Source of the DNA: Paracholeplasma brassicae
Lineage (GTDB): Bacteria; Bacillota_I; Bacilli_A; Acholeplasmatales; UBA5453
DNA: 64,000 nucleotides
NCBI RefSeq assembly: GCF_000967915.1
Contig: NC_022549.1
Coordinates: 856,366 to 920,365 of the forward strand
Direction of reading: 5' to 3'
The notes under the pieces are model-generated. The model saw only the letters and a list, made by a program, of their open reading frames with translations. It made no database searches and was not told the DNA's origin. The stretch's first letter is position 1; every line of letters starts with the position of its first letter. A program made the position numbers and the translations under genes. Positions 1-64,000 of the stretch are shown in pieces.

Positions 1-2
1 AA

Positions 3-167
3 GGTTCTATGATCGCCGTTAGAGGTCGATTACAAGTTAAAAAGTATCAAGTCAATGAAGAAAGAGAGCTGAACATGCTCGACTTCGTCGGAGAAAAGGT
101 TACGTATTTATCAAATTCACAAAAATTGAAGCCATCATGTCCTGATGAAACGGAAGAAGACAATTAA
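3..167 (+). CDS. C-terminal part of an SSB-like single-stranded DNA-binding protein (5' end outside window)
   Basis: The reading frame is open from base 3 and ends in TAA at 165-167, giving 54 residues. It begins GSMIAVRGRLQVKKY and continues to a VGEKVTYL stretch. This G-S-x-I-x-V-x-G-R-L-Q-x-x-x-Y pattern is what the OB-fold strands of SSB/PriB-type proteins look like near their C-terminal end, and VxYL is the usual last strand. The tail is short and acidic (PDETEEDN), as in SSB proteins, whose acidic tips bind partner proteins, but it lacks the classical DDDIPF ending. The rest of the gene lies to the left, so family assignment rests on this fragment only. Confidence 0.6.
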   Translation, partial: GSMIAVRGRLQVKKYQVNEERELNMLDFVGEKVTYLSNSQKLKPSCPDETEEDN

Positions 168-187
168 TGTCTTTTTCTTTTTTTAGT
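152..187 (+). terminator. Rho-independent terminator of the SSB-like gene
   Basis: Ten base pairs form between 152-161 and 169-178 (with two G-T pairs) around a 7-base AT loop, followed by a T-rich run. The stem overlaps the stop codon of the SSB-like gene. I see no gene, tRNA or further structure from 188 to 308. Confidence 0.7.
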
Positions 188-308
188 CATAGACACCTAT
201 AAACGGAAAAAAATGAGGGGTAGACAACTGTTTTTTTGATTGATAACCACCGAGTCAGTCTATTACTCATAATTTTTATTGTGTTCAACGACAAACATTT
301 GATTATTA

Positions 309-337
309 TTGTCTTAAAGTGATACAATTGTTATAAT
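309..337 (+). promoter_or_regulatory. Promoter of the pepV operon
   Basis: A -35-like TTGTCT at 309-314 is 17 bases from a perfect TATAAT at 332-337. The -10 is preceded by TGT, an extended -10. The start codon of pepV follows 21 bases later with AAAGGAG at about 341-347. Confidence 0.7.
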
Positions 338-358
338 TATAAAAGGAGCTGATTTTAT

Positions 359-1735
359 ATGAGTATAGATTTTAGAAAAGAAGTAGAAAAACGTAAAGAA
401 GCGATATTAAAAGATCTAACCGAGATCATTCAAATTAATTCAGAATTAACTACGTTTGATGAAAAGCGCGTAAATGCACCATTTGGTGAGGGCATTGATG
501 AAGCGTTAACGTTTATGTTGAATTTAGGCAAACGTGATGGGTTTAATACATTAAATGCGGAGCACTACGCGGGGCACATCGAATATGGTAACCAAGAAGA
601 GTATGTAGGCATGATTGGCCATTTAGACGTTGTACCTGCCGGTAGCGGTTGGTCTTACCCACCTTATGGCGCAGTGATTGCTGATGGAAAGATGTATGGT
701 AGAGGCACCGAAGACGATAAAGGTCCAACGATTGCTGCATATTATGCAATGAAGATATTAAAGGATTTGGATTTACCACTATCAAAACGAATTAAATTAA
801 TTCTTGGTACGGATGAAGAAACGGCTTGGCGTGGAGTTAAATACTATTTTAACCAATACCCAGAGCAGCCTGTCGCAGGATTTATTCCGGATTCAGATTT
901 TCCATTAACTTACGCTGAAAAAGGCATTTTACGCGTTGTTGTACGTGGTAAAGCAGACGATAGCGTCCTTCATAGTTTTGAGGCTGGGCTTAGAGACAAT
1001 ATGGTCCCTGATCAAGCAAAAGCAGTCCTAAACAATGTTGAACTTGAAAAAAAATACCTTGAGTTCTTAGAAAAACGTAATTTAGAAGGTAGTGCTGTTG
1101 TAAATGATGGTAAATTAGAATTAGAAATTAACGGTATATCGGCACACGGATCAACACCACAATTGGGTGTGAATGCGGCTTATTTACTGGTTCATTTTTT
1201 TAATGAAGTTGGAATTAGTAATGCCTTTATTGATGCCATCAATACGTATTTATTAGATGACCCAGTCGGAAAAAAACTAGGTGTTGATTTTGTTGAAAAA
1301 GAAATGGGTAGTGTCACAATCAATGCGGGTGTATTCAATTTTAATCAAGGAAAGTTTGAAATTGTTTTAAATCCAAGATACCCACATGGTGTCGACTATG
1401 ACGCATTCATCGATAAAATATCTAGAGGTTTTGAATCGCTTGGGGCGCAAGTAGAAATCGGCAAACATCAAAAATTATTATACGTTGATCCAAACTCTGA
1501 GATGATTCAAAAATTAATGGGTGTTTATAAGAAGTACACGAATGATGTTGAGGCAAAACCAATGACTACAGGCGGTGGAACATTCGCAAGAGCAATGAAA
1601 AACTCAGTTGCATTTGGTCCGCATTTCCCAGGAAAACCAACGTATATCCATCAAAAAAACGAGTACATTATTCTAGAGGATTTCTTCTTAAGTATTGCAA
1701 TTTATGCCGAAGCCCTCTTTGAATTAGCAAAATAA
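359..1735 (+). CDS. pepV: PepV-type dipeptidase (M20 family)
   Basis: 458 residues, the usual PepV length. It is a cytoplasmic di-zinc peptidase that cleaves dipeptides with an unblocked N-terminus, recycling amino acids from imported peptides. Visible metal-binding landmarks are GHLDVVPAG (His88, Asp90), GRGTEDDKG (around Asp120) and TDEETAWRG (Glu153-Glu154). A C-terminal HQKNEY motif carries a further His. The lid-domain segment ISAHGSTP, with the conserved His of M20 lids, is also present. The start at 359 has a good Shine-Dalgarno site. It is first in an operon with thyA (1-base overlap), dfrA and plsC, which suggests a growth-linked housekeeping transcript rather than a peptide-specific one. 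Confidence 0.93.
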
Positions 1736-2601
1736 TGAAACAGTATTTAGATCTATGTCAACACGTACTAGACTTTGGTGTCGATAAAAGCGATCGCACA
1801 GGCACAGGCACACGTAGCGTATTTGGTTATCAAATGCGCTTTAACCTTGCCAATGGGTTTCCGCTTTTAACAACCAAGCGTGTGTATTTAAAAGCAATCA
1901 TTCATGAGTTGTTGTGGTTTATCAATGGGGATACTAATATCAAATATTTGGTCGATAATGACGTAAAGATTTGGAATGAATGGCCATACGAACTGTTTAA
2001 AAAATCGGTCGATTATCAAAATGAATCATTAGATGAATTTGTCAACAAGATAAAAGAAGACGTTGATTTTGCAAAAAAATATGGGGAACTTGGGCCAGTT
2101 TATGGCAAACAATGGCGTGATTTTTTTGGTGTGGATCAAATCAAACAAGTCATTAAGCAAATCAAAGAAACGCCAGATTCAAGACGAATTATTATATCCG
2201 CTTGGAATCCATCTCAATTAGATCAAATGGCACTACCACCATGTCACGCATTTATGCAATTTTATGTTGTAAACAACAAGTTATCACTTCAACTGTATCA
2301 ACGTAGCGGCGATATCTTCTTAGGCATACCATTTAATATTGCGTCTTATAGTTTATTATTAATGATGATTGCCCAAGTATGTGACTTAGAAGCCGGTGAA
2401 TTCATTCACACAATTGGCGATGCGCACATCTATCACAATCATTTTGAACAAATTCATACACAACTAAAAAGAGAACCTAGAAGTCTACCTAAGATGCAAT
2501 TAAACAAATCGGTAAAATCAATTTTTGATTTTAAATTTGATGATTTTGTATTAACTGATTATAATCCTCATAAAGCGATTAAGGGTGTGGTTGCTGTATG
2601 A
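1735..2601 (+). CDS. thyA: Thymidylate synthase
   Basis: 288 residues. It converts dUMP and methylene-tetrahydrofolate to dTMP and dihydrofolate in the cytoplasm. The catalytic cysteine is Cys170 in the motif [12 protein letters not shown]. The phosphate-binding arginines SRRIII and the [17 protein letters not shown] segment are intact. An insertion of about 20 residues before the active-site region is typical of the ThyA subgroup with a small domain. Its ATG overlaps the TAA of pepV by one base, and no separate ribosome binding site is obvious, so translation is probably coupled. It overlaps dfrA by 4 bases. That pairing is functional, because DHFR recycles the dihydrofolate that ThyA makes. 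Confidence 0.97.
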
Positions 2602-3065
2602 TTTCACTCATTTGGGCAATGGACCGTAATTGGCTAATCGGAAAAGACAATATACTGCCTTGGCATTATAAAAAAGACTTGATTTATTTTAAAAATCATA
2701 CCAAAGGCAAGACCGTGTTAATGGGTGAAATGACTTATCTATCGTTAAAGGGTTATTACAAAGATAGACCACTGCCTTTTGGTAAAATTTACGTGGCTTC
2801 TTTAAATAACGTATCATTTGATGGCTGCATTATGGTCAATGACTTAAAAGGCTTTTTGAAAGAAACTACCGAAGATGTGATCGTAATTGGTGGGAAAACC
2901 GTTTATCAAATTGCTTTGGAATATGCGGACTATTTATACATCACATGGATAGATAAAGATCACGAAGGCAACGTCTTTTTTCCAAAGTTTGACCTTTCTA
3001 TGTTTAAAGTGATCAGTGAAAATCAAGAAGACGAACTAAGATTTACGGTATACGAAAGAGGTTAA
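2598..3065 (+). CDS. dfrA: Dihydrofolate reductase
   Basis: 155 residues, a standard bacterial DHFR length. It reduces dihydrofolate to tetrahydrofolate with NADPH. Family marks are the N-terminal [21 protein letters not shown], with [13 protein letters not shown] carrying the active-site acid (Asp), then [10 protein letters not shown] and the [14 protein letters not shown] nucleotide-binding strand. The final TVYERG matches the usual FxxYER ending. ATGA overlap with thyA implies translational coupling. Window-wide, this gene together with thyA, dCMP deaminase (47.7 kb) and pdp (4.6 kb) makes up a pyrimidine/thymidylate set. Confidence 0.95.
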
Positions 3066-3066
3066 T

Positions 3067-3876
3067 ATGCTTACATTTCTATTTGTTTCAGTTTGGGCGT
3101 TAATTATTACGATTTTAACGACTTACACGAAGACTGATTTACTAAGTGGTTACACACTATTGTGGGCATTTTTTGGGTATTTTTTTGCATGGGTATTTTT
3201 AATATTGACCATTGTGATTTTATTACCATACGCCAAATATACAAGAAAAGACAATCGTTTTAAACATTATTATATTCGAAGCTTAGTTCATTTCTTAAAT
3301 ATTTTTCCTCTAAGGTTAAAGATTAAGGTCACAGGTAAATCGAATCTACCAAAAACCGGTGGTTATGTTATCTATGCAAACCACAAATCTTACACGGATC
3401 CGTTTATTCTATATACATTGATTAATCGTCCAATGTCGTTAGCAGCTAAAAAAGGGATTTATAAGATTCCAATCATAAAAAACTGGATTGAGTACATTGG
3501 ATGTATACAAATCGACAGAGATAATAACAGAGAAGCTGCAAAATCAATGCTTGAAGGCATCGAACGTGTTAAAAATGGAATGATCATGGGAATATTTCCT
3601 GAAGGCGGTATTAAAGACCGTGACGATGAAAAAATGGTTGCAATTCGAGCTGGTGCCTATAAGCTAGCAACTAAAGCAGAAGCACCGATTGTACCGATCA
3701 CCATGATGGGAACAAGTGAAGTAAAAAAACGTGCACCATTTAAGCGTACTGTGATTAAAGTGATCATTCATAAACCGCTTTACAAATCCGATTACGAACA
3801 GCTATCAACTAGCGAAATTGGTGATATAGTTGCTAAACTCACCAATGATACAATCACAAACGGAATAAAAGCATAA
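3067..3876 (+). CDS. plsC: 1-acyl-sn-glycerol-3-phosphate acyltransferase (PlsC family)
   Basis: 269 residues. It makes phosphatidic acid by acylating lysophosphatidic acid at the membrane. Two hydrophobic segments occupy roughly residues 1-60. The acyltransferase core follows with motif I NHKSYTDPF (H-x4-D, catalytic His and Asp), the KKGIYKIPIIKNWIEYIG segment and motif III FPEGG. It starts one base after the dfrA stop, with GAAAGAGG as ribosome binding site inside dfrA. It closes the pepV-thyA-dfrA operon and is followed by a bidirectional terminator. A PlsC-type gene is expected in Mollicutes, which must build membrane phospholipid. Confidence 0.88.
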   Translation: MLTFLFVSVWALIITILTTYTKTDLLSGYTLLWAFFGYFFAWVFLILTIVILLPYAKYTRKDNRFKHYYIRSLVHFLNIFPLRLKIKVTGKSNLPKTGGYVIYANHKSYTDPFILYTLINRPMSLAAKKGIYKIPIIKNWIEYIGCIQIDRDNNREAAKSMLEGIERVKNGMIMGIFPEGGIKDRDDEKMVAIRAGAYKLATKAEAPIVPITMMGTSEVKKRAPFKRTVIKVIIHKPLYKSDYEQLSTSEIGDIVAKLTNDTITNGIKA

Positions 3877-3902
3877 GATTTTTTTACAAATAAAATATAT
3901 AG

Positions 3903-3942
3903 AAAAGAACACTCAAGATTTTATTTCTTGAGTGTTCTTTTT
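3903..3942. terminator. Bidirectional terminator between plsC and the phosphatase gene
   Basis: A 16-bp inverted repeat (3903-3918 with 3926-3942) encloses a short T-rich loop. It is flanked by A-rich sequence on the left and T-rich sequence on the right, so it can end transcripts from both convergent genes. It touches the stop codon of the minus-strand gene at 3941-3943. Confidence 0.85.
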
Positions 3943-4516
3943 AGTTTGCTTCAATATTGAATTGATCAATAGTTAATGCTTCACCATCAAACGATAACCA
4001 ATGGACGGATGCGTTGTTTAGGTAAGTCAAGTAATTATATTGTTCAGGGTCTGAAAGGATTAAAAACGATTTGACGACGTGTGAATGACAACTGATCATA
4101 ACGGTCTCATCTTTATGAGTTTTATAAAGGTTCAATAAACCATTTTCAATCCGTTTGAGAAGTAGTTTGTTGTCTTCATAACCTTTAGCATTAAAGCCCT
4201 CTTTAGATATGATTTTAATTGTTTCATCGACGTTATTACCTTCGAATAGCGCAAAATCACGTTCTAAAAAGTGATAATCGATTTTGATTTTTTTTGGTTG
4301 TTCTAAATGACGATTGATTAACTCAGCTGTATGTTTTGCTCTAATCAAAGGAGACGTATAGATATGATCAAATGCGTAATTATTTTTCTTAAAAAATAGG
4401 CCAACATTTGTTGCTTGTTCGATTCCTGTATCATTTAGTGGATTATCGGCCCAACCCTGAACTAACTTGAGTTTATTGAAGTCGGTTTGACCGTGTCTAA
4501 CTAAACATATTTTCAT
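3941..4516 (-). CDS. Histidine phosphatase family protein (phosphoglycerate-mutase-like)
   Basis: 191 residues on the minus strand. The N-terminal LVRHGQTDFN is the phosphohistidine motif of the histidine phosphatase (branch 1) superfamily. SPLIRAKHTAELI supplies the second phosphate-binding arginine, and ISCHSHVVKSFL has the second catalytic His. The family includes cofactor-dependent phosphoglycerate mutases, alpha-ribazole phosphatases and broad-specificity phosphatases. At 191 residues it is shorter than true GpmA (about 230-250), so a small-molecule phosphatase is more likely than a glycolytic mutase. The substrate cannot be read from the sequence. GAGGTGA precedes the ATG. It is a single gene, divergent from pdp. 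Confidence 0.85.
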   Translation of the reverse strand: MKICLVRHGQTDFNKLKLVQGWADNPLNDTGIEQATNVGLFFKKNNYAFDHIYTSPLIRAKHTAELINRHLEQPKKIKIDYHFLERDFALFEGNNVDETIKIISKEGFNAKGYEDNKLLLKRIENGLLNLYKTHKDETVMISCHSHVVKSFLILSDPEQYNYLTYLNNASVHWLSFDGEALTIDQFNIEAN

Positions 4517-4531
4517 GCAAAATTCACCTCT

Positions 4532-4560
4532 ATGACATTATAACACAATTATGATATAAT
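4532..4560 (+). promoter_or_regulatory. Promoter of pdp, overlapping a divergent -10 for the phosphatase gene
   Basis: Plus strand: ATGACA (4532-4537), 17-base spacer, TATAAT (4555-4560) preceded by TGA (extended -10). Minus strand: TATAAT occupies 4537-4542. The two promoters share about 10 bases, so both transcripts compete for the same short 63-base intergenic region. Confidence 0.65.
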
Positions 4561-4579
4561 TAATACGAGGTGTATAACG

Positions 4580-5875
4580 ATGAGAATGCTTGATTTAATA
4601 GCAAAAAAACGTGATAACAAAGAGTTATCTAAAAATGAAATTGAATTTATAATCAAATCCTACACAAATGAGGAAGTCCCTGATTATCAAATGAGTGCAT
4701 TTTTGATGTCGGTCTACTTTAATGGTATGACGGATCAAGAATCAACCGATTTAGCATTAGCCATGATGCATAGTGGTGACGTATTTGATTTGAGTCTAAT
4801 TGACGGAATCAAAGTTGACAAACATTCTACTGGTGGTGTTGGTGATAAGGTTACATTGGTTTTAGGACCACTAGTGGCTTCTTGCGGCGCGAAATTTGCA
4901 AAGATGAGCGGTAGAGGCTTAGGTCACACGGGTGGTACGTTAGACAAATTAGAATCCATCCCTGGTTACAACATTGTTTTAGATGAGCAGTCATTTATTA
5001 AACAAGTAAATGAAATTGGTGTTGCTGTCATTGGACAGTCTAAAAACATCACACCAGCCGATAAAAAAATGTACGCATTAAGAGATGTCACAGGGACAGT
5101 AAGATCGATTCCTTTGATCGCCTCATCAATCATGTCAAAGAAATTGGCGAGTGGTGCAGATGCGATTTGCTTAGATGTTAAAGTCGGTAACGGTGCGTTT
5201 ATGTCTGATATAGAAGAAGCGAAAAAACTAGCGGAATTAATGGTTAACATTGGAAAACTAGCAGGCAGAAAAGTCAAAGCTATCCTTACAAATATGGATG
5301 AACCACTTGGTTTTTCAGTTGGTAATTCACTCGAGGTGATTGAAGCGATTGAGACTTTAAAAGGTAATGGGCCAAAAGACTTAGAAACCGTTGTATTAGA
5401 AGTTGGCTCCTACTTAATCGAAGATGCCGGTATCGCAACTAAAGACGCTGCGATGACGCTATTAAAAGAAAAATTAGACAATGGTGAAGCATTTAATAAA
5501 TTGATTGAACTTGTGTCTGCTCAAGGTGGCGATATTAGCTTCATTAAAGACGTATCTAAATTCAAAAAGGCGAGTCGTATCATTCCTTTAATTGCTGATA
5601 AAGAAGGGTTCATTGAATCAATGACAACCATTGATATCGGTTTAGCAGCGGCGTATTTAGGTGCGGGAAGAGAAACCGTTGATGGTCAGATTGATCCTGC
5701 AGTCGGTATCGTATTTAAAAAGAAAATAGGCGACCGCGTGATGGTTGGTGATGTCATTTTGGAAATCCATGCAAATGACAAGGGCATTGAAGATGCATTT
5801 AATACGCTAAAAGAAGCAATTCATATTGGATCGAAAAAGAACGATGTGACGTTAATCGAAGGCGTTATTGTATGA
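4580..5875 (+). CDS. pdp: Pyrimidine-nucleoside phosphorylase
   Basis: 431 residues, the normal length for Pdp/DeoA. It splits uridine, deoxyuridine or thymidine with phosphate to the base and (deoxy)ribose-1-phosphate. The family signature SGRGLGHTGGTLDKLESI is intact (residues about 110-128), as is KHSTGGVGDKVTL, the phosphate-binding loop. SIPLIASSIMSKKLASGAD matches the substrate-binding helix region. Gram-positive enzymes with this sequence style usually accept both uridine and thymidine, hence pdp rather than deoA. It overlaps the following SDR gene by 4 bases. The SDR has no known link to nucleosides, so co-transcription may only reflect compact organisation. Confidence 0.93.
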   Translation: MRMLDLIAKKRDNKELSKNEIEFIIKSYTNEEVPDYQMSAFLMSVYFNGMTDQESTDLALAMMHSGDVFDLSLIDGIKVDKHSTGGVGDKVTLVLGPLVASCGAKFAKMSGRGLGHTGGTLDKLESIPGYNIVLDEQSFIKQVNEIGVAVIGQSKNITPADKKMYALRDVTGTVRSIPLIASSIMSKKLASGADAICLDVKVGNGAFMSDIEEAKKLAELMVNIGKLAGRKVKAILTNMDEPLGFSVGNSLEVIEAIETLKGNGPKDLETVVLEVGSYLIEDAGIATKDAAMTLLKEKLDNGEAFNKLIELVSAQGGDISFIKDVSKFKKASRIIPLIADKEGFIESMTTIDIGLAAAYLGAGRETVDGQIDPAVGIVFKKKIGDRVMVGDVILEIHANDKGIEDAFNTLKEAIHIGSKKNDVTLIEGVIV

Positions 5876-6639
5876 GTATTGCGCTGATTACTGGTGGCGC
5901 CATCGGATTGGGTCGATCGTTTGCTAATAAGCTTGCTGATGAAGGCTATGACCTAATTTTAGTTTCACGCAGCCTGGATCATTTAGCAAGGGCCCAAAAA
6001 GAAATTCAAATCAAATACAAAGTCAAGGTGTTAATCTACATAGCTGATTTAACCAAACGTGAGGATCGAGAAAAGATGTTTGAATATGCCAAAGTGTATC
6101 AACCATCGGTGATTGTAAATAACGCCGGTTTTGGTCATAATGAGTCATTTATCTCGAGTCCCTTAGAAAAAGAATTTGAGATGATCAATTTAAATGTTAA
6201 AGCGCTTCATCACATCATGAAGTACTATTATCAGCAATTTAAGACTGAAAACATACCTGGACGTATTATTAACATTTCATCGGTTGCTGGTTTTGTCCCA
6301 GGGGCGTATCAAGCAACCTACTATGCGACAAAATCATACGTCACAAGTTTGACACGAGCGGTTGCTTACGAATCTAAAAAACAACAGACGGGTATTCAAA
6401 TTCAAGTGGTTTGTCCTGGCCCAATTAAGACTAATTTTCATGAAACTGCTCAAACAAGAGTAGAAGCTTACAAAAAGAGTCCTGATGCCACGGCTAGAAT
6501 TGCGCTTGAGTCGAAAAAAACAGTGATTGTCCCTGGTTTTTCAAACAAGTGCGCTCACGTCATGCTTAAGTTATTACCCAATGGCTTGACGATAAGAGCT
6601 CAAGCGATTTTAGGCAAAAAGAAGCAGATTAAAAAATGA
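5872..6639 (+). CDS. Short-chain dehydrogenase/reductase
   Basis: 255 residues, classical SDR length. The Rossmann motif TGGAIGLGR (TGxxxGxG) is at the N-terminus, NNAGFGHN is the NAG motif at about residue 83, and ISSVAGFVPGAYQATYYATK contains the catalytic Ser and the YxxxK pair. The closest general type is the DltE/YqjQ-like group of Firmicute oxidoreductases, but substrate cannot be assigned. ATGA overlap with pdp suggests translational coupling. A strong terminator follows at 6668, so pdp and this gene form a two-gene operon. Confidence 0.85.
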   Translation: MSIALITGGAIGLGRSFANKLADEGYDLILVSRSLDHLARAQKEIQIKYKVKVLIYIADLTKREDREKMFEYAKVYQPSVIVNNAGFGHNESFISSPLEKEFEMINLNVKALHHIMKYYYQQFKTENIPGRIINISSVAGFVPGAYQATYYATKSYVTSLTRAVAYESKKQQTGIQIQVVCPGPIKTNFHETAQTRVEAYKKSPDATARIALESKKTVIVPGFSNKCAHVMLKLLPNGLTIRAQAILGKKKQIKK

Positions 6640-6667
6640 TTATTTTGATTGAAAATTGATAAAAGAT

Positions 6668-6696
6668 AAGTAGGTGATTTTCACCTACTTTTTGTC
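6668..6696 (+). terminator. Terminator of the pdp-SDR operon
   Basis: A perfect 10-bp stem (6668-6677 with 6681-6690), a 3-base T loop and a run of T follow the SDR gene. Confidence 0.88.
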
Positions 6697-6710
6697 TATT
6701 ATTAAATTGA

Positions 6711-6738
6711 TTGACTATCAAATCAAATATGTTATAAT
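6711..6738 (+). promoter_or_regulatory. Promoter of the TPP riboswitch and thiT
   Basis: TTGACT at 6711-6716, 16-base spacer, TATAAT at 6733-6738 preceded by TGT (extended -10). The riboswitch aptamer begins about 10 bases downstream. Confidence 0.7.
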
Positions 6739-6747
6739 CATAAGTGA

Positions 6748-6830
6748 TCACTACGGGGAGCCATTTGGCTGAGAGGATGAAAAATCGACCCGAATACCTG
6801 ATCTGGATAATGCCAGCGGAGGAATAGTTA
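6748..6830 (+). promoter_or_regulatory. TPP (thiamine pyrophosphate) riboswitch aptamer
   Basis: The conserved THI-element blocks are present in order: CGGGGAGCC, GGCTGAGA, GACCCG, ACCTGATCTGGATAATGCC and AGCGGAGGAA. These form the pyrimidine- and pyrophosphate-sensing arms. It sits between a promoter and an intrinsic terminator ahead of thiT, so TPP binding should favour termination and switch off thiamine uptake. Confidence 0.96.
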
Positions 6831-6838
6831 AAACGTTC

Positions 6839-6871
6839 ATTTCTTTGGTATTTCCAAAAGAAATTTTTTTA
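6839..6871 (+). terminator. Riboswitch expression platform (intrinsic terminator)
   Basis: ATTTCTTTGG at 6839-6848 pairs with CCAAAAGAAAT at 6854-6864 (one bulge), followed by seven T. It lies between the TPP aptamer and the thiT ribosome binding site, the normal position for transcription-level control. Confidence 0.85.
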
Positions 6872-6887
6872 TTTTCTGGAGGGAAAT

Positions 6888-7406
6888 ATGGACAAAAACT
6901 TGATTAAATTGACAGAGTCGGCGATTTTAGTTGCACTTGCTGTCGCCTTGGAATTTGTTAGTAAACTTATTCCAATTCTTCAAATGCCACAAGGTGGATC
7001 CGTTTCAATCGCGATGTTACCAGTGATCATTATCGGTTATAAAAACGGACTATTTTATGGGGTTTTATCGGGACTTACCTATGGGATTATCAACTTTTTA
7101 GTTGATGGATACGCATTCCATTGGGGTTCATTTGCATTTGATTACACACTCGCGTTTATGGCACTTGGATTAACTGGTGTTATAAAAAATGCCTATTCAA
7201 ACAAAATTGTTTTGTTTAATATAGGCATAATCATTGTTGGATTCTTTCGATTTGTGTTTCACGTGATTTCAGGTGTGTTTTTCTTTGAATCCGGTATTTG
7301 GGCATCGGTTGTTTATAACGGACCATACATGTTAGGTTCAATCATTTTATGTATGCTAATCGGTAGTTTAACATACAATCGATTAGGCGCAATTATGAAG
7401 GCTTAA
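6888..7406 (+). CDS. thiT: Thiamine ECF transporter substrate-binding subunit ThiT
   Basis: 172 residues with about six hydrophobic segments. ThiT is the S component that binds thiamine and works with a shared EcfA-EcfA'-EcfT energy module, which is not in this window. The L-loop motif MPQGGSVSIAMLPVIIIGYKNG is characteristic of ThiT. The helix-1 pattern of small residues (ILVALAVALEF), which docks on EcfT, is present. The upstream TPP riboswitch independently supports thiamine as substrate. GGAGGG precedes the ATG. The 3' end overlaps convergent recU by 14 bases. Thiamine import fits the TPP-dependent ferredoxin oxidoreductase at 52-54 kb. Confidence 0.95.
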   Translation: MDKNLIKLTESAILVALAVALEFVSKLIPILQMPQGGSVSIAMLPVIIIGYKNGLFYGVLSGLTYGIINFLVDGYAFHWGSFAFDYTLAFMALGLTGVIKNAYSNKIVLFNIGIIIVGFFRFVFHVISGVFFFESGIWASVVYNGPYMLGSIILCMLIGSLTYNRLGAIMKA

Positions 7407-7977
7407 TCAACAACTGATCAACAATTTTTAGGTAGTCAAGGCGCGGTTGATACGAAAACGGTATCAGGTGCGCTTTTTCTTTAAATGTTTGATAAGCAAT
7501 GGACTGACGGCCACCCTTGGTTTGACTTTCTATATGGGCATTATATAAGACATCAAAAGGCAGTAAATAGTACTCATTATGTGCCTTAAAATAAACAATT
7601 AAAAAACCAATGCCACCATGTTCGGTAATCGCTTTTAGATGATCAATTTGGTGTTGATGGATGTTCTTAAGTGGGATTGATGTTGCTGACTTTGTTTCTT
7701 TGGCATCGAAATCAATGTAGTGACCTTTATATATGCCATTAAAATCCGTGGTGGATGGCGTTTTATAATAGGCTTCAACAATTTTTGCTTTGTTTCTTGC
7801 GGGATAACTAACATTAACCACTTGAACGGGTGTTGGTTTTTTATGGATTACAGCAATTTTTTTATCATAGTAATACTGATTAGTTACTTCAATATCAGAT
7901 TCTAAGGTCATTCCTAAGTTGGAACGATCGATTTTTTTTTCATGTGATTTTCTAGGTGTAGGGTATGAAATAGCCAT
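7393..7977 (-). CDS. recU: Holliday junction resolvase RecU
   Basis: 194 residues from the ATG at 7975-7977, chosen because TAAAAGGAGTAAT lies directly upstream; the frame is open further but without such a site. RecU cuts Holliday junctions in Firmicutes and Mollicutes. The nuclease core is visible: STTDFNGIYKG (Asp79), YIDFDAKETK (Asp91, Lys93) and HQIDHLK. The position that is Glu in Bacillus RecU (DFEAKET) is Asp here, a conservative swap. It is a single gene rather than being next to ponA as in Bacillus, which fits an organism without peptidoglycan synthesis. Its 3' end overlaps thiT tail-to-tail with no terminator between them. Confidence 0.92.
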   Translation of the reverse strand: MAISYPTPRKSHEKKIDRSNLGMTLESDIEVTNQYYYDKKIAVIHKKPTPVQVVNVSYPARNKAKIVEAYYKTPSTTDFNGIYKGHYIDFDAKETKSATSIPLKNIHQHQIDHLKAITEHGGIGFLIVYFKAHNEYYLLPFDVLYNAHIESQTKGGRQSIAYQTFKEKAHLIPFSYQPRLDYLKIVDQLLIKPS

Positions 7978-8080
7978 AAGATTACTCCTTTTAATGGTTT
8001 GAATTGATAGCATAATCATACCATATAAACTGCAAATTTGCTTGATTATTGGTATTGATAAGAATAAAAAAGTCGATATC

Positions 8081-8110
8081 TTGTGAAAATAATCATAGAA
8101 ATGGTATAAT
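8081..8110 (+). promoter_or_regulatory. Promoter of the RNase J gene
   Basis: TTGTGA at 8081-8086, 18-base spacer, TATAAT at 8105-8110 preceded by TGG (extended -10). The region 7978-8080 between recU and this promoter holds no other feature that I can support. Confidence 0.65.
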
Positions 8111-8154
8111 AGAATAAATAAAGTTGCGATACTGTACAAATGAGGAGAGTTAAC

Positions 8155-9828
8155 ATGAGTCAAATTAAAATATACGCCCTAGGTGGTCTAGGTGAAAATG
8201 GTAAAAACATGTATTGTGTGGACGTTGATAATCAACTGTTTATTATCGATGCAGGGATTAAATACCCAACATCTGAGTTATTCGGAGTCGATGAAATCGT
8301 TCCGGATTATAAAGTGCTATTAGAACAAAAAAACAAGATAAAAGGGTTCTTCATGACCCATGGTCACGAAGACCATATTGGTGCACTTCCTCATATATTA
8401 AATGAGATCAACGTACCAATTTATGCGACAAACTTCACAATGGAGTTAATCAAAGACAATTTAAAAGAAGAAGGCTTTGACTTAGATACATTAAAATTAA
8501 ATGTCATCGATCAAAATTCGATTATCAAATTTAACAACGTAAAGATTACGTTTTTTACGACGACTCACTCAATCCCAGAGTCGGTTGGTATTGCGATATT
8601 AACTCAAGAGGGTTCGATCATTTATACATCTGACTATACATTCGATCAAAGCGCTGATCCTAGGTATCAAACCGATTTTAGAAAAATCAACGAGCTATCA
8701 GAGAAAAAAGTACTCTGCCTGATGACTGAGTCTTTAGGGTCTGGCCTTGTTTTAAATGGTTCAGTGAATAAGTCTTTAGAACGAGAAATAAGTACCGCAA
8801 TGTCAAATGCAGAGGGCAGAATTATTGTGTCATTATTCTCATCTGACTTGCAAAAAATACAAAAAGTGATCGATATTGCACATAAACTTAAAAAGAAAAT
8901 TGCCATCATTGGTCGTCGTGCACAGCGCATTGTTGATATTGCAATTGAAATGGAGTATTTGAATATTCCAAAAGAATCATTAATTGCCTTAAGATACATC
9001 GATGATAAAAACCAAAATGATGACAAAGATATTGTCGCACTTGTGACAGGAAATCGTCATGAGCCATTTTATATGTTACAACGTATGTGTAAAAAAGTTG
9101 ACCGTTTAATTCATATAAACGAAAGAGACACCGTTATTGTGGTCGCTTCACCTATCCCAGGAACTGAAAAAATGGCGGCAAGAACCTTAGATACACTTTA
9201 TCGAACAGATGCGAGCATTAAAGTAATCGATAAAAAGTTATTATCGACGTCACACGCCACAGCAGATGAAATAAAAATGATGATGAACATGTTAAAACCT
9301 AAATACATTATGCCTGTCATCGGTGAATATCGTATGCAACATGCCGTAATGAAATTAGCTTGCGACATGGGCTATCAACAAAACGATGTGTTCTTAATGG
9401 ACAATGGCGATGTATTAGATTTCAAAGATGGTAATCCAGTGCTCTTGAAAAATAAAATTAAATCAGGTGACATTTTGATTGATGGTTCAGCCATCGGTGA
9501 TGTCAATGATATCGTAATCAGAGACAGAGAATTGCTAAGTGAAGATGGCGTTTTATTATTGATTGCTAATATCAATCCAAGATCTAAACGCATTTTAGGT
9601 GACATTGAAATTGTTACCAAAGGCTTTGTTTATGTTAAAGAGTCTGAAGAATTACTCAATGGTGTAAAAGAAGTCTTCATGAAAGCTTCTGAAAAACACC
9701 TCAAGGGTAAATACATCAACTGGAACGATTTAAAAACAAGTATTCGTGAAGATGTGAATAAGTTCTTGTACAAAGAGACAAAACGTAGCCCAATCACGAT
9801 TCCTGTGATTATCGCAACCGAAGTTTAA
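8155..9828 (+). CDS. rnj: Ribonuclease J
   Basis: 557 residues from the ATG at 8155. That start is preferred over the in-frame ATG at 8140 because GAGGAGAG lies at 8142-8149. RNase J is a metallo-beta-lactamase/beta-CASP nuclease with 5'-to-3' exo- and endonuclease activity in mRNA decay and rRNA maturation. The zinc site HGHEDH is at residues 69-74. The substrate-side TSDYTFD, GRRAQRIVDIA, SPIPGTE and TSHATADEIK segments of the beta-CASP domain follow, then a C-terminal domain. The intact zinc ligands argue for an active J1-type enzyme. Its stop codon overlaps the next gene's start by one base. Confidence 0.92.
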   Translation: MSQIKIYALGGLGENGKNMYCVDVDNQLFIIDAGIKYPTSELFGVDEIVPDYKVLLEQKNKIKGFFMTHGHEDHIGALPHILNEINVPIYATNFTMELIKDNLKEEGFDLDTLKLNVIDQNSIIKFNNVKITFFTTTHSIPESVGIAILTQEGSIIYTSDYTFDQSADPRYQTDFRKINELSEKKVLCLMTESLGSGLVLNGSVNKSLEREISTAMSNAEGRIIVSLFSSDLQKIQKVIDIAHKLKKKIAIIGRRAQRIVDIAIEMEYLNIPKESLIALRYIDDKNQNDDKDIVALVTGNRHEPFYMLQRMCKKVDRLIHINERDTVIVVASPIPGTEKMAARTLDTLYRTDASIKVIDKKLLSTSHATADEIKMMMNMLKPKYIMPVIGEYRMQHAVMKLACDMGYQQNDVFLMDNGDVLDFKDGNPVLLKNKIKSGDILIDGSAIGDVNDIVIRDRELLSEDGVLLLIANINPRSKRILGDIEIVTKGFVYVKESEELLNGVKEVFMKASEKHLKGKYINWNDLKTSIREDVNKFLYKETKRSPITIPVIIATEV

Positions 9829-10538
9829 TGATGAAGAAAACCGTTTTTGGTTTGTTTGCGATTAGTATTTTGATTTTTGTGTATTTTATAACGTATTTTG
9901 TTGTTTTAAGCCAAAAACAAAATGAGGTATTTCATGAGATAGTCGAAGAAAGCAAAAAGACGAATGACTATGAATTATTTTTGAAGTATCAACCAAACGC
10001 AAGTTATCATAAATTAATCGAGCTTGATTCAGTGGTTAATGAAAATTACCGAATCAAGGCTTATCAAGTGATACAAACCGATAATCAAAGTTTGTTAGTG
10101 ATTTTTGTTCAAGTGTTAAATGGTGACTATGCCACATCTATCGATGATGACTTGGATCAAACAAAACTAGTCGTTAGCAAGAATAGTGATATTGTTTATG
10201 ACTCAAAGACTTATGAAGGTCAAGAAGAAGTGGCATACAGCTTTGGAATTGACGTTATGGGTTTTTACTATTATCAGGTTGAAACAACCATTGAAGCGCT
10301 AACGTTTGAACTATACGATTATCATGGTGATTTAATCACAACCGATTTACTTAACGAGCCAATCGGTTCATATGATCCATCTTTATTGATCGATAATGGA
10401 TTTGAAACCAACTTTACGTCAAGCGAATTGAGCGATCTATTAAGTTTAAAGGATGAAACGTGGGTTTTTGTACGAAATTTAGCGATAACTATCGCTTTAG
10501 AACTAGGTTTATACTTATGGTTAATGAAAAAGAAATAG
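9828..10538 (+). CDS. Unknown protein with a membrane segment at each end
   Basis: 236 residues, not recognised. Residues about 5-27 and about 211-232 are hydrophobic, so both termini should be membrane-embedded with a central domain of about 180 residues, rich in acidic residues and Tyr. The central part has no motif that I recognise. The ATG overlaps the rnj stop (TAATG), and a second ATG follows immediately, so it is probably translated by coupling with RNase J. A link to RNA decay or membrane attachment of RNase J is possible but is only inferred from position. A terminator overlaps its stop codon. Confidence 0.7.
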   Translation: MMKKTVFGLFAISILIFVYFITYFVVLSQKQNEVFHEIVEESKKTNDYELFLKYQPNASYHKLIELDSVVNENYRIKAYQVIQTDNQSLLVIFVQVLNGDYATSIDDDLDQTKLVVSKNSDIVYDSKTYEGQEEVAYSFGIDVMGFYYYQVETTIEALTFELYDYHGDLITTDLLNEPIGSYDPSLLIDNGFETNFTSSELSDLLSLKDETWVFVRNLAITIALELGLYLWLMKKK

Positions 10539-10562
10539 CAAATTCTGCTGTTTCTTTTTTTG
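10530..10562 (+). terminator. Terminator of the rnj operon
   Basis: An 11-bp stem (10530-10540 with 10546-10556, one G-T pair), a 5-base loop and a T run overlap the stop codon at 10536-10538. Confidence 0.82.
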
Positions 10563-10638
10563 TCTCTTAGGATTGACAAGTATTGATTAATATTAAAGTA
10601 TATTGGTTTCCTTCATTAAAAAAACAAAAATAAAAGCC

Positions 10639-10667
10639 TTTACATTTTGAAACTCATCGATTATAAT
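10639..10667 (+). promoter_or_regulatory. Promoter of the first glucan operon
   Basis: TTTACA at 10639-10644, 17-base spacer, TATAAT at 10662-10667. Unlike most promoters in the window it has no TGn extension. A separate TTGACA at 10573-10578 followed by a poorly spaced TATATT (10599-10604) could be a second, weaker promoter. Confidence 0.72.
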
Positions 10668-10675
10668 CAAAGTAA

Positions 10676-10689
10676 GGAAACCGATTTCC
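10676..10689 (+). promoter_or_regulatory. LacI-type operator downstream of the glucan promoter
   Basis: GGAAACCGATTTCC is a near-palindrome centred on CG, the form expected for LacI-family operators. It lies 8 bases after the -10, over the likely transcription start, where a repressor would block initiation. Two more copies lie at 15394 and 15471 ahead of the second operon, so the regulator encoded at 14323 is the obvious candidate to bind it. Confidence 0.75.
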
Positions 10690-10708
10690 ATTGAAGGGAG
10701 TTTTAGAA

Positions 10709-13213
10709 GTGATATTTAATAACTTGAAGAACGATACAGGATTTTACATACCAATGTACAATAAATTAGGATTTAAATCTTATGTCACACCTAGACTACT
10801 CGGTGATATTAAGCTAGATTATCACACCTATTTATTGGAACCAACAACAGAAATTGACTTGACCTCAAGCTTTTTTTCACGTCATGTCAGTTTTTATGTT
10901 GATGGCAAACCACATTTCCTCAATGGTAACTCAGAATCACAGCAAACTGATAAAATTGATGTCGAATTAGGACTACTGTATCAAAAAGTCACTAGGCACA
11001 ATAAAAAATTCCAACTTGATGTAACAACCTTTGTCCCACTAGATGCATTAATGGAATCAAACGTGATTACTTATCAAAACACAACGTCTAAAACACAACG
11101 CTTAAAAGTGATTGTTGCAACGCCACTGTATGGTAGAAGTGCGGATAACCTAAGAGATCACCGTCACGTCACATCTCTTCTTAATCGAGTAGAGGTATTA
11201 GAAAATTGTGTCGTGCTTAATCCAACGCTCTCGTTTGATGAACGCGGACATAAAAAAAATGAACTTAATTATGGCGTTTATGCGTCCTCGCCTCAATTAT
11301 CAGTTGAAGGCTATTACCCTTCACTTGAGGATTACGTTAAAAATGGGTCTTTGCAATTTCCAAAAGGATTAGATTCTCTAGTTCAAACGGGAGATTATGT
11401 TGAAGGAAAAGAAGCACTCGGAGGTATCTCTTTTAAAACCATTGAAGTCAAAAGTCAGGAAGTAATCACACTCTATTTCAATTTAGGCATAAATCATTCA
11501 AAAGAACAATTAATCAGTACCTTTAATAAATACAGTCAAAGTAAAACAATCGCGATTGCTTTTGAGGAAGTAAAAACCTATTTTACGAAGGAAGTAAGCA
11601 AACTTCAATTTCACATGAAAAATCTCGAATACAGTGAAAAATTAAACTATATACCGATTCAACCAATCTTAAGGCGCTTTCAAGGCAATTCATACTTGCC
11701 TCATCATGATTATGGTAAAGGCGGGCGTGGTTGGCGTGATTTGTGGCAAGATTTAATCTCGATGATCATGTATAACGACTCAGAATGTCGTAGTTTACTA
11801 CTTAACAACTTCGCTGGTGTACGAATTGATGGCTCGAATGCTACCATCATCGGTGATAAAGCTGGTGAGTTCTTAGCGGACAGAAATAACATTGTACGTG
11901 TTTGGAGTGATCACGCCGCTTGGCCGCTCTTAACGACAAAAATGTATATTGATGAAACCGGGGATTTGAGTTTTTTACTTGAAACCCAAACTTATTTTGA
12001 TGATCAGTTTACACATTACACGAAAAAAACAAAAACGAAAAAAAGTACTAACCATCAATTAAAAATCCAGAACGATACCATCTATGGGACAGTCCTTGAA
12101 CATTTGATATTGCAAAACGTTGTTGCAATCAATAACGTCGGTTCAAACGGTTTTGTCCGTTTGGAAGATGCGGATTGGAATGACGGCTTGGATATGGCGA
12201 GTAAAAAAGGTGAAACGATTGCATTTACACATTTTTACATCAATAATTTATTGGTTTTGGCAGAGCTGATTCAAAAATTAGAGACACCTAAAATCGAGTT
12301 GTTTGAATCACTAACCAAGTTGATCTTAAACAAGAATTATAGTCTTGATATATTCTTCGATGATGTGCATGATTTTACAGACAATAAAGTATCAATCGAT
12401 AAAGAAATACTTGCTAGTGAATTAACAAAGAAAGCAACCCTAGTCTTAAAACAAATTAACAAGTACGCTTTCATGCGTGAGGGTGGCCTGCAAAGTTATA
12501 TTGATAACGATGGAAATTTTCTTGATTCCTCAAGCACCTTATCCCTAACTGGGCAAACGATGGCATTATTAAATCAAACACTAAGTAAAACACAAGCAAA
12601 AAAAGTCTCTAATGTGACAAAAAAACATCTATTTGATCGTATGATTGGTGGTTACCGATTAAATTCAAATTATCAAGACGTTAAAATGAACATGGGAAGA
12701 GCGTATGGTTTTGCTTATGGTACCAAAGAAAATGGTGCGGTATTTTCACACATGAGCTTAATGTACGCGTATGGTCTTTACCAATACAATTTCGTTAAAC
12801 AAGGAAGAGAAGCCTATCAAACACTCGTTAATCAAGCGTTTAAAGATAAATCTGTCGTTTGTCTTGGTATTCCAGAATACTTTAACAATGAAGGCATTGG
12901 TAAATACCTGTATTTGACCGGAAGTGCGACATGGCTATTAAAACTATTACGCACGGAAGTCTTTGGAATTGAACTGTCATTTGGCACATTACGATTAAAT
13001 CCTAAACTAAGTAAAGACGATTTTATCGATTCGATTGCAGTGATTAAAACCTATGTGCATAATAAACCACTTCAAGTGACCTATCATAATCCTAAAAAAC
13101 TTGAATATGGTGATTATCGAATAGCGAGTATTCAAATGAATGGAAAAGAAGTCATAAATGAATTTCAGTCCATCGAAGGCGATTTGGAGGTGTATCTTGA
13201 TGAAATTGTATGA
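10709..13213 (+). CDS. GH94-type glycoside phosphorylase, probably laminaribiose (or cellobiose) phosphorylase
   Basis: 834 residues from GTG 10709, chosen because AAGGGAG at 10694-10700 is well spaced; an upstream in-frame TTG at 10691 has none. GH94 enzymes cleave a beta-linked disaccharide or oligoglucoside with phosphate to alpha-glucose-1-phosphate in the cytoplasm. The central barrel has RGWRDLWQDLI, NNFAGVRIDGSNATIIG, ADRNNIVRVWSDHAAWP, and DADWNDGLDM at residues 487-496. Asp492 of the WND motif is the candidate general acid. An N-terminal beta-sandwich and a C-terminal GSATWLLKLL segment fit the fold. No signal peptide. From the literature, Acholeplasma laidlawii has a GH94 laminaribiose phosphorylase; the GH16 neighbours favour beta-1,3 substrates here. 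Exact linkage is an inference. Confidence 0.85.
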   Translation: MIFNNLKNDTGFYIPMYNKLGFKSYVTPRLLGDIKLDYHTYLLEPTTEIDLTSSFFSRHVSFYVDGKPHFLNGNSESQQTDKIDVELGLLYQKVTRHNKKFQLDVTTFVPLDALMESNVITYQNTTSKTQRLKVIVATPLYGRSADNLRDHRHVTSLLNRVEVLENCVVLNPTLSFDERGHKKNELNYGVYASSPQLSVEGYYPSLEDYVKNGSLQFPKGLDSLVQTGDYVEGKEALGGISFKTIEVKSQEVITLYFNLGINHSKEQLISTFNKYSQSKTIAIAFEEVKTYFTKEVSKLQFHMKNLEYSEKLNYIPIQPILRRFQGNSYLPHHDYGKGGRGWRDLWQDLISMIMYNDSECRSLLLNNFAGVRIDGSNATIIGDKAGEFLADRNNIVRVWSDHAAWPLLTTKMYIDETGDLSFLLETQTYFDDQFTHYTKKTKTKKSTNHQLKIQNDTIYGTVLEHLILQNVVAINNVGSNGFVRLEDADWNDGLDMASKKGETIAFTHFYINNLLVLAELIQKLETPKIELFESLTKLILNKNYSLDIFFDDVHDFTDNKVSIDKEILASELTKKATLVLKQINKYAFMREGGLQSYIDNDGNFLDSSSTLSLTGQTMALLNQTLSKTQAKKVSNVTKKHLFDRMIGGYRLNSNYQDVKMNMGRAYGFAYGTKENGAVFSHMSLMYAYGLYQYNFVKQGREAYQTLVNQAFKDKSVVCLGIPEYFNNEGIGKYLYLTGSATWLLKLLRTEVFGIELSFGTLRLNPKLSKDDFIDSIAVIKTYVHNKPLQVTYHNPKKLEYGDYRIASIQMNGKEVINEFQSIEGDLEVYLDEIV

Positions 13214-13595
13214 ACAACATCTGTTTGATGGTATCGGTTATCAAAAATTATTTCATTACAACGCCTGGCGTGTGGCCATATTAAACTACATCGATGAACT
13301 TGACTGTGATAATATTACACATTTTCAAGCCCATTTAAACACCGATGAAGCGTTTGTATTACTTGAGGGCGAAGCAATCATATTTTTCCTCAATGAAGAT
13401 CAAAGTATCGAAGCCGTTTCGCTACAAAAAAACGTGGTATTAAATGTGAAAAAAGGTGTATATCATAATCATACGCTATCCAAAGATGCAAAACTACTCA
13501 TTATTGAAAATGAAGACACCTGTGATGAGAATTCACCTCATTATGAATTGTCACTTGAACAAAGAGCATTTATTATAAAACATAAGGTGGGTTAA
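13200..13595 (+). CDS. Small cupin-fold protein
   Basis: 131 residues from ATG 13200, with GGAGG at 13186-13190 inside the end of the phosphorylase gene (14-base overlap). A longer in-frame start exists but lies further inside the phosphorylase gene. The pattern HFQAHLNTDEAFVLLEGEA followed by a later KKGVYHNHTL is a double-stranded beta-helix (cupin) with possible metal-binding His/Glu. It may bind a sugar or sugar-phosphate, but no reaction can be assigned. It sits between GH94 and GH16 genes, so it probably belongs to glucan use. No signal peptide is present; it should be cytoplasmic. Confidence 0.75.
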   Translation: MKLYEQHLFDGIGYQKLFHYNAWRVAILNYIDELDCDNITHFQAHLNTDEAFVLLEGEAIIFFLNEDQSIEAVSLQKNVVLNVKKGVYHNHTLSKDAKLLIIENEDTCDENSPHYELSLEQRAFIIKHKVG

Positions 13596-13597
13596 AG

Positions 13598-14323
13598 ATG
13601 TATAAATTAGTTTGGGAAGACTTATTTAAAAACGATGGACTACCAGACGAATCCATATGGACCTTTGAAACCGGGGGGCATGGATTTGGTAATCATGAAC
13701 AACAACATTATACAAACCGTCTTGAAAACTGTTACATAAAAGATGGTATATTGACGATAGAAGCAAAAAAAGAAACCTATCAAGGGAACGACTATACTTC
13801 AAGTAAATTAATCACTTATAATAAGAAGCCAATCTTGTATGGGAAAGTGAAGGTGATGGCAGAATTACCAACCGGCAGAGGCACGTGGCCAGCCATTTGG
13901 TTTTTAGGCAATTCATTTAAAGAAGGAACACCATGGCCAGATTGTGGCGAAATTGATTTATTAGAACACGTGGGTTCAAACTTAGGTCAAGTCCATTTTA
14001 GCCTTCATACAAAAAAACACAACCACTTGATTAAAACTCAACCGACCTTCTTTTATAAAGACGAAGGACTTTTATCTGGTTTTCACGAATATCAGATGGT
14101 TTGGGATGAAAGTCAAATATCATTTTACGTCGATGACGTACACAAAGTCACGTTTAAAAAAGAAGAAGTTACCATTGATGACCATTGGCCATTTAGTCAA
14201 CCACATTACTTAATTCTAAATTTAGCGATGGGTGGCTGGTGGGGTGGCGAAATTGATGATACTGCCTTACCACAAAAATTTCGATTTAAATACGTGAAAG
14301 TATATGAAAGATGTGAAAAATAA
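13598..14323 (+). CDS. Cytoplasmic GH16 beta-glucanase (laminarinase type)
   Basis: 241 residues with no signal peptide or lipobox. GH16 enzymes hydrolyse beta-1,3 or beta-1,3/1,4 glucans with retention. The catalytic motif GEIDLLEHVG gives Glu118 (nucleophile), Asp120 and Glu123 (acid/base). Flanking family motifs are FGNHEQQHYTNR, GRGTWPAIWFLG and a C-terminal LNLAMGGWWGG. The extra residue in ExDxxE with a Met/His position fits the laminarinase-like subgroup. Because it stays inside the cell, it probably shortens imported oligoglucans for the two phosphorylases, while the lipid-anchored GH16 at 33839 acts outside. AAGGTGGG precedes the ATG. Its stop overlaps the LacI gene's start. Confidence 0.9.
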   Translation: MYKLVWEDLFKNDGLPDESIWTFETGGHGFGNHEQQHYTNRLENCYIKDGILTIEAKKETYQGNDYTSSKLITYNKKPILYGKVKVMAELPTGRGTWPAIWFLGNSFKEGTPWPDCGEIDLLEHVGSNLGQVHFSLHTKKHNHLIKTQPTFFYKDEGLLSGFHEYQMVWDESQISFYVDDVHKVTFKKEEVTIDDHWPFSQPHYLILNLAMGGWWGGEIDDTALPQKFRFKYVKVYERCEK

Positions 14324-15336
14324 TGAAACGAACAATATATCATATTGCAACTGAGTTGGGGTTATCTCCAGGGACGATATCGAAGGTAATCAATAAAACC
14401 GGTAACGTTTCAGAAGAAACACGAAAACGCGTTTTGGATTACATCAAAGAAGTTGGTTACGTCCCAGCAACAAGTGCAAGAATGCTAAAGAGTAAGAGAA
14501 GCTATACCATTGGGGTTGTTTTTTCGGAAGATTTAAAAATAGGATTAGAGCATTCATTCTTTGCATCAATTCTACAAAATTTTAAATCGTACGTTGAAAA
14601 AGAAGGTTATGAGCTCTCATTTATCGTTACTCAATTAGGTGAACATAAGATGAGCTATTATGAGTGGTGTATGAATAAAAAGGTTGACGGTGTCTTTATT
14701 GTCGTCGGTGAGGCGAATGACGACGGAATTATTGAACTGGCAAACAAAAATATTCCTTGCGTATCAACGGATATTGTCATACCTGGAATAACGTCTGTGA
14801 TTTCGGATAATGAAGATGGTATAATCCAATCACTAGACTATCTATTTAAAGATAGAAGTCTCAGTGACGTTGCAATTATCACAGGACCATTGAAATCAAG
14901 ATCATTTTATATTCGTTACCAAACCTACATGAATTATCTAAAAACAAATAAACTACCCATCAAGAAATCCTATATTGTTGAGGCAGAGAGCTTTGGATTT
15001 ACTAGTGGTGTAAACGCAGCAAACAAGTTAATTGAAGAAAACCCAGTCTTACCAAAAGCGATTCTTGTTGGTTCAGATGATATTGCACTTGGTGTGTTAA
15101 AGTCGCTTAAGGAACACCAAATTAAAGTGCCTGATGATATCGAGATTATTGGGTTTGATGACATTCCATTTGCTAAACATTTCACCCCAAGCTTAACCAC
15201 CGTAAAACAGGACAAGGTGATGATAGGTGAAACAGCTGCAAAAGCATTGATTAACATGATAGAGCACAGTAATCAGAAACAAGAAATACTGATTAAAGTG
15301 CCAGTGAGTTTAATTTTAAGAGAATCAACAAAATAA
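14323..15336 (+). CDS. LacI-family transcriptional regulator of the glucan locus
   Basis: 337 residues. The N-terminal helix-turn-helix (IYHIATELGLSPGTISKVIN) and hinge helix (SARMLKSKRSYTIGVVF) are typical of LacI/GalR proteins. The periplasmic-binding-like sensor domain follows, with the conserved GSDDIALGVLKSLKEHQIKVPDDIEIIGFDD segment in its second half. It is the last gene of the first glucan operon (1-base overlap with GH16). Matching operators at 10676, 15394 and 15471 flank it on both sides, so it probably controls its own operon and the transport operon. The inducer is probably a beta-1,3-gluco-oligosaccharide, an inference from context. Confidence 0.9.
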   Translation: MKRTIYHIATELGLSPGTISKVINKTGNVSEETRKRVLDYIKEVGYVPATSARMLKSKRSYTIGVVFSEDLKIGLEHSFFASILQNFKSYVEKEGYELSFIVTQLGEHKMSYYEWCMNKKVDGVFIVVGEANDDGIIELANKNIPCVSTDIVIPGITSVISDNEDGIIQSLDYLFKDRSLSDVAIITGPLKSRSFYIRYQTYMNYLKTNKLPIKKSYIVEAESFGFTSGVNAANKLIEENPVLPKAILVGSDDIALGVLKSLKEHQIKVPDDIEIIGFDDIPFAKHFTPSLTTVKQDKVMIGETAAKALINMIEHSNQKQEILIKVPVSLILRESTK

Positions 15337-15349
15337 TCGATTCAGATAC

Positions 15350-15378
15350 TTGTAAACGATTACATTTTGTGATATTAT
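15350..15378 (+). promoter_or_regulatory. Likely promoter of the glucan transport operon
   Basis: TTGTAA at 15350-15355 and TATTAT at 15373-15378 are 17 bases apart; an overlapping perfect TATAAT at 15376-15381 gives a 20-base spacer. Either -10 is possible. No terminator separates it from the LacI gene, so read-through from the first operon is also possible. Confidence 0.55.
15351..15364 (+). promoter_or_regulatory. Catabolite-responsive element (cre)
   Basis: TGTAAACGATTACA matches the CcpA-site consensus TGWAANCGNTNWCA at every position and is a near-perfect palindrome. It overlaps the -35 of the glucan transport promoter, where CcpA with HPr-Ser-P would block RNA polymerase. Confidence 0.72.
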
Positions 15379-15393
15379 AATAATGAAAAACAA

Positions 15394-15407
15394 AGAAACC
15401 GATTTCC
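15394..15407 (+). promoter_or_regulatory. LacI-type operator, second copy
   Basis: AGAAACCGATTTCC differs from the 10676 site at one position only. It lies 12-15 bases after the candidate -10, again near the transcription start. Confidence 0.72.
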
Positions 15408-15414
15408 TAACATT

Positions 15415-15428
15415 TGAAAGCGTTTTTA
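15415..15428 (+). promoter_or_regulatory. Second cre-like site
   Basis: TGAAAGCGTTTTTA matches the cre consensus at 13 of 14 positions (T in place of the last C). It lies between the two operators in the leader region. Confidence 0.5.
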
Positions 15429-15437
15429 ATGGAAATA

Positions 15438-15453
15438 TTAACAATGATGTTAA
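15438..15453 (+). repeat. Small inverted repeat in the leader of the transport operon
   Basis: TTAACA-ATGA-TGTTAA is a perfect 6-bp inverted repeat with a 4-base loop. It has no T run and is not a terminator. It could be a weak hairpin or another protein site; function unknown. Confidence 0.4.
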
Positions 15454-15470
15454 ATGTTAAACTTGGTTTA

Positions 15471-15484
15471 GGAAATCGATTTAC
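15471..15484 (+). promoter_or_regulatory. LacI-type operator, third copy, next to the ribosome binding site
   Basis: GGAAATCGATTTAC shares the GGAAAyCGATTT core with the sites at 10676 and 15394 and lies just upstream of AGGAGG (15488-15493). About 77 bases separate it from the second copy, roughly seven helical turns, a spacing that would allow looping by a LacI-type tetramer or paired dimers. Confidence 0.65.
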
Positions 15485-15498
15485 CTTAGGAGGCTATG

Positions 15499-18400
15499 AT
15501 GGCAGTTATCAATAATCAATTCGTAATGGAATCTTACCAGTCAAAGAAGCCATTTTCTAGTTTCTTGAGTGGCGTTGCTGGTAAAAAGGGTATTCCAATT
15601 TGGTCATTTTATGTGAATCGTGGACAAGCGATTAGTTCATTTGGTGTTCGAGATAAGAACGGTCAAATTTTGGAATTTTATCCAGCAAATAAAGCGTATT
15701 TAAACACAAGTCGTATCGGGTTTAGAACCTTTATACGACTCAACAATGAAACATATGAGTTTTTTAAACATCAAACATTTAAAGAAAAAATGTCAATTTC
15801 ACCAGATAAACTCGTGATTGAAGATACGATTGACGAAATCAAGATCATGGTGAGAGTGACCTACTTAACGCTACCAAATGAACCCATCGGTGCGTTAATG
15901 AGAAAAGTAGAGGTTATTAACCTCAGCGATCAGCCATTAGAGATTGAAGTCCTCGATGGTTTGACACAAATCCTACCGAGTGGGATTGATTATGGTGGAT
16001 ATAAAGCGGTGTCCAATTTACTTCAAAGTTGGATGGATGTGGATTTAAAAGACAATCATGCATTTTATAAACTACGCGCAAGTACAGCAGACAGTGCGGT
16101 TATAAATGATGTAACTGACGGTCATTTCATGATTTCGTCCGTTTCAAACACCGAATTTAAACTGTATGCGGATACAAAACTCATATTCGGTTATGACACA
16201 GGCTTCGACTCACCAGTCAATTTTACCAACGGTGGTATTGATCGATTAGAAGAACAAAAACAAGTCTTTGTTAATCAAGTCGCTTGTGGCTTTGTCGGAT
16301 TTAAGAAACACTTAAAAGACCAAGTTACCATTTGCAGTCTATATGGTTATACGCATGATTCAAATCATCTAACTACGTTTTCAAGTAAGGTGAATCTAAG
16401 TTATTTCAATCAAAAAGAAATCGAAAACGAACAAATCATCACCGAATTAACCAACCCAATCGATTTAACAACCTCAAGCCAAGCGTTTGATCAATACATG
16501 AAGCAAAATTTCCTCGATAACTTATTAAGAGGTGGTGTGCCTTTTGTGTTTGAAACAAAAGACGGTCCTGTGGCGTACCATCTGTTTTCAAGGAAACATG
16601 GTGACTTGGAAAGAGACTATAACTTTTATGTCATTGAACCTGAGTTTTACTCACAAGGCAATGGTAATTTTAGAGATGTTTTACAAAACAGACGAAATGA
16701 TGTGCTCTTTTATCCGGAGGTAAAAGATCATAACATCAGACACTTTTACAGTTTAATTCAAGCCGATGGCTACAACCCGCTTTCGATTGAAGGGTTAAAG
16801 TTTATTTATACTAAAACACCACCAAAAGAACTTGCGTCGATCATAGATAAGCCATTTACACCTGGGCAAGTCATTAATTCACTCGTTAAAGGTCTACACA
16901 CCTTTGATGAGGCTGAAAAAATACTAAGAGACATATTAAAGGATTCAAGCGTTCAAATTGAAGCGAATTTTGGTGAAGGCTACTGGCAAGACCACTTTAC
17001 GTATCTACAAGATTTAATCGAGGCATATTTAGCCATCTACCCAGAAACAAAAAAAGACTTATTGTTTAGTGATCGTTTTTACCGATTCTTTAATTCAAAT
17101 ATTTACGTAAAACCACGTAGTGAAAAGTACATTAAACGAAGTGATGGTAAAATTAGGCAGTATCATGGGATAAAACACCTTTCTGATCAAGGCAAGTGGT
17201 TAAAAGTAGGTAATGAAGAGATTAAAGTAGAACTCTATTCTAAAATGATTACCTTAGTTCTTACAAAGTATGGTTTATTAGATCCTTATGGCATAGGAAT
17301 TTCATATGAAGCAGACAAACCTGGTTGGAACGATGCGATGAATGGTTTACCAGCATTATTCTCATCCGGTGTATCAGAAATGATCGAATTAAGACGAATT
17401 GTGAAATTCTTAAAGAGTGTTCAAATAGACTATCGAGGACAATCCGTCCACGTTTTATCTGAACTGATGGATCTTTCAAAAGCTTACGTTTGTATTAGTG
17501 ATAAATCATTACACAAACAGTGGGAACTAAGACAAGAGGCGGTTGAATTATATCGTCTCAATGTACTGACACCTAAGGGCATAAAGGAAGTAGAAATCGA
17601 TCAATTCGATGAGGTATTGAATAAAATTGATCATGACTTAGATCAAGCACTTGTGAAAGCCAAATCAATTAGTCCAATGTTACCGACCTATTTAACCTAT
17701 GAGGCCGTAGAGTCAACCATCATTAAAGAAGTAGATGGACAAACATTTGTAAAAGTAGAAGCGTTTGAACTACACCCAATTACAGAATTTCTTGAGGCAC
17801 CAGCTCGATATCTTAAACAATCGAAAGATGTGAAAACGTCAAAGGGTATTTATGAAATGGTCAAACACAGTGAGCTTTATGACAAAAAGATGAAGTTTTA
17901 TCAAACTTCTAGACCACTGGATAACTACTCGAATGAAATTGGGCGTATACGTGCGTTTACCAAAGGTTGGTTAGAACGCGAGTCGAATTTCTTACACATG
18001 ACCTATAAATATCTTCTAGGTTTAATCAAATCAGGGCTATACGAAGAATTTTATCAAGAAATAAAGACTAATTTTGTTTGTTTCATGGATGAGAACGTTT
18101 ATGGAAGATCAATTCTAGAAAATTCTTCATTCATTGTCACAGGGACAAACCCTGATGAGCAACGACATGGGCAAGGGTTTGTTTCTAGATTGTCAGGATC
18201 AACCGCAGAAATGTTATCGATTTATCAACAGATGTTTTATGGCAATGAATTATTTAAATTTGAGAACGGTGAACTGGTCTTATACTTGAAGCCCAATTTA
18301 AATCACTCATTCTTTAAAGATAAACAGGTAAAAACGACGTTCATGGACTCAAAAATTACCTACATCAATCCAGATTTAGTCGATACCTATGATAAAGAAG

Positions 18401-18543
18401 CGGTGATCGAAAAAATAGAAGTGATCGATCAAGGTCAAACATTTGTTTTTAAAGATTCAATAAGAGGGCAACAGGCATTAAACGTTCGTAACAAGAACGG
18501 TTTAGTCATAAAAGTATTTATAAAAAGGGAGGAAAAGAAATGA
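15499..18543 (+). CDS. Large beta-glucan phosphorylase-like enzyme (GH161/GH149 type)
   Basis: 1014 residues from ATG 15499, 5 bases after AGGAGG; the ATG one codon earlier is too close to it. It shares the GH94-clan layout: an N-terminal beta-sandwich, a linker and an alpha/alpha barrel carrying KPGWNDAMNGLP, with Asp612 as candidate catalytic acid. The length (about 1000-1100) and the GWNDAMNGLP form fit the long beta-1,3-glucan phosphorylases (GH149 and GH161) rather than the 800-residue GH94 disaccharide enzymes. It would release glucose-1-phosphate from beta-1,3-oligoglucans in the cytoplasm, leaving laminaribiose for the GH94 enzyme. I cannot separate GH149 from GH161 by eye. ATGA overlap with the next gene. 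Confidence 0.8.
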   Translation: MAVINNQFVMESYQSKKPFSSFLSGVAGKKGIPIWSFYVNRGQAISSFGVRDKNGQILEFYPANKAYLNTSRIGFRTFIRLNNETYEFFKHQTFKEKMSISPDKLVIEDTIDEIKIMVRVTYLTLPNEPIGALMRKVEVINLSDQPLEIEVLDGLTQILPSGIDYGGYKAVSNLLQSWMDVDLKDNHAFYKLRASTADSAVINDVTDGHFMISSVSNTEFKLYADTKLIFGYDTGFDSPVNFTNGGIDRLEEQKQVFVNQVACGFVGFKKHLKDQVTICSLYGYTHDSNHLTTFSSKVNLSYFNQKEIENEQIITELTNPIDLTTSSQAFDQYMKQNFLDNLLRGGVPFVFETKDGPVAYHLFSRKHGDLERDYNFYVIEPEFYSQGNGNFRDVLQNRRNDVLFYPEVKDHNIRHFYSLIQADGYNPLSIEGLKFIYTKTPPKELASIIDKPFTPGQVINSLVKGLHTFDEAEKILRDILKDSSVQIEANFGEGYWQDHFTYLQDLIEAYLAIYPETKKDLLFSDRFYRFFNSNIYVKPRSEKYIKRSDGKIRQYHGIKHLSDQGKWLKVGNEEIKVELYSKMITLVLTKYGLLDPYGIGISYEADKPGWNDAMNGLPALFSSGVSEMIELRRIVKFLKSVQIDYRGQSVHVLSELMDLSKAYVCISDKSLHKQWELRQEAVELYRLNVLTPKGIKEVEIDQFDEVLNKIDHDLDQALVKAKSISPMLPTYLTYEAVESTIIKEVDGQTFVKVEAFELHPITEFLEAPARYLKQSKDVKTSKGIYEMVKHSELYDKKMKFYQTSRPLDNYSNEIGRIRAFTKGWLERESNFLHMTYKYLLGLIKSGLYEEFYQEIKTNFVCFMDENVYGRSILENSSFIVTGTNPDEQRHGQGFVSRLSGSTAEMLSIYQQMFYGNELFKFENGELVLYLKPNLNHSFFKDKQVKTTFMDSKITYINPDLVDTYDKEAVIEKIEVIDQGQTFVFKDSIRGQQALNVRNKNGLVIKVFIKREEKK

Positions 18544-21068
18544 AAAAAGCTTTATTATTAGTTGGGCTATTATTTAGTGGATTGTTTCTAGCAAGTTGCG
18601 GAAAAACACTAGGTAATATTGAATTTAGAGGCGCCGACGACGTTGCAAACATTAAATTCGGATCTGAATTCAATGTCTTAGCAGGCGTCAAAGCCATTGG
18701 AGACGACGGCACTGATTATTCTGACAAAATCACTTACATTACAAGTGCAACGGTCAGTAGCAGTCATTTATTAGATACACAAGACCCAGGTCAAGTGGTT
18801 ATCAAATATAACGTCGAAGTAAACGGTGAAACTTGGAGTCGTTTTAGATACCTCACCGTATTAGACCCTGAAGCAGTTGAAGGACAAATGCTTGTGAACA
18901 AAGATTTCTCAGCAGGCGTTGGTGGCTGGAATAGTGACTCAGTTGTCTACATTAGTGATGGGGCAGCAATGACACTAAGTGCCGTTGATGGTATTCTACA
19001 AGCCGATGTGGTTGCTGGGGCAAACTCATACACACCAAGATTTGGCCAAATGAATGTTCCATTTGAACAAGATAAAACGTATGAAGTCTCATTTAGAGCG
19101 AAATCATCTGCTGAAAAAGTGATCAACGTTAACGTTGGTGAACTACTAACCGCAGCACCTTACTTTATCGACTTCAAAGAAAAACAAACTGAAAACTTTA
19201 CACTCACAACCGAATGGCAAGAGTTCTCATTTAAGTTTACACACAAATTAGATAATAAACGTGGTGGTATCTTATTCGAACTTGGTACGGTTGGAACAAA
19301 CAAAGTTGACGCTTTAGTCGAATTTGACTGGGTTGATGTTGAGGAGTCAATTGCTGATCCAGATACTAAAGCACCTGAATTCACTGGACTTGCAGTTTCA
19401 AAATCTATCCTAGTTGGGGCTACCTTTAATCCACTTGCTGGTGTGAGCGCTTATGACCTAGTTGATGGCGATTTAACCTCAGAAATTGCAGTTGAAGTTA
19501 AAGATGCTGATGGTGTTGTTGTTACTGAAATTGACACCACGGAAGAAACAACATATACACTAACTTACACTGTAAGTGATGCTGCGTTAAACGAAGCTAG
19601 CTTTGTGATGACTCTAGAAATTGTAGGTATGCAATTTAGTGATACGAACTTAATCAAAAATGGTGACTTTAGTCAACCACTAGATGAAGTAACACCTGAA
19701 TGGTCGATGTGGTTACAAGAATGGGATGACGTTGCAGTTGCAACAGGTACAGTCAACGAAGTTGATGAAACATTTGAAATCGTTATTTCAAACCCTGGTA
19801 GTGGCGGCGAAGCTTGGACAGTACAATTCATTCAAAGAGTATCGTTAATCGAAGGTAAAACTTACCGTGTTCGCTTTGACGTGAAATCATCAGTTACAAG
19901 AGACATTGATTTTGTTATCACAGAAGATGTTACTTATTTCGAACACATTAAGGCTGTAGCTATTGATGTAACAGATGAATTTACAACATTTGAGTATATC
20001 TTTACAGCACTTAAATCAACTGCAGACACTAAGTTTGAGTTTGATTTAGGAACAACAGCAAACTATCAAGCGTCAACCTTAACGTTTGATAACATTAGCT
20101 TACACGAAGCAGTACTGGATGAAAACATCGTCAATGGTGACTTTGGTTACATTGGATGGCAAGCATTCCACAACGATTGGGAAGGTTCAGTTGCTAATAT
20201 GGCAATTGTTGATGGTGAATTTGTTTATACGTTAAATAAATATAACGACACAGGCAATTCATATTCACTACAATTAATCTATCTTGAAAAATTCATTTTA
20301 GCACCAAATACAGCATACACATTCAAGATTGATTTATACGCAACACAAGAATTAACCTTATCGCCTTTCTTCACACAAGGTGAAGGTGGCGGATGGAACA
20401 ATATTTCAACGTTAACTGCACTTGAGGTAACAGCAACAAAACAAACGTTTGTTATTCCTGTCGTATCAGGCGCAAATGGTGAGTTACCATACGAATTTAA
20501 ATTTGAGTTTGGTAATGCAATTGAAAGTTTTGAAGCAAGTGAAACAGTAAATCCAATCAAAGTGATGTTTGATAATGTCTCATTTATTGAAGATGAAACA
20601 ACTGTAGAACTTATGAAAAATGGTAATGCAGAAACCGTTGAAGATTTCTTCTATGATAACTCAGGTGCCGGTGAAGGCACAATGGTTTTAGAAAATGGTC
20701 AAGCAGTGATTGACGTCACAGCACTTGGTGGTGAAGCATACACCCCACATTTCTATCAAATTATCGATCAATTAACACCAGGCAGCTATCGCTTGAAGTT
20801 AGTTATCTCATCAAGTGTTACACGTGATTTCCGTGTGAACTTAGTGTTACCTGAGGCTGGCTGGGTATCGTTATTGCCAGAGACAAAATACGACTTTAAC
20901 GTTGAAAAAGACGTAGAAAAAGTGGTATATGTTGATTTTACTGTCGCTAATCTAGTAACTAACGTTAAACTAGAATTAGATTTCGGTACTTTAGGTGGCG
21001 AATTGGTTTCAGAAGTTGGCCAATTTGTCATTTCTGAAGTGATGGTTTATCAAAACTTAAATTCATAA
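18540..21068 (+). CDS. Surface lipoprotein with four CBM4/9-like carbohydrate-binding modules
   Basis: 842 residues. A lipoprotein signal ends in LASC (Cys20). After an Ig-like region (about 25-110), a CBM4/9-type module spans about 115-275, an Ig-like/DUF5011-type domain (VGATFNPLAGVSAYDLVDGD) about 280-370, then three more CBM4/9-like modules at about 375-535, 535-690 and 690-842. Module hallmarks recur: an opening NxDFS/NGDF, a TYxVxFxxKSS strand with SVTRD in two copies, and a closing FD(N/W)VS strand. No catalytic domain is visible. It probably holds beta-glucan at the cell surface for the anchored GH16 and binding proteins. CBM4 members are known to bind beta-1,3-glucan; specificity here is inferred from context. 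Confidence 0.85.
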   Translation: MKKALLLVGLLFSGLFLASCGKTLGNIEFRGADDVANIKFGSEFNVLAGVKAIGDDGTDYSDKITYITSATVSSSHLLDTQDPGQVVIKYNVEVNGETWSRFRYLTVLDPEAVEGQMLVNKDFSAGVGGWNSDSVVYISDGAAMTLSAVDGILQADVVAGANSYTPRFGQMNVPFEQDKTYEVSFRAKSSAEKVINVNVGELLTAAPYFIDFKEKQTENFTLTTEWQEFSFKFTHKLDNKRGGILFELGTVGTNKVDALVEFDWVDVEESIADPDTKAPEFTGLAVSKSILVGATFNPLAGVSAYDLVDGDLTSEIAVEVKDADGVVVTEIDTTEETTYTLTYTVSDAALNEASFVMTLEIVGMQFSDTNLIKNGDFSQPLDEVTPEWSMWLQEWDDVAVATGTVNEVDETFEIVISNPGSGGEAWTVQFIQRVSLIEGKTYRVRFDVKSSVTRDIDFVITEDVTYFEHIKAVAIDVTDEFTTFEYIFTALKSTADTKFEFDLGTTANYQASTLTFDNISLHEAVLDENIVNGDFGYIGWQAFHNDWEGSVANMAIVDGEFVYTLNKYNDTGNSYSLQLIYLEKFILAPNTAYTFKIDLYATQELTLSPFFTQGEGGGWNNISTLTALEVTATKQTFVIPVVSGANGELPYEFKFEFGNAIESFEASETVNPIKVMFDNVSFIEDETTVELMKNGNAETVEDFFYDNSGAGEGTMVLENGQAVIDVTALGGEAYTPHFYQIIDQLTPGSYRLKLVISSSVTRDFRVNLVLPEAGWVSLLPETKYDFNVEKDVEKVVYVDFTVANLVTNVKLELDFGTLGGELVSEVGQFVISEVMVYQNLNS

Positions 21069-21080
21069 GAGGAGGCGCAC

Positions 21081-22517
21081 ATGAAAAAAATACTTACTCT
21101 ATTGGTTGCCTTTCTATTTGTCTTTACCCTAGCTGCTTGTAAAGACGAAGGATCAACTGAAAAGAAAATCGAACTTAGATACGCTGACTGGGCAAACCAA
21201 GACATCAACAAACGAATGATTGATAAGTTTATGGAAAAATACCCACACATTCGCGTAACCATTTCAACCGACATCGCTGGTTCTGGTGATGCCTTTACTG
21301 GTAACTTAGAGATTGCAGCACAAAATGGTCTACTACCTGACGTTTTTGCAACCGATAACGTGCCAACAATTGTTAATAAAGGTCTAACTGCAGACTTAAA
21401 AACCTATTGGGATAATGACGATGACGCAAAACTCGTCTATCCAAACATTGCTGAAACGGCTGTCTACAATGGACACCGTTACGCAATTCCTTCGTTCCAA
21501 TTCTTAAAAGGTATCTTTATCAACTTAGATATTTTTGCTGAAAAGAATTTAACAACGGTTGAAGGAAAATACCGTATTGATAATAATGGTTACCCAGTAA
21601 AAGACTGGACCCATCAAGAATTTGTTGAAGTTGCAAAAGCAATTACAAACTATGACATCGTGAACACTGAAAACTTAGTCGTTGGGTTTGATACTTGGTA
21701 TGGCGCACCTGATTTCCAACAAGTTTGGCCAATGATGAATGATGCAGAGACAGGTTATGATACATGGAATGGAACTTCTTTCAACTATGAATCAGAAGCT
21801 TGGATTGAAGCAATGAAGGCTAAAGTAGAAATTGACAACTATGAAACAAACCTTGGTGTCACATCTAGATACCCAGCAGCAGACTGGGAAGCAACACCAG
21901 CACTACAAAGCTACATCATCTACACTGGTTATGGTGCGATGGATATTGAAGGTTCATGGCAATTTAACTACATTCAATTAGCTAAAGAAGAAGGTATTAA
22001 TTTAGGTTTCTGGCCATATCCAAGTGGTTCAGAAGGCTTGTTCCCACCGACCATTCTTGACTATGCAGCCGTTTCAAGCCAAACCGAACATCCGGAAGAA
22101 GCTTATTTGTTAGCTAAATGGATGACTTATGGTAGAGATGGTTGGAACGCACGTATTGAATTATACGAAGAAGATCGTCAAACCGCCATTTCAGAAGGCA
22201 AAACGCCTGCTTATTTAGATCGCTTCCCAATTGCTGATTACCCTGGCGTATGGGACAAAGTGTATACATTAGTTGATGGTATTGAAGGTATTGAATACAC
22301 ACTTGATCGTATCGAACACTCAAAACCTGACCTTGATAAATGGTTAGCTGGGTATAAAGATTTCTGGTCATGGGTGAATGACGCTGAAAATGAATATGGT
22401 TGGGCAGCGCTTCAAGTCGCTGGACCTGACGCAGTACCAACATTCGCTGCACAATGGAATGCAAAAGTAAATGAATTAGTTAGTACCCAAATTGCAAATT
22501 TAGGTAAAGACGAATAA
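21081..22517 (+). CDS. Sugar ABC transporter solute-binding lipoprotein
   Basis: 478 residues with a lipoprotein signal ending LAAC (Cys20). The mature part is a family-1 extracellular solute-binding protein: IELRYADWANQDINKRMIDKF strand-helix start, PDVFATDNVPT, and YGAMDIEGSWQ, the typical substrate-cleft segment (GxAMxxxGSW). It should bind imported gluco-oligosaccharides and pass them to a permease pair downstream. GAGGAGGC precedes its ATG, 12 bases after the CBM lipoprotein gene. A strong hairpin follows the gene (22529-22558), which may stabilise its mRNA relative to the rest of the operon. Confidence 0.92.
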   Translation: MKKILTLLVAFLFVFTLAACKDEGSTEKKIELRYADWANQDINKRMIDKFMEKYPHIRVTISTDIAGSGDAFTGNLEIAAQNGLLPDVFATDNVPTIVNKGLTADLKTYWDNDDDAKLVYPNIAETAVYNGHRYAIPSFQFLKGIFINLDIFAEKNLTTVEGKYRIDNNGYPVKDWTHQEFVEVAKAITNYDIVNTENLVVGFDTWYGAPDFQQVWPMMNDAETGYDTWNGTSFNYESEAWIEAMKAKVEIDNYETNLGVTSRYPAADWEATPALQSYIIYTGYGAMDIEGSWQFNYIQLAKEEGINLGFWPYPSGSEGLFPPTILDYAAVSSQTEHPEEAYLLAKWMTYGRDGWNARIELYEEDRQTAISEGKTPAYLDRFPIADYPGVWDKVYTLVDGIEGIEYTLDRIEHSKPDLDKWLAGYKDFWSWVNDAENEYGWAALQVAGPDAVPTFAAQWNAKVNELVSTQIANLGKDE

Positions 22518-22528
22518 TTAATAAGGTC

Positions 22529-22558
22529 ATCAAGAGGGGGATAAAAACCCCTCTTGAT
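22529..22558 (+). other. Strong intercistronic hairpin after the solute-binding protein gene
   Basis: A perfect 11-bp stem with a run of G-C pairs (22529-22539 with 22548-22558) and an 8-base loop. No T run follows, so it is not a standard terminator. Such hairpins after binding-protein genes commonly protect the upstream mRNA from 3' decay and raise binding protein over permease levels; that role here is an inference. Confidence 0.7.
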
Positions 22559-22580
22559 ACCATATCAAATGGAGGCAATT

Positions 22581-25500
22581 ATGATTAAAAAAGTCAAAAA
22601 AACAAGGTTTTATATCGCCGTACAAAGACAGTTGAAGAAAGTGAAAAACTTTTTTGTTTTATTCGGTTTAAAAAAGACCATATTATCAATAATCGTTATT
22701 AGCTTGTCTTTAGTGGTGGTGTTTTCATTTTTTAAGACAAGTGAAAATAATGATTTTTTTGACGCACGAAAGCTTGCCAACACGTATGAATCAAGCGCGA
22801 TAAATCAAGAAGAAGACAACTACACGGCTAAACTACTTGACTATCGACAATATGGCCATCAAAAGACGAACATTGTTCGTAGTTTTGACCCATTTGATAT
22901 GGTTAGTTATCAAAAAATAGATCACTCGAACGAAGAATATCAAAATCAAATCGATACGTATTATCAGTCAAATCCAGACATTAGTTCGAAAGAGCTTATT
23001 TTATTCAATAAGAAAGGTGATCGACTAGAGCTTGATTTGGAAATCACTACGGCTGGGATTTATTATCTTAGCATTGATTACACCGATGTTTCTGAAGCGG
23101 TCCAATCGAATCAAATTGCGTTAAAGATTAACGATGATTTTCCATTCTATGAAGCAAGAACGTTAATTTTAGATTCCTCATGGGTTTTTGATTCAACCGA
23201 ATTTAAACTCGATCGCTACCAAAATGAGATTCAACCGAGTTCAAGCAAAGTATTCGAATGGAATCAGGCAACGCTAAAAGATCTAAAAGGGATGCACGAT
23301 GGATTATTTGGGTTCTACCTTGAACCAGGCGATAAACTCAGTTTAGAACATGTTTCAGGAAGTTATTTAATCGGTAAAATTCACTTTGTTCAAGATGAAG
23401 TGATTGCGGACTATGATACCTATTTAGCAACACACAAAGACGCAGTACTTCAAGAAGAACGAATCGAGATATCAGCCAAGGACATTAAAGAGCGTTCGGA
23501 TGCATCTATCCGATTAAGAGCTGAACGAGACCCATCAAGTATGCATTATCATACGCAATTTTTAAAAATGAATACGATTTTTGGAGATTCTTGGCAAAAT
23601 GGTGGCCAATCAATTACTTATCAAATAGAAGTAGAAAAAAGCGGATTTTATCACGTTGGTTTTAAGTATCGTCAGTACATGATCAAAGACATGCCTGTTT
23701 TTAGAAAAATATACGTCAATGGTGAAGTACCATTTGACTTACTTTCAAGCTATGCGTTTCCATACACAACGTCGTTTATGAACCGAACACTGACAGATGA
23801 AGATGAAAAACCACTCTTAATCTATTTGAATGAAGGTACTAACGAATTGACATTAGAAGCGGTGTTGTACCCATACCGAACGACAATTGAAACCATCAAG
23901 TACGTCATGAGTCAAATTCAAGACTTGTCACTTCGTGTAAAGAAATACACCTCTGGCGGTACGGATCGTTACAGAGACTGGGACATTGAAACATATTTTC
24001 CAACCGCTAAAGAAGATGTGCTTTCTTGGGCAACAATTCTTGATGAAGCGTATAAAGATTTAAAAACACTCTCAAATACGGACGAACCTTCAGAAATTTC
24101 GAATTTGAAGGTGGCCGCTAAACGGTTGAGAGATATTGCTAAAAGCATCAACAAACTGCCATCACGCATGGTCCAATTTTCGGACGGTGACTCCTCAGTT
24201 AATCAGTTTTTAGGCGATTTGATGCAGCGTTTGATGCGTTCAAACTTAGAAATTGAACGAAGTGTTTTTTATGGTAAAACCGAAATGAAAAAACCTTATT
24301 CGAATATATTTGTAAGCACATTTGAGGGATTTAAGCGCCTAGTGCTCTCGTTTGTTAATAACCCTTACTCAACATCACGAAGAAGTAGCGATGAGTTGAT
24401 CGTTTGGGTCAATCACCCAAGACAATACATCGAAATCATGCAAATGATGATCGATTCACAATACGATGGCGATATGAAAGTAACACTCTCACAAATGCCC
24501 GATCAAAACAAATTGATTTTGGCAAACGTCAGTGGGGATGCACCAGATCTTGCCATTGGTGTGGATCACTGGATACCTTATGAGTTTGCAATCAGAGACG
24601 CTTCATTGGATTTAAGGCAATTTAAAGGTTATGAAGCGATGGTAAGTGAATTTTCTAAGGGTGCAATGATTCCATATGTGTTTGAAGATGGCGTCTATGG
24701 GGTACCAGAAACACAAAACTTTTGGGTAACGTATTATCGTACGGATATTTTAAGTTCAATTGGTATTACGGACGTTCCACAAACCTGGGATGAAATTATT
24801 GAGATATTACCCCTACTTCAAAGTTATGGTATGAATTACTTTGTGCCTTTAGCGCAATATGAAGGGCTTAAACCATTTGTTGCTACACTGCCATTTATCT
24901 ATCAATTCGGTGGGGACTTATACCAACCTGATGGCATGAGTACAGCAATCAATAGTGATCAAACACTTCAAGGGATTAAATTGATGAGTGAATTATTCAC
25001 ACTCTACAATTTACCTCAAAGAGTAGCGAACTTTTATAATCATTTTAGATATGGGTTGTTACCGATTGGTGTGAGTGATTTATCGACTTATATTTTATTA
25101 TCAACCGCGGCATCTGAATTAGACGGTCTATGGCAAATGGATTTACATCCGGGTGTCTATAATGAAGAAAAAGATGAGATCGTCAGATACTCAGCCGTTG
25201 GTGCACAAGGCTCAATGATACTAAGTTCGACCAAGCATAAAGATGAATCGTTTGATTTCCTAAAGTGGTGGATGTCTACTGATGTCCAATCCGACTTTGG
25301 CTTCTTACTACAAACAACCTATGGTAAACAGTATTTTTGGAATTCTGCGAACATCGAGGCGTTTAAGACCTCTTCAATGCCAGAAGAGTTTAAAGATGTT
25401 GTCTTAGAACAGTGGAATTATGGCATTGAAGCCTCAAGAATTCCAGGGGCGTACATGGTTGAACGTGAAATATCAAATGCGTGGAGTAGCATCGTCTATA

Positions 25501-25673
25501 ATAACGTTAATCCTAGATTAGCGCTTGATGATGCCATGCGTATATCGAATCGAGAAATCTTGTATAAGATGAGCGAATTTGGCTACGTTGAGAATAACGT
25601 AGTAATCAAAGATTACACCGTGCCAAGTATATATAATATTGACCGGTGGTTAACGGAGGTAGACCATGATTAA
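22581..25673 (+). CDS. Membrane-anchored fusion of carbohydrate-binding-like domains and a solute-binding domain
   Basis: 1030 residues from ATG 22581 with GGAGG at 22571-22575; a TTG start at 22554 would fall inside the upstream hairpin. A basic N-terminus and one transmembrane segment (about 33-51) anchor it. Residues about 90-270 and 300-460 look like two beta-sandwich (galactose-binding/CBM-like) domains, with [13 protein letters not shown] and [14 protein letters not shown] strands. A helical linker follows, then a family-1 solute-binding domain from about 600 to 970 ([45 protein letters not shown]). Most sugar-binding proteins are about 450 residues, so this is a fused, enlarged form. 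It overlaps the first permease by 8 bases. Ligand unknown, probably glucan. Confidence 0.8.
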
Positions 25674-26550
25674 ACGAATGAATCACCCAGCGTGGTTTAT
25701 CTTACCCTATTGGATACTTTTTGCCGTGTTCATTATTGTGCCAGTTGTCATTGCAATTGGGTTATCATTTACGTACTTTAACTCGATTCAAACACCAAAC
25801 TACATTGGTGTTACTAACTACATTGAGTTGATCACAGTCGATACGGTATTTATGCAAAATGTATTACCAAATACAATAAAGTTTGCTTTAATCGTTGGAC
25901 CAATTGGTTATTTACTGTCATTTTTATTGGCATGGATGTTAGCACAAATACCCGGTAAATCAAGAACAGTATTAGCCATCATTCTTTATTCACCATCGCT
26001 CACCATGGGGGTCGCAATGAGTTCAATGTGGCGAATCATATTCTCTGGTGACTCTGGCGGCTATCTTAACAGCATGCTGATTAATTGGGGGATTATACTA
26101 GAACCAATCCAGTTTCTACAATCACCTGCGTATTTAATGAACATCATGATTGTCGTTTCACTTTGGAGTTCCATGGGCGTTGGCTTTCTTGCGATGCTTG
26201 CTGGGGTTTTAAACATCGATCAAACGTTATATGAAGCAGCTTATATGGATGGCATTAAAAACCGAACACAAGAAATATTTTTTATCACAATTCCACAAAT
26301 GAAGCCTCAAATGCTCTTTGGTGCGGTGATGGCGGTGGTTGGTACATTTCAAGCCGGAGCCATTGGTGTACAATTATCAGGGTCTAACCCAACCCCGCAA
26401 TATGCTGGGCAACTGATTGTTAACCACATCGAAGATTTTGGATTCATTCGTTACTTGATGGGGTATGCGTCTGCGATTAGTGTCGTACTATTGATGATGG
26501 TATACTTATTGTCGAAGGTGACACAAAAGATTTTAGGAGAGAGGGATTAA
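25666..26550 (+). CDS. Sugar ABC transporter permease (MalF type), first pair
   Basis: 294 residues, six predicted transmembrane segments. The cytoplasmic EAA loop that contacts the ATPase reads [20 protein letters not shown] (about residue 190), typical of carbohydrate-uptake class 1 permeases. It should pair with the next gene to form the membrane channel for the binding proteins upstream. It overlaps the SBP-fusion gene by 8 bases. No ATP-binding subunit is encoded anywhere in this locus, so a shared MsmK/UgpC-type ATPase from elsewhere in the genome is expected. Confidence 0.92.
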
Positions 26551-26552
26551 CT

Positions 26553-27428
26553 ATGGCAAGTTTTCAAGGCACAAAAATAAATCCAACGTCTTTTCATAAG
26601 AGTCAACTACCGTTTTATCTATTCTTAATACCTTTAGCAATTTTAATGCTATTACCGATATTATTTATTTTTAATCATGCATTTAAACCTCAATCGGAGT
26701 TGTTTACCTTTCCACCTAGGTTTTTTGTAATTAATCCAACGTTTGATAACTTTATGGAATTATCAAGAGTAACAAGTGCTACTGGTATTCCTTTTTCAAG
26801 GTATTTAATTAACAGTATTTTTGTTACAACCATTGGCGTATTTGTTGCGATAACCATCACATCTTTATCTGCCTATGGTCTATCAAAGTTACACTTTAAA
26901 GGGAAGAAGATGTTGTTCGAAATTAATACAATCGCCTTAATGTTCGTACCAATTGCTGTTGGTATCCCTAGGTATTTGATTATAGCTAAAATGGGAATCA
27001 TTGATACCTATTTTGCACACATATTACCACTTGTTGTGATGCCTGTTGCGATGTTTTTGATTAAGCAGTTTATTGATCAAACACCAAATGAATTGATTGA
27101 GTCTGCAAAAATAGATGGTGCATCTGAAATGCAAGTGTTCTTGCACATCATTCGACCAATTATTTCGCCAGCCATTGCAACCGTAGGTATTCTGGCATTC
27201 CAAGCAATTTGGAATGACGTAGCAACCTCAACAACGTTCATTAATGACGAATCTAAACGAACGCTGGCATTTTACATGATGAGTTTAACCTCCGCACAAG
27301 GCAACACCGTCGCAGGGCAAGGCATGGCGGCTGCCGCAGGGTTATTGATGTTTGTTCCAAACTTAGTACTATTTATATTCCTTCAAAGTAAAGTCATGAA
27401 TACCATGGCACATTCGGGGATTAAATAA
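26553..27428 (+). CDS. Sugar ABC transporter permease (MalG type), first pair
   Basis: 291 residues with six hydrophobic segments. The EAA loop is ESAKIDGASEMQVFLHIIRP, the MalG-type form. NHAFKPQSELFTFPP after the first helix is a usual MalG-family opening. It lies 2 bases after its partner and overlaps the NHL-Yip1 gene by one base (TAATG), so all are probably translated together. Confidence 0.92.
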   Translation: MASFQGTKINPTSFHKSQLPFYLFLIPLAILMLLPILFIFNHAFKPQSELFTFPPRFFVINPTFDNFMELSRVTSATGIPFSRYLINSIFVTTIGVFVAITITSLSAYGLSKLHFKGKKMLFEINTIALMFVPIAVGIPRYLIIAKMGIIDTYFAHILPLVVMPVAMFLIKQFIDQTPNELIESAKIDGASEMQVFLHIIRPIISPAIATVGILAFQAIWNDVATSTTFINDESKRTLAFYMMSLTSAQGNTVAGQGMAAAAGLLMFVPNLVLFIFLQSKVMNTMAHSGIK

Positions 27429-29464
27429 TGAAAAAACTATTAATTGCGATTATATCGGTTAGTTTATTGATGTTTGTCCCATCAATGATTACCGCTAATA
27501 ACGGGTTGACCTACACAACCTTTACCTATTCAACCACACAAGGTCGTGTGGTTCCAACCCAAGATGCTTACTTACCACTGAATATCAATCGTAGTATCGA
27601 GGGTTTAACTTTAAATGAACCTGAAGATATTACCATTGATAAAGAAGATAACATTTACATTGCTGACACTAAAAACAAACGTGTCATAAAATACAGTTTG
27701 AAAACAGAAGAGATACGCGTGATTGGTGATGGTTTTCTACTTGATCCTAAAGGCGTACACGTTGGACTAGATGGTCATTTATATGTCGCTGATTTGGGTC
27801 ATAAAAAGGCATTTAAGTTTGTTTATGACAGCCTATTAGACGATTACGTGGTTGAAGTTACTTATGAAAAACCACAAGGTTCGGTATATTTTAGTGAACT
27901 GGATAAATTTGAACCAACGAAAGTTGTTACAGACAAAGGAAATAATGTCTACTTAGTTTTAGCTGGCGCGATTAACGGATTAGCTGAATTTAAAAACAAT
28001 GGTGAATTCTTTGGATTCTTTGGTGGAAATAGAATACCAAACACGTGGGATAACATCGTTAAATCACTGTTATTTGATGAAGAACAACGACGAACGTGGT
28101 TTAAGATGATTCCAAAGCCGGTATACAATACCGCAGTTGATCAAAATGGCTTAATTTTGACAACCACAAAAGACGTACCAGGGTATTTAAAACTAAATAT
28201 CGCTAATTTCGTTTACTCAAAATCGAACTGGGGATTTAACCGGTTAGAAGACTTATTTGTCGGTCCAAGTGATACAATTTTCGCTGTCAATAATGACGGT
28301 TATATTACAGAATATACGGCAGAAGGACAAGTGTTGTTTATCTTCTCTGGGAAAGACTACCTCAGTCAAAAGGGCTTATTTCAATCGCCATCGTCAATCG
28401 CGGTTGATAGTAAGAATAACATTTATGTCTTAGATAAAGGCGCTTCAAGTCTACAAGTATTTATACCGACTCAATTTGCTGATTTAGTTCATGAAGCCAT
28501 TACACTTTACCAACAAGGTAGGTATCAAGAGTCCAAAGGACCGTGGCAAGAAGTCTTAAAGATGAATGCACTCTTTGATTTGGCTAATAAAGGCATAGGA
28601 GACGCGTTCTTTGCAGAAGGCAATTACGAAACAGCGATGCAATACTATGAGATTAGTCGTCACAGTGAAGGTTATTCGAATGCGTACTGGGAAGTTAGAA
28701 ACGAAGCACTCTTAGATAGCGCAAGTTGGATCATTTATGTGATCATCGCTTTAATCGTATTAGCTATTGTCAACCGTTTTATTCCAGTTTATCGAGTCGT
28801 GTTTAAACCAATTAAAGATGGGCATAAATATTTAAAACGCTTTAAACTATATAATGAGTTGATGTTTGGTTTTTACCTGCTTAGACACCCACAAGACGGA
28901 TATTATGGCATCAAACGAGAGAATAAAACAAGTAATTTCTCCGCATTCATTTACTTGATGCTCTTTTTCCTAAGTTATATATTTTATGGGTATAATACGA
29001 ACTTCCAATTCAACAATAAGATTCCATCAGAGATTGATTTCCTTCAAGAAATCATTACGGTCTTTGTTCCGTTTTTCTTGTTTGTAATTGGTAATTATTT
29101 AGTTTGTAGTATCAGAGATGGTGAAGGAAAATTAAGAGATGTCTTTCAATCATCAGCCTACACACTATTACCTTTTATCATCGCATTACCTATTTTAAGT
29201 ATTATGTCACATGGACTTACAGGCAATGAAGCATTCATTTATAGTTCACTATTCAATCTTGCAGTAATTGTGTTTGTAATCTACATGATTGTAATGGTTA
29301 AAGAGATTCATTTTTACGAAATGAAACAAACCCTAGGTAATATTTTTATTTCAATATTTACAGGGTTAATGATTTTACTTATGGTTGGAATCGTTTATAT
29401 TTTATTAAACGAAATCGTTATGTTGTTTGTTGATATCTTTAAGGAGGTGACAAGTCGTGGTTAA
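27428..29464 (+). CDS. NHL beta-propeller - TPR - Yip1-type membrane protein
   Basis: 678 residues. A signal-peptide-like segment (1-24) leads to NHL-type repeats (about 55-340), for example EPEDITIDKEDNIYIADTKN, GVHVGLDGHLYVADLGH and SPSSIAVDSKNNIYVLDKG. A TPR-like helical region (about 350-425: EAITLYQQGRYQES, GDAFFAEGNYETAMQYY) follows, then a transmembrane helix (about 430-448) and a five-helix Yip1-type domain (about 480-678). The propeller should face outside. Function is unknown. Its place between two permease pairs, coupled at both ends (1- and 8-base overlaps), points to a transport or assembly accessory. I infer no enzymatic activity. Confidence 0.78.
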   Translation: MKKLLIAIISVSLLMFVPSMITANNGLTYTTFTYSTTQGRVVPTQDAYLPLNINRSIEGLTLNEPEDITIDKEDNIYIADTKNKRVIKYSLKTEEIRVIGDGFLLDPKGVHVGLDGHLYVADLGHKKAFKFVYDSLLDDYVVEVTYEKPQGSVYFSELDKFEPTKVVTDKGNNVYLVLAGAINGLAEFKNNGEFFGFFGGNRIPNTWDNIVKSLLFDEEQRRTWFKMIPKPVYNTAVDQNGLILTTTKDVPGYLKLNIANFVYSKSNWGFNRLEDLFVGPSDTIFAVNNDGYITEYTAEGQVLFIFSGKDYLSQKGLFQSPSSIAVDSKNNIYVLDKGASSLQVFIPTQFADLVHEAITLYQQGRYQESKGPWQEVLKMNALFDLANKGIGDAFFAEGNYETAMQYYEISRHSEGYSNAYWEVRNEALLDSASWIIYVIIALIVLAIVNRFIPVYRVVFKPIKDGHKYLKRFKLYNELMFGFYLLRHPQDGYYGIKRENKTSNFSAFIYLMLFFLSYIFYGYNTNFQFNNKIPSEIDFLQEIITVFVPFFLFVIGNYLVCSIRDGEGKLRDVFQSSAYTLLPFIIALPILSIMSHGLTGNEAFIYSSLFNLAVIVFVIYMIVMVKEIHFYEMKQTLGNIFISIFTGLMILLMVGIVYILLNEIVMLFVDIFKEVTSRG

Positions 29465-31829
29465 ACTAATTAAGTACTTGATTGTTGTGGTAATTACCGT
29501 TACGTTTTCTTTTGTGATTGTCAATGCAAGTCAATCAAAAAATACGGAAGGACTTGTCATCGATTTAAATCAAAACTTTCCATACATCGATAAAATGTTA
29601 TTAGAAAGTTCGAGATTCACTCAAAAAGATGACTTTGATCCAACACTGGTCAATGATTATCATCAATATTACCAAGTTGACTACTCAGAAGAAGAGAAAG
29701 AAGACATGGGTTATGAGTTGGTCCTTGATAACGATAAATTGTCTGTTTACTTAGAGATAAATAGTTTCTCTGTTTTAATTCACAATAAAGAAACGAACTA
29801 CTATTACAGTTCAAGAAGTGAATTTCAATCGTCTGACGGACGTTCAGAAGGTAATACACGTATTCGAGCAAGACATGCCTCAGGTATATGGGTCGAATAC
29901 GTAGCAAGTCAAAACCCACAACGAAATCTAGCAATACCTTATGCGCTATTAGAGCTTGCGGATGCTGAGTTTGCTACAAACGGTATCATAAATGAAACGA
30001 ATTCAAGAACATCGGTTTATGAATTGGTACCTGAAACGTATCGCAAGAATAAAGTAGAGTTAAAAAAACGAAATCAAACGACTAATCAATTAGTGATAGA
30101 TGTGAATCTTAAGAGTATAGGATTAAGGTTTGATGTATCCTTAGAAATCACTGAAGATGGTCTATTTCATGTCTTTTTAGATCAAGAGAGCATTGTTGAA
30201 AGCAATGACGCGTATAAAGCAACCGCGATCTATTTATTTCCAAACATGGGGGCAGTTAGAGATACTAAAGCACCGGGTTATATGGTCATTCCTGATGGTG
30301 TTGGCGCACTTGTTAGATTTAAGGAACGTCATGAAACAACGCTCCAATCACGTTTTTATAATTCGGATTACGGTGTTTCCTCAACGACTTTTTCAAATTT
30401 GTCAGTACCTCTTTATGGGATCATTCATGAAGTGGGTCAAAATGGCATTTATACGTTTTTATCTGAGGGTGCAGAACAAGCCATATTTTATGCAAACTTA
30501 ACGGATAACAACAATTACAATCGTGCTTATACGAAGTATGTCTTAAGAGACATTTACTGGCAAGTAATTGATAGACAAAATAACGGTCAAGATGCTGTTT
30601 TAAGTCAACGAAGTGATTCTAATTTTAAAATACATTTTGGATTTTTAGGCAGTGATGCAAACTATGTTGGTATTGCAAGTAGATATCAATCCTATCTAGT
30701 TGATAAAGGAATTTTAACAAAAAAAGCGCCTGAGTCAGATATCGATTTGCATTTGTCCTTTGTAATGAGTGATTTAGAACCATCGTTTTTATGGAGTAAA
30801 CGTATTTCAATGACCAAAACAAACGATGTGTTAAGAATCTATGAAGAATTAAAAGAACAAGGTATTACCAATCAATCCATCAAGTTATTGGGTTGGAGTA
30901 AAGACGGCAATACCAATCGTTTGGACCGGATGAATTTTAACGAACGTGATAAGAATTACGATAAATTAAGCGAGCAAATTAATGCGGATGGCAATCAAGT
31001 CTTATTAAACAATGATTACGTTTATGCCGCAGAAAGTTCCAAACGCGTGAGTTTGATTAGCGATGTCACAAGAAATATTGCAAAAACACGAGTCACATTC
31101 GAAATCAATAGCTTGTCGACACGAAGAATGTTGTACTTTCTTGATCCAGCCAAAACAAGAGACAAACTACTCAGTGATTTATCTTTCTATGAGGATCATC
31201 ACTATGGGTTATCTGCTGATTCGATTGGTCAAAGCTTAAACTCATTCTATCGAAAGAGTTATCACGAGCGTATGGATACAAAAGCGTATTATCAAGAAGC
31301 ACTTGAGGCTTATGAATTTGTTTCCTTAGTCAACCCAAACGATTATTTGTGGCAATATACGGATCAATATTTAGATATGCCTGTCTTAAATGCACAGTAT
31401 CGTTATTATACGGATTTAATCCCTTTAATTCCGATTATATTGTCAGGGCATGTCGCAATGTATACCTCTTATTTAAACTTTAATGCCATTGGGGAAGACC
31501 GGTTACTGATGATGGTCGATTACAATCTTTACCCAAACTATGTGTTAACGAGTGAAGATACATTTAAAATGCGATATACTGCCTCTAATGAACTTTACAC
31601 AACCCATTATGATTCCTACAAAGCTGAAATCGTTCGTACGTACGGTTTTGTTAATGAGGCGTTAAAACACGTTAGCGGAAAGAAAATTGTTTCTCGTGAA
31701 ATGATAGAAACAGGTGTTTCATTAGTTACTTATGAAAATGGGGTATCGATTTTAATTAACTACACCTCAAACGATGTTGATTATCAATCAATCACCGTCG
31801 AAAAGAAGAGTTATGAGGTGATCTTATGA
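29457..31829 (+). CDS. DUF5696-type secreted or anchored protein
   Basis: 790 residues, GTG start at 29457 with AAGGAGGTGAC upstream inside the preceding gene. Residues about 5-25 form a signal/anchor segment. The rest is extracellular: a beta-sandwich-like N-terminal half (PGYMVIPDGVGALVRF, YVGIASRYQSYLVDKGIL), a middle region of alternating helices and strands (IKLLGWSKDGN, VLLNNDYVYAA, MYTSYLNFNAIGEDRLL) and a final beta-domain (VTYENGVSILINYTS). This order resembles large glycoside hydrolases with a barrel between beta-sandwiches, but I cannot name catalytic residues. Family name DUF5696 is from recognition of the overall type, not a search. It overlaps the next permease by 4 bases. Confidence 0.68.
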   Translation: MVKLIKYLIVVVITVTFSFVIVNASQSKNTEGLVIDLNQNFPYIDKMLLESSRFTQKDDFDPTLVNDYHQYYQVDYSEEEKEDMGYELVLDNDKLSVYLEINSFSVLIHNKETNYYYSSRSEFQSSDGRSEGNTRIRARHASGIWVEYVASQNPQRNLAIPYALLELADAEFATNGIINETNSRTSVYELVPETYRKNKVELKKRNQTTNQLVIDVNLKSIGLRFDVSLEITEDGLFHVFLDQESIVESNDAYKATAIYLFPNMGAVRDTKAPGYMVIPDGVGALVRFKERHETTLQSRFYNSDYGVSSTTFSNLSVPLYGIIHEVGQNGIYTFLSEGAEQAIFYANLTDNNNYNRAYTKYVLRDIYWQVIDRQNNGQDAVLSQRSDSNFKIHFGFLGSDANYVGIASRYQSYLVDKGILTKKAPESDIDLHLSFVMSDLEPSFLWSKRISMTKTNDVLRIYEELKEQGITNQSIKLLGWSKDGNTNRLDRMNFNERDKNYDKLSEQINADGNQVLLNNDYVYAAESSKRVSLISDVTRNIAKTRVTFEINSLSTRRMLYFLDPAKTRDKLLSDLSFYEDHHYGLSADSIGQSLNSFYRKSYHERMDTKAYYQEALEAYEFVSLVNPNDYLWQYTDQYLDMPVLNAQYRYYTDLIPLIPIILSGHVAMYTSYLNFNAIGEDRLLMMVDYNLYPNYVLTSEDTFKMRYTASNELYTTHYDSYKAEIVRTYGFVNEALKHVSGKKIVSREMIETGVSLVTYENGVSILINYTSNDVDYQSITVEKKSYEVIL

Positions 31830-32902
31830 CAAAAGTAATGACGAAAGTAAAAGGCGCAATCTTAGCACCTTTTAAAAAAAGCGTTGAAGTGGTCGCTCGA
31901 TTTTCAGGCAAACACATCAGTCCAATCTTTGAAAAATTGGCGTACCTACTGACTCATAATTTTATCTACCGAAATAAAGAATCAAACGTTGTGCTTTTTA
32001 GTATAATCAAAATCAAGGTAACAAGAAGAAGACGCGAACATTTTTATGGTTATATGTTTATCTCGCTGTGGATTATCGGGTTTTTGATCTTCACTTTGTA
32101 TCCAATGTTTAATTCACTATACCTTAGCTTTACTGAAAGTTATCCTCATTTAACCAGAGGGATGTCAACCACATTTGTTGGGGTAAGAAACTACATTAAT
32201 ATCATAAGGAGTCAAAACTTAATCCCTGAATTTCAAAAATATATTGGTAAAATGCTTTTGTCTATTCCATTGATTATTGTTTTTTCAATTATGATTTCGA
32301 TGTTAATCAATCAACCAATGAAACTAAAAGGCATTTGGCGTACGATTTTCTTTATGCCAGTCATCATTTCATCGGGTCCAGTCATTTTGGAGCTGACCCA
32401 ACAAGACGCAGTAAGCTTACCATCAATTAGTGAAAGTGGTGCCATTGGTTTTATCGTCAACAATCTGGGATCTTGGATAGCTAATCCACTAGAGGCATTA
32501 TTTAATTCACTCTTACTTATCTTGTGGTATGCCGGGGTTCCGATCTTGATATTTCTTGCGGGCCTTCAAAAAATTGATACCTCAATTTATGAGGCTGCAT
32601 CCATTGATGGGGCATCGCCTTGGGATAATTTTTGGAAAATTACCTTGCCATCAATCAAACCGTTAATTAGTGTGGCGATCATTTACGTGGTGGTATCGAT
32701 GAGTCTTTATGTCGAACCAGGTGGTGTATTAGATCAAGCAAAAATGCACATGCTAAATGGTGGGTCTGATTCAGCGCTTTACTTTGGGTATGGTTATGCC
32801 GCAGCAATCTCATGGGTTTATTTCATATTGATGCTTGCATTAATGGGTATATTTATCGGTGTTACATCAATTAGACGTAAGAAGGTGAAACGATGGAACT
32901 AA
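31826..32902 (+). CDS. Sugar ABC transporter permease (MalF type), second pair, with long N-terminal extension
   Basis: 358 residues. The permease proper begins near residue 75 (REHFYGYMFISLWIIGFLIF), so about 70 residues of basic, cytoplasmic extension precede the first helix, against about 10-20 in the first pair. The EAA loop is YEAASIDGASPWDNFWKITL. It overlaps the DUF5696-type gene by 4 bases and its partner permease by 10. It is quite different from the first pair in sequence, so the locus carries two distinct channels rather than a recent duplication. Confidence 0.9.
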   Translation: MTKVMTKVKGAILAPFKKSVEVVARFSGKHISPIFEKLAYLLTHNFIYRNKESNVVLFSIIKIKVTRRRREHFYGYMFISLWIIGFLIFTLYPMFNSLYLSFTESYPHLTRGMSTTFVGVRNYINIIRSQNLIPEFQKYIGKMLLSIPLIIVFSIMISMLINQPMKLKGIWRTIFFMPVIISSGPVILELTQQDAVSLPSISESGAIGFIVNNLGSWIANPLEALFNSLLLILWYAGVPILIFLAGLQKIDTSIYEAASIDGASPWDNFWKITLPSIKPLISVAIIYVVVSMSLYVEPGGVLDQAKMHMLNGGSDSALYFGYGYAAAISWVYFILMLALMGIFIGVTSIRRKKVKRWN

Positions 32903-33834
32903 ATAAATCACTATTTTCAATACAAAAAAAGCAAAAAGCGAAAAAAGTACTTTTTGGGATGCACACAACTGATGGGTTGATATATCGTTTTGTCTTGATT
33001 ACGTTATTGATCAGTTTTTCTTATATTTATCTCTATCCAGTCTTATTTATGCTGGTTAATAGTTTAAAATCGGTTGATGACTTATTGAACCCAGGGGTAA
33101 GATGGGTACCAACCACTTTAGAATTTAACAATTATCAAACGGCATTTAAAGTACTTGATATGCCTTCGATTGTTTTTAGTTCAACGTGGTATGTTTTAAA
33201 AGTAAGTTTGATTACGACCATTTCCTCAGCTCTGATTGGTTATGGGTTTGCGATGTATGAATTTCCGTTTAAAAAATTATTCTTGTTTTTGATGCTTGCG
33301 ACGTTTATTTTGCCGCCACAAGTATTGATGGTGTCAAACATGACGGTCTTTCGCTTGTTAGGCATTATATCGTCTTCTAAAACCATGACTTTACCAGCAT
33401 TATTTGGACAAGGATTAAACCAATCAATCTTTATTTTGATATATTATCAATTTTTTAAGACGATTCCTCAAGTTTTAATGGAATCCGCTGAAATTGATGG
33501 TGCAAGTCAATTAAAGATATTCTTTAAAATTGCGTTGCCATCTGCGATACCATCCATTGTAATTGTTTTTCTATTTAGCTTTGTTTGGTATTGGAATGAA
33601 ACGTTTATGACCGCACTTTACGTTGGAGGACAAGTAACGTTGCCTCTAAAATTACAAGCATTCGTTGATAGTTATAGCACCTTGTTTCAAGAAGGTACGA
33701 TAGGCGCTAGACTCAACGAAGCAATAAAATTAGCTGGTACGATGCTCACCGTATTACCACTCTTAGTGCTCTATTTTTTCGCACAAAAGAACTTCACAGA
33801 GAGTATTGATCGTACGGGTATTACAGGAGAGTAA
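32893..33834 (+). CDS. Sugar ABC transporter permease (MalG type), second pair
   Basis: 313 residues with six hydrophobic segments. The EAA loop MESAEIDGASQLKIFFKIAL is present, and YLYPVLFMLVNSLKSVDDLL is the usual start of a MalG-type permease. It partners the preceding gene. No ATPase gene follows; the next gene is a GH16 lipoprotein. Confidence 0.92.
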   Translation: MELNKSLFSIQKKQKAKKVLFGMHTTDGLIYRFVLITLLISFSYIYLYPVLFMLVNSLKSVDDLLNPGVRWVPTTLEFNNYQTAFKVLDMPSIVFSSTWYVLKVSLITTISSALIGYGFAMYEFPFKKLFLFLMLATFILPPQVLMVSNMTVFRLLGIISSSKTMTLPALFGQGLNQSIFILIYYQFFKTIPQVLMESAEIDGASQLKIFFKIALPSAIPSIVIVFLFSFVWYWNETFMTALYVGGQVTLPLKLQAFVDSYSTLFQEGTIGARLNEAIKLAGTMLTVLPLLVLYFFAQKNFTESIDRTGITGE

Positions 33835-33838
33835 AACA

Positions 33839-34960
33839 ATGAAAAAAATATCAATTATGATGATTTTCACACTCGCGATATTATTATCTGCTTGTAGTGA
33901 AAAAATATCACTCGAAAAATTAAAACCAGTCGATGATTGTAACGAACAAAGACTAGATGGTGGATGGGTATGCACTTGGGCAGATGAATTTGAAGGTGAT
34001 ACACTCGATTTAGAAAAGTGGAATTATGAAATTGATGGTGGTGGCGGTGGAAACAATGAACTTCAATATTACACCAATAAAAATACCTCAGTTGCTAATT
34101 CAGTATTAACCATTACGGCAAAAAAAGAAGAATACATGGGACGTTCTTATACCTCATCACGTATTACAACAAAATATAAAGGCGATTTTACTTACGGTCG
34201 TTTTATTATTCGTGCTAAAAATCCAGTTGGACGCGGTACTTGGCCGGCTGTTTGGATGATGCCAACCATGAACTCTTATGGTATTTGGCCGAAAAGTGGT
34301 GAAATTGACATTATGGAATACGTAGGTTATGATCCAACACGTGTTCATGGTACGATTCACACCGAACGATTTAATCACGGCCTTGGCACACAACTTGGCG
34401 GTTCTGTGACGCTACCAACGGCAAATCAAGAATTTCACGATTATGAGATTATTTGGAAACCAGGTACCATCACATGGTTTGTCGATGGGGATCAATATTA
34501 CGAAGTCAATTACACACCACAATTCACAAGTGATTCAAAATATAATGAAGCATTTCCGTTTGATAAACCTTTCTTCTTGATCCTAAACTTAGCGATTGGT
34601 GGAAACTGGGGTGGCGTTCAAGGCGTCGATGATTCAATCTTCCCTGCGGCTTTTGAAATCGACTTTGTGAGGGTCTATCAGTTAGACTACGCATCCGTTG
34701 ATAAAAAAGTACCTGAAAAGGTCGCAAATATTAACAAGGCAGAAGTGGCGAACACCATTCACTGGCAACGTGCATTTGATGATTATGATATCGAAAAATA
34801 CGCGATTTATGTTGATGGAAAGTTTAATGGATACTCCAATCTTAATCAATACACACTGGTTGGATTAGAACCAAATAAATCTTATAACATCACAGTCGAA
34901 GCCATAGATTTTGTCGGTAGAACCTCTAAAATAAGTGAGCCATTTGTTTATAAAACCTAA
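33839..34960 (+). CDS. Lipid-anchored GH16 beta-glucanase with C-terminal FN3-like domain
   Basis: 373 residues from ATG 33839, with CAGGAGAG upstream; an earlier in-frame start at 33806 would spoil the signal peptide. The signal ends LLSAC (Cys19), so it is a lipoprotein held on the outer face of the membrane. The GH16 core has GRGTWPAVWMMP, catalytic GEIDIMEYVG (Glu155, Asp157, Glu160) and LNLAIGGNWGG. A C-terminal fibronectin-III-like region (about 290-373, ending VEAIDFVGRTSKISEPF) follows. It is the extracellular endo-glucanase of the locus, producing oligosaccharides for the binding proteins. It is the last gene before the interrupted terminator. Confidence 0.92.
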   Translation: MKKISIMMIFTLAILLSACSEKISLEKLKPVDDCNEQRLDGGWVCTWADEFEGDTLDLEKWNYEIDGGGGGNNELQYYTNKNTSVANSVLTITAKKEEYMGRSYTSSRITTKYKGDFTYGRFIIRAKNPVGRGTWPAVWMMPTMNSYGIWPKSGEIDIMEYVGYDPTRVHGTIHTERFNHGLGTQLGGSVTLPTANQEFHDYEIIWKPGTITWFVDGDQYYEVNYTPQFTSDSKYNEAFPFDKPFFLILNLAIGGNWGGVQGVDDSIFPAAFEIDFVRVYQLDYASVDKKVPEKVANINKAEVANTIHWQRAFDDYDIEKYAIYVDGKFNGYSNLNQYTLVGLEPNKSYNITVEAIDFVGRTSKISEPFVYKT

Positions 34961-34990
34961 ATCAAGCTAGACAAAATTTAATCGATAATT

Positions 34991-35005
34991 AATAAAAAAC
35001 CACTT
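34991..35005 (+). terminator. Left arm of the glucan operon terminator, separated from its right arm by an insertion sequence
   Basis: AAAAACCACT at 34995-35004 (plus flanking bases) is the exact complement of AGTGGTTTTT at 36711-36720. The two arms flank the IS element at 35012-36703. Joined across the insertion they give a stem of at least 10 bp with a loop of about 9 bases (AGACAATTC) and a T run, a standard intrinsic terminator 30 bases after the GH16 stop. Confidence 0.82.
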
Positions 35006-35011
35006 AGACAA

Positions 35012-35050
35012 TGAACCGCCCCCTGTCAAGTAGACAGTGGAAATAATTAA
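35012..35050 (+). repeat. Left terminal inverted repeat of the IS element
   Basis: It starts TGAACCGCCCC, with AAGTAGACA at positions 17-25 and AAATAATTAAA following. It pairs imperfectly with the right end (36665-36703). Confidence 0.78.
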
Positions 35051-35877
35051 ATAACTGATTCAATTTTTAAGGCTTGATTCCGAAATTCCATCGGAGTTAA
35101 GCCTTTTAGTTTTTCTTGGTACCTTTGTTTATTATAAAACTGGATGTATTGATCAATCGCTACTTTGAGTTGATTGATGTCGTGAAACTGGGTTAAATAG
35201 TACATTTCTGATTTAAGTGTACCCCAAAAACTCTCCATCGGTCCATTATCAATACACCTACCAACTCTAGACATACTGACTGTCATGCTTCTAGAAGTGA
35301 GCTTCTTTTGAAACACTTTATTCGTATATTGATACCCGCGGTCACTGTGTACCATCGGTTTGGCTTCCGGATTAAGTTGGAATGCTTTCTCGAAGGTTTC
35401 ATTTACCAGTTGGTTATTATTCGATATACCCATTTTGTAACTGATAATACTGGTATCACACAGATCGATGATGGCACTTAAGTATAACTTAGTATTCGAT
35501 CCAATCACCTTGAACTCGGTAACGTCTGTTAACCATTTCTCATTGGGATTATTAGCCTCAAATTGTCTGTTTAAGACATTCTCTGCTGTGATCTCTGGTC
35601 TTACTTTAATATACCCCTTACGCACTCTACGGATAACCGACGATACACCTAATTTCTTCATCAATCGTCTGATGCGTTTTACATTATAGTTCGTTTGATT
35701 CCGCTTATTAATCCATAAAGTCATCCGTCTATAGCCTAAGATACCTTTAAACTCATCATGATATTCAAGAATCAATTGAGATAACTCATGATTAATCTTT
35801 TCTTCATTTGTTTCTTCATGTTTTAACCACTTATAATAGCTGCTACGAACAATCAAAAGGATTTCACATAACACCAA
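35047..35877 (-). CDS. IS3-family transposase OrfB (DDE integrase domain)
   Basis: 276 residues from its first ATG; the frame is open further upstream (IRQEAKYKTIKGLHEAK) back to the frameshift site in orfA, as expected when it is made mainly as an OrfAB fusion. The helix-turn-helix-like leader RSSYYKWLK precedes the rve-type catalytic core: NEKWLTDVTEF (first Asp), MVHSDRGYQYTN (second Asp), and GPMESFWGTLKSE (Glu). All three acidic residues are present. The QRYQEKLKGLTPMEFR ending is the standard IS150-group C-terminus. Confidence 0.93.
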   Translation of the reverse strand: MVLCEILLIVRSSYYKWLKHEETNEEKINHELSQLILEYHDEFKGILGYRRMTLWINKRNQTNYNVKRIRRLMKKLGVSSVIRRVRKGYIKVRPEITAENVLNRQFEANNPNEKWLTDVTEFKVIGSNTKLYLSAIIDLCDTSIISYKMGISNNNQLVNETFEKAFQLNPEAKPMVHSDRGYQYTNKVFQKKLTSRSMTVSMSRVGRCIDNGPMESFWGTLKSEMYYLTQFHDINQLKVAIDQYIQFYNKQRYQEKLKGLTPMEFRNQALKIESVI

Positions 35878-35909
35878 AATAGGATAGTTTTTTGCCTCAT
35901 GAAGCCCTT

Positions 35910-36653
35910 TTATCGTTTTGTATTTGGCTTCTTGGCGGATCTTGCTAAAATATCCCTCCTTTCGATCTCCTGGAATTTTTTTATGACTTCAGCCTCCATC
36001 TCCAGACGTTCATTCTTCCGTCTTAGAAGCTCAACTTCACGTTTTAGTTTCTCAATTTCACTTAGATTCTCTACAGGCTTTCTCTTGCCTCGTTCGTCCT
36101 TTAAACCAGCTTCACCTTCTACGTTGTATTTTCTGACCCAGTTATACACTTGTGAGTAGGCTGTCTCAAACTTCTCCGCTGCGAGTTTATATTCAAAGTT
36201 ATGTTCAATCGTCCATTTCACTATATCTAACTTTTCTTCATAACTCACTTTTCTTGATTTCGCCATATAAACATACCCCTTTGGATCATACGCTTTGATC
36301 TCGTTATGTCTATTATACTTGGAAACCCAACTCTTAATCATTGAGTCTGATGTTATTTGATATTGTTTGGCCAGTTCTGCGTATGATCCTTTGCCATCGT
36401 GGTAAGCTTTAATCACCTTTAATTTGAATGATTTCATATAACTTTGGTTTCTTGGTTTATCCTCAAATGCCATACTTCCCATCGATTCATAGTTCCTGAC
36501 CCATTGTTTAACACTGGATACGTCACATCCTAATTCACATGCGATTTCTAACATTGACTTGATTCCTGTTTGATATGCTTTGATTGCTTTGATTTTTGTT
36601 TCTTTACTGAATCTTGGTGTTCTTGACATAAGAAAAATCCCCTCTCTGTACAC
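35910..36653 (-). CDS. IS3-family transposase OrfA with three helix-turn-helix units and a leucine zipper
   Basis: 247 residues, longer than the roughly 170-residue OrfA of IS150. Three similar helix-turn-helix units are visible (around KETKIKAIKAYQTG, SFKLKVIKAYHDG and EKLDIVKWTIEHN, each ending in a VKxWVxxY / VYNWVRKY recognition helix). A leucine-zipper coiled coil (EIEKLKREVELLRRKNERLE) follows for OrfA/OrfAB dimerisation. It binds the element's ends and partners OrfB. Confidence 0.9.
   Translation of the reverse strand: MYREGIFLMSRTPRFSKETKIKAIKAYQTGIKSMLEIACELGCDVSSVKQWVRNYESMGSMAFEDKPRNQSYMKSFKLKVIKAYHDGKGSYAELAKQYQITSDSMIKSWVSKYNRHNEIKAYDPKGYVYMAKSRKVSYEEKLDIVKWTIEHNFEYKLAAEKFETAYSQVYNWVRKYNVEGEAGLKDERGKRKPVENLSEIEKLKREVELLRRKNERLEMEAEVIKKFQEIERRDILARSAKKPNTKR
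35976..35982 (-). other. Programmed -1 frameshift site (A7) joining OrfA to OrfB
   Basis: On the minus strand the codons ATA-AAA-AAA of orfA contain seven consecutive A in the A-AAA-AAA phase. A -1 slip there enters a frame that stays open to orfB. This is the usual way IS3-family elements make the OrfAB transposase. Confidence 0.8.
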
Positions 36654-36664
36654 TTCTACAAACT

Positions 36665-36703
36665 TTAATTATTTGTAGTGTCTACTTTAAGGGGATCATA
36701 TCA
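36665..36703 (+). repeat. Right terminal inverted repeat of the IS element
   Basis: Read on the minus strand it begins TGATATGATCCCC and has AAGTAGACA at the same offset as the left end. The following CAA (36704-36706) is the right copy of the target duplication. Confidence 0.78.
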
Positions 36704-36709
36704 CAATTC

Positions 36710-36723
36710 GAGTGGTTTTTATT
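36710..36723 (+). terminator. Right arm of the IS-split glucan operon terminator
   Basis: AGTGGTTTTT at 36711-36720 complements the left arm at 34995-35004. The T run is on this side, so without the left arm nearby it can no longer work as a terminator. From 36724 to 36779 I see only AT-rich sequence. Confidence 0.8.
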
Positions 36724-36779
36724 CGTTTAAATCACAAAATATACTATATATAAATTAATTAAAAACAATTTATTAAAAT

Positions 36780-36829
36780 AAAAGACTAAGAATTAGAGAA
36801 CGCGTGTGGTTCTGTATTCTTAGTCTTTT
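36780..36829 (-). terminator. Terminator of rarA
   Basis: A perfect 14-bp inverted repeat (36780-36793 with 36816-36829) encloses a 22-base loop that itself has a 5-bp AGAAC/GTTCT stem. Read on the minus strand it ends in a T-rich run. It may also stop plus-strand read-through. Confidence 0.82.
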
Positions 36830-36832
36830 GAT

Positions 36833-38056
36833 TTATAGTTTTTTAAGTAATTCTAATCGATCTTTTAGGGCTTTTTCATAAACCGAATCTTCTTTGGGGT
36901 TAAAATAAGTTCTATCTTTGATTTTATCTGGTAAATATTGTTGTTTCACAACGGCGTTTGGATAGTCATGGGGGTATTTATAAAGACTCGGATTCTTAGC
37001 TATTTCACGATTGATAATGTGTTTGGGTATGTCACCTGTTTTGCCTGATTGATACTCAGCAATCGCCTCGTCTAGTGCGACATGAGCGGTATTCGATTTC
37101 GGTGATAACGCGGTTTCAATTACAGCCACAGAAAGCGGGATTCTTGCCTCAGGTAAGCCAACCTTAAGCGCCGTCTCACAAGCAGCTAAGACTTTAGGGC
37201 CAAGATTTGGATTTGCTAGACCAACGTCTTCATAGACAATCACTAAGAGGCGGCGAATAATGCTAGAAAGATCTTCTAAAACGATGAGTCTTGCTAGATA
37301 ATGCAAAGAAGCATCAACGTCAGATCCTCTAATTGATTTTTGAAATGCAGAAAGTATCTCGTAATAGTTATCACTATCAGCGTCTAGTTTCAGTTGAGGC
37401 TTTCCTAGTGCTAAACGAGCAATCGCAGGTGTGATTACTTTTTGGTCCTCACCAAGAATTAAAACAGCCTCTAACATGTTAAGCGCAGAGCGAATTTCAT
37501 GATTTGAGGTTTGTGCAATTAGTTTTAATGTGTCTTCTTTAACGATACTATCTGTTTCAACTTCATTAGAGCTTAATGCACGTTTTAATACAATCATGAT
37601 ATCCTCTTCGGTAATGTCATTGACACGGTAAACATGACATCTTGATCGAATGGCAGGATTGACACTCATGTAGGGATTGAGCGTCGTAAGTCCAATAATG
37701 GTGACTTTGCCTTCTTCAACAAAGGGCAGAAGATAATCCTGAATATCTGTTTTCATTCGGTGTATCTCATCGATGATTAATAATATGTCGTGGTATAGTG
37801 TCGTATCAACGATATCTTTTAAGCGATTTTTATTGTCAGTAGACGCATTGAACGTGTAGGTGTCAAGTTCACTTTGAATGGATACAAGATTTGCTATGGT
37901 GGTTTTTCCGGTGCCTGGGTTCCCATGTAGAATAAACGAAATCAGTCGTTTTTTCTTAATCATGTTTGTGATAATGCCACTTGGACCAACCAAATGGTCT
38001 TGCCCAACAATGTCTAAAAAAGTGGTTGGACGTAAGCGATGGGCTAATGGTTTCAT
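36833..38056 (-). CDS. rarA: Replication-associated recombination protein RarA (MgsA family AAA+ ATPase)
   Basis: 407 residues from ATG 38054-38056, chosen because GAGGAGGCG lies just upstream on the minus strand; the longer frame has no such site. RarA acts at stalled forks. It has the typical start MKPLAHRLRPTTFLDIVGQDHL, Walker A GNPGTGKTTIA, Walker B LLIIDEIHR and sensor region IGLTTLNPYMSVNPAIRSRC. The C-terminal tetramerisation domain follows (RGSDVDASLHYLARL, EDVGLANP). Single gene, divergent from the NadC-like gene. Confidence 0.93.
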   Translation of the reverse strand: MKPLAHRLRPTTFLDIVGQDHLVGPSGIITNMIKKKRLISFILHGNPGTGKTTIANLVSIQSELDTYTFNASTDNKNRLKDIVDTTLYHDILLIIDEIHRMKTDIQDYLLPFVEEGKVTIIGLTTLNPYMSVNPAIRSRCHVYRVNDITEEDIMIVLKRALSSNEVETDSIVKEDTLKLIAQTSNHEIRSALNMLEAVLILGEDQKVITPAIARLALGKPQLKLDADSDNYYEILSAFQKSIRGSDVDASLHYLARLIVLEDLSSIIRRLLVIVYEDVGLANPNLGPKVLAACETALKVGLPEARIPLSVAVIETALSPKSNTAHVALDEAIAEYQSGKTGDIPKHIINREIAKNPSLYKYPHDYPNAVVKQQYLPDKIKDRTYFNPKEDSVYEKALKDRLELLKKL

Positions 38057-38081
38057 AAATTTCGCCTCCTCATTTGTTACG

Positions 38082-38137
38082 ATTATACCATAAAATGGGT
38101 CAATGACTTGCAAAAGTATGTCTAGTTTAGTTAAAAT
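38082..38137. promoter_or_regulatory. Divergent promoters of rarA and the NadC-like gene
   Basis: Minus strand: TATAAT at 38082-38087 preceded by TGG (extended -10), without a clear -35. Plus strand: TTGCAA at 38108-38113 with TAAAAT at 38132-38137 (18-base spacer). Confidence 0.5.
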
Positions 38138-38157
38138 AAAGAACAAGGAGGGGTAGT

Positions 38158-38946
38158 ATGTTTGATTATCGCTTATTTGAATTGATGGTAGATCCTTCAA
38201 GAAAGAAGAGACAAACCATTTTATCAACTGATGTCACCACGTTTTACATTTATTCTAAAGAAGAAGGGATTCTTTCAGGCAATCATGTCCTAAAGGCTTT
38301 TTTTGATTTTTACGACTTAGACATTGAATTTCGATTTCACAAAGAAGATGGAACCTCGTTTCGACGAGGTGATATCCTATGCTCAATCATAGGTAGAGCA
38401 AACGATGTGTATTATGTTTTAAATGATGTGGTATTGTTACTGGCTAGACTTTCGGGAATCTCAACGATTACTAATTATTACAAGTCAAAGCTGGGTCAGA
38501 CAACGTTGTTAGATTTAAAGCAATACAGTCCTTTATATGAAGCGTTTGAAGCAAATGCCTTAGCTTACGGGGGGGCAAGAGAACTCGAAAACCTTCACTT
38601 AATTGATGAGCTTGAAATCGAAGCGTATGGTAACATCGAAGAGGCAATTGCTAAGGCTATTTATCTTTACAAAGACAAAAGAATTGGCATTGAAGTGACT
38701 GACATCAAACTATTTTATGATGTGATCAAAACGGATGTTGAGGTCATTGTACTAAAATATTTTAATGATGAAGCACTTAGAAGAGCAAGATTAGATGCCC
38801 CAGAGGATAAGATTTTGATCATCGGTGGAACTATTACACCTAATCGTTTAGAAATGATTTCAAAGATGGGTTATCCTTATTTAGCAACGCCATTTGTCCT
38901 AAACGCATCAAGAGTACTCGAGTTTGGTGTGAAACTCGGTAAATAG
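38158..38946 (+). CDS. NadC-like phosphoribosyltransferase with degenerate active site
   Basis: 262 residues. The overall order follows quinolinate phosphoribosyltransferase (NadC): EEGILSGNHVLKAFFDFYDL, then GDILCSIIGRA, then LNDVVLLLARLSGISTIT. But the DTRKT-type motif that binds PRPP is LDLKQYSP here, and the GGGxxHR...LIKxNH stretch is GGARELENLHLIDELEIEAYG, so several Arg/Lys/His residues of the active site are missing. No nadA or nadB is nearby. It may be a related phosphoribosyltransferase with another substrate or a non-catalytic relative. AAGGAGGGG precedes the ATG. It lies upstream of apt, another PRPP enzyme. Confidence 0.65.
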   Translation: MFDYRLFELMVDPSRKKRQTILSTDVTTFYIYSKEEGILSGNHVLKAFFDFYDLDIEFRFHKEDGTSFRRGDILCSIIGRANDVYYVLNDVVLLLARLSGISTITNYYKSKLGQTTLLDLKQYSPLYEAFEANALAYGGARELENLHLIDELEIEAYGNIEEAIAKAIYLYKDKRIGIEVTDIKLFYDVIKTDVEVIVLKYFNDEALRRARLDAPEDKILIIGGTITPNRLEMISKMGYPYLATPFVLNASRVLEFGVKLGK

Positions 38947-39005
38947 ACTAGTAAAAAAAGACGTTTTATAGTAAAATAGTTTTGTTATACGGAGGAATGT
39001 AAACC

Positions 39006-39518
39006 ATGGATTTGAAAGAATATATTGCATCAATTAAAGATTTTCCCAAAGAAGGCATTTTATTTAGAGATATTACCCCATTGATGTTAGATGGTAAAGC
39101 TTATAAGTTTGCTTGTGATCAAATGATTGAATACGCTAAAGAAGTAAAGGCTACGGTCATCGTTGGTCCAGAAGCTAGAGGTTTTATTTTCGGATGTCCT
39201 GTGGCATACGCTTTAGAACTTGGATTTGCACCGGTTAGAAAACCAGGCAAACTGCCAAGGGAAACGGTAACGGTGAAATACGATTTAGAATACGGTTCGA
39301 ATGAATTATCGATGCACAAGGACGCCATTAAAAAAGGCGATCGTGTCTTAATTGTCGATGATTTACTTGCGACAGGTGGTACAGTCGACGCAACCATAAA
39401 ATTAATTGAAAAATTAGGTGGTACGGTAGTAGGTGCCGCATTCTTTATTGAACTTGAAGCACTAGAAGGCAGAAAACTACTTGAAGGATACGACGTATTT
39501 GCATCCTTAAAGTACTAA
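39006..39518 (+). CDS. apt: Adenine phosphoribosyltransferase
   Basis: 170 residues. It salvages adenine with PRPP to AMP. Family marks are the N-terminal [26 protein letters not shown], the flexible-loop segment [20 protein letters not shown] and the PRPP-binding [23 protein letters not shown] precedes the start. It lies 13 bases upstream of the rel gene, a common apt-rel arrangement in Firmicutes that links purine salvage with the stringent response. Confidence 0.96.
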
Positions 39519-39531
39519 AGGTTGTGTTATT

Positions 39532-41715
39532 TTGACAGAAATTATCACATTTGACCGGCTAATCGATCAAATCAAAAATTACATCCATAAAGAAGAGGAT
39601 TTAAAACGAATTGAAGCGGCATATAAATTGTCGTTTTTTCAGCATGAAGGGCAGTTTAGAAAAAGTGGCGAACCCTACATCACGCATCCATTAGCCGTAG
39701 CACACATTTTAGCTATGTTAAATGCTGGTCCAAACACCTTGGTTGCGGCACTTTTACATGACTTAGTGGAAGACACATCAACGACACTAGATGACTTAAA
39801 AAATCAATTTGGCGATGACGTGAAAGAACTGGTTGATGGAGTCACAAAAATATCAAAAATTTCATTTAATGTGGAAGTTTCACAAGCAGATAATCATCAA
39901 AAAATGTTATTAGCTATGTCAAAAGACATTCGTGTGATTTTGATTAAGATTGCAGACCGTCTACACAACATGCGTACAATTGAGGCACAATCAATTGAAA
40001 AACAAGTGAAAATTGCGACTGAAACGCTTGATATTTATGCACCTTTAGCTCATAGACTCGGTCTATTCATTATTAAAGCAGAACTTGAAGACAGATGTTT
40101 GAAGATATTGAATGCACCTTATTATCATCGTATTTCAAATATGATTGAAAATCAAAAAAACATAAGGTCAAAATCAATCGAAGACATGATTACGGTCATC
40201 AATGAAGAGCTACACGCAAATCTAAAAAACACGTATAAGATTTTTGGACGAACCAAAAATATTTTTTCAATTTACAAAAAAATGGTCAATCAACAAAAAG
40301 CATTTGAAGACATCTATGACATTCTAGCCATTCGAATTATCGTTGATAAAATTGAAACATGTTATCAAGTCTTAGGTATCATTCATGCAAACTTTATCCC
40401 AATTCCAAAACGCTTTAAGGATTATATTGCAGTACCTAAACCAAACATGTATCAATCACTTCATACAACGATTTTATCGGACGATGGCGCCATTTATGAG
40501 ATCCAAATTAGAACTGAAGAAATGGATCGTATTGCCGAATACGGGGTTGCTGCCCACTGGGCGTATAAAGAAAATAAAGAATATTCTAAGGAAAAAGAAC
40601 AATTTGAAATTGCTCAAAAATTAAAGTGGTACGGTGAACTACTAAAAATGACCGAAGACGTTGATGATAATTCCAGTGGTGCCAATGAGTTTGTTGAGAC
40701 CATAAAAACGGATATCTTAGAAGCAAATGTGTATGTATTTACGCCCAAAGGTCAAGTCATAGAGCTAAATAAAGGCTGTACCCCAATTGATTTTGCGTAT
40801 CGTATTCACTCTGATATTGGTAATAAAGCCGTTGGTGCGATGGTCAATAACAAGATTGTCCCACTGGATTATGAGCTAGAAACAGGCGATATCGTCTCAA
40901 TTCGTACGGCCAAAAATTCACCAGGACCATCAGAAGATTGGATTAAAATTGCAAAATCAGCGCATGCAAGGCATAAAATCAAAGGTTTTTTAAACAAACA
41001 AAATCGTGATCAATTATTTGAAAGTGGTAAGAATTCAGTTGATCGTGAAGCAGCGGCAAATAAAGCAGACCTGTCTAAATTAGACGATGAATTTGTCAAA
41101 AAGCACTTTTCGAAAAATATGGTTCTTGATTTAGAATCACTTTACATCGAAGTAGGTAAAGGAATCTTAAGTCCAAAAACGGTCATTGCCAAGCTCATTG
41201 GTAAAGAAATCGATAAAGAAAGCATTTTACAACGACAGTTAGAAAAAGCACAAAGAATTCTAACAACTAATCACTCCACTGGTGTGATTGTTGAGGGACT
41301 AAATACGCCACAAATTAAAATTGCGAATTGTTGCTTACCAGTACCTGGCGATCATATTGTTGGCTATGTGACAAAGGGCAGTGGTATCGCTGTGCACCAC
41401 GAAGATTGTCCAAACATCAAATCACTCACAGAAAATCGATTGGTCGATGTCTATTGGGCAAGCAATATCACAAGAAAATACCCGACTCGAATTAAAATTA
41501 TGGGTATTAACCGAGAAAATATATTAAGCGAAATCATTTCAACCATCAATTCAACCAATCTTACGATTGCCGAAATCAATGCGATTTCGAATCAAAACTT
41601 AGAGAACATAACAACGTTAAAATTATTGACATCGACACGTCAAGATTTAGAAACAGCGATGGTTAACCTACTAAAGATCAGTGATATTTATCACATTGAA
41701 AGGAAGTTTACGTAA
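39532..41715 (+). CDS. rel: Bifunctional (p)ppGpp synthetase/hydrolase (Rel/SpoT family)
   Basis: 727 residues, TTG start at 39532 with AAAGG at 39517-39521. The HD hydrolase domain is near the N-terminus (TLVAALLHDLVEDT; IKIADRLHNMRT), the synthetase domain follows (YDILAIRIIVD; YQSLHTTI; EIQIRTEEMDRIAEYGVAAHWAYK), then TGS (VYVFTPKGQVIELNKGCTPIDFAY), a zinc-finger-like CCLPVPGD segment and a C-terminal ACT domain. Both catalytic domains look intact, so it should make and degrade the alarmone. It is co-transcribed with apt and, via a one-base overlap, dtd. Confidence 0.95.
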   Translation: MTEIITFDRLIDQIKNYIHKEEDLKRIEAAYKLSFFQHEGQFRKSGEPYITHPLAVAHILAMLNAGPNTLVAALLHDLVEDTSTTLDDLKNQFGDDVKELVDGVTKISKISFNVEVSQADNHQKMLLAMSKDIRVILIKIADRLHNMRTIEAQSIEKQVKIATETLDIYAPLAHRLGLFIIKAELEDRCLKILNAPYYHRISNMIENQKNIRSKSIEDMITVINEELHANLKNTYKIFGRTKNIFSIYKKMVNQQKAFEDIYDILAIRIIVDKIETCYQVLGIIHANFIPIPKRFKDYIAVPKPNMYQSLHTTILSDDGAIYEIQIRTEEMDRIAEYGVAAHWAYKENKEYSKEKEQFEIAQKLKWYGELLKMTEDVDDNSSGANEFVETIKTDILEANVYVFTPKGQVIELNKGCTPIDFAYRIHSDIGNKAVGAMVNNKIVPLDYELETGDIVSIRTAKNSPGPSEDWIKIAKSAHARHKIKGFLNKQNRDQLFESGKNSVDREAAANKADLSKLDDEFVKKHFSKNMVLDLESLYIEVGKGILSPKTVIAKLIGKEIDKESILQRQLEKAQRILTTNHSTGVIVEGLNTPQIKIANCCLPVPGDHIVGYVTKGSGIAVHHEDCPNIKSLTENRLVDVYWASNITRKYPTRIKIMGINRENILSEIISTINSTNLTIAEINAISNQNLENITTLKLLTSTRQDLETAMVNLLKISDIYHIERKFT

Positions 41716-42161
41716 TGAGGGCGTTTGTTCAACGAGTCACACAAGCCAGTGTGGCTGTCGCTAAAGAAGATTACGAACGTTCAATTGAACAAGGGTTTTT
41801 GATCTTTTTTGGTGTTTCGGCATTTGATACAGAAGAAGACTATCAATTTATTTTAAGGAAAATTAAATCGTTGCGCATCTTTTCTGATGAGGATGGGAAA
41901 ATGAATTTAAGTCTAAAACAAGTCAATGGCGAGATTTTACTTGTGTCACAGTTTACACTATATGGATCTGTGAAAAACAATAATCGACCGTCGTTTACAA
42001 ATAGTGCGAACCCAACCATGGCAACAATGTATTATGAACGGTTGATTTCAGATTTATCATTGGATTACACAGTTAAGACAGGTATTTTTGGTGCTGACAT
42101 GAAAGTGAGTTTACTCAACGACGGACCGGTTAGCATTTTAATCGACTCCAAGGAGGCATAA
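41715..42161 (+). CDS. dtd: D-aminoacyl-tRNA deacylase
   Basis: 148 residues, the usual Dtd length. It removes D-amino acids from mischarged tRNA. The two signature motifs are SQFTLYG and NDGPVSILID, the latter matching the Gly-cisPro loop (NxGPVT/S). ATG overlaps the stop codon of rel by one base, the standard rel-dtd pairing of Firmicutes. Confidence 0.95.
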   Translation: MRAFVQRVTQASVAVAKEDYERSIEQGFLIFFGVSAFDTEEDYQFILRKIKSLRIFSDEDGKMNLSLKQVNGEILLVSQFTLYGSVKNNNRPSFTNSANPTMATMYYERLISDLSLDYTVKTGIFGADMKVSLLNDGPVSILIDSKEA

Positions 42162-42162
42162 G

Positions 42163-43245
42163 ATGAAAAATAAGGTAAATGGGCGTTACATAAACATCCT
42201 ATTAGTGATGTTAATTATATTGGTTACCTACGTATTAAGCCCACTGTGGAGTACGATACTTCGCAAGGTTTTTCTAACGTTTTTACCAATATTAATCGCA
42301 TTTTCATTGGCTTTCATTTTAAATCCGATTGTTAGCTTTTTAGAAAAGAAAGCGAAACTTCCACGAATTGTTAGCATTCTTGGTCTTTATGTATCGATCA
42401 TTAGTTTGGTTTTATTCATTATTTTTGGATTGGTTAAGCCTGCCGTCGGCAGTTTGGCAAATTTATCGATTGGTTTAGAGAACTTATTAGACCAAGTTGG
42501 AAAAATCCTAAATATTGATACAAGTGGCATTGCAGTTCAATTAGGTGATGTTCTTGAGAAGGTTTATGTGTCGATATTTAACTTTTTCACAGCCACCGGT
42601 GAGTCTGCTGAAGACGTCATTGGTGTGGTGATAAGTGGTGCGGTTGTTGTCATTGTTGGGATCATTTTCTTAATGAATTTTAATCAAATTATTTCAAAAA
42701 CAGCGGATTTCTTAAAAACTAAGGAAGATCCGACCATTTATTTATATGTAAGAAATTTGTATCGTGAACTGACTAATTACCTATCAGCAGAAATAATTAT
42801 TGCTGGCATTCAGTTTGTTGAATACACGACCTTATTCTTATTAATTGGAATTTTCAATCCGGCATACTTAGAAGTAGCCTTTGTATTGGGGTTTACAGCA
42901 GCGATTTTTTCATTAGTCCCTTATTTTGGCGGTTATTTATCGTCTGCTTTTATGATTTTACTCGGTTTAAGTTTACCATACGCATTTTACTCATTTATTC
43001 CAATTGGCGTTTTCATGCTAATTTTCCCGAATTTAGATGCGTATGTCATCAATCCTATGATCTATAAGAAACAGATGAAGTTAAATCCGATTTTATCGAT
43101 TTCTGCAATTTTATTAGGTCAAACGATGTTCGGAATAATTGGTGTCATTATCTCAATCCCACTTGTATTGGTTTTAAACGTAACCTTTGATTTTTATAAG
43201 ATGCCGATTAAGGCAAAACTAAAACAGTTCAAAGACTCGTTATAG
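42163..43245 (+). CDS. AI-2E family transporter (TqsA/PerM-like membrane protein)
   Basis: 360 residues with about eight hydrophobic segments and a central soluble portion. The family covers AI-2 exporters and Na+/H+ antiporter-type proteins, but most members are uncharacterised, so no substrate is claimed. The conserved membrane motifs are PYFGGYLSSAFMILLGL in the middle and a C-terminal PMIYKKQMKLNPILSI with IGVIISIPLV. AAGGAGGC is upstream. It starts 2 bases after dtd and is followed by a T-box leader. Confidence 0.85.
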   Translation: MKNKVNGRYINILLVMLIILVTYVLSPLWSTILRKVFLTFLPILIAFSLAFILNPIVSFLEKKAKLPRIVSILGLYVSIISLVLFIIFGLVKPAVGSLANLSIGLENLLDQVGKILNIDTSGIAVQLGDVLEKVYVSIFNFFTATGESAEDVIGVVISGAVVVIVGIIFLMNFNQIISKTADFLKTKEDPTIYLYVRNLYRELTNYLSAEIIIAGIQFVEYTTLFLLIGIFNPAYLEVAFVLGFTAAIFSLVPYFGGYLSSAFMILLGLSLPYAFYSFIPIGVFMLIFPNLDAYVINPMIYKKQMKLNPILSISAILLGQTMFGIIGVIISIPLVLVLNVTFDFYKMPIKAKLKQFKDSL

Positions 43246-43248
43246 TGA

Positions 43249-43277
43249 TTGACAAAAAGAGTCCATTAAGGTAATAT
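43249..43277 (+). promoter_or_regulatory. Promoter of the T-box leader
   Basis: TTGACA at 43249-43254, 17-base spacer, TAATAT at 43272-43277. Confidence 0.75.
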
Positions 43278-43284
43278 GTAACTA

Positions 43285-43480
43285 TAAATTAATCGTCTGA
43301 TGAGGAAAAAGAATCATAACTCCATTATTTAAAGAGAGGATCGCTTGGTGAAAGATCTAATAATGACTTATGAGGGACACTTTTGGAGGACATTCTACGA
43401 GAGGGCTAGCGTTGCTAGAACTAAGGTGGTACCGCGTTGATATTTTAACGTCCTTAGACAATTAAGGGCGTTTTTTTTTA
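43285..43480 (+). promoter_or_regulatory. T-box riboswitch controlling GNAT-hisS-aspS, specifier probably GAC (Asp)
   Basis: The T-box sequence AAGGTGGTACCGCG lies at 43423-43436, followed by an intrinsic terminator at 43447-43479. Stem I begins around GATGAGGAAAAAGAA, and its distal-loop GGTGAAAG is at about 43347. In the 3' arm the triplet GAC at 43365-43367 occupies the position expected for the specifier; no His codon (CAC/CAT) fits there. Uncharged tRNA-Asp would then stabilise antitermination. The specifier call is by eye, without folding. Confidence 0.88.
43447..43479 (+). terminator. T-box terminator
   Basis: AACGTCCTTA (43447-43456) pairs with TAAGGGCGTT (43463-43472) around a 6-base loop, followed by a T run. 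Confidence 0.88.
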
Positions 43481-43490
43481 GGTGAAACCA

Positions 43491-44039
43491 ATGAGAACAA
43501 CAAAATTGCCGACAATTGAACTAAGTCTTGTGACTTTAAGAAGCATTCAAAAAAAAGACTTTAAAGACTTTTTTGAGTTTGGAAAAGACAAAGAAACAAC
43601 TGAATTCTTAACTTGGGGGCCGTTTAAAACCTTAAAAGACGCAAAAACGATGTTAAAATACATTTATTTTAAACGTCAACAACGAAATGAGCCCATCGGC
43701 TATGCAATTGTTTCAAAAGAAACTAGCAAAATGATTGGAACGATTGAATATCATACGTTTAATCACAAAGGCAATTCATGTGAAATCGGTTATGTACTTC
43801 ATAAAGACTACTGGAAAAAAGGAATTATGACAGAAGCATTACAAAAAGTCACTCAAATCGGCTTTGAGGTGCTTGACTTAGACAAGTTGGTTATCAAGCA
43901 CCTAAGAGAAAACATTGGATCAAAAAAAGTCATCTTGAAAAATGGTTATAAGTTAGTTGCCATTTATGAGAAACAGCATTTTCACACAAAAACAGGCCAA
44001 TACCATGACGTTTTCGTTTATGAACATTGGAAGAAATAG
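43491..44039 (+). CDS. GNAT-family N-acetyltransferase (RimJ/RimL type)
   Basis: 182 residues from ATG 43491, with AGGTGA 5 bases upstream; the GTG at 43482 would lie inside that site. The RimL-type acetyltransferase pattern is clear: LRSIQKKDFKDFFEF, MIGTIEYHTFN, the acetyl-CoA loop region IGYVLHKDYWKKGIMTEAL and the late GYKLVAIYEKQHFH. Such enzymes acetylate ribosomal-protein N-termini, antibiotics or small amines; the target is unknown. It lies directly under the T-box, ahead of hisS and overlapping its leader, so it should respond to aminoacyl-tRNA shortage. Confidence 0.85.
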   Translation: MRTTKLPTIELSLVTLRSIQKKDFKDFFEFGKDKETTEFLTWGPFKTLKDAKTMLKYIYFKRQQRNEPIGYAIVSKETSKMIGTIEYHTFNHKGNSCEIGYVLHKDYWKKGIMTEALQKVTQIGFEVLDLDKLVIKHLRENIGSKKVILKNGYKLVAIYEKQHFHTKTGQYHDVFVYEHWKK

Positions 44040-44053
44040 TAGGAGGTAGAAGT

Positions 44054-45319
44054 ATGGCAGTAAATAAAGCCAAAGGCACGTACGATGTCTTACCAAGCGA
44101 ATCATTTAAATGGCAAGCACTTGAACATAAAATTAGAGAAATCACAGCACAATTTAATTATTTAGAAATAAGAACACCAATTTTTGAATATTCTGAAGTC
44201 TTTCACCGTCAAAATGAATTATCCGATATGGTAACAAAAGAAACGTATAATTTTAAAGACAAAGGGGATAGAAACTTAACCCTAAGACCAGAAGGCACGG
44301 CCGGTGTGATAAGAAGCTTTGTTGAAAATAAGCTCTACGTCAACGACCCACTTTCAAAAATGTATTATATTGGACCAAATTTTAGATATGAACGCCCACA
44401 AAAAGGTCGTTTTAGACAGTTTGTTCAGTTTGGCGTTGAGGCGGTTGGTTCAAACGATCCGATGTTAGATGCCGAAGTCATTGAACTTGCATACCACTTC
44501 ATTCAATCCCTTGGTTTAAAAGGGGTATCTGTTCGAATCAATACCCTTGGTGACCAAGCCTCAAGAAAAATGTTTCAAGATGCTTTAAAGGCACATTTTG
44601 AACCGGTCAAACACGAATTATGTGCCGATTGTCAAAATCGTATCGATAAGAACCCACTTCGAATTTTAGATTGTAAAGTCGATCATCGACATGAAAAAGT
44701 CGTTAATGCACCAACGCCTGTGATGTATTTGACAGAAGCTTCTAAAAACTATTTTGATGCAGTTAAACGCTATCTAGATCAAAACGATGTGAAATATGTC
44801 TTGGCCGATCGTTTGGTTCGCGGTCTTGACTATTACGAACACACGGTGTTTGAGATTGAAGCAGAAATCGAAGGATTTGGTGCTCAAAATGTGCTTGGTG
44901 GTGGTGGAAGATACCAAAATCTAGTCAAAGAACTCGGTGGACCGGACTTACCAGGCATTGGTTTTGCTTTTGGTATGGAACGTTTATTAGACGCTTTAAC
45001 ACAAGAAAATATTGTCTTTTACGAAGAACAACGCTTAGACGTATTTGGCATTGCAATTGATGAAACACATCGTTCATATTTAAGTCAAACACTTTCTTTA
45101 CTTCGAAAAGAAGGTTATCGCGCAACGATGGATTTCAATGGTAAGAATTTTAAAACCCAACTCAAAAACGGATTAAAAACGAATGCTCGTTATTTAATCA
45201 TCATTGGCGAAGATGAGTACGCGACCAACAGCGTCAGTCTAAAAGACACAACCACACAAGAACAAGTCAAATTAAGCAAAGACGAATTGATTAATTACTT
45301 AAAAGAAATGAGAAGATAA
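44054..45319 (+). CDS. hisS: Histidyl-tRNA synthetase
   Basis: 421 residues from ATG 44054, 6 bases after AGGAGGT; the earlier in-frame ATG at 44027 lies inside the GNAT gene. Class II synthetase motifs are visible: motif 1 near FEYSEVFHR, motif 2 FRYERPQKGRFRQFVQFGVE, the histidine-specific LVRGLDYYEHTVFE and AQNVLGGGGRYQNL, and motif 3 GIGFAFGMERLL. A C-terminal anticodon-binding domain follows. The hisS-aspS pair under one T-box is a classic Firmicute arrangement. Confidence 0.97.
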   Translation: MAVNKAKGTYDVLPSESFKWQALEHKIREITAQFNYLEIRTPIFEYSEVFHRQNELSDMVTKETYNFKDKGDRNLTLRPEGTAGVIRSFVENKLYVNDPLSKMYYIGPNFRYERPQKGRFRQFVQFGVEAVGSNDPMLDAEVIELAYHFIQSLGLKGVSVRINTLGDQASRKMFQDALKAHFEPVKHELCADCQNRIDKNPLRILDCKVDHRHEKVVNAPTPVMYLTEASKNYFDAVKRYLDQNDVKYVLADRLVRGLDYYEHTVFEIEAEIEGFGAQNVLGGGGRYQNLVKELGGPDLPGIGFAFGMERLLDALTQENIVFYEEQRLDVFGIAIDETHRSYLSQTLSLLRKEGYRATMDFNGKNFKTQLKNGLKTNARYLIIIGEDEYATNSVSLKDTTTQEQVKLSKDELINYLKEMRR

Positions 45320-45321
45320 CT

Positions 45322-47049
45322 ATGAAATACACACATCACAACAATGAATTAAATCGATCACACTTAGGTATGTCGGTCTATTTAAAAGGTTGGGTTGCAA
45401 AGACTCGCAACCTAGGTGGCCTTATATTCATTGATTTAAGAGATAAAAATGGCATTACACAATTAGTCGTGCTACCTGAAAACAGTAATTATGACACCGC
45501 GACGCGATTAAAATCAGAATACGTGATTGAGGCCAAAGGTAAAGTCATTGAGCGTCAATCGAAAAACAAGAATATTTCGACCGGTGAAATTGAGATTGAA
45601 GTCACTGAATTAATTATTCTAAACGAAGCTGAAATGACACCGATTGGTATTTCACACGAAGATAACGCCTCAGAAGAAGTACGTCTTAAGTATCGCTATC
45701 TTGACTTACGTCGACCAGTCATGCAAAACTACCTACTCAAACGTTCCCAAATCACACAAGCCATTAGAGAATCACTACTAGAACAAGCATTTAATGAATT
45801 TGAAACGCCAATATTGGGTAAATCAACGCCAGAAGGCGCAAGAGATTTTTTAGTGCCTTCACGAATTTATCCGGGTGAGTTTTATGCGCTGCCTCAGTCG
45901 CCACAAATCTATAAACAATTGTATATGGTCGCTGGATTTGAACGCTACTTTCAAATTGCTCGTTGTTTTAGAGACGAAGACTTAAGGGCGGATAGACAAC
46001 TAGAATTCACCCAAATTGACGTTGAGGCATCGTTCTTAACGGAAACAGAAATTCAAGCTGTGATTGAACGTACGCTTGCTCACACGTTTAAAAAGGTACT
46101 CAATCATGAAATAGAATTACCAATTCGAAAAATGCCTTACGATGAAGCCATTCGCAGTTATGGTTCAGATAAGCCTGACTTACGTTTTGACTTAAAGCTA
46201 CAATCCTATAACGATTTACTAGACCCACTTCAAATCCCACTGTTTGCTGATAAAGTCGTTCGTGGATTTGTCTTTAATGAAGCAGAAAAATTAACCAGAA
46301 AAGAATTAGATAAACTGACGTTATTGGTCAAGAAAAACCACGCGGATGCGTTAGCATTTGTGAAGCTTATTAATAACGAACTAAGTGGTTCAATTGCTAA
46401 GTTTATCGCAAATAAAGACGCATTTATCGAACAAACCAATTTAAAAGAGGGCGATATTTTACTATTAGTCTCTTCTAGTAACTATGAAAAAACATCAAAT
46501 GCCGCCGGTGTGCTTAGAAAAGAAATCGGTGAATCCTTTGGACTTGCCAATCCAAATCAGTTTGAATTTGTTTGGATTGTTGATTGGCCACTCTTTGAGT
46601 TTGATGAAGAAAACAACCGCTTCGTTGCACTACATCACCCGTTTACAGCACCAAAAGAGCACCAAAAACACTTAATGAAAGAAAACCCTAAAGCGGTCAT
46701 GGCACAAGCTTATGATATCGTCTTAAATGGGTATGAGATTGGTGGTGGATCGATACGTATTCATGAATCATCGATTCAACAAACGATGTTTGAAGTCTTA
46801 GGTCTTGAAAAAGAAGTGATTGAAGATCGCTTTGGGTTCTTAGTGGGTGCACTAAAATATGGCACACCACCACATGGTGGTCTTGCGCTTGGACTTGACC
46901 GAATCGTGATGCTAATGACGAACACTAAGAACATTAAAGACGTCATCGCATTTCCAAAGACTCAATCAGCAAGAGACCTGATGATGCAAGCACCGAGTGG
47001 TGTCGATAGTAAGCAATTAGATGAACTAAAAATTGATTTTAAAAAGTAA
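45322..47049 (+). CDS. aspS: Aspartyl-tRNA synthetase
   Basis: 575 residues, typical bacterial length with an inserted GAD domain (about 285-410). The N-terminal OB-fold anticodon domain starts at residue 1 (GWVAKTRNLGGLIFIDLRDK). Class II motifs are RYLDLRRP, FRDEDLRADRQLEFTQID (motif 2) and GGLALGLDRIVMLM (motif 3). Only two bases separate it from hisS. Whether it also charges tRNA-Asn cannot be judged here. Confidence 0.97.
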   Translation: MKYTHHNNELNRSHLGMSVYLKGWVAKTRNLGGLIFIDLRDKNGITQLVVLPENSNYDTATRLKSEYVIEAKGKVIERQSKNKNISTGEIEIEVTELIILNEAEMTPIGISHEDNASEEVRLKYRYLDLRRPVMQNYLLKRSQITQAIRESLLEQAFNEFETPILGKSTPEGARDFLVPSRIYPGEFYALPQSPQIYKQLYMVAGFERYFQIARCFRDEDLRADRQLEFTQIDVEASFLTETEIQAVIERTLAHTFKKVLNHEIELPIRKMPYDEAIRSYGSDKPDLRFDLKLQSYNDLLDPLQIPLFADKVVRGFVFNEAEKLTRKELDKLTLLVKKNHADALAFVKLINNELSGSIAKFIANKDAFIEQTNLKEGDILLLVSSSNYEKTSNAAGVLRKEIGESFGLANPNQFEFVWIVDWPLFEFDEENNRFVALHHPFTAPKEHQKHLMKENPKAVMAQAYDIVLNGYEIGGGSIRIHESSIQQTMFEVLGLEKEVIEDRFGFLVGALKYGTPPHGGLALGLDRIVMLMTNTKNIKDVIAFPKTQSARDLMMQAPSGVDSKQLDELKIDFKK

Positions 47050-47055
47050 GTAGCT

Positions 47056-47082
47056 AAGAAGACAGACAATGTCTTCTTTTCT
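47056..47082 (+). terminator. Terminator of the hisS-aspS operon
   Basis: AAGAAGACA (47056-47064) pairs with TGTCTTCTT (47070-47078) around a 5-base loop, then T-rich. Confidence 0.82.
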
Positions 47083-47166
47083 TAAAAACAAAAGGTCATG
47101 TCAATGACTTTTTTCCCAGATTATGATATAAATAAATTAAGAAGAAAACATAGGAGGATACCATCA

Positions 47167-47673
47167 ATGAAACAAATAGTATTAGCAGGTGGCTGCTTTT
47201 GGGGTGTAGAAGCCTATTTTAGAGATGTAAAAGGGGTGACAGACACCGACGTTGGTTACGCAAATGGGAATTACAGAAACCCTTCTTATGAAGAAGTTTG
47301 TAATGGAAAAGCGACTCATGCAGAAGCGACTTTAGTTGTCTATGACGAATCAAAAACGAATTTAGTGACCTTACTAGAGCATTTCTTTCGAATCATCAAT
47401 CCACACACGATTAATCGACAAGGAAATGATATCGGTGTACAATATCGAACAGGGATTTATTACGAAAACAACGAAGACCAATTGATTGCCGAATCGTTTA
47501 TCGCAGAGTTACAAAAAAACGACCCAAAGAAAATCACGGTTTCTGTTGAACCATTGAGGCATTTTGATTTGGCTGAGGATTATCATCAAGACTATTTAGT
47601 TAAAAAACCAAATGGTTACTGCCACATTAATTTAGGCTTACTTCAAGCGGACGAAAAAAATGAAACGAAGTAA
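47167..47673 (+). CDS. msrA: Peptide methionine sulfoxide reductase A
   Basis: 168 residues from ATG 47167, preceded by AGGAGG at 47152-47157; an upstream in-frame ATG at 47098 has no site and would add non-family sequence. MsrA repairs oxidised methionine. The catalytic motif GGCFWGVE is at the N-terminus (Cys of GCFW). Further conserved segments are GYANGNYRNPSYEEVCNG, HAEATLVVYD and DIGVQYRTGIYY. The final KPNGYCHIN is typical. No MsrB domain is fused. Its end overlaps the dCMP deaminase start by 14 bases. Confidence 0.95.
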   Translation: MKQIVLAGGCFWGVEAYFRDVKGVTDTDVGYANGNYRNPSYEEVCNGKATHAEATLVVYDESKTNLVTLLEHFFRIINPHTINRQGNDIGVQYRTGIYYENNEDQLIAESFIAELQKNDPKKITVSVEPLRHFDLAEDYHQDYLVKKPNGYCHINLGLLQADEKNETK

Positions 47674-48127
47674 TTATATTTCTTGGGATCAGTATTTTAT
47701 GGGTGTGGCTATGTTATCTGAGAAACGATCAAAAGATCCAAACACTCAAGTTGGTGCTTGCATTGTCAACCAAGACAAACGCATTGTTGGTATTGGTTAT
47801 AATGGGTTTCCTCAAAAATTGAACGACGATGACTTTCCCTGGGAAAAAGACGGAGAATTTGAAGACACAAAATACCCTTACGTCGTTCATGCAGAAGCAA
47901 ATGCCATCTTAAATGCAACCCAAAACCTAAAAGGTGCAACCATTTACGTCACGCTTTTTCCATGTCATGAATGCGTCAAGTTAATCATTCAAAGCGGCAT
48001 TACTGAACTTGTTTATGCGTCCTCAAAATACAATGGAACACCATCGGATATTGCCGCCAAGCGCATGCTTGATAAAGCAGACATTACGTATCGTCAATGT
48101 CAAGAAGTAAAGGTAACGCTTGAGTAA
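47660..48127 (+). CDS. comEB: dCMP deaminase (ComEB family)
   Basis: 155 residues. It deaminates dCMP to dUMP, the substrate of thymidylate synthase. The zinc motif is HAEANAIL (His and catalytic Glu) with PCHEC further on (two Cys). The opening WDQYFMGVAMLSEKRSKDPNTQVGA is characteristic. ATG 47660 lies inside the msrA 3' end. A one-base overlap with the PDZ-Lon gene follows. Together with thyA and dfrA (1.7-3.1 kb) it completes a route from dCMP to dTMP. Confidence 0.93.
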   Translation: MKRSNYISWDQYFMGVAMLSEKRSKDPNTQVGACIVNQDKRIVGIGYNGFPQKLNDDDFPWEKDGEFEDTKYPYVVHAEANAILNATQNLKGATIYVTLFPCHECVKLIIQSGITELVYASSKYNGTPSDIAAKRMLDKADITYRQCQEVKVTLE

Positions 48128-49125
48128 TGTACAAATACATTGTCGAACATAAAAAGACATTGAGATGGGCTTTGATTGGCTATGCATTTTTGATTGCTTT
48201 ATTGATAACCCCACTCAATTATCAATTGACTGCACCAGGACACATAAAATCGGTTGAAAATCAAATTTCAATTGAAAACACCGATGAAATGCCTCAAATA
48301 CATACGGTTTATGTGATTACTCTGCCGAAAGTAACATTGTTTCAAGCCTGGATTAGCCGCTATTTTGACTATTTTACGCTTTTGCCAATGACGTCATCTA
48401 CAATTCAGCCGAAAGATCAATTTGATATCGGGCAGCTTCAAGAAGAATTAAGCTATCAGTACGCGATAATCAATGCTTACAAAGAAGCTGCTAAAATTGA
48501 TCAAGGTATTACGGTAGATGAAAAACTCAAAGGGTATGTGGTTTCTTATAAATCAAGTGATTCAGCACTAAGGATTGGCGATTTAATTCAAACAATCGAT
48601 GGGGTTTCTTTTGAGTCACTACCCTATGAAGAATGGATAAAATTAGTTGATGGTAAGTTAGAAGTTGAAGTCGAAGTTACACGAGACGGAATTACGAAAT
48701 CAATGCGTATCAAACGAAATCTAACGACCAATCGCTTTGGCTTTAGCTTAGAGCCTTACTATGAGATTAACACAACACCAAGTTATATAAAAAACTACCA
48801 AAATGATTTTGTCGGTGGCCCCTCTGGTGGTCTTATGCAATCCATTTACATCTATTGTCAACTGCTTAACTTAGATTTAGATTCGCTTTTAATCGCTGGA
48901 ACAGGCACGATATCATTAAATGGAATGATTGGCGAAATTGGTGGTATTAAACAAAAAATGTGGACAGTTCATCAGTCAAAAGTAGTCGATGTTTTCTATG
49001 TAGGAAAAGAAAATTATACCGAGGCGTTAAACACCTACAATCAACTGAATAATCCGTCATTTGAACTTGTGGAAGTAGGTGAATTCAGTGAAGCTATTTT
49101 TGACTTACAAAAACGCTTATCTTAG
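48127..49125 (+). CDS. Membrane-anchored PDZ - Lon-type serine protease (YlbL/SepM-like)
   Basis: 332 residues. A transmembrane segment (about 13-32) anchors it, a PDZ domain lies at about 150-200 (LKGYVVSYKSSDSALRIGDLIQ), and a Lon-type (S16) domain forms the C-terminal third. The catalytic Ser is Ser233 in GGPSGGLM and the Lys is Lys275 in GGIKQKM, the Ser-Lys dyad. YlbL/SepM proteases act on the outside of the membrane; the substrate here is unknown. It sits upstream of a small membrane protein gene and lspA, so it may take part in surface-protein processing. Confidence 0.88.
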   Translation: MYKYIVEHKKTLRWALIGYAFLIALLITPLNYQLTAPGHIKSVENQISIENTDEMPQIHTVYVITLPKVTLFQAWISRYFDYFTLLPMTSSTIQPKDQFDIGQLQEELSYQYAIINAYKEAAKIDQGITVDEKLKGYVVSYKSSDSALRIGDLIQTIDGVSFESLPYEEWIKLVDGKLEVEVEVTRDGITKSMRIKRNLTTNRFGFSLEPYYEINTTPSYIKNYQNDFVGGPSGGLMQSIYIYCQLLNLDLDSLLIAGTGTISLNGMIGEIGGIKQKMWTVHQSKVVDVFYVGKENYTEALNTYNQLNNPSFELVEVGEFSEAIFDLQKRLS

Positions 49126-49465
49126 AGATAAACAACGGATGAATGATGTACCAAAAAGGACTAAGAGGAAAGCAACAATCGATTCATTACTTTACAGTAC
49201 CATGGCAGTTTTACCACTGATGTTGCTCTTGATTAATCTACTTATTTTTTCAGCGGTACAAAAAATTGTATCTTATGCCATTTTAGGCGTTATCGTATTT
49301 TATATCGATCTTAAAATATCACTTTTTTTTCAAGCCATTTTCTATTTTGAAAAAACGATGGATTGTGATAAAATTGTAATGTTGAAATGGACACGGATTA
49401 TAGGCTACAGTCTATTAATTATTGGGGTTGTGGTTATTTCCATCATCTTTGGAGGTTATGTATGA
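49088..49465 (+). CDS. Small membrane protein, unknown
   Basis: 125 residues if GTG 49088 is the start (AGGTGA 5 bases upstream); GTG 49079 and ATG 49139 are alternatives. The basic N-terminus (DKQRMNDVPKRTKRK) precedes three hydrophobic segments at roughly 35-55, 60-82 and 98-122. No family recognised. It overlaps both neighbours (the protease gene by 38 bases and lspA by 4), so it is part of the operon and translated in coupling. Confidence 0.55.
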   Translation: MKLFLTYKNAYLRDKQRMNDVPKRTKRKATIDSLLYSTMAVLPLMLLLINLLIFSAVQKIVSYAILGVIVFYIDLKISLFFQAIFYFEKTMDCDKIVMLKWTRIIGYSLLIIGVVVISIIFGGYV

Positions 49466-49953
49466 TTATAGGTGTTATTCTAATTATTAGTATTGTTATT
49501 TTGGATCATTTATCCAAACTTTGGATTGTTTATAACGTCGCGCACAGCGTCGGTAGAATTACAATAATTGATGGATTTTTTCAAATTGTTCAGCATCATA
49601 ATTATGGTGTGGCATGGGGTCAAATGCAGAATAATTTTCTGGTCTTATACATTATTCCGATCATCGCACTAGCTGCGTTTATCTATATGTTTCGATCGGT
49701 AAATTTCAAGACAAAATGGTTTTATTCGACTGCAATCACACTATTTATTGGTGGAACCATCGGAAACTACATTGATCGGGTTTTTCGTGGGTATGTGGTC
49801 GATTTTTTAGATTTTAATATTTTTGGTTATGATTTTCCAACGTTTAACGTTGCAGATATGGCATTAACTGCCGGAGTGATTGCTTTTGCAATTGATGCTT
49901 TTTTCTTTGAGCATAAGAGGAATGAGAAAATAGATGAAAAAAATAGTATTTAA
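49462..49953 (+). CDS. lspA: Lipoprotein signal peptidase (signal peptidase II)
   Basis: 163 residues from ATG 49462, with GGAGGT at 49451-49456; the longer frame upstream is a shadow of the neighbouring gene. Four hydrophobic segments are present. The two catalytic aspartates are in GGTIGNYIDRVFRGYVVDFLDF and FPTFNVADMALTAG. It removes signal peptides from prolipoproteins such as the three lipoproteins of the glucan locus (Cys20, Cys20, Cys19). It is followed by the rluD-type gene with a 20-base overlap, the usual lspA-rluD order. Confidence 0.96.
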   Translation: MIIGVILIISIVILDHLSKLWIVYNVAHSVGRITIIDGFFQIVQHHNYGVAWGQMQNNFLVLYIIPIIALAAFIYMFRSVNFKTKWFYSTAITLFIGGTIGNYIDRVFRGYVVDFLDFNIFGYDFPTFNVADMALTAGVIAFAIDAFFFEHKRNEKIDEKNSI

Positions 49954-50848
49954 TATTTCAAATGAAGAAGTGAATCAACGACTCGACGTGGTTTTAACGA
50001 ATAACCTGGAACAAATGAGTCGAAGTCAAATTAAAAAAATCTTCGATAAGGGTAACGTGTTATTAGACAATCAACCCATTAAAGCGAGTTATCAAAGCAA
50101 ATTTGATGATGAGATTACAATATTCATTGAAGATGAAGTTAAGTATGACCTAGAACCAATTGATCTTGGCATCGAAGTCATTTATGAAGATGATGATGTC
50201 GCAGTTATCAACAAACCACAAGGACTAGTGGTACACCCATCGGTCAGCTTTAAAGAAAAAACGCTTATCAACGGCATCAAATTTTTATTTAACGATCAAT
50301 TATCGACACTTAATGGGGATTTAAGACCTGGTATCGTGCATCGAATTGATAAAGATACCTCGGGTTTATTAATGATAGCTAAGAACGATTTTGCCCACGA
50401 AGAACTTGTAAAACAACTACAAGTGCACTCGATTAAACGCGTTTATGAAGCCATTTGTTACGGTGAATTTAAGGAAACTTCTGGAACGATTAGCGCACCA
50501 ATTGGAAGAGACGAAATCAACCGACTTAAGATGGCAGTGACCGACACAGGCAAAACCGCCGTGACGCACTTTTCGATTTTAGAACGGTTTAACGGGTTCA
50601 CGTTTGTTCAGTGTGAACTTGAAACAGGTAGAACACATCAAATTCGTGTTCATATGAGTTACATCAACCACCCTCTCGTTGGCGATGTCACCTATGGTCC
50701 TAAAAAAGCGATTGGTCAAACGGGGCAGTATTTACATGCCAAAGAAATTGGATTTAACCATCCGAGGACAGGTGAATTTATGTCTTTTACGAAAGAAAGA
50801 CCAGAGAATTTTAATACCTACCTTGAGAAATTAAGAGATGAAAACTAA
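49934..50848 (+). CDS. rluD: RluD-type 23S rRNA pseudouridine synthase
   Basis: 304 residues. An N-terminal S4 RNA-binding domain (RLDVVLTNNLEQMSRSQIKK) precedes the catalytic domain with the motif HRIDKDTSGLLMIAKN, whose Asp is the catalytic residue. RTHQIRVHMSYINHPLVGD is the conserved RluA-family segment. The precise uridine targets cannot be told apart between RluD-type paralogues (RluD, YlyB, YjbO). A GAAA-tetraloop terminator overlaps its stop. Confidence 0.92.
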   Translation: MKKIVFNISNEEVNQRLDVVLTNNLEQMSRSQIKKIFDKGNVLLDNQPIKASYQSKFDDEITIFIEDEVKYDLEPIDLGIEVIYEDDDVAVINKPQGLVVHPSVSFKEKTLINGIKFLFNDQLSTLNGDLRPGIVHRIDKDTSGLLMIAKNDFAHEELVKQLQVHSIKRVYEAICYGEFKETSGTISAPIGRDEINRLKMAVTDTGKTAVTHFSILERFNGFTFVQCELETGRTHQIRVHMSYINHPLVGDVTYGPKKAIGQTGQYLHAKEIGFNHPRTGEFMSFTKERPENFNTYLEKLRDEN

Positions 50849-50873
50849 GAAAGGCGAAAGCTTTTCTTTTTTT
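50847..50873 (+). terminator. Terminator of the msrA-rluD operon
   Basis: A 9-bp stem (50847-50855 with 50860-50868, one G-T) is closed by a GAAA tetraloop and followed by a T run; it overlaps the rluD stop. Confidence 0.88.
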
Positions 50874-50923
50874 AATGTCATTAATGATTTAAAAAATCAA
50901 TCATATATTTTCGAGTATAACTA

Positions 50924-50951
50924 TGTTATACTATAGATGAAAACGCTTTTA
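50924..50951 (+). promoter_or_regulatory. Promoter with downstream cre-like site for the leucine dehydrogenase-VOR operon
   Basis: TGT precedes TATACT at 50927-50932 (extended -10) without a clear -35. TGAAAACGCTTTTA at 50938-50951 matches the cre consensus TGWAANCGNTNWCA at 13 of 14 positions and covers the expected transcription start, a position where CcpA represses. Confidence 0.55.
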
Positions 50952-50966
50952 TATGGGAGGGAATTT

Positions 50967-52046
50967 ATGAACGACGTTAAGGTTTTTGATTTAATGGAAA
51001 AAGACAAGTATGAACAAGTGGTTTATTTTTATGACAAATCAACGGGTTTAAAAGGGATTACGGTGATTCATAATACGACGCTTGGACCAGCCCTTGGTGG
51101 AACAAGAATTTGGAACTATGAATCAGAAGATGATGCATTAAAAGATTGCTTACGATTAGCTAGAGGCATGACTTACAAAGCGGCTGCAGCAGGGTTAAAT
51201 TTAGGTGGGGGAAAAACCGTGTTAATCGGTGACCCTAAAATTGTCAAGTCTGAGGCCTACTTTAGAGGGTTAGGTCGTTACGTTCAAAGCTTAAATGGCA
51301 GATACATAACGGCTGAGGATGTCAATACCTCAACAAAAGACATGAGTTATGTTCATATGGAGACGGATTACGTTGTTGGGCTGGAAGGTAAATCAGGTAA
51401 CCCATCACCATTTACTGCACTCGGGGCTTTTTATGGAATTAAAGCGGCACTTAAGTATCGGTTTAACAATGAGTCAATCGAGAATTATACGTTTGCAGTA
51501 CAAGGTGCAGGACAAACGGGTTATTATTTGATTAATTACTTATTAAACGCAGGTGCGAAAAAAATATACTTCTCAGAAATCAATGAATCACACATCGCTC
51601 GTATGAAAAAAGAACACCCAGAGGTAATATATGTTGAGCCAAAAGATATTTTTACACTGGATGTTGATGTGTTTTGCCCATGTGCACTTGGTGGTGTGCT
51701 AAACGACGAAACAATCAAGGTGCTTAAAGCACCAATTATTGCTGGTACCGCTAATAATGTGCTACTTGACGAGCAAACGCACGGTAATGCATTATTAGAT
51801 AAAGGCATCCTTTATGCACCAGATTTTGTGATAAATGCCGGCGGATTAATCAATGTATATTATGAACTCAATGACTATACCAAAGAAAAAGTTGAACATG
51901 ACATTAAGTTAATCTACGACCGATTGATTCAAGTATTTGATATATCTAAAAACCAAAACATACCGACACAATTGGCCGCTAAGGTCTTCGCTAAAAATCG
52001 AATTGAATCGGTGCGTAATCTTCACGATAATTACATAAAAAGGTAG
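50967..52046 (+). CDS. Leucine (branched-chain amino acid) dehydrogenase
   Basis: 359 residues from ATG 50967 (GGGAGGG upstream), the length of Leu dehydrogenases rather than the about 420-450 of glutamate dehydrogenases. It deaminates Leu, Val and Ile to 2-oxoacids with NAD+. The active-site segments are GPALGGTRIWNY, ARGMTYKAAAAGLNLGGGKTVL (catalytic Lys), TAEDVNTS and the Rossmann strand FAVQGAGQTGYYL. A NAGGLINVYYEL segment follows. The immediately downstream 2-oxoacid:ferredoxin oxidoreductase genes make branched-chain substrates very likely, since the two enzymes catalyse successive steps. Confidence 0.88.
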   Translation: MNDVKVFDLMEKDKYEQVVYFYDKSTGLKGITVIHNTTLGPALGGTRIWNYESEDDALKDCLRLARGMTYKAAAAGLNLGGGKTVLIGDPKIVKSEAYFRGLGRYVQSLNGRYITAEDVNTSTKDMSYVHMETDYVVGLEGKSGNPSPFTALGAFYGIKAALKYRFNNESIENYTFAVQGAGQTGYYLINYLLNAGAKKIYFSEINESHIARMKKEHPEVIYVEPKDIFTLDVDVFCPCALGGVLNDETIKVLKAPIIAGTANNVLLDEQTHGNALLDKGILYAPDFVINAGGLINVYYELNDYTKEKVEHDIKLIYDRLIQVFDISKNQNIPTQLAAKVFAKNRIESVRNLHDNYIKR

Positions 52047-52054
52047 GTGGCAAT

Positions 52055-52273
52055 TTGAGTAAATACCAGTTAGAATTTAAAGATGAGTATTGTAAGGGCT
52101 GTGAACTTTGTGTGTCACAATGTCCAGTGAAAATTCTAGAATTATCAAAAGAAAGGTTTAATCAATCGGGCTATGCGTTAGTTGATGTATCTGATATTAA
52201 TCGTTGTATTGGATGCACCTTTTGCGCAATTATTTGTCCGGATTCTGTGATTAAGGTGATCAAAAATGGCTAA
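52055..52273 (+). CDS. 2-oxoacid:ferredoxin oxidoreductase delta subunit (2x4Fe-4S ferredoxin)
   Basis: 72 residues with TTG start at 52055 (AGGTAGGTGG upstream). Two [4Fe-4S] motifs are seen: CKGCELCVSQCP and CIGCTFCAIICP. It is the delta subunit that passes electrons from the thiamine site to ferredoxin in VOR/KOR-type enzymes. It overlaps the alpha-subunit gene by 8 bases. Confidence 0.92.
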   Translation: MSKYQLEFKDEYCKGCELCVSQCPVKILELSKERFNQSGYALVDVSDINRCIGCTFCAIICPDSVIKVIKNG

Positions 52274-53330
52274 ACAATTTCTAAAAGGTAATGAGGCAAT
52301 TGCTTTAGCAGCTATTAAGGCTGACATCGATGCCTTTTTTGGTTATCCAATTACACCACAAAATGAGGTACCTGAGTATTTAAGCACCTTACTACCTCAA
52401 CACAATAAAGTATTTGTGCAAGCAGAATCAGAAGTTGCAGCAATCAATATGGTCTATGGTGCTGCGGGATGTGGTAAGCGTGTGATGACATCGAGTTCAT
52501 CCGTTGGGATTGCGTTAAAACAAGAAGGAATCAGTTATCTTTCAGGGGCTGAATTGCCGTGTGTTATCGTTTCAGTCATGAGGGGTGGCCCTGGTCTTGG
52601 TGGCATTCAACCATCGCAAGCAGACTATTATCAAGCGGTTAAAGGTGGCGGAAATGGTGACTACCAAACCATTGTGTATGCGCCTTCAAACATACAAGAA
52701 ACCGTCGATTTATTAGTCAATGGGTTTGATGTGGCAGAAAAATATCGAAACCCCGTGATGATCTTAATTGATGGCCTCATTGCTCAAATGATTGAAGCAG
52801 TGGATATGGACAAACCCTATAAACGACCGCCTTTTAAAAATGATTTCGAGACGATTGGTACGAAATATCACGGGGATAGACGCGTGGTTAACAGTTTACT
52901 CTTAAATCCTAGTCTACTAGAAGAACACAACCTTCACCTTCAAAAAAAATACGAAATAGCAAAAAAAGAAGAAGTTTTAGTGGATTATAAAGACATTGAA
53001 AAAGCAGACTACGTTATCGTCTGTTACGGAACCGTGTCTCGAATTGCTAAATCAGCGATAAAAGAATTAACTGAACTAGGCTATTTAGTAGGTTTAATTA
53101 GACCAATCACGCTTTGGCCTTTTCCAACGGAAATCTTCTCTAAGATTAATCCAAATGCAAAGGGTATTCTCGTAACAGAACTTAGTTTAGGTCAAATGCT
53201 TGATGACGTATTAATTGCTAATAAAAACCGATTTAAAGTGGCTTTTTACGGAAGAACCGGAGGAATGGTGATGAATCCTGAAGAAATCAGAGATGCCATC
53301 ATCAATTTCGATAAGTGGGTGATTAAATGA
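52266..53330 (+). CDS. 2-oxoacid:ferredoxin oxidoreductase alpha subunit (VorB/KorA type)
   Basis: 354 residues. The GYPITPQNEVPEYLS motif near the N-terminus is typical of the alpha subunit, and MRGGPGLGGIQPSQADYYQ is the conserved active-site loop. A C-terminal Rossmann-like half (YVIVCYGTVSRIAKSAI, GLIRPITLWPFP) follows. It works with the beta, gamma and delta subunits in an oxidative decarboxylation: 2-oxoacid + CoA to acyl-CoA + CO2 + reduced ferredoxin. Confidence 0.9.
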   Translation: MAKQFLKGNEAIALAAIKADIDAFFGYPITPQNEVPEYLSTLLPQHNKVFVQAESEVAAINMVYGAAGCGKRVMTSSSSVGIALKQEGISYLSGAELPCVIVSVMRGGPGLGGIQPSQADYYQAVKGGGNGDYQTIVYAPSNIQETVDLLVNGFDVAEKYRNPVMILIDGLIAQMIEAVDMDKPYKRPPFKNDFETIGTKYHGDRRVVNSLLLNPSLLEEHNLHLQKKYEIAKKEEVLVDYKDIEKADYVIVCYGTVSRIAKSAIKELTELGYLVGLIRPITLWPFPTEIFSKINPNAKGILVTELSLGQMLDDVLIANKNRFKVAFYGRTGGMVMNPEEIRDAIINFDKWVIK

Positions 53331-54070
53331 TTAAATATGAAAAAACATCAGGCTTAACAGAGTCAAAAACACATTACTGTCCAGGTTGTACGCACGGCAT
53401 TTTGCATAAATTGGTTGCTGAGGTGTTAGAAGAACTTGAAGTTCTTGATCATACCGTGGGTGTGGCTAGTGTCGGATGCAGTGTCTATGCGTATGATTAT
53501 TTTAACTGTGACATGCAACAAGCCGCTCATGGCAGAGCTTGTGCGGTTGCAACAGGCATTAAGCGCGTATTAAATGACCGAGTTGTTTTTACTTATCAAG
53601 GCGATGGGGATTTGGCATCAATCGGTATAGCTGAGACCATACATGCTGCAAATAGAGGTGAAAATATCACAGTTATTTTCGCGAATAACGCAACCTATGG
53701 CATGACTGGTGGACAAATGGCCCCAACCACATTAAACGGTCAAGTGACAACAACTTCTAAAACAGGGAGAAATCCGCAAACGCAAGGCTATCCAATCAAA
53801 GTAACTGAAATGCTTCAACACCTTGATGGTGTTGCATACCTTGAACGAGTGAGTCTAACGTCGGCAGCAAATGCGAAAAAAGTAAAAAAAGCCATCAAAA
53901 AAGCGTTTGAAATGCAGATAAACCAAAAAGGATTTTCGATGATTGAGGTATTATCGACCTGCCCAGTGAATTGGAAAATGAGTCCGATTGAGGCAATGCA
54001 CTGGGTAGATGATGAAATGTCTAAAGTTTACCCACTTGGTGTATTTAAGGATGTGTCTCAAGATGAATAA
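53327..54070 (+). CDS. 2-oxoacid:ferredoxin oxidoreductase beta subunit (TPP-binding, VorA/KorB type)
   Basis: 247 residues. The N-terminal CPGCTHGILHKL supplies cluster-binding Cys residues. The TPP-binding region is QGDGDLASIGIAETIHAANRG with FANNATYGMTGGQMAPTT. It overlaps the alpha gene by 4 bases and the gamma gene by 8. The TPP dependence ties the enzyme to thiamine import by ThiT (6.9 kb). Confidence 0.92.
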   Translation: MIKYEKTSGLTESKTHYCPGCTHGILHKLVAEVLEELEVLDHTVGVASVGCSVYAYDYFNCDMQQAAHGRACAVATGIKRVLNDRVVFTYQGDGDLASIGIAETIHAANRGENITVIFANNATYGMTGGQMAPTTLNGQVTTTSKTGRNPQTQGYPIKVTEMLQHLDGVAYLERVSLTSAANAKKVKKAIKKAFEMQINQKGFSMIEVLSTCPVNWKMSPIEAMHWVDDEMSKVYPLGVFKDVSQDE

Positions 54071-54581
54071 AACCATAAGAATTGCCGGTTTTGGTGGTCA
54101 GGGTGTGATGTTACTGGGTCAACTTATTGCTCATGCATCAATGAACAAAGGTTATCAAAGCACGTTTGTACCTACCTATGGGCCTGAGACTAGAGGTGGA
54201 ACCGCAAACTGCATGGTTTGTATATCAGATGAAGAAATATTTTCGCCTGTTTTTGATCAATCGATGGACTTTATCTGTTTTAATGAACCGTCTTATTTGA
54301 AATTCTATGACAAAACGAAGAACTTAATCTTATATAATGCGACGTTAGTTAAAACAAAAAACAACGACGAAAGGCACATTGGAATTGAGGCAACCCTGCT
54401 AGCAAAAGAAATTGATGATCGAAGTCTAAATATGGTAATGCTCGGTGCTTATTTAAAGAAGACAAATTTATTAAATTTAGAAGATGTAATTAATTCCTTA
54501 GCGTATTTCTTCAAGGATTCTAAAAAACATTTAATCGAACAAAATATAAACGCCATAAAGGCTGGCTACCAAGCACTCTAG
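54063..54581 (+). CDS. 2-oxoacid:ferredoxin oxidoreductase gamma subunit
   Basis: 172 residues from ATG 54063 inside the beta-gene end. The pattern IRIAGFGGQGVMLLGQLIAHA is the hallmark of the gamma (PFOR-gamma) domain, and FVPTYGPETRGGTANCMV is the other conserved segment. It completes a four-subunit VorDBAC/KorDABC-type enzyme. Which oxoacid is preferred (2-ketoisovalerate vs 2-oxoglutarate) is inferred from the adjacent leucine dehydrogenase. Confidence 0.9.
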   Translation: MNKTIRIAGFGGQGVMLLGQLIAHASMNKGYQSTFVPTYGPETRGGTANCMVCISDEEIFSPVFDQSMDFICFNEPSYLKFYDKTKNLILYNATLVKTKNNDERHIGIEATLLAKEIDDRSLNMVMLGAYLKKTNLLNLEDVINSLAYFFKDSKKHLIEQNINAIKAGYQAL

Positions 54582-54587
54582 ATAAAA

Positions 54588-54623
54588 AAAGTCATTAGAT
54601 TTAAACTCTAATGACTATTTTTT
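54588..54623. terminator. Bidirectional terminator between the VOR operon and the coiled-coil gene
   Basis: AGTCATTAGA (54590-54599) pairs with TCTAATGACT (54607-54616) around a 7-base loop. A-rich sequence on the left and seven T on the right serve both convergent transcripts; the minus gene's stop is inside the stem. Confidence 0.88.
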
Positions 54624-57600
54624 TGATAATTGTCTCTTTAATTTACGTTTTTCTTTGTAGATAAGATAGGACATTTGATATTTTTTATAGAGTGTCTTGA
54701 TTGATAAACCAATTGAATGTTTCTTTGATTTAAACCAAATCACTTTGTCGAAAAGAAACTCATTTCTTAAATAATATTTCATCAAATGTTCATACTTTTG
54801 ATTTAATTGATTCATCATTTTAGCGTAGGCTTCGTTTGCGTCGACTAATTTCATATTTAAATCTTTTCTGAAATTTTTGTTAACGGTTGAATAATGCAAT
54901 TCCTGTGTTTGATAGCGAAGTTTTTGAAGCTCATGCTCTTCATTTAGTTTGTTGAGATAATCGTTCTTATCTTTTCTAATACTCAAAATGGCATGATACA
55001 ATTTTTTCGTTTCTTGTTTTAGTGATAAGCCATTAGAAAGAATTACCGCAGCACTATTTTCTTTGGTTGCTTTTAGAAGGTTGTTTTTACCTTCTTTGGC
55101 TTTATAAAGAGCCATTTCTTGTGTTTTTATTAAGTAGCTTAAATGATTATTTTTTTGTATGAAATGCATTTTATGCATTTTCATGGTATTCGATAAGTGC
55201 TTTTCTTGGATCTTAATAAAATTTCTTTGATAATGGTTTAACTCAATTTCCTTATGTCTAAGTTTATTGAGCTTTTGTTTGTAATGATGTGTTGCATTAG
55301 AACGTTCACCTTTAAATCGATGAGTTAGATCGGCTATGAGAAGATCTTGCTCTTTTTTAATGTGATCATACTGACTGTCTATTAGTGTTGTTAGACGCGT
55401 GTGGACATTGTTTTGCTTGTTTTTTTGATTTTCAAGCGATTTGATCAGTTGCTTTACAAAGACTTTAGTGGCACGTTCTTTGTACTCAAATTGTTCAAAT
55501 CGATTAAAGGCTTGTTTAATCGTTGTGAGTGTATGACTAATGTATCGTTCGTAATCAATTTCGATTGATTTTAAAAATTCAATGGAATCGTAATATATCT
55601 TACCTTCCTTGTATTGATTTTTAGTCAAGTTTTCTTCACGTAAAATGCGCGTTTTTTCTAATTGATTCACCATGATTTGAATTGGTTTATAAGCCTTATT
55701 TGCTGTGTTCATTCTAGAATTAATTTGATTGATTTGAAGTTTTAAATGGGCAATCTCATTTTTATGTCTGATAATTTCTTTATTTAGGGTTTGTACTTCT
55801 AAATATAAGTTCTTTATCGTTTTACGACTTTGTTTATCTGAGGATTCTCTAAGACTTGTTATTTGATTTCTGATGATCCCTTTTGTTTTTTCAATATCAA
55901 TAATTTGATTCTCAACAAACGCGATCTCTTGGTATAGGTCTGAAGATTGTTTGCGGTACTCACGGATTTGATCGTCGAGACGTTTAATTTCAAGAAGTAA
56001 TTGTTTGTGAGATTGTTCATATTCGACTTCAATGTCTTTTTGTAGACTCATGTATTTAAACGCCGTCAATTCATTGATCTTATGATTGTAAAATTCAGTA
56101 AGTACACTGTTTAAAGAAGTACACAATTGCATTTTTGCTTCGAGTTGTGCACCGATAATCTCAATTAAATAATCTTTTGCCTGGTTAAAGGTTTCAATAT
56201 CAGTGATGCGGTATAAATCGTTGATAAGTAGATAGAACTTATCTTGTTCACTTTGAATTTTTGTGGCCAGTTGATAAAACAAATCTAGGTATTTACGTTG
56301 TTTTTGTGACTCAAAAAGCGCCGTTGCGATGATTTTCTTTGATTTATGTGCCGCTAATTGAAAATTAAAATGAAGTTTTTCTACTTCGTTTTGGTAGTCA
56401 TGATTTAGTTCGATGATCTGGTCATTTAAATCAATGATTTGAGCATTGTTACGCTGAATAAAAGTAATCTCTTTTTGTTTATTAAGATGACTTTCTTTTT
56501 CGAGTGAATAATGATACCTTAGGGTTTGTTCAGTCTTTTGGAATTCGTATTCAATCAGTTGTTTTTGAAGATCGTTGATCTTTTTATCACCAATGTATTT
56601 ATTCTTTTCATACTCGATTTCCAAATACTTTTCGATTTGTATATTTTTGACGTCATTTTGATAATTTAGGGTGCTCAAATTGCGTTCATAGACTATTTCT
56701 TCTTGTAACAATTGGTCATCTGTCAGTAGTTTCTGTTTATTAAACTGGATGGTTTGTTTATCAAAACTATGTTCAGACATACGATAATTCATTTCAGTGT
56801 CGTGAATGTGTCTTGCTAAACTTACCTGAATGTCTAAGGGGCGTATGGCTTGAGTTTGTTTTTCTTTTAAGACTTGATTCATTATGAGAAGCGATTCTTC
56901 AAGTCTAAGGCGTTGATTCTTAAGATTATGTATTTTTTGTTCATAACGTAAGCCAAGCATTAAAAGAGAATGGTTTTTATTCATTTCTTTTGTATTACGT
57001 TTAAAACGGTAAAATTCTAGTTTTGATGTGTAATCGTATTCGTTAGCAAGAAGTTCTTTATGGAATTGCTTTTTACGTTTTAGGTTACTTAATTTCGTAT
57101 CCCTAATGCATGTCTCTAAGGAAATATCAAGTTTTTTACGGGCAATTTTTAAATCTCTGTTTATTTTTCCTAAGGATAGTTTGTAATCAGGACTAGAAGA
57201 ATCTAATTGTTTTCGTTTTGTCGATGCTTGTTGTTCTAACACCGCTTTTTTATCCGTAATTTCTTCTTTTAAATACGCTAATTTTTGATTGCTTTGCGTC
57301 ACATCTCGGGTGTAAGATTTTGTAATTACGTCGTTATTAGTGATCGATAGCTCTTTAAGTTCATCGATTTTTTTATCGAAATACATGAGTTCATGTCCGA
57401 ATTGATCTAAAATAATCCGATTTTTATCTAATAGTTCAGTTTTATTTTGTTCAATTAATTCTTCGACTTTTTGTGTTTCACTAATGGTCGTTTCTTCGAA
57501 GTTTTTGATTTCATTATTAAATCGTCGTTGGATTAATTTGATGTTATCATTAATACGCACGATCACTCGGTTAAACGCCGTTTTAATACTGATGATGTCA

Positions 57601-58250
57601 TCATCATATGATTTTTGTTCGATTTTAACTTCAGTTTCAATTTCATGTTGCTTAATGTTTAGATTTAACATTCGATCATGATTTTTTTTATGATTAATTG
57701 TTATCTCGCTTTCATACTGTTTTAATCGTTCAGAAAGAAGATGGTCTTTTTCATTCTCGATGATCGATATTTGTTTTTTGTAGTGATCTTTGTGCTTATC
57801 ACTCTTGATATCGATGGTCTTAATTTTTTTAACTTTTTCGATGGTGAACTCATCAATTGTTTTAAATAAATGGGTTGTTTTTTCGTTGATCAGCTGATTG
57901 ATCTCAAGTAACTGATTAGGACCATCGTAGTTATTTTTAATTTCTTGGCGCTTTAAATTGTCTTTTTCTTGTAGAAGTGTGCTTTCTAATAAGACAAGAC
58001 TTTGGTCAAGTTCTTGTTTGATCCGTTTGTATTCTTGATTGTATGTTTTTGAATGTTCTGAGAGGTTAATGGCGAACTGTTTATCAATTTCTTGAATTTG
58101 ATTTAATTCATCAGATATGCTATGATGAGTTGATTTAAGAATGTAAGTTATGTCATTTTTAAAAGCAATTGATTTAGGGGCATGGACAAAAAGCGTATCA
58201 AAACGCTCCTTTTGGGTCTCTACGTATTTTTTAGGTTCGAAAGTAATCAA
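54615..58250 (-). CDS. Giant coiled-coil protein (1211 residues), unknown function
   Basis: TTG start at 58248-58250 (minus strand) with GAGGTGA just upstream. Almost the whole length is predicted coiled coil: long runs of Glu, Lys, Gln and Asn with Leu/Ile at heptad-like spacing, few Gly and Pro, very few Cys. There is no signal peptide, transmembrane helix or ATPase motif (no Walker A or SMC hinge signature), so it is neither SMC nor a known motor. It is fairly basic at its C-terminus (KEKRKLKRQLSKK). A structural, cytoskeletal or scaffold role is possible in a wall-less cell, but that is inference. It is a single gene, divergent from a methyltransferase gene. Confidence 0.7.
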   Translation of the reverse strand: MITFEPKKYVETQKERFDTLFVHAPKSIAFKNDITYILKSTHHSISDELNQIQEIDKQFAINLSEHSKTYNQEYKRIKQELDQSLVLLESTLLQEKDNLKRQEIKNNYDGPNQLLEINQLINEKTTHLFKTIDEFTIEKVKKIKTIDIKSDKHKDHYKKQISIIENEKDHLLSERLKQYESEITINHKKNHDRMLNLNIKQHEIETEVKIEQKSYDDDIISIKTAFNRVIVRINDNIKLIQRRFNNEIKNFEETTISETQKVEELIEQNKTELLDKNRIILDQFGHELMYFDKKIDELKELSITNNDVITKSYTRDVTQSNQKLAYLKEEITDKKAVLEQQASTKRKQLDSSSPDYKLSLGKINRDLKIARKKLDISLETCIRDTKLSNLKRKKQFHKELLANEYDYTSKLEFYRFKRNTKEMNKNHSLLMLGLRYEQKIHNLKNQRLRLEESLLIMNQVLKEKQTQAIRPLDIQVSLARHIHDTEMNYRMSEHSFDKQTIQFNKQKLLTDDQLLQEEIVYERNLSTLNYQNDVKNIQIEKYLEIEYEKNKYIGDKKINDLQKQLIEYEFQKTEQTLRYHYSLEKESHLNKQKEITFIQRNNAQIIDLNDQIIELNHDYQNEVEKLHFNFQLAAHKSKKIIATALFESQKQRKYLDLFYQLATKIQSEQDKFYLLINDLYRITDIETFNQAKDYLIEIIGAQLEAKMQLCTSLNSVLTEFYNHKINELTAFKYMSLQKDIEVEYEQSHKQLLLEIKRLDDQIREYRKQSSDLYQEIAFVENQIIDIEKTKGIIRNQITSLRESSDKQSRKTIKNLYLEVQTLNKEIIRHKNEIAHLKLQINQINSRMNTANKAYKPIQIMVNQLEKTRILREENLTKNQYKEGKIYYDSIEFLKSIEIDYERYISHTLTTIKQAFNRFEQFEYKERATKVFVKQLIKSLENQKNKQNNVHTRLTTLIDSQYDHIKKEQDLLIADLTHRFKGERSNATHHYKQKLNKLRHKEIELNHYQRNFIKIQEKHLSNTMKMHKMHFIQKNNHLSYLIKTQEMALYKAKEGKNNLLKATKENSAAVILSNGLSLKQETKKLYHAILSIRKDKNDYLNKLNEEHELQKLRYQTQELHYSTVNKNFRKDLNMKLVDANEAYAKMMNQLNQKYEHLMKYYLRNEFLFDKVIWFKSKKHSIGLSIKTLYKKYQMSYLIYKEKRKLKRQLSKK

Positions 58251-58271
58251 TCTCTCACCTCTAATTCATTA

Positions 58272-58308
58272 ATTATTATAACATAACGCAAGATGATTTT
58301 GATATAAT
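58272..58308. promoter_or_regulatory. Divergent promoters of the coiled-coil gene and the methyltransferase gene
   Basis: Minus strand: TATAAT at 58275-58280. Plus strand: TATAAT at 58303-58308, preceded by TGA (extended -10). Neither has a clear -35. Confidence 0.5.
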
Positions 58309-58330
58309 CTTACTGTAAGGGGATTTTAAA

Positions 58331-58927
58331 ATGCAAGAGAAAATAATTAAGGGAATAAAGTACCTCTACGATGAGTTAACTCATTTTGTTATTAAAGACC
58401 CTAATGGCTATGTCAGTCTAGAAGATGAAAAAGAACGATACGATGAACATCATAACGATTTAAACGATTCAAATTATCATGCGTATCAAACAAAGATTTT
58501 AGAACAGTATATAAGACCATACTTGAAAAAAGGTAATGTCTTGGAATTTGGATGTGGCCAAGAACGCGTATTAGAAGCGCTTCTAGTCGATTATGATGTA
58601 TCAAGTTATGATTTGTTTTATCATCCAAATGAAGCTATCTTTGAACAAAGATTTGATCATATAATCACCATTGAGACCGTAGAACACTTTAAACATCCCT
58701 TCGATGAATTCATTAGATTTCATCGACTTTTAAATGACCAAGGGCACTTAATCGTGATGACACAGTTTAAACCACCGTTCGATTTATTTGATGACTGGTG
58801 GTATATTAGAGATAAAACTCACATTTGTTTTTATGATTTACATGTTTTTGAGTATTTAGCCAAAACAATTGGTTTTGAAATTGTTCATACGAATCACAAG
58901 AACTTTATCGTTTTAAAGAAAATATGA
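58331..58927 (+). CDS. Class I SAM-dependent methyltransferase
   Basis: 198 residues. Motif I VLEFGCGQERVLEALL binds S-adenosylmethionine. DHIITIETVEHFKHPFDEF and HRLLNDQGHLIVMTQ are motifs II and III. It resembles the Methyltransf_11/12 group; the acceptor cannot be predicted. AAGGGGA lies upstream. It sits 18 bases from ruvA and may be co-transcribed. Confidence 0.85.
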   Translation: MQEKIIKGIKYLYDELTHFVIKDPNGYVSLEDEKERYDEHHNDLNDSNYHAYQTKILEQYIRPYLKKGNVLEFGCGQERVLEALLVDYDVSSYDLFYHPNEAIFEQRFDHIITIETVEHFKHPFDEFIRFHRLLNDQGHLIVMTQFKPPFDLFDDWWYIRDKTHICFYDLHVFEYLAKTIGFEIVHTNHKNFIVLKKI

Positions 58928-58945
58928 ATGGACGAGGTATAAATT

Positions 58946-59500
58946 ATGTACGCATACATCAAAGGTGTCATCAAGATGATTTTTCCAACCAACGTTGTCA
59001 TTGAAAATCAAGGCATTGGTTATCTGATTGTGACGCCAAACCCATACGTTTATCGACTAGAAGAGGAGACAACCATTCACATTCATCACTATTTACGTGA
59101 AGATCAAGATACGTTGTTTGGTTTTTCAAGTATACAAGCAAGGGATTTATTTATTGACTTGATTAGTGTCTCAGGCATTGGACCTAAAAGTGCACTAAGT
59201 ATACTTGCGGTAGGTAAACCAACTGAAATTATCTTTGCTATTGAATCACAAGACGTTAAGTATTTAACTAAGTTTCCAGGCATCGGGCCGAAAAGCGCTC
59301 AACAAATCATATTAGATTTAAAAGGTAAACTTGATAAAATAGAAGACACAAATGAATTCATGGCTCAAGATGAAGTAAAAGAAGCATTAATGGCGCTTGG
59401 TTATTCACAAACCGAATTTAAAAAGATTCAAAAGCACTTAGATCAAAGCTTAACTACCGAACAAATGATCAAACAAGCCTTACAATTATTGATGAAGTAG
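58946..59500 (+). CDS. ruvA: Holliday junction DNA helicase subunit RuvA
   Basis: 184 residues. RuvA binds four-way junctions and loads RuvB. The N-terminal OB-fold (MYAYIKGVIKMIFPTNVVIE; NPYVYRL; HHYLREDQDTLFGF) is followed by two helix-hairpin-helix motifs (VSGIGPKSALSIL and FPGIGPKSAQQII) and the C-terminal RuvB-binding domain. RecU, encoded at 7.4 kb, would resolve the branches moved by RuvAB. Confidence 0.97.
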   Translation: MYAYIKGVIKMIFPTNVVIENQGIGYLIVTPNPYVYRLEEETTIHIHHYLREDQDTLFGFSSIQARDLFIDLISVSGIGPKSALSILAVGKPTEIIFAIESQDVKYLTKFPGIGPKSAQQIILDLKGKLDKIEDTNEFMAQDEVKEALMALGYSQTEFKKIQKHLDQSLTTEQMIKQALQLLMK

Positions 59501-59544
59501 AGGAGGTATGAGTTTCAATATTAATTGAAGCGATAAATACAATT

Positions 59545-60558
59545 ATGAAATCAGATGATAGAATTATTTCGTCTATGGCGTTTAAAGAAGACGAAGATCA
59601 AACTTTAAGACCTCAGAGACTTCAGGATTACGTGGGTCAAAAAGATATAAAAGAAATGTTAGATGTTTATATCAAAGCCGCGCTTATGAGAAATGAAGCG
59701 CTTGATCACATCCTATTTTATGGCCCTCCAGGGTTAGGAAAAACCACACTTGCTCAAATTGTCGCCAATGAAATGGACGTTAATATCAAAGTAACCAGTG
59801 GCCCTGCAATAGAGCGACAAGGCGATTTGGCTGCCATTTTGACGTCACTTGAACCTGGTGATGTTTTGTTTATTGATGAAATACACCGATTACCTCGTGT
59901 GGTTGAAGAAGTTCTTTACTCAGCCATGGAAGACTATGTAATCGACATCGTTATCGGAAAAGATGGACAGTCAAGATCGATAAGGATTGATTTACCACCA
60001 TTTACCCTTGTTGGTGCGACCACACGCTTTGGTGATTTATCTGCGCCTTTAAGAGACCGATTTGGTGTTGTAATGAGACTCGAATATTATAAAAATGAAG
60101 AACTAGCGGATATTATAAGACGGACCTCGATTGTATATAAAACTGAAATTGAAGCAAACGCTGTCCTTGAATTATCAAAACGAAGCCGTGGGACACCTCG
60201 TATATCGAATCGACTGTTTAGAAGAGTTCGCGATTTTGCCCAAATCATTGGTGATGGTGTGATCACAAAGGACATAACAAACTTAGCACTTGATAAACTC
60301 GGTATTGCCCCTTCAGGACTTGACTACACCGACAAGCGCTATTTAAGTGCGATTGTTGAAAAATTTGGTGGTGGCCCAGTTGGGCTAGAGTCAATTGCCG
60401 CGACAATTGGCGAAGAAGTAACAACCGTAGAAGACGTTTACGAGCCATTTTTACTACAAGAAGGCTATATTAAACGCACCGCAAGAGGGAGAGTTGCTAT
60501 GAAAAAAACATACGACCTCTTGGGTATAAAATATTTTAAAGGACTATTTGAAGAATGA
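59545..60558 (+). CDS. ruvB: Holliday junction branch-migration ATPase RuvB
   Basis: 337 residues. Walker A is [12 protein letters not shown], Walker B is [10 protein letters not shown], and sensor segments [18 protein letters not shown] and the C-terminal winged helix ([12 protein letters not shown]) are present. I take ATG 59545 as start because its [10 protein letters not shown] opening matches other RuvB proteins, yet its nearest strong Shine-Dalgarno (AGGAGG at 59501) is 38 bases upstream, next to another ATG at 59508 that runs into a stop after six codons. The unusual start region is discussed under findings. It overlaps queA by 4 bases. Confidence 0.95.
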
Positions 60559-61574
60559 AAACAAACGATTTTGATTTTAACTTACCAGAAGAGCTCATTG
60601 CTCAACACCCATTAGAAAACAGAGACACATCTAGACTACTCATTGTTGATCGAGAAAATCAATCGTTTTCACATAAGCATTTTTATGATATCCTAGAGGA
60701 ATTATCATCAAACGATGTACTCGTAATCAATAATACAAAGGTAATGCCAGCACGACTGATTGGGGAAAAAGAAGACACAAATGCCGTGATTGAACTCTTG
60801 CTTTTAGAACAAAAAGAATCCTTATGGGATGCACTTGTTAAACCGGGTAGACGTGTAAAAGTAGGCACGGTCATCTCTTTTGGTAGAGGGATGCTAAAAG
60901 CCAAATGTGTGGGTGAAAAGGAAGATGGAATAAAAACCTTTCAAATGATCTATGAAGGGATTTTTTATGAAATTCTTGAGCAGCTTGGTCAAATGCCACT
61001 GCCACCATACATCCATGAAAAACTTGAGGACAAAGACCGTTATCAAACCGTATACGCAAAAGAAATCGGCAGTGCAGCGGCACCAACCGCGGGTCTTCAT
61101 TTCACCAAAGATTTATTAGACAAGATTAAAGAAAAGCAAATTGAAATCATCGAAGTAACGCTCCATGTTGGTCTTGGTACGTTTAGACCAACTTCAACAG
61201 AAACCATCGAAGATCACCACATGCATAAAGAAAGTTACTTGATTTCTGAGGATGCTGCAAATCGATTAAATCTAGCAATGCAAAACAAAAAAAGAATTGT
61301 TGCGGTTGGAACGACTTCGGTTAGAACACTAGAAAGTAATTACGATGGGACAAGTTTCAAACCTGGTTTATACGAAACAGACATATTTATTTACCCTGGC
61401 TACAAATTTCTAACAATTGGCGCTTTAATTACCAATTTTCATTTGCCCAAATCAACACTGGTTATGCTGGTTTCAGCATTATCCTGTCGAGAACTAATTT
61501 TAAAAGCATATAAAGAGGCAATTAAAGAAAAATACCGATTCTTTTCTTTTGGAGACGCAATGTTCATCAAATAA
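60555..61574 (+). CDS. queA: S-adenosylmethionine:tRNA ribosyltransferase-isomerase
   Basis: 339 residues. It adds the epoxycyclopentane ring in queuosine synthesis on tRNA. The conserved start [36 protein letters not shown]-type segment [33 protein letters not shown] and [21 protein letters not shown] are all present. The ruvA-ruvB-queA order is common in Firmicutes. queA implies at least part of the queuosine pathway; tgt is not in the window. Confidence 0.97.
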
Positions 61575-61581
61575 ATATAAA

Positions 61582-61669
61582 AAAACCACTCATTTGAGTT
61601 AGGACTTTGATGGTCAATCCAAGCATTTTGGTGATCTTTAAAGTGACTTACTTTTGAGTGGTTTTATTT
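61582..61669. terminator. Terminator pair of queA and uppP with an unusually long loop
   Basis: AAAACCACTCA (61582-61592) is the perfect complement of TGAGTGGTTTT (61655-61665), 62 bases apart, with A and T tracts outside. A shorter hairpin, ACTCA-TT-TGAGT (61588-61599), competes for the left arm. It can serve both convergent genes, but a 62-base loop is atypical. Confidence 0.6.
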
Positions 61670-62488
61670 TTAAAAGAATAGATGGGATGATATTGCAACT
61701 AGACCAATGGTAAAACAGTAGATTGCAAAGTACTTTAAGTGTCGTACTTCGATCTTTTTCATTAATAAGTAAGCGGCAAAGTAAGTTGCAACAAATGTTG
61801 AAAGAAATGCGAGTCCATAGCCAAGAATATTGATTTCAAAGGTTGCATTTGATAGCTCAATCGCACTTAATAATGACGTAGGAACGGATATGATGATATA
61901 ACAAAGAAATGAAAACTTTAAGAGTGACTTTAACGACACCTTTTGAAATAATCCACCGATAATAGTAGAGCCACTTCTAGAAATACCTGGAAATACGGCT
62001 GCAACTTGGATTAATCCAATCACTAAAGCATTTTTAAAGGTAATTTCTTCATTTAAATTGTTTTCGTTTCGATTCTTATAAATATAAAATAAGAACGATC
62101 CCGTTAGTAATAACGCGAGACCTACGAATAGCGGCGTCTTAAATCCATCCAAATGATCTTTAATTAGTAAGCCAACAATTCCAATAGGAATGATGGCGAC
62201 GATTAATTTCAACACATAGAAGAAATCGTTTTTTGCCTCTTTGTCACCTTTAATCACAAATGACCACGTTTGTTTAATCAAATGGATGATGTCTTTTGAA
62301 AAGAAAATAAATAACGCAAGAAAGGATGCTGTGTTTGTAAACATTTCAAAAACAAGTCCTGGTTGTTTCAAATTTAAAATATGTTGAAATAAGACTAAAT
62401 GTCCAGAACTTGAGATTGGTAATATTTCAGTAAAGCCTTGTACGATGCCTAATATTAGGTATTTGATTAGTTCTATAAATTCATTCAT
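61670..62488 (-). CDS. uppP: Undecaprenyl-diphosphatase (UppP/BacA family)
   Basis: 272 residues with about eight hydrophobic segments. The active-site motif GIVQGFTEILPISSSGHL contains Gln17 and Glu21, fitting the (E/Q)xxxE pattern, and FPGISRSGSTI is the second conserved motif. It dephosphorylates undecaprenyl-diphosphate to the monophosphate lipid carrier and can give bacitracin resistance. A carrier-recycling enzyme is unexpected in a cell without peptidoglycan, though Mollicutes can use polyprenyl carriers for other glycans. A PopT-like gene (63222) lies nearby. Confidence 0.93.
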   Translation of the reverse strand: MNEFIELIKYLILGIVQGFTEILPISSSGHLVLFQHILNLKQPGLVFEMFTNTASFLALFIFFSKDIIHLIKQTWSFVIKGDKEAKNDFFYVLKLIVAIIPIGIVGLLIKDHLDGFKTPLFVGLALLLTGSFLFYIYKNRNENNLNEEITFKNALVIGLIQVAAVFPGISRSGSTIIGGLFQKVSLKSLLKFSFLCYIIISVPTSLLSAIELSNATFEINILGYGLAFLSTFVATYFAAYLLMKKIEVRHLKYFAIYCFTIGLVAISSHLFF

Positions 62489-62552
62489 TGTTCACACCTC
62501 GATAAAACTATTATAATCAAATTAGGTAAAAAATGCTACATTATATTTTTGC

Positions 62553-62581
62553 TTGTAAAAACGCTTTATAAAACGTATAAT
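62553..62581 (+). promoter_or_regulatory. Promoter of the EIIB-like/HPr operon
   Basis: TTGTAA at 62553-62558, 17-base spacer, TATAAT at 62576-62581. GAGGGGTGA and a GTG start follow. On the other strand TATAAT at 62510-62515 may serve uppP. Confidence 0.7.
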
Positions 62582-62601
62582 TTATTATGAGGGGTGATTG
62601 A

Positions 62602-62940
62602 GTGGATAATGTGTATTTATACGTTGGGATTGTTGCAGCGTTACTGGTTGTTATCTTTGTGATTATCCTTTTGAGTAAAAGTAAGTCAAAAAGAAACAAA
62701 AAAGTAAAAACGATTAGTATTGATTTTGTCAATCGATTAAGATTAGCAATTGGAAGCGATAATTTGATTGACATCAAGGTAGAACATGAACGAGTTAAGT
62801 TTTATATCAAGGACTATAAAAAAGTAGATATGACAGAAATGAAGGCTTTAAGCTATAAAGGTGTGTTTGTAAAATCAAACGAAATAACAGCAACCTTTGA
62901 GTACGAACCCAAAGAAATTATAAACAGTTTAAAACAATAG
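62602..62940 (+). CDS. Membrane-anchored PTS EIIB-like protein lacking the phospho-cysteine
   Basis: 112 residues, GTG start with GAGGGGTGA at 62589-62597. Residues 5-25 form one transmembrane segment, followed by a basic stretch (SKSKSKRNKKVK). The rest matches the glucose-type EIIB fold: FVNRLRLAIGSDNLIDIKV, then MKALSYKGVFVKSNEI. In true EIIB the strand before RLRL has a phosphorylated Cys (CxTRLR); here it is FVNRLRL with no Cys anywhere in the domain. A phosphotransfer role is therefore unlikely and a regulatory or binding role more likely. It lies 13 bases upstream of ptsH. Confidence 0.72.
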   Translation: MDNVYLYVGIVAALLVVIFVIILLSKSKSKRNKKVKTISIDFVNRLRLAIGSDNLIDIKVEHERVKFYIKDYKKVDMTEMKALSYKGVFVKSNEITATFEYEPKEIINSLKQ

Positions 62941-62953
62941 GAGGTATTACAAC

Positions 62954-63229
62954 ATGGAAAGAACATTTAAAGTAATCGCAGAAAACGGAATTCATGCGAG
63001 ACCAGCAACGAATTTAGTGAATTTGGCAATGCGTTTTGAATCGGATATTTGGTTAGTTGCTAATGACCGCAGTGTTGACATGAAATCCATCATGGGTGTT
63101 ATGTCCTTAGGCATTTACAAAGCGGCTAAATTTACAGTAAGAGTGAAAGGCTATGACGCTGAAGAAGCACTTGAAGCGATTTCTGCCCTTTTATTTACTG
63201 AAAATTTAGGTATTGTTGTTAATGAATAA
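62954..63229 (+). CDS. ptsH: HPr-type phosphocarrier protein
   Basis: 91 residues. The EI phosphorylation site is His14 in GIHARPAT, and the regulatory Ser45 is in MKSIMGVMSLGI, the HPr-kinase site of Gram-positive bacteria. It would act both as PTS carrier and, as HPr-Ser-P, as CcpA co-repressor, matching the cre sites at 15351 and 50938. AGGAGG precedes the ATG. Its stop is overlapped by the next gene (8 bases). No EI or EII permease is in this window. Confidence 0.93.
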   Translation: MERTFKVIAENGIHARPATNLVNLAMRFESDIWLVANDRSVDMKSIMGVMSLGIYKAAKFTVRVKGYDAEEALEAISALLFTENLGIVVNE

Positions 63230-64000
63230 ATTGATTGAAATTGCAAAAGGATCATTAATGGGAATTGCCAACATTATTCCTGGTGTTAGTGGTGGGACGA
63301 TTGCAGTTATTTTTCGCATTTATGACAAATTGATTGAGGCAATAAACAAAGCATTTAAAAAGCCACTCGAAGCACTCAAAGATACGTATCTCTTAATTAT
63401 TGGGATTATCTTGGGGGTCCTCATCGGTGTCTTTTTAATTTCATATGGCTATGAGGCATTTCCATTACCAACGACTTTAATCTTCATAGGACTTATTTTT
63501 GGCGGTATCAAACCAATCGTAGGTATTGTTAATAAAAGAGCAGTTGAATGGCCTGATTACTTGATATTTATGTCTTTATTCGCTCTCATTATCCTGCTTC
63601 CACTGATTGGTGGTTCTGGTGGAATTGCATCAGGTACAATCTATTACATTATGTTGTTTGTCATTGGCTTTTTAGCTGCATTTACAATGATTGCTCCAGG
63701 GATTAGCGGCTCTATGGTTTTGCTGGTTTTAGGTTATTATCAACACGTTCTTGACCTAGCGAAAGAACTGATTGAGTCGTTGATTCAACTGGACTTTCAA
63801 GCATTAGTTAATTTAATTCTCCCTGTGGGTCTTTTAGGTATAGGCGCAATACTCGGTGCAGTAGTGACGTCTAAATTGATGGCCTATTTGATGGAAAAAC
63901 ATGAAGTTCGCTTTTATTATGGCATTATCGGTATGCTTTTTGCGAGTCCATTTGCAATTATGTATTTATTAAATCAAACAAACCCACTTAAAAACATTGA
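63222..64000 (+). CDS. DUF368-type membrane protein (PopT-like undecaprenyl-phosphate translocase), 3' end outside window
   Basis: At least 259 residues, running off the right edge. It begins MNKLIEIAKGSLMGIANIIPGVSGGT, the signature of DUF368, and repeats the theme in FTMIAPGISGSMVLLVLGYY, the inverted half. Many hydrophobic segments are present. Members named PopT are reported to flip undecaprenyl-phosphate across the membrane, which would pair with UppP 0.7 kb away. The start overlaps ptsH by 8 bases. Function in this organism is inferred. Confidence 0.85.
   Translation, partial: MNKLIEIAKGSLMGIANIIPGVSGGTIAVIFRIYDKLIEAINKAFKKPLEALKDTYLLIIGIILGVLIGVFLISYGYEAFPLPTTLIFIGLIFGGIKPIVGIVNKRAVEWPDYLIFMSLFALIILLPLIGGSGGIASGTIYYIMLFVIGFLAAFTMIAPGISGSMVLLVLGYYQHVLDLAKELIESLIQLDFQALVNLILPVGLLGIGAILGAVVTSKLMAYLMEKHEVRFYYGIIGMLFASPFAIMYLLNQTNPLKNI

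Follow-up and report, generated by a model that had tools for sequence, protein, structure and literature searches.

An NHL propeller-TPR-Yip1 protein encoded in a conserved two-permease-pair cassette, a candidate subunit of an oligosaccharide importer

The usual conception of an ABC sugar importer comprises a single binding protein, a pair of permeases, and an ATPase dimer. In the SusCD utilisomes of Bacteroidota, surface glycan-binding proteins and a transporter are encoded together as a substrate-tuned module. Binding of Rab or trafficking partners is a eukaryotic property of the Yip1 family (PF04893), and we can point to no bacterial Yip1 domain whose role is established. In A. laidlawii, beta-1,3-glucan phosphorylases, GH16, and ABC components were described in two adjacent clusters, and, in the available part of that article, the authors remarked on the absence of solute-binding protein (SBP) and ATPase genes from these clusters (PMC6484121, 2019). 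The available part of a Paenibacillus JDR-2 transcriptome paper deals with conventional single-pair transporters (PMC4765114). A literature search on Yip1 with ABC permeases, or on NHL repeats with permeases in Paenibacillus, found nothing on the system described here. In this study, we analysed a stretch of 64,000 nucleotides from Paracholeplasma brassicae (hereafter, the window) that contains a gene for an NHL-TPR-Yip1 protein. At slightly over even odds (about 0.52), this protein is a dedicated extracytoplasmic and membrane subunit of a two-permease-pair CUT1 oligosaccharide importer, which here would take up beta-1,3-glucan oligosaccharides.

The NHL-TPR-Yip1 gene and its operon

The gene (27428-29464, plus strand, ATG start) was delimited by ORF, Pfam, AlphaFold2, and Foldseek analyses and encodes 678 aa. 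Its NCBI annotation is 'YIP1 family protein' and that of the next gene is 'DUF5696 domain-containing protein', with nothing further. A sequence-only reading had described a propeller and TPR joined to a Yip1 membrane domain; Pfam, AlphaFold2, and Foldseek bore this out, and both the propeller and the Yip1 domain were found. The signal peptide region covers residues 1-25 (27428-27502; hydropathy, low pLDDT at residues 17-25). It is followed on the same strand by a six-bladed NHL propeller, predicted to be extracellular (residues about 31-347; 27518-28468; Pfam, model, and Foldseek), TPR helices (residues 349-424; 28472-28699; Pfam, alignment, and model), a TM helix 3' of the TPR (residues about 426-459; 28703-28804; model and hydropathy), and the Yip1 domain PF04893 (residues 483-652; 28874-29383; Pfam). 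The Pfam scores were 64.6 bits for NHL (cut-off 20), 46.3 bits for Yip1 (curated cut-off 28.6), and 24.9 bits for TPR_16, the last being under its cut-off of 32.7. The AlphaFold2 model, obtained with 59 aligned sequences, had a mean pLDDT of 88.1 and consisted of a six-bladed propeller and a TPR-like helical block, followed by a single long helix and a membrane domain made of helices. Foldseek grouped the propeller with the NHL domains of TRIM71, TRIM2, PknD, and Pizza6. Three residues of the TPR block (W373, N380, and A386) were invariant across the 59 sequences. The Yip1 family is characterised by five membrane helices and a cytosolic N-terminus, an arrangement that the helical hydrophobic segments of the Yip1 part, placed after one preceding TM by hydropathy and the model, may fit. 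The protein is thus predicted to carry an outward-facing head, the propeller-TPR with its signal peptide, on a membrane anchor formed by the TM helix and the Yip1 domain. It resembles Yip1-domain proteins in its above-cut-off score and helical membrane domain, and differs from them in its partner, a secreted propeller-TPR head that is either part of the same chain or the product of a neighbouring gene, and in its place within a transport operon.

The operon reads SBPw-SBP2-PA-PB-NHL/Yip1-DUF5696-PC-PD-GH16 on the plus strand. SBPw (21081-22517; ORF and homologues) is a probable lipoprotein SBP that gave no Pfam match at E 0.1; its homologues lie beside many cassettes. SBP2 (22554-25673), which the sequence-only reading had left out, is as constant a member of the cassette as NHL-Yip1. 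This giant binding protein of ~1000 aa was delineated by Pfam, hydropathy, and profile matching. It has an N-terminal TM anchor by hydropathy, a CBM35-like region whose stretches resemble the CBM35 part of CITase in a profile match, and a C-terminal solute-binding domain (SBP_bac_1, 55.4 bits in Pfam) whose closest solved relative is Lin1841 (profile match, 1e-34). The first permease pair comprises UgpA-like PA (25666-26550) and UgpE-like PB (26553-27428, EAA motif intact). Downstream of NHL-Yip1 lie the DUF5696 gene (29457-31829; Pfam, profile, and model) and the second pair, PC (31826-32902) and PD (32893-33834), both with intact EAA motifs. A probable lipoprotein resembling GH16 endo-beta-glucanases (33806-34960) is the final gene of the run. 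The sequence-only reading had placed NHL-Yip1 between two permease pairs and called it translationally coupled; the neighbours are as claimed, and the genes overlap, with 1 base shared by PB and NHL-Yip1, 8 by NHL-Yip1 and DUF5696, 4 by DUF5696 and PC, and 10 by PC and PD. Directly 3' of the GH16 gene, two ORFs on the minus strand (35047-36653) resemble an IS3/IS150-type transposase pair, so an insertion sequence seems to flank the operon.

Upstream, on the plus strand, lie genes for a GH94-superfamily phosphorylase homologue (10691-13213), a GH16-like protein beside the phosphorylases that has no signal peptide and is apparently cytosolic (13598-14323; by inspection), a LacI-type regulator (14323-15336; by inspection of the sequence only), a GH161 beta-1,3-glucan phosphorylase homologue (15496-18543; 9qqk GH161A, E 9e-201), and a CBM4_9/Ig-like probable surface lipoprotein (18540-21068; Pfam and hydropathy). 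Together, these genes point to the use of beta-1,3-glucan (laminarin). The window thus shares beta-1,3-glucan phosphorylases, GH16, and ABC components with the A. laidlawii clusters; the latter were described as two, and the available part of the article mentions neither a propeller/Yip1 nor a DUF5696 gene (PMC6484121).

Cassette order and the number of importers

A locus scan over GTDB-species genomes yielded 80 loci in Acholeplasmatales, Haloplasma, Clostridia, Butyrivibrio, Fictibacillus, Amphibacillus, Cohnella, and Paenibacillus, a spread over many Gram-positive lineages and wall-less relatives of theirs. The scan set, with the window and short loci included, gave 93 loci holding NHL-Yip1, the ORFs of which were profile-scanned. 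The sequence-only reading had made its proposal depend on the gene order being conserved elsewhere, and SBP2-PA-PB-NHL/Yip1-DUF5696-PC-PD ran unbroken in 61/93 loci. Most of the remaining loci were cut by contig or locus ends. In addition, PB was shifted to the far end of the cassette in one Butyrivibrio locus (L044), and in ten Paenibacillus loci enzyme genes such as GH95, GH2, GH42, and GH106 were inserted mid-cassette, leaving the two halves apart. The SBP2 gene of the split loci was found upstream at a distance of about 21-27 kb, with no change of strand, and PA and mostly PB adjoined it; in L113, one of the four split loci read, PA but not PB showed through the filter. A locus-limited scan had implied that the Paenibacillus GH2/GH42/GH106 loci can do without SBP2-PA-PB; this was rejected after a whole-genome search found SBP2 upstream, past the enzyme genes. 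NHL-Yip1, DUF5696, PC, and PD were contiguous wherever the sequence extends that far.

Among 392 genomes of the phylum, strong matches to DUF5696 (48), NHL-Yip1 (47), and SBP2 (46) formed nested sets, each lying within the one before; the two genomes that drop out have a fragmentary DUF5696 gene (G042) and a gene cut by the end of its contig (G371). SBP2 was absent from just one genome with NHL-Yip1, where the gene is at a contig end. Full SBP2 and NHL-Yip1 genes occurred in a 1:1 ratio in the seven Paenibacillus genomes tested, even where the two genes stand about 21-27 kb apart. SBP2, PA, PB, NHL-TPR with Yip1, DUF5696, PC, and PD are inherited as one unit. In Mycoplasmatota strain zrk7 (L052), SBP2, NHL-Yip1, and DUF5696 are in pieces, by decay or assembly error. 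Three similar-looking lipoproteins of ~240 aa stand in a row after PD in three Paenibacillus GH2/GH42/GH106 loci (L061, L067, and L083, about 16250-18500).

The permeases carry the EAA coupling loop by pattern in 68/68 (PA), 69/69 (PB), 76/86 (PC), and 74/76 (PD) sequences, and the two PC exceptions looked at still have a recognisable loop. In PA, the loop is one residue longer in all 68 sequences (the window and 67 homologues), with the pattern EA[AG]xxDGxxNRxQE...P. In one Paenibacillus clade, 18 loci have a UgpC-type ATPase gene immediately before SBP2, as do the four split loci of that clade that were examined and a P. cellulosilyticus replicon. Three OB_MalK matches, two of them over the cut-off, are present in the window's genome, all away from the cassette as unlinked candidates. 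With CUT1 importers (MalEFGK, MsmEFGK, and the Listeria Lin1841 beta-1,2-glucan system), the cassette shares the family 1 SBP domain, paired EAA permeases, and a UgpC/MalK-type ATPase that is often unlinked. It differs from them in its two permease pairs, the extra residue in the PA loop, a TM-tethered SBP of ~1000 aa with CBM35-like regions, and two additional constant proteins, NHL-TPR-Yip1 and DUF5696.

The chief rival to a single importer is that SBP2-PA-PB and SBP-PC-PD are two independent importers for the same glycan, merely co-transcribed, with NHL-Yip1 and DUF5696 serving PC-PD only. The conserved order could reflect co-regulation of two such importers. The displaced PB in Butyrivibrio, the separated halves in the ten Paenibacillus loci, and the ATPase genes located elsewhere in the window's genome also count against one importer, and the second SBP beside many cassettes fits two, as does the contiguity of NHL-Yip1, DUF5696, PC, and PD when SBP2-PA-PB can be at least 20 kb off. 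Independent systems, however, should be lost separately, whereas SBP2 is present in 46/47 NHL-Yip1 genomes and copy numbers are equal. In addition, a single linked ATPase gene precedes both permease pairs, which argues for a common machine. On balance, we regard two importers as unlikely, and prefer one importer with two permease pairs.

The DUF5696 protein

The DUF5696 protein scored 419.7 bits in Pfam and has an N-terminal hydrophobic anchor or signal by hydropathy. No mention of DUF5696 was found in the open-access literature, to which the search was confined. The profile matched NagBb (GH129) weakly (1e-10). The structural model (pLDDT 91.3) matched GH129 and then GH101 and GH36 structures in Foldseek (E 9e-29 to 5opq; TMt 0.67-0.73 for GH129 entries).

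These matches would suit an active exo-glycosidase, held by NHL-Yip1 at the mouth of the channel and trimming the glycan there. This idea can coexist with several other readings and is weighed separately. The best Foldseek matches are indeed GH129 enzymes at a TMt of about 0.7, and the Asp of an SD[YF] motif (window residue 597) occurs in about 61% of DUF5696 homologues; in the window protein, however, this Asp is Phe. D486 of ZgGH129 (mutated D486N in 8rzk), the catalytic nucleophile in this family, aligns by sequence alignment only to DUF5696 G591, a column with Gly in 47/57 sequences and D/E in none. NagBb (5wzn) and its quadruple mutant (5wzq) differ at three His and one Asp, none of which is conserved in DUF5696 (HMMER alignment). 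Because the nucleophile position is never acidic and the residues at the NagBb mutant sites are unconserved, a non-catalytic role is likelier than hydrolysis, and we judge an active enzyme improbable. On the alignments and the model, DUF5696 is probably a non-catalytic glycan binder with a GH129/GH101 fold, at least in the window protein. It shares the overall fold of GH129/GH101 glycosidases (NagBb, ZgGH129, and EngBF) and the weak NagBb profile match, but it differs from them in having no conserved nucleophile or metal-site residues, in its membrane anchor, and in its tie to a transport operon.

Cassette copies, gene fusion, and the proposed importer

The host genome (1.88 Mb, about 99% complete) holds four Yip1 and four DUF5696 matches, all within four cassettes of the same order. 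The propeller and Yip1 are fused in the window and in L005, and are encoded by two adjacent genes in L006 and L007. The L005 cassette adjoins a GH94 gene and a gene whose relatives in L041 and L050 match PF10091, the family that includes GH144, which suggests beta-1,2-glucan as the substrate. A gene for a DUF624 (YesL-like) membrane protein follows one host cassette (L007:10252-10902).

Enzyme neighbours of the cassettes include GH16, GH94, PF10091, GH35/GH42, GH26, GH5, GH2, GH95, and GH106, and the substrate types assigned by neighbours are laminarin, probable beta-1,2-glucan, mannan, and galactoside/rhamnoside. In P. cellulosilyticus, the cassette lies on a replicon of 509 kb and has genes for SBPs and for three LLM flavin oxidoreductases, one of them of the NtaA/DmoA type, behind it (L116:17405-22869), which suggests a substrate other than plain glycan. 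The transporter core stays constant while the neighbouring enzymes vary; thus, the cassette is not bound to one substrate. A laminarin-specific role was ruled out by this wide variation.

In a quick NHL-TPR tree, which has long branches and a root for drawing only, a fused clade is set against a mostly split clade in which propeller-TPR and Yip1 are adjacent separate genes. The tree requires at least three changes, and its simplest reading has two fusions, one in the large clade and another in L084/L088, plus a single break in Haploplasma modicum (L036:11300-11660), where an in-frame stop lies between the TM helix and Yip1 of an otherwise fused gene. On that reading, the fusion arose independently at least twice. 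Repeated fusion of neighbouring genes is classic evidence for physical association. The separate genes in one major clade rule out the fusion itself as the innovation. The sequence-only reading had taken the protein for an accessory devoted to sugar transport, which might gather binding proteins around the channel; such gathering is the more conjectural part. A devotion to sugar transport agrees with the near-invariant position, the 1:1 copy number with SBP2 in the seven Paenibacillus genomes, the nested presence, and the glycan-degrading neighbours; the fused form is not essential, being split in one clade. Given the GH129-like fold of DUF5696, with its catalytic acid missing, the system is better seen as a capture machine of several parts than as permeases with an accessory at their side.

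Alternatively, NHL-TPR-Yip1 could help the permeases or the large TM-tethered binding proteins to mature, as a factor for folding, insertion, or assembly, and stay outside the working importer. A propeller combined with TPR typically mediates protein-protein contacts and the gene is cassette-bound at one copy per cassette, as such a factor might be, but a generic factor could serve several cassettes and the host genome keeps four diverged copies, one for each; we give this little credence. A surface sensor, in which the propeller reads glycan occupancy and Yip1 signals to the cytosolic face for ATPase recruitment or gene expression, would draw on the predicted outer head and cytosolic loop of one chain and on the two-component or LacI regulators near several loci, but is very improbable because Pfam found no signalling domain in the cytosolic segment, head and Yip1 are different chains in the split clade, and the regulator type varies.

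For the preferred single importer, we infer the assembly of the parts, glycan binding, and transport alongside the observed conservation, coupling motifs, and predicted topology. The GH16 enzyme would free laminari-oligosaccharides, SBP2 and the lipoprotein SBP would capture them, and the GH129-like DUF5696 barrel would hold the chain without cutting it. The propeller-TPR may dock the soluble heads of the SBPs and DUF5696, while Yip1 may contact the permeases in the membrane and so join both pairs in one assembly. Sugar would then be delivered to two channels, both driven by a shared UgpC/MsmX-type ATPase, and degraded inside the cell by the GH161 and GH94-type phosphorylases. A stronger version is offered tentatively: all parts may form one obligate supercomplex, with two permease pairs bridged by propeller-TPR-Yip1, a pseudo-glycosidase, a giant tethered SBP, and cooperating channels, as a single-membrane counterpart of a glycan utilisome. 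The likeness to SusCD utilisomes would lie in how the system works only, through co-encoded surface glycan binders and a transporter. The cassette differs in its single-membrane setting with ABC permeases and in having no TonB-dependent outer-membrane transporter; none with a surface lipoprotein lid was found among the ten cassette-region proteins scanned.

The cassette may bear on the missing-SBP puzzle of the A. laidlawii beta-glucan clusters, as set out in the available part of that article (PMC6484121). A gene set with two pairs of permeases and three constant, large proteins of the cell surface has stayed intact in Mycoplasmatota, Bacilli, and Clostridia, where it serves unrelated substrates. 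If its products form one machine, two uncharacterised parts, DUF5696 and a bacterial Yip1 domain, would gain functions, and the machine would be a new importer architecture that would account for the capture of long glycans by bacteria with a single membrane.
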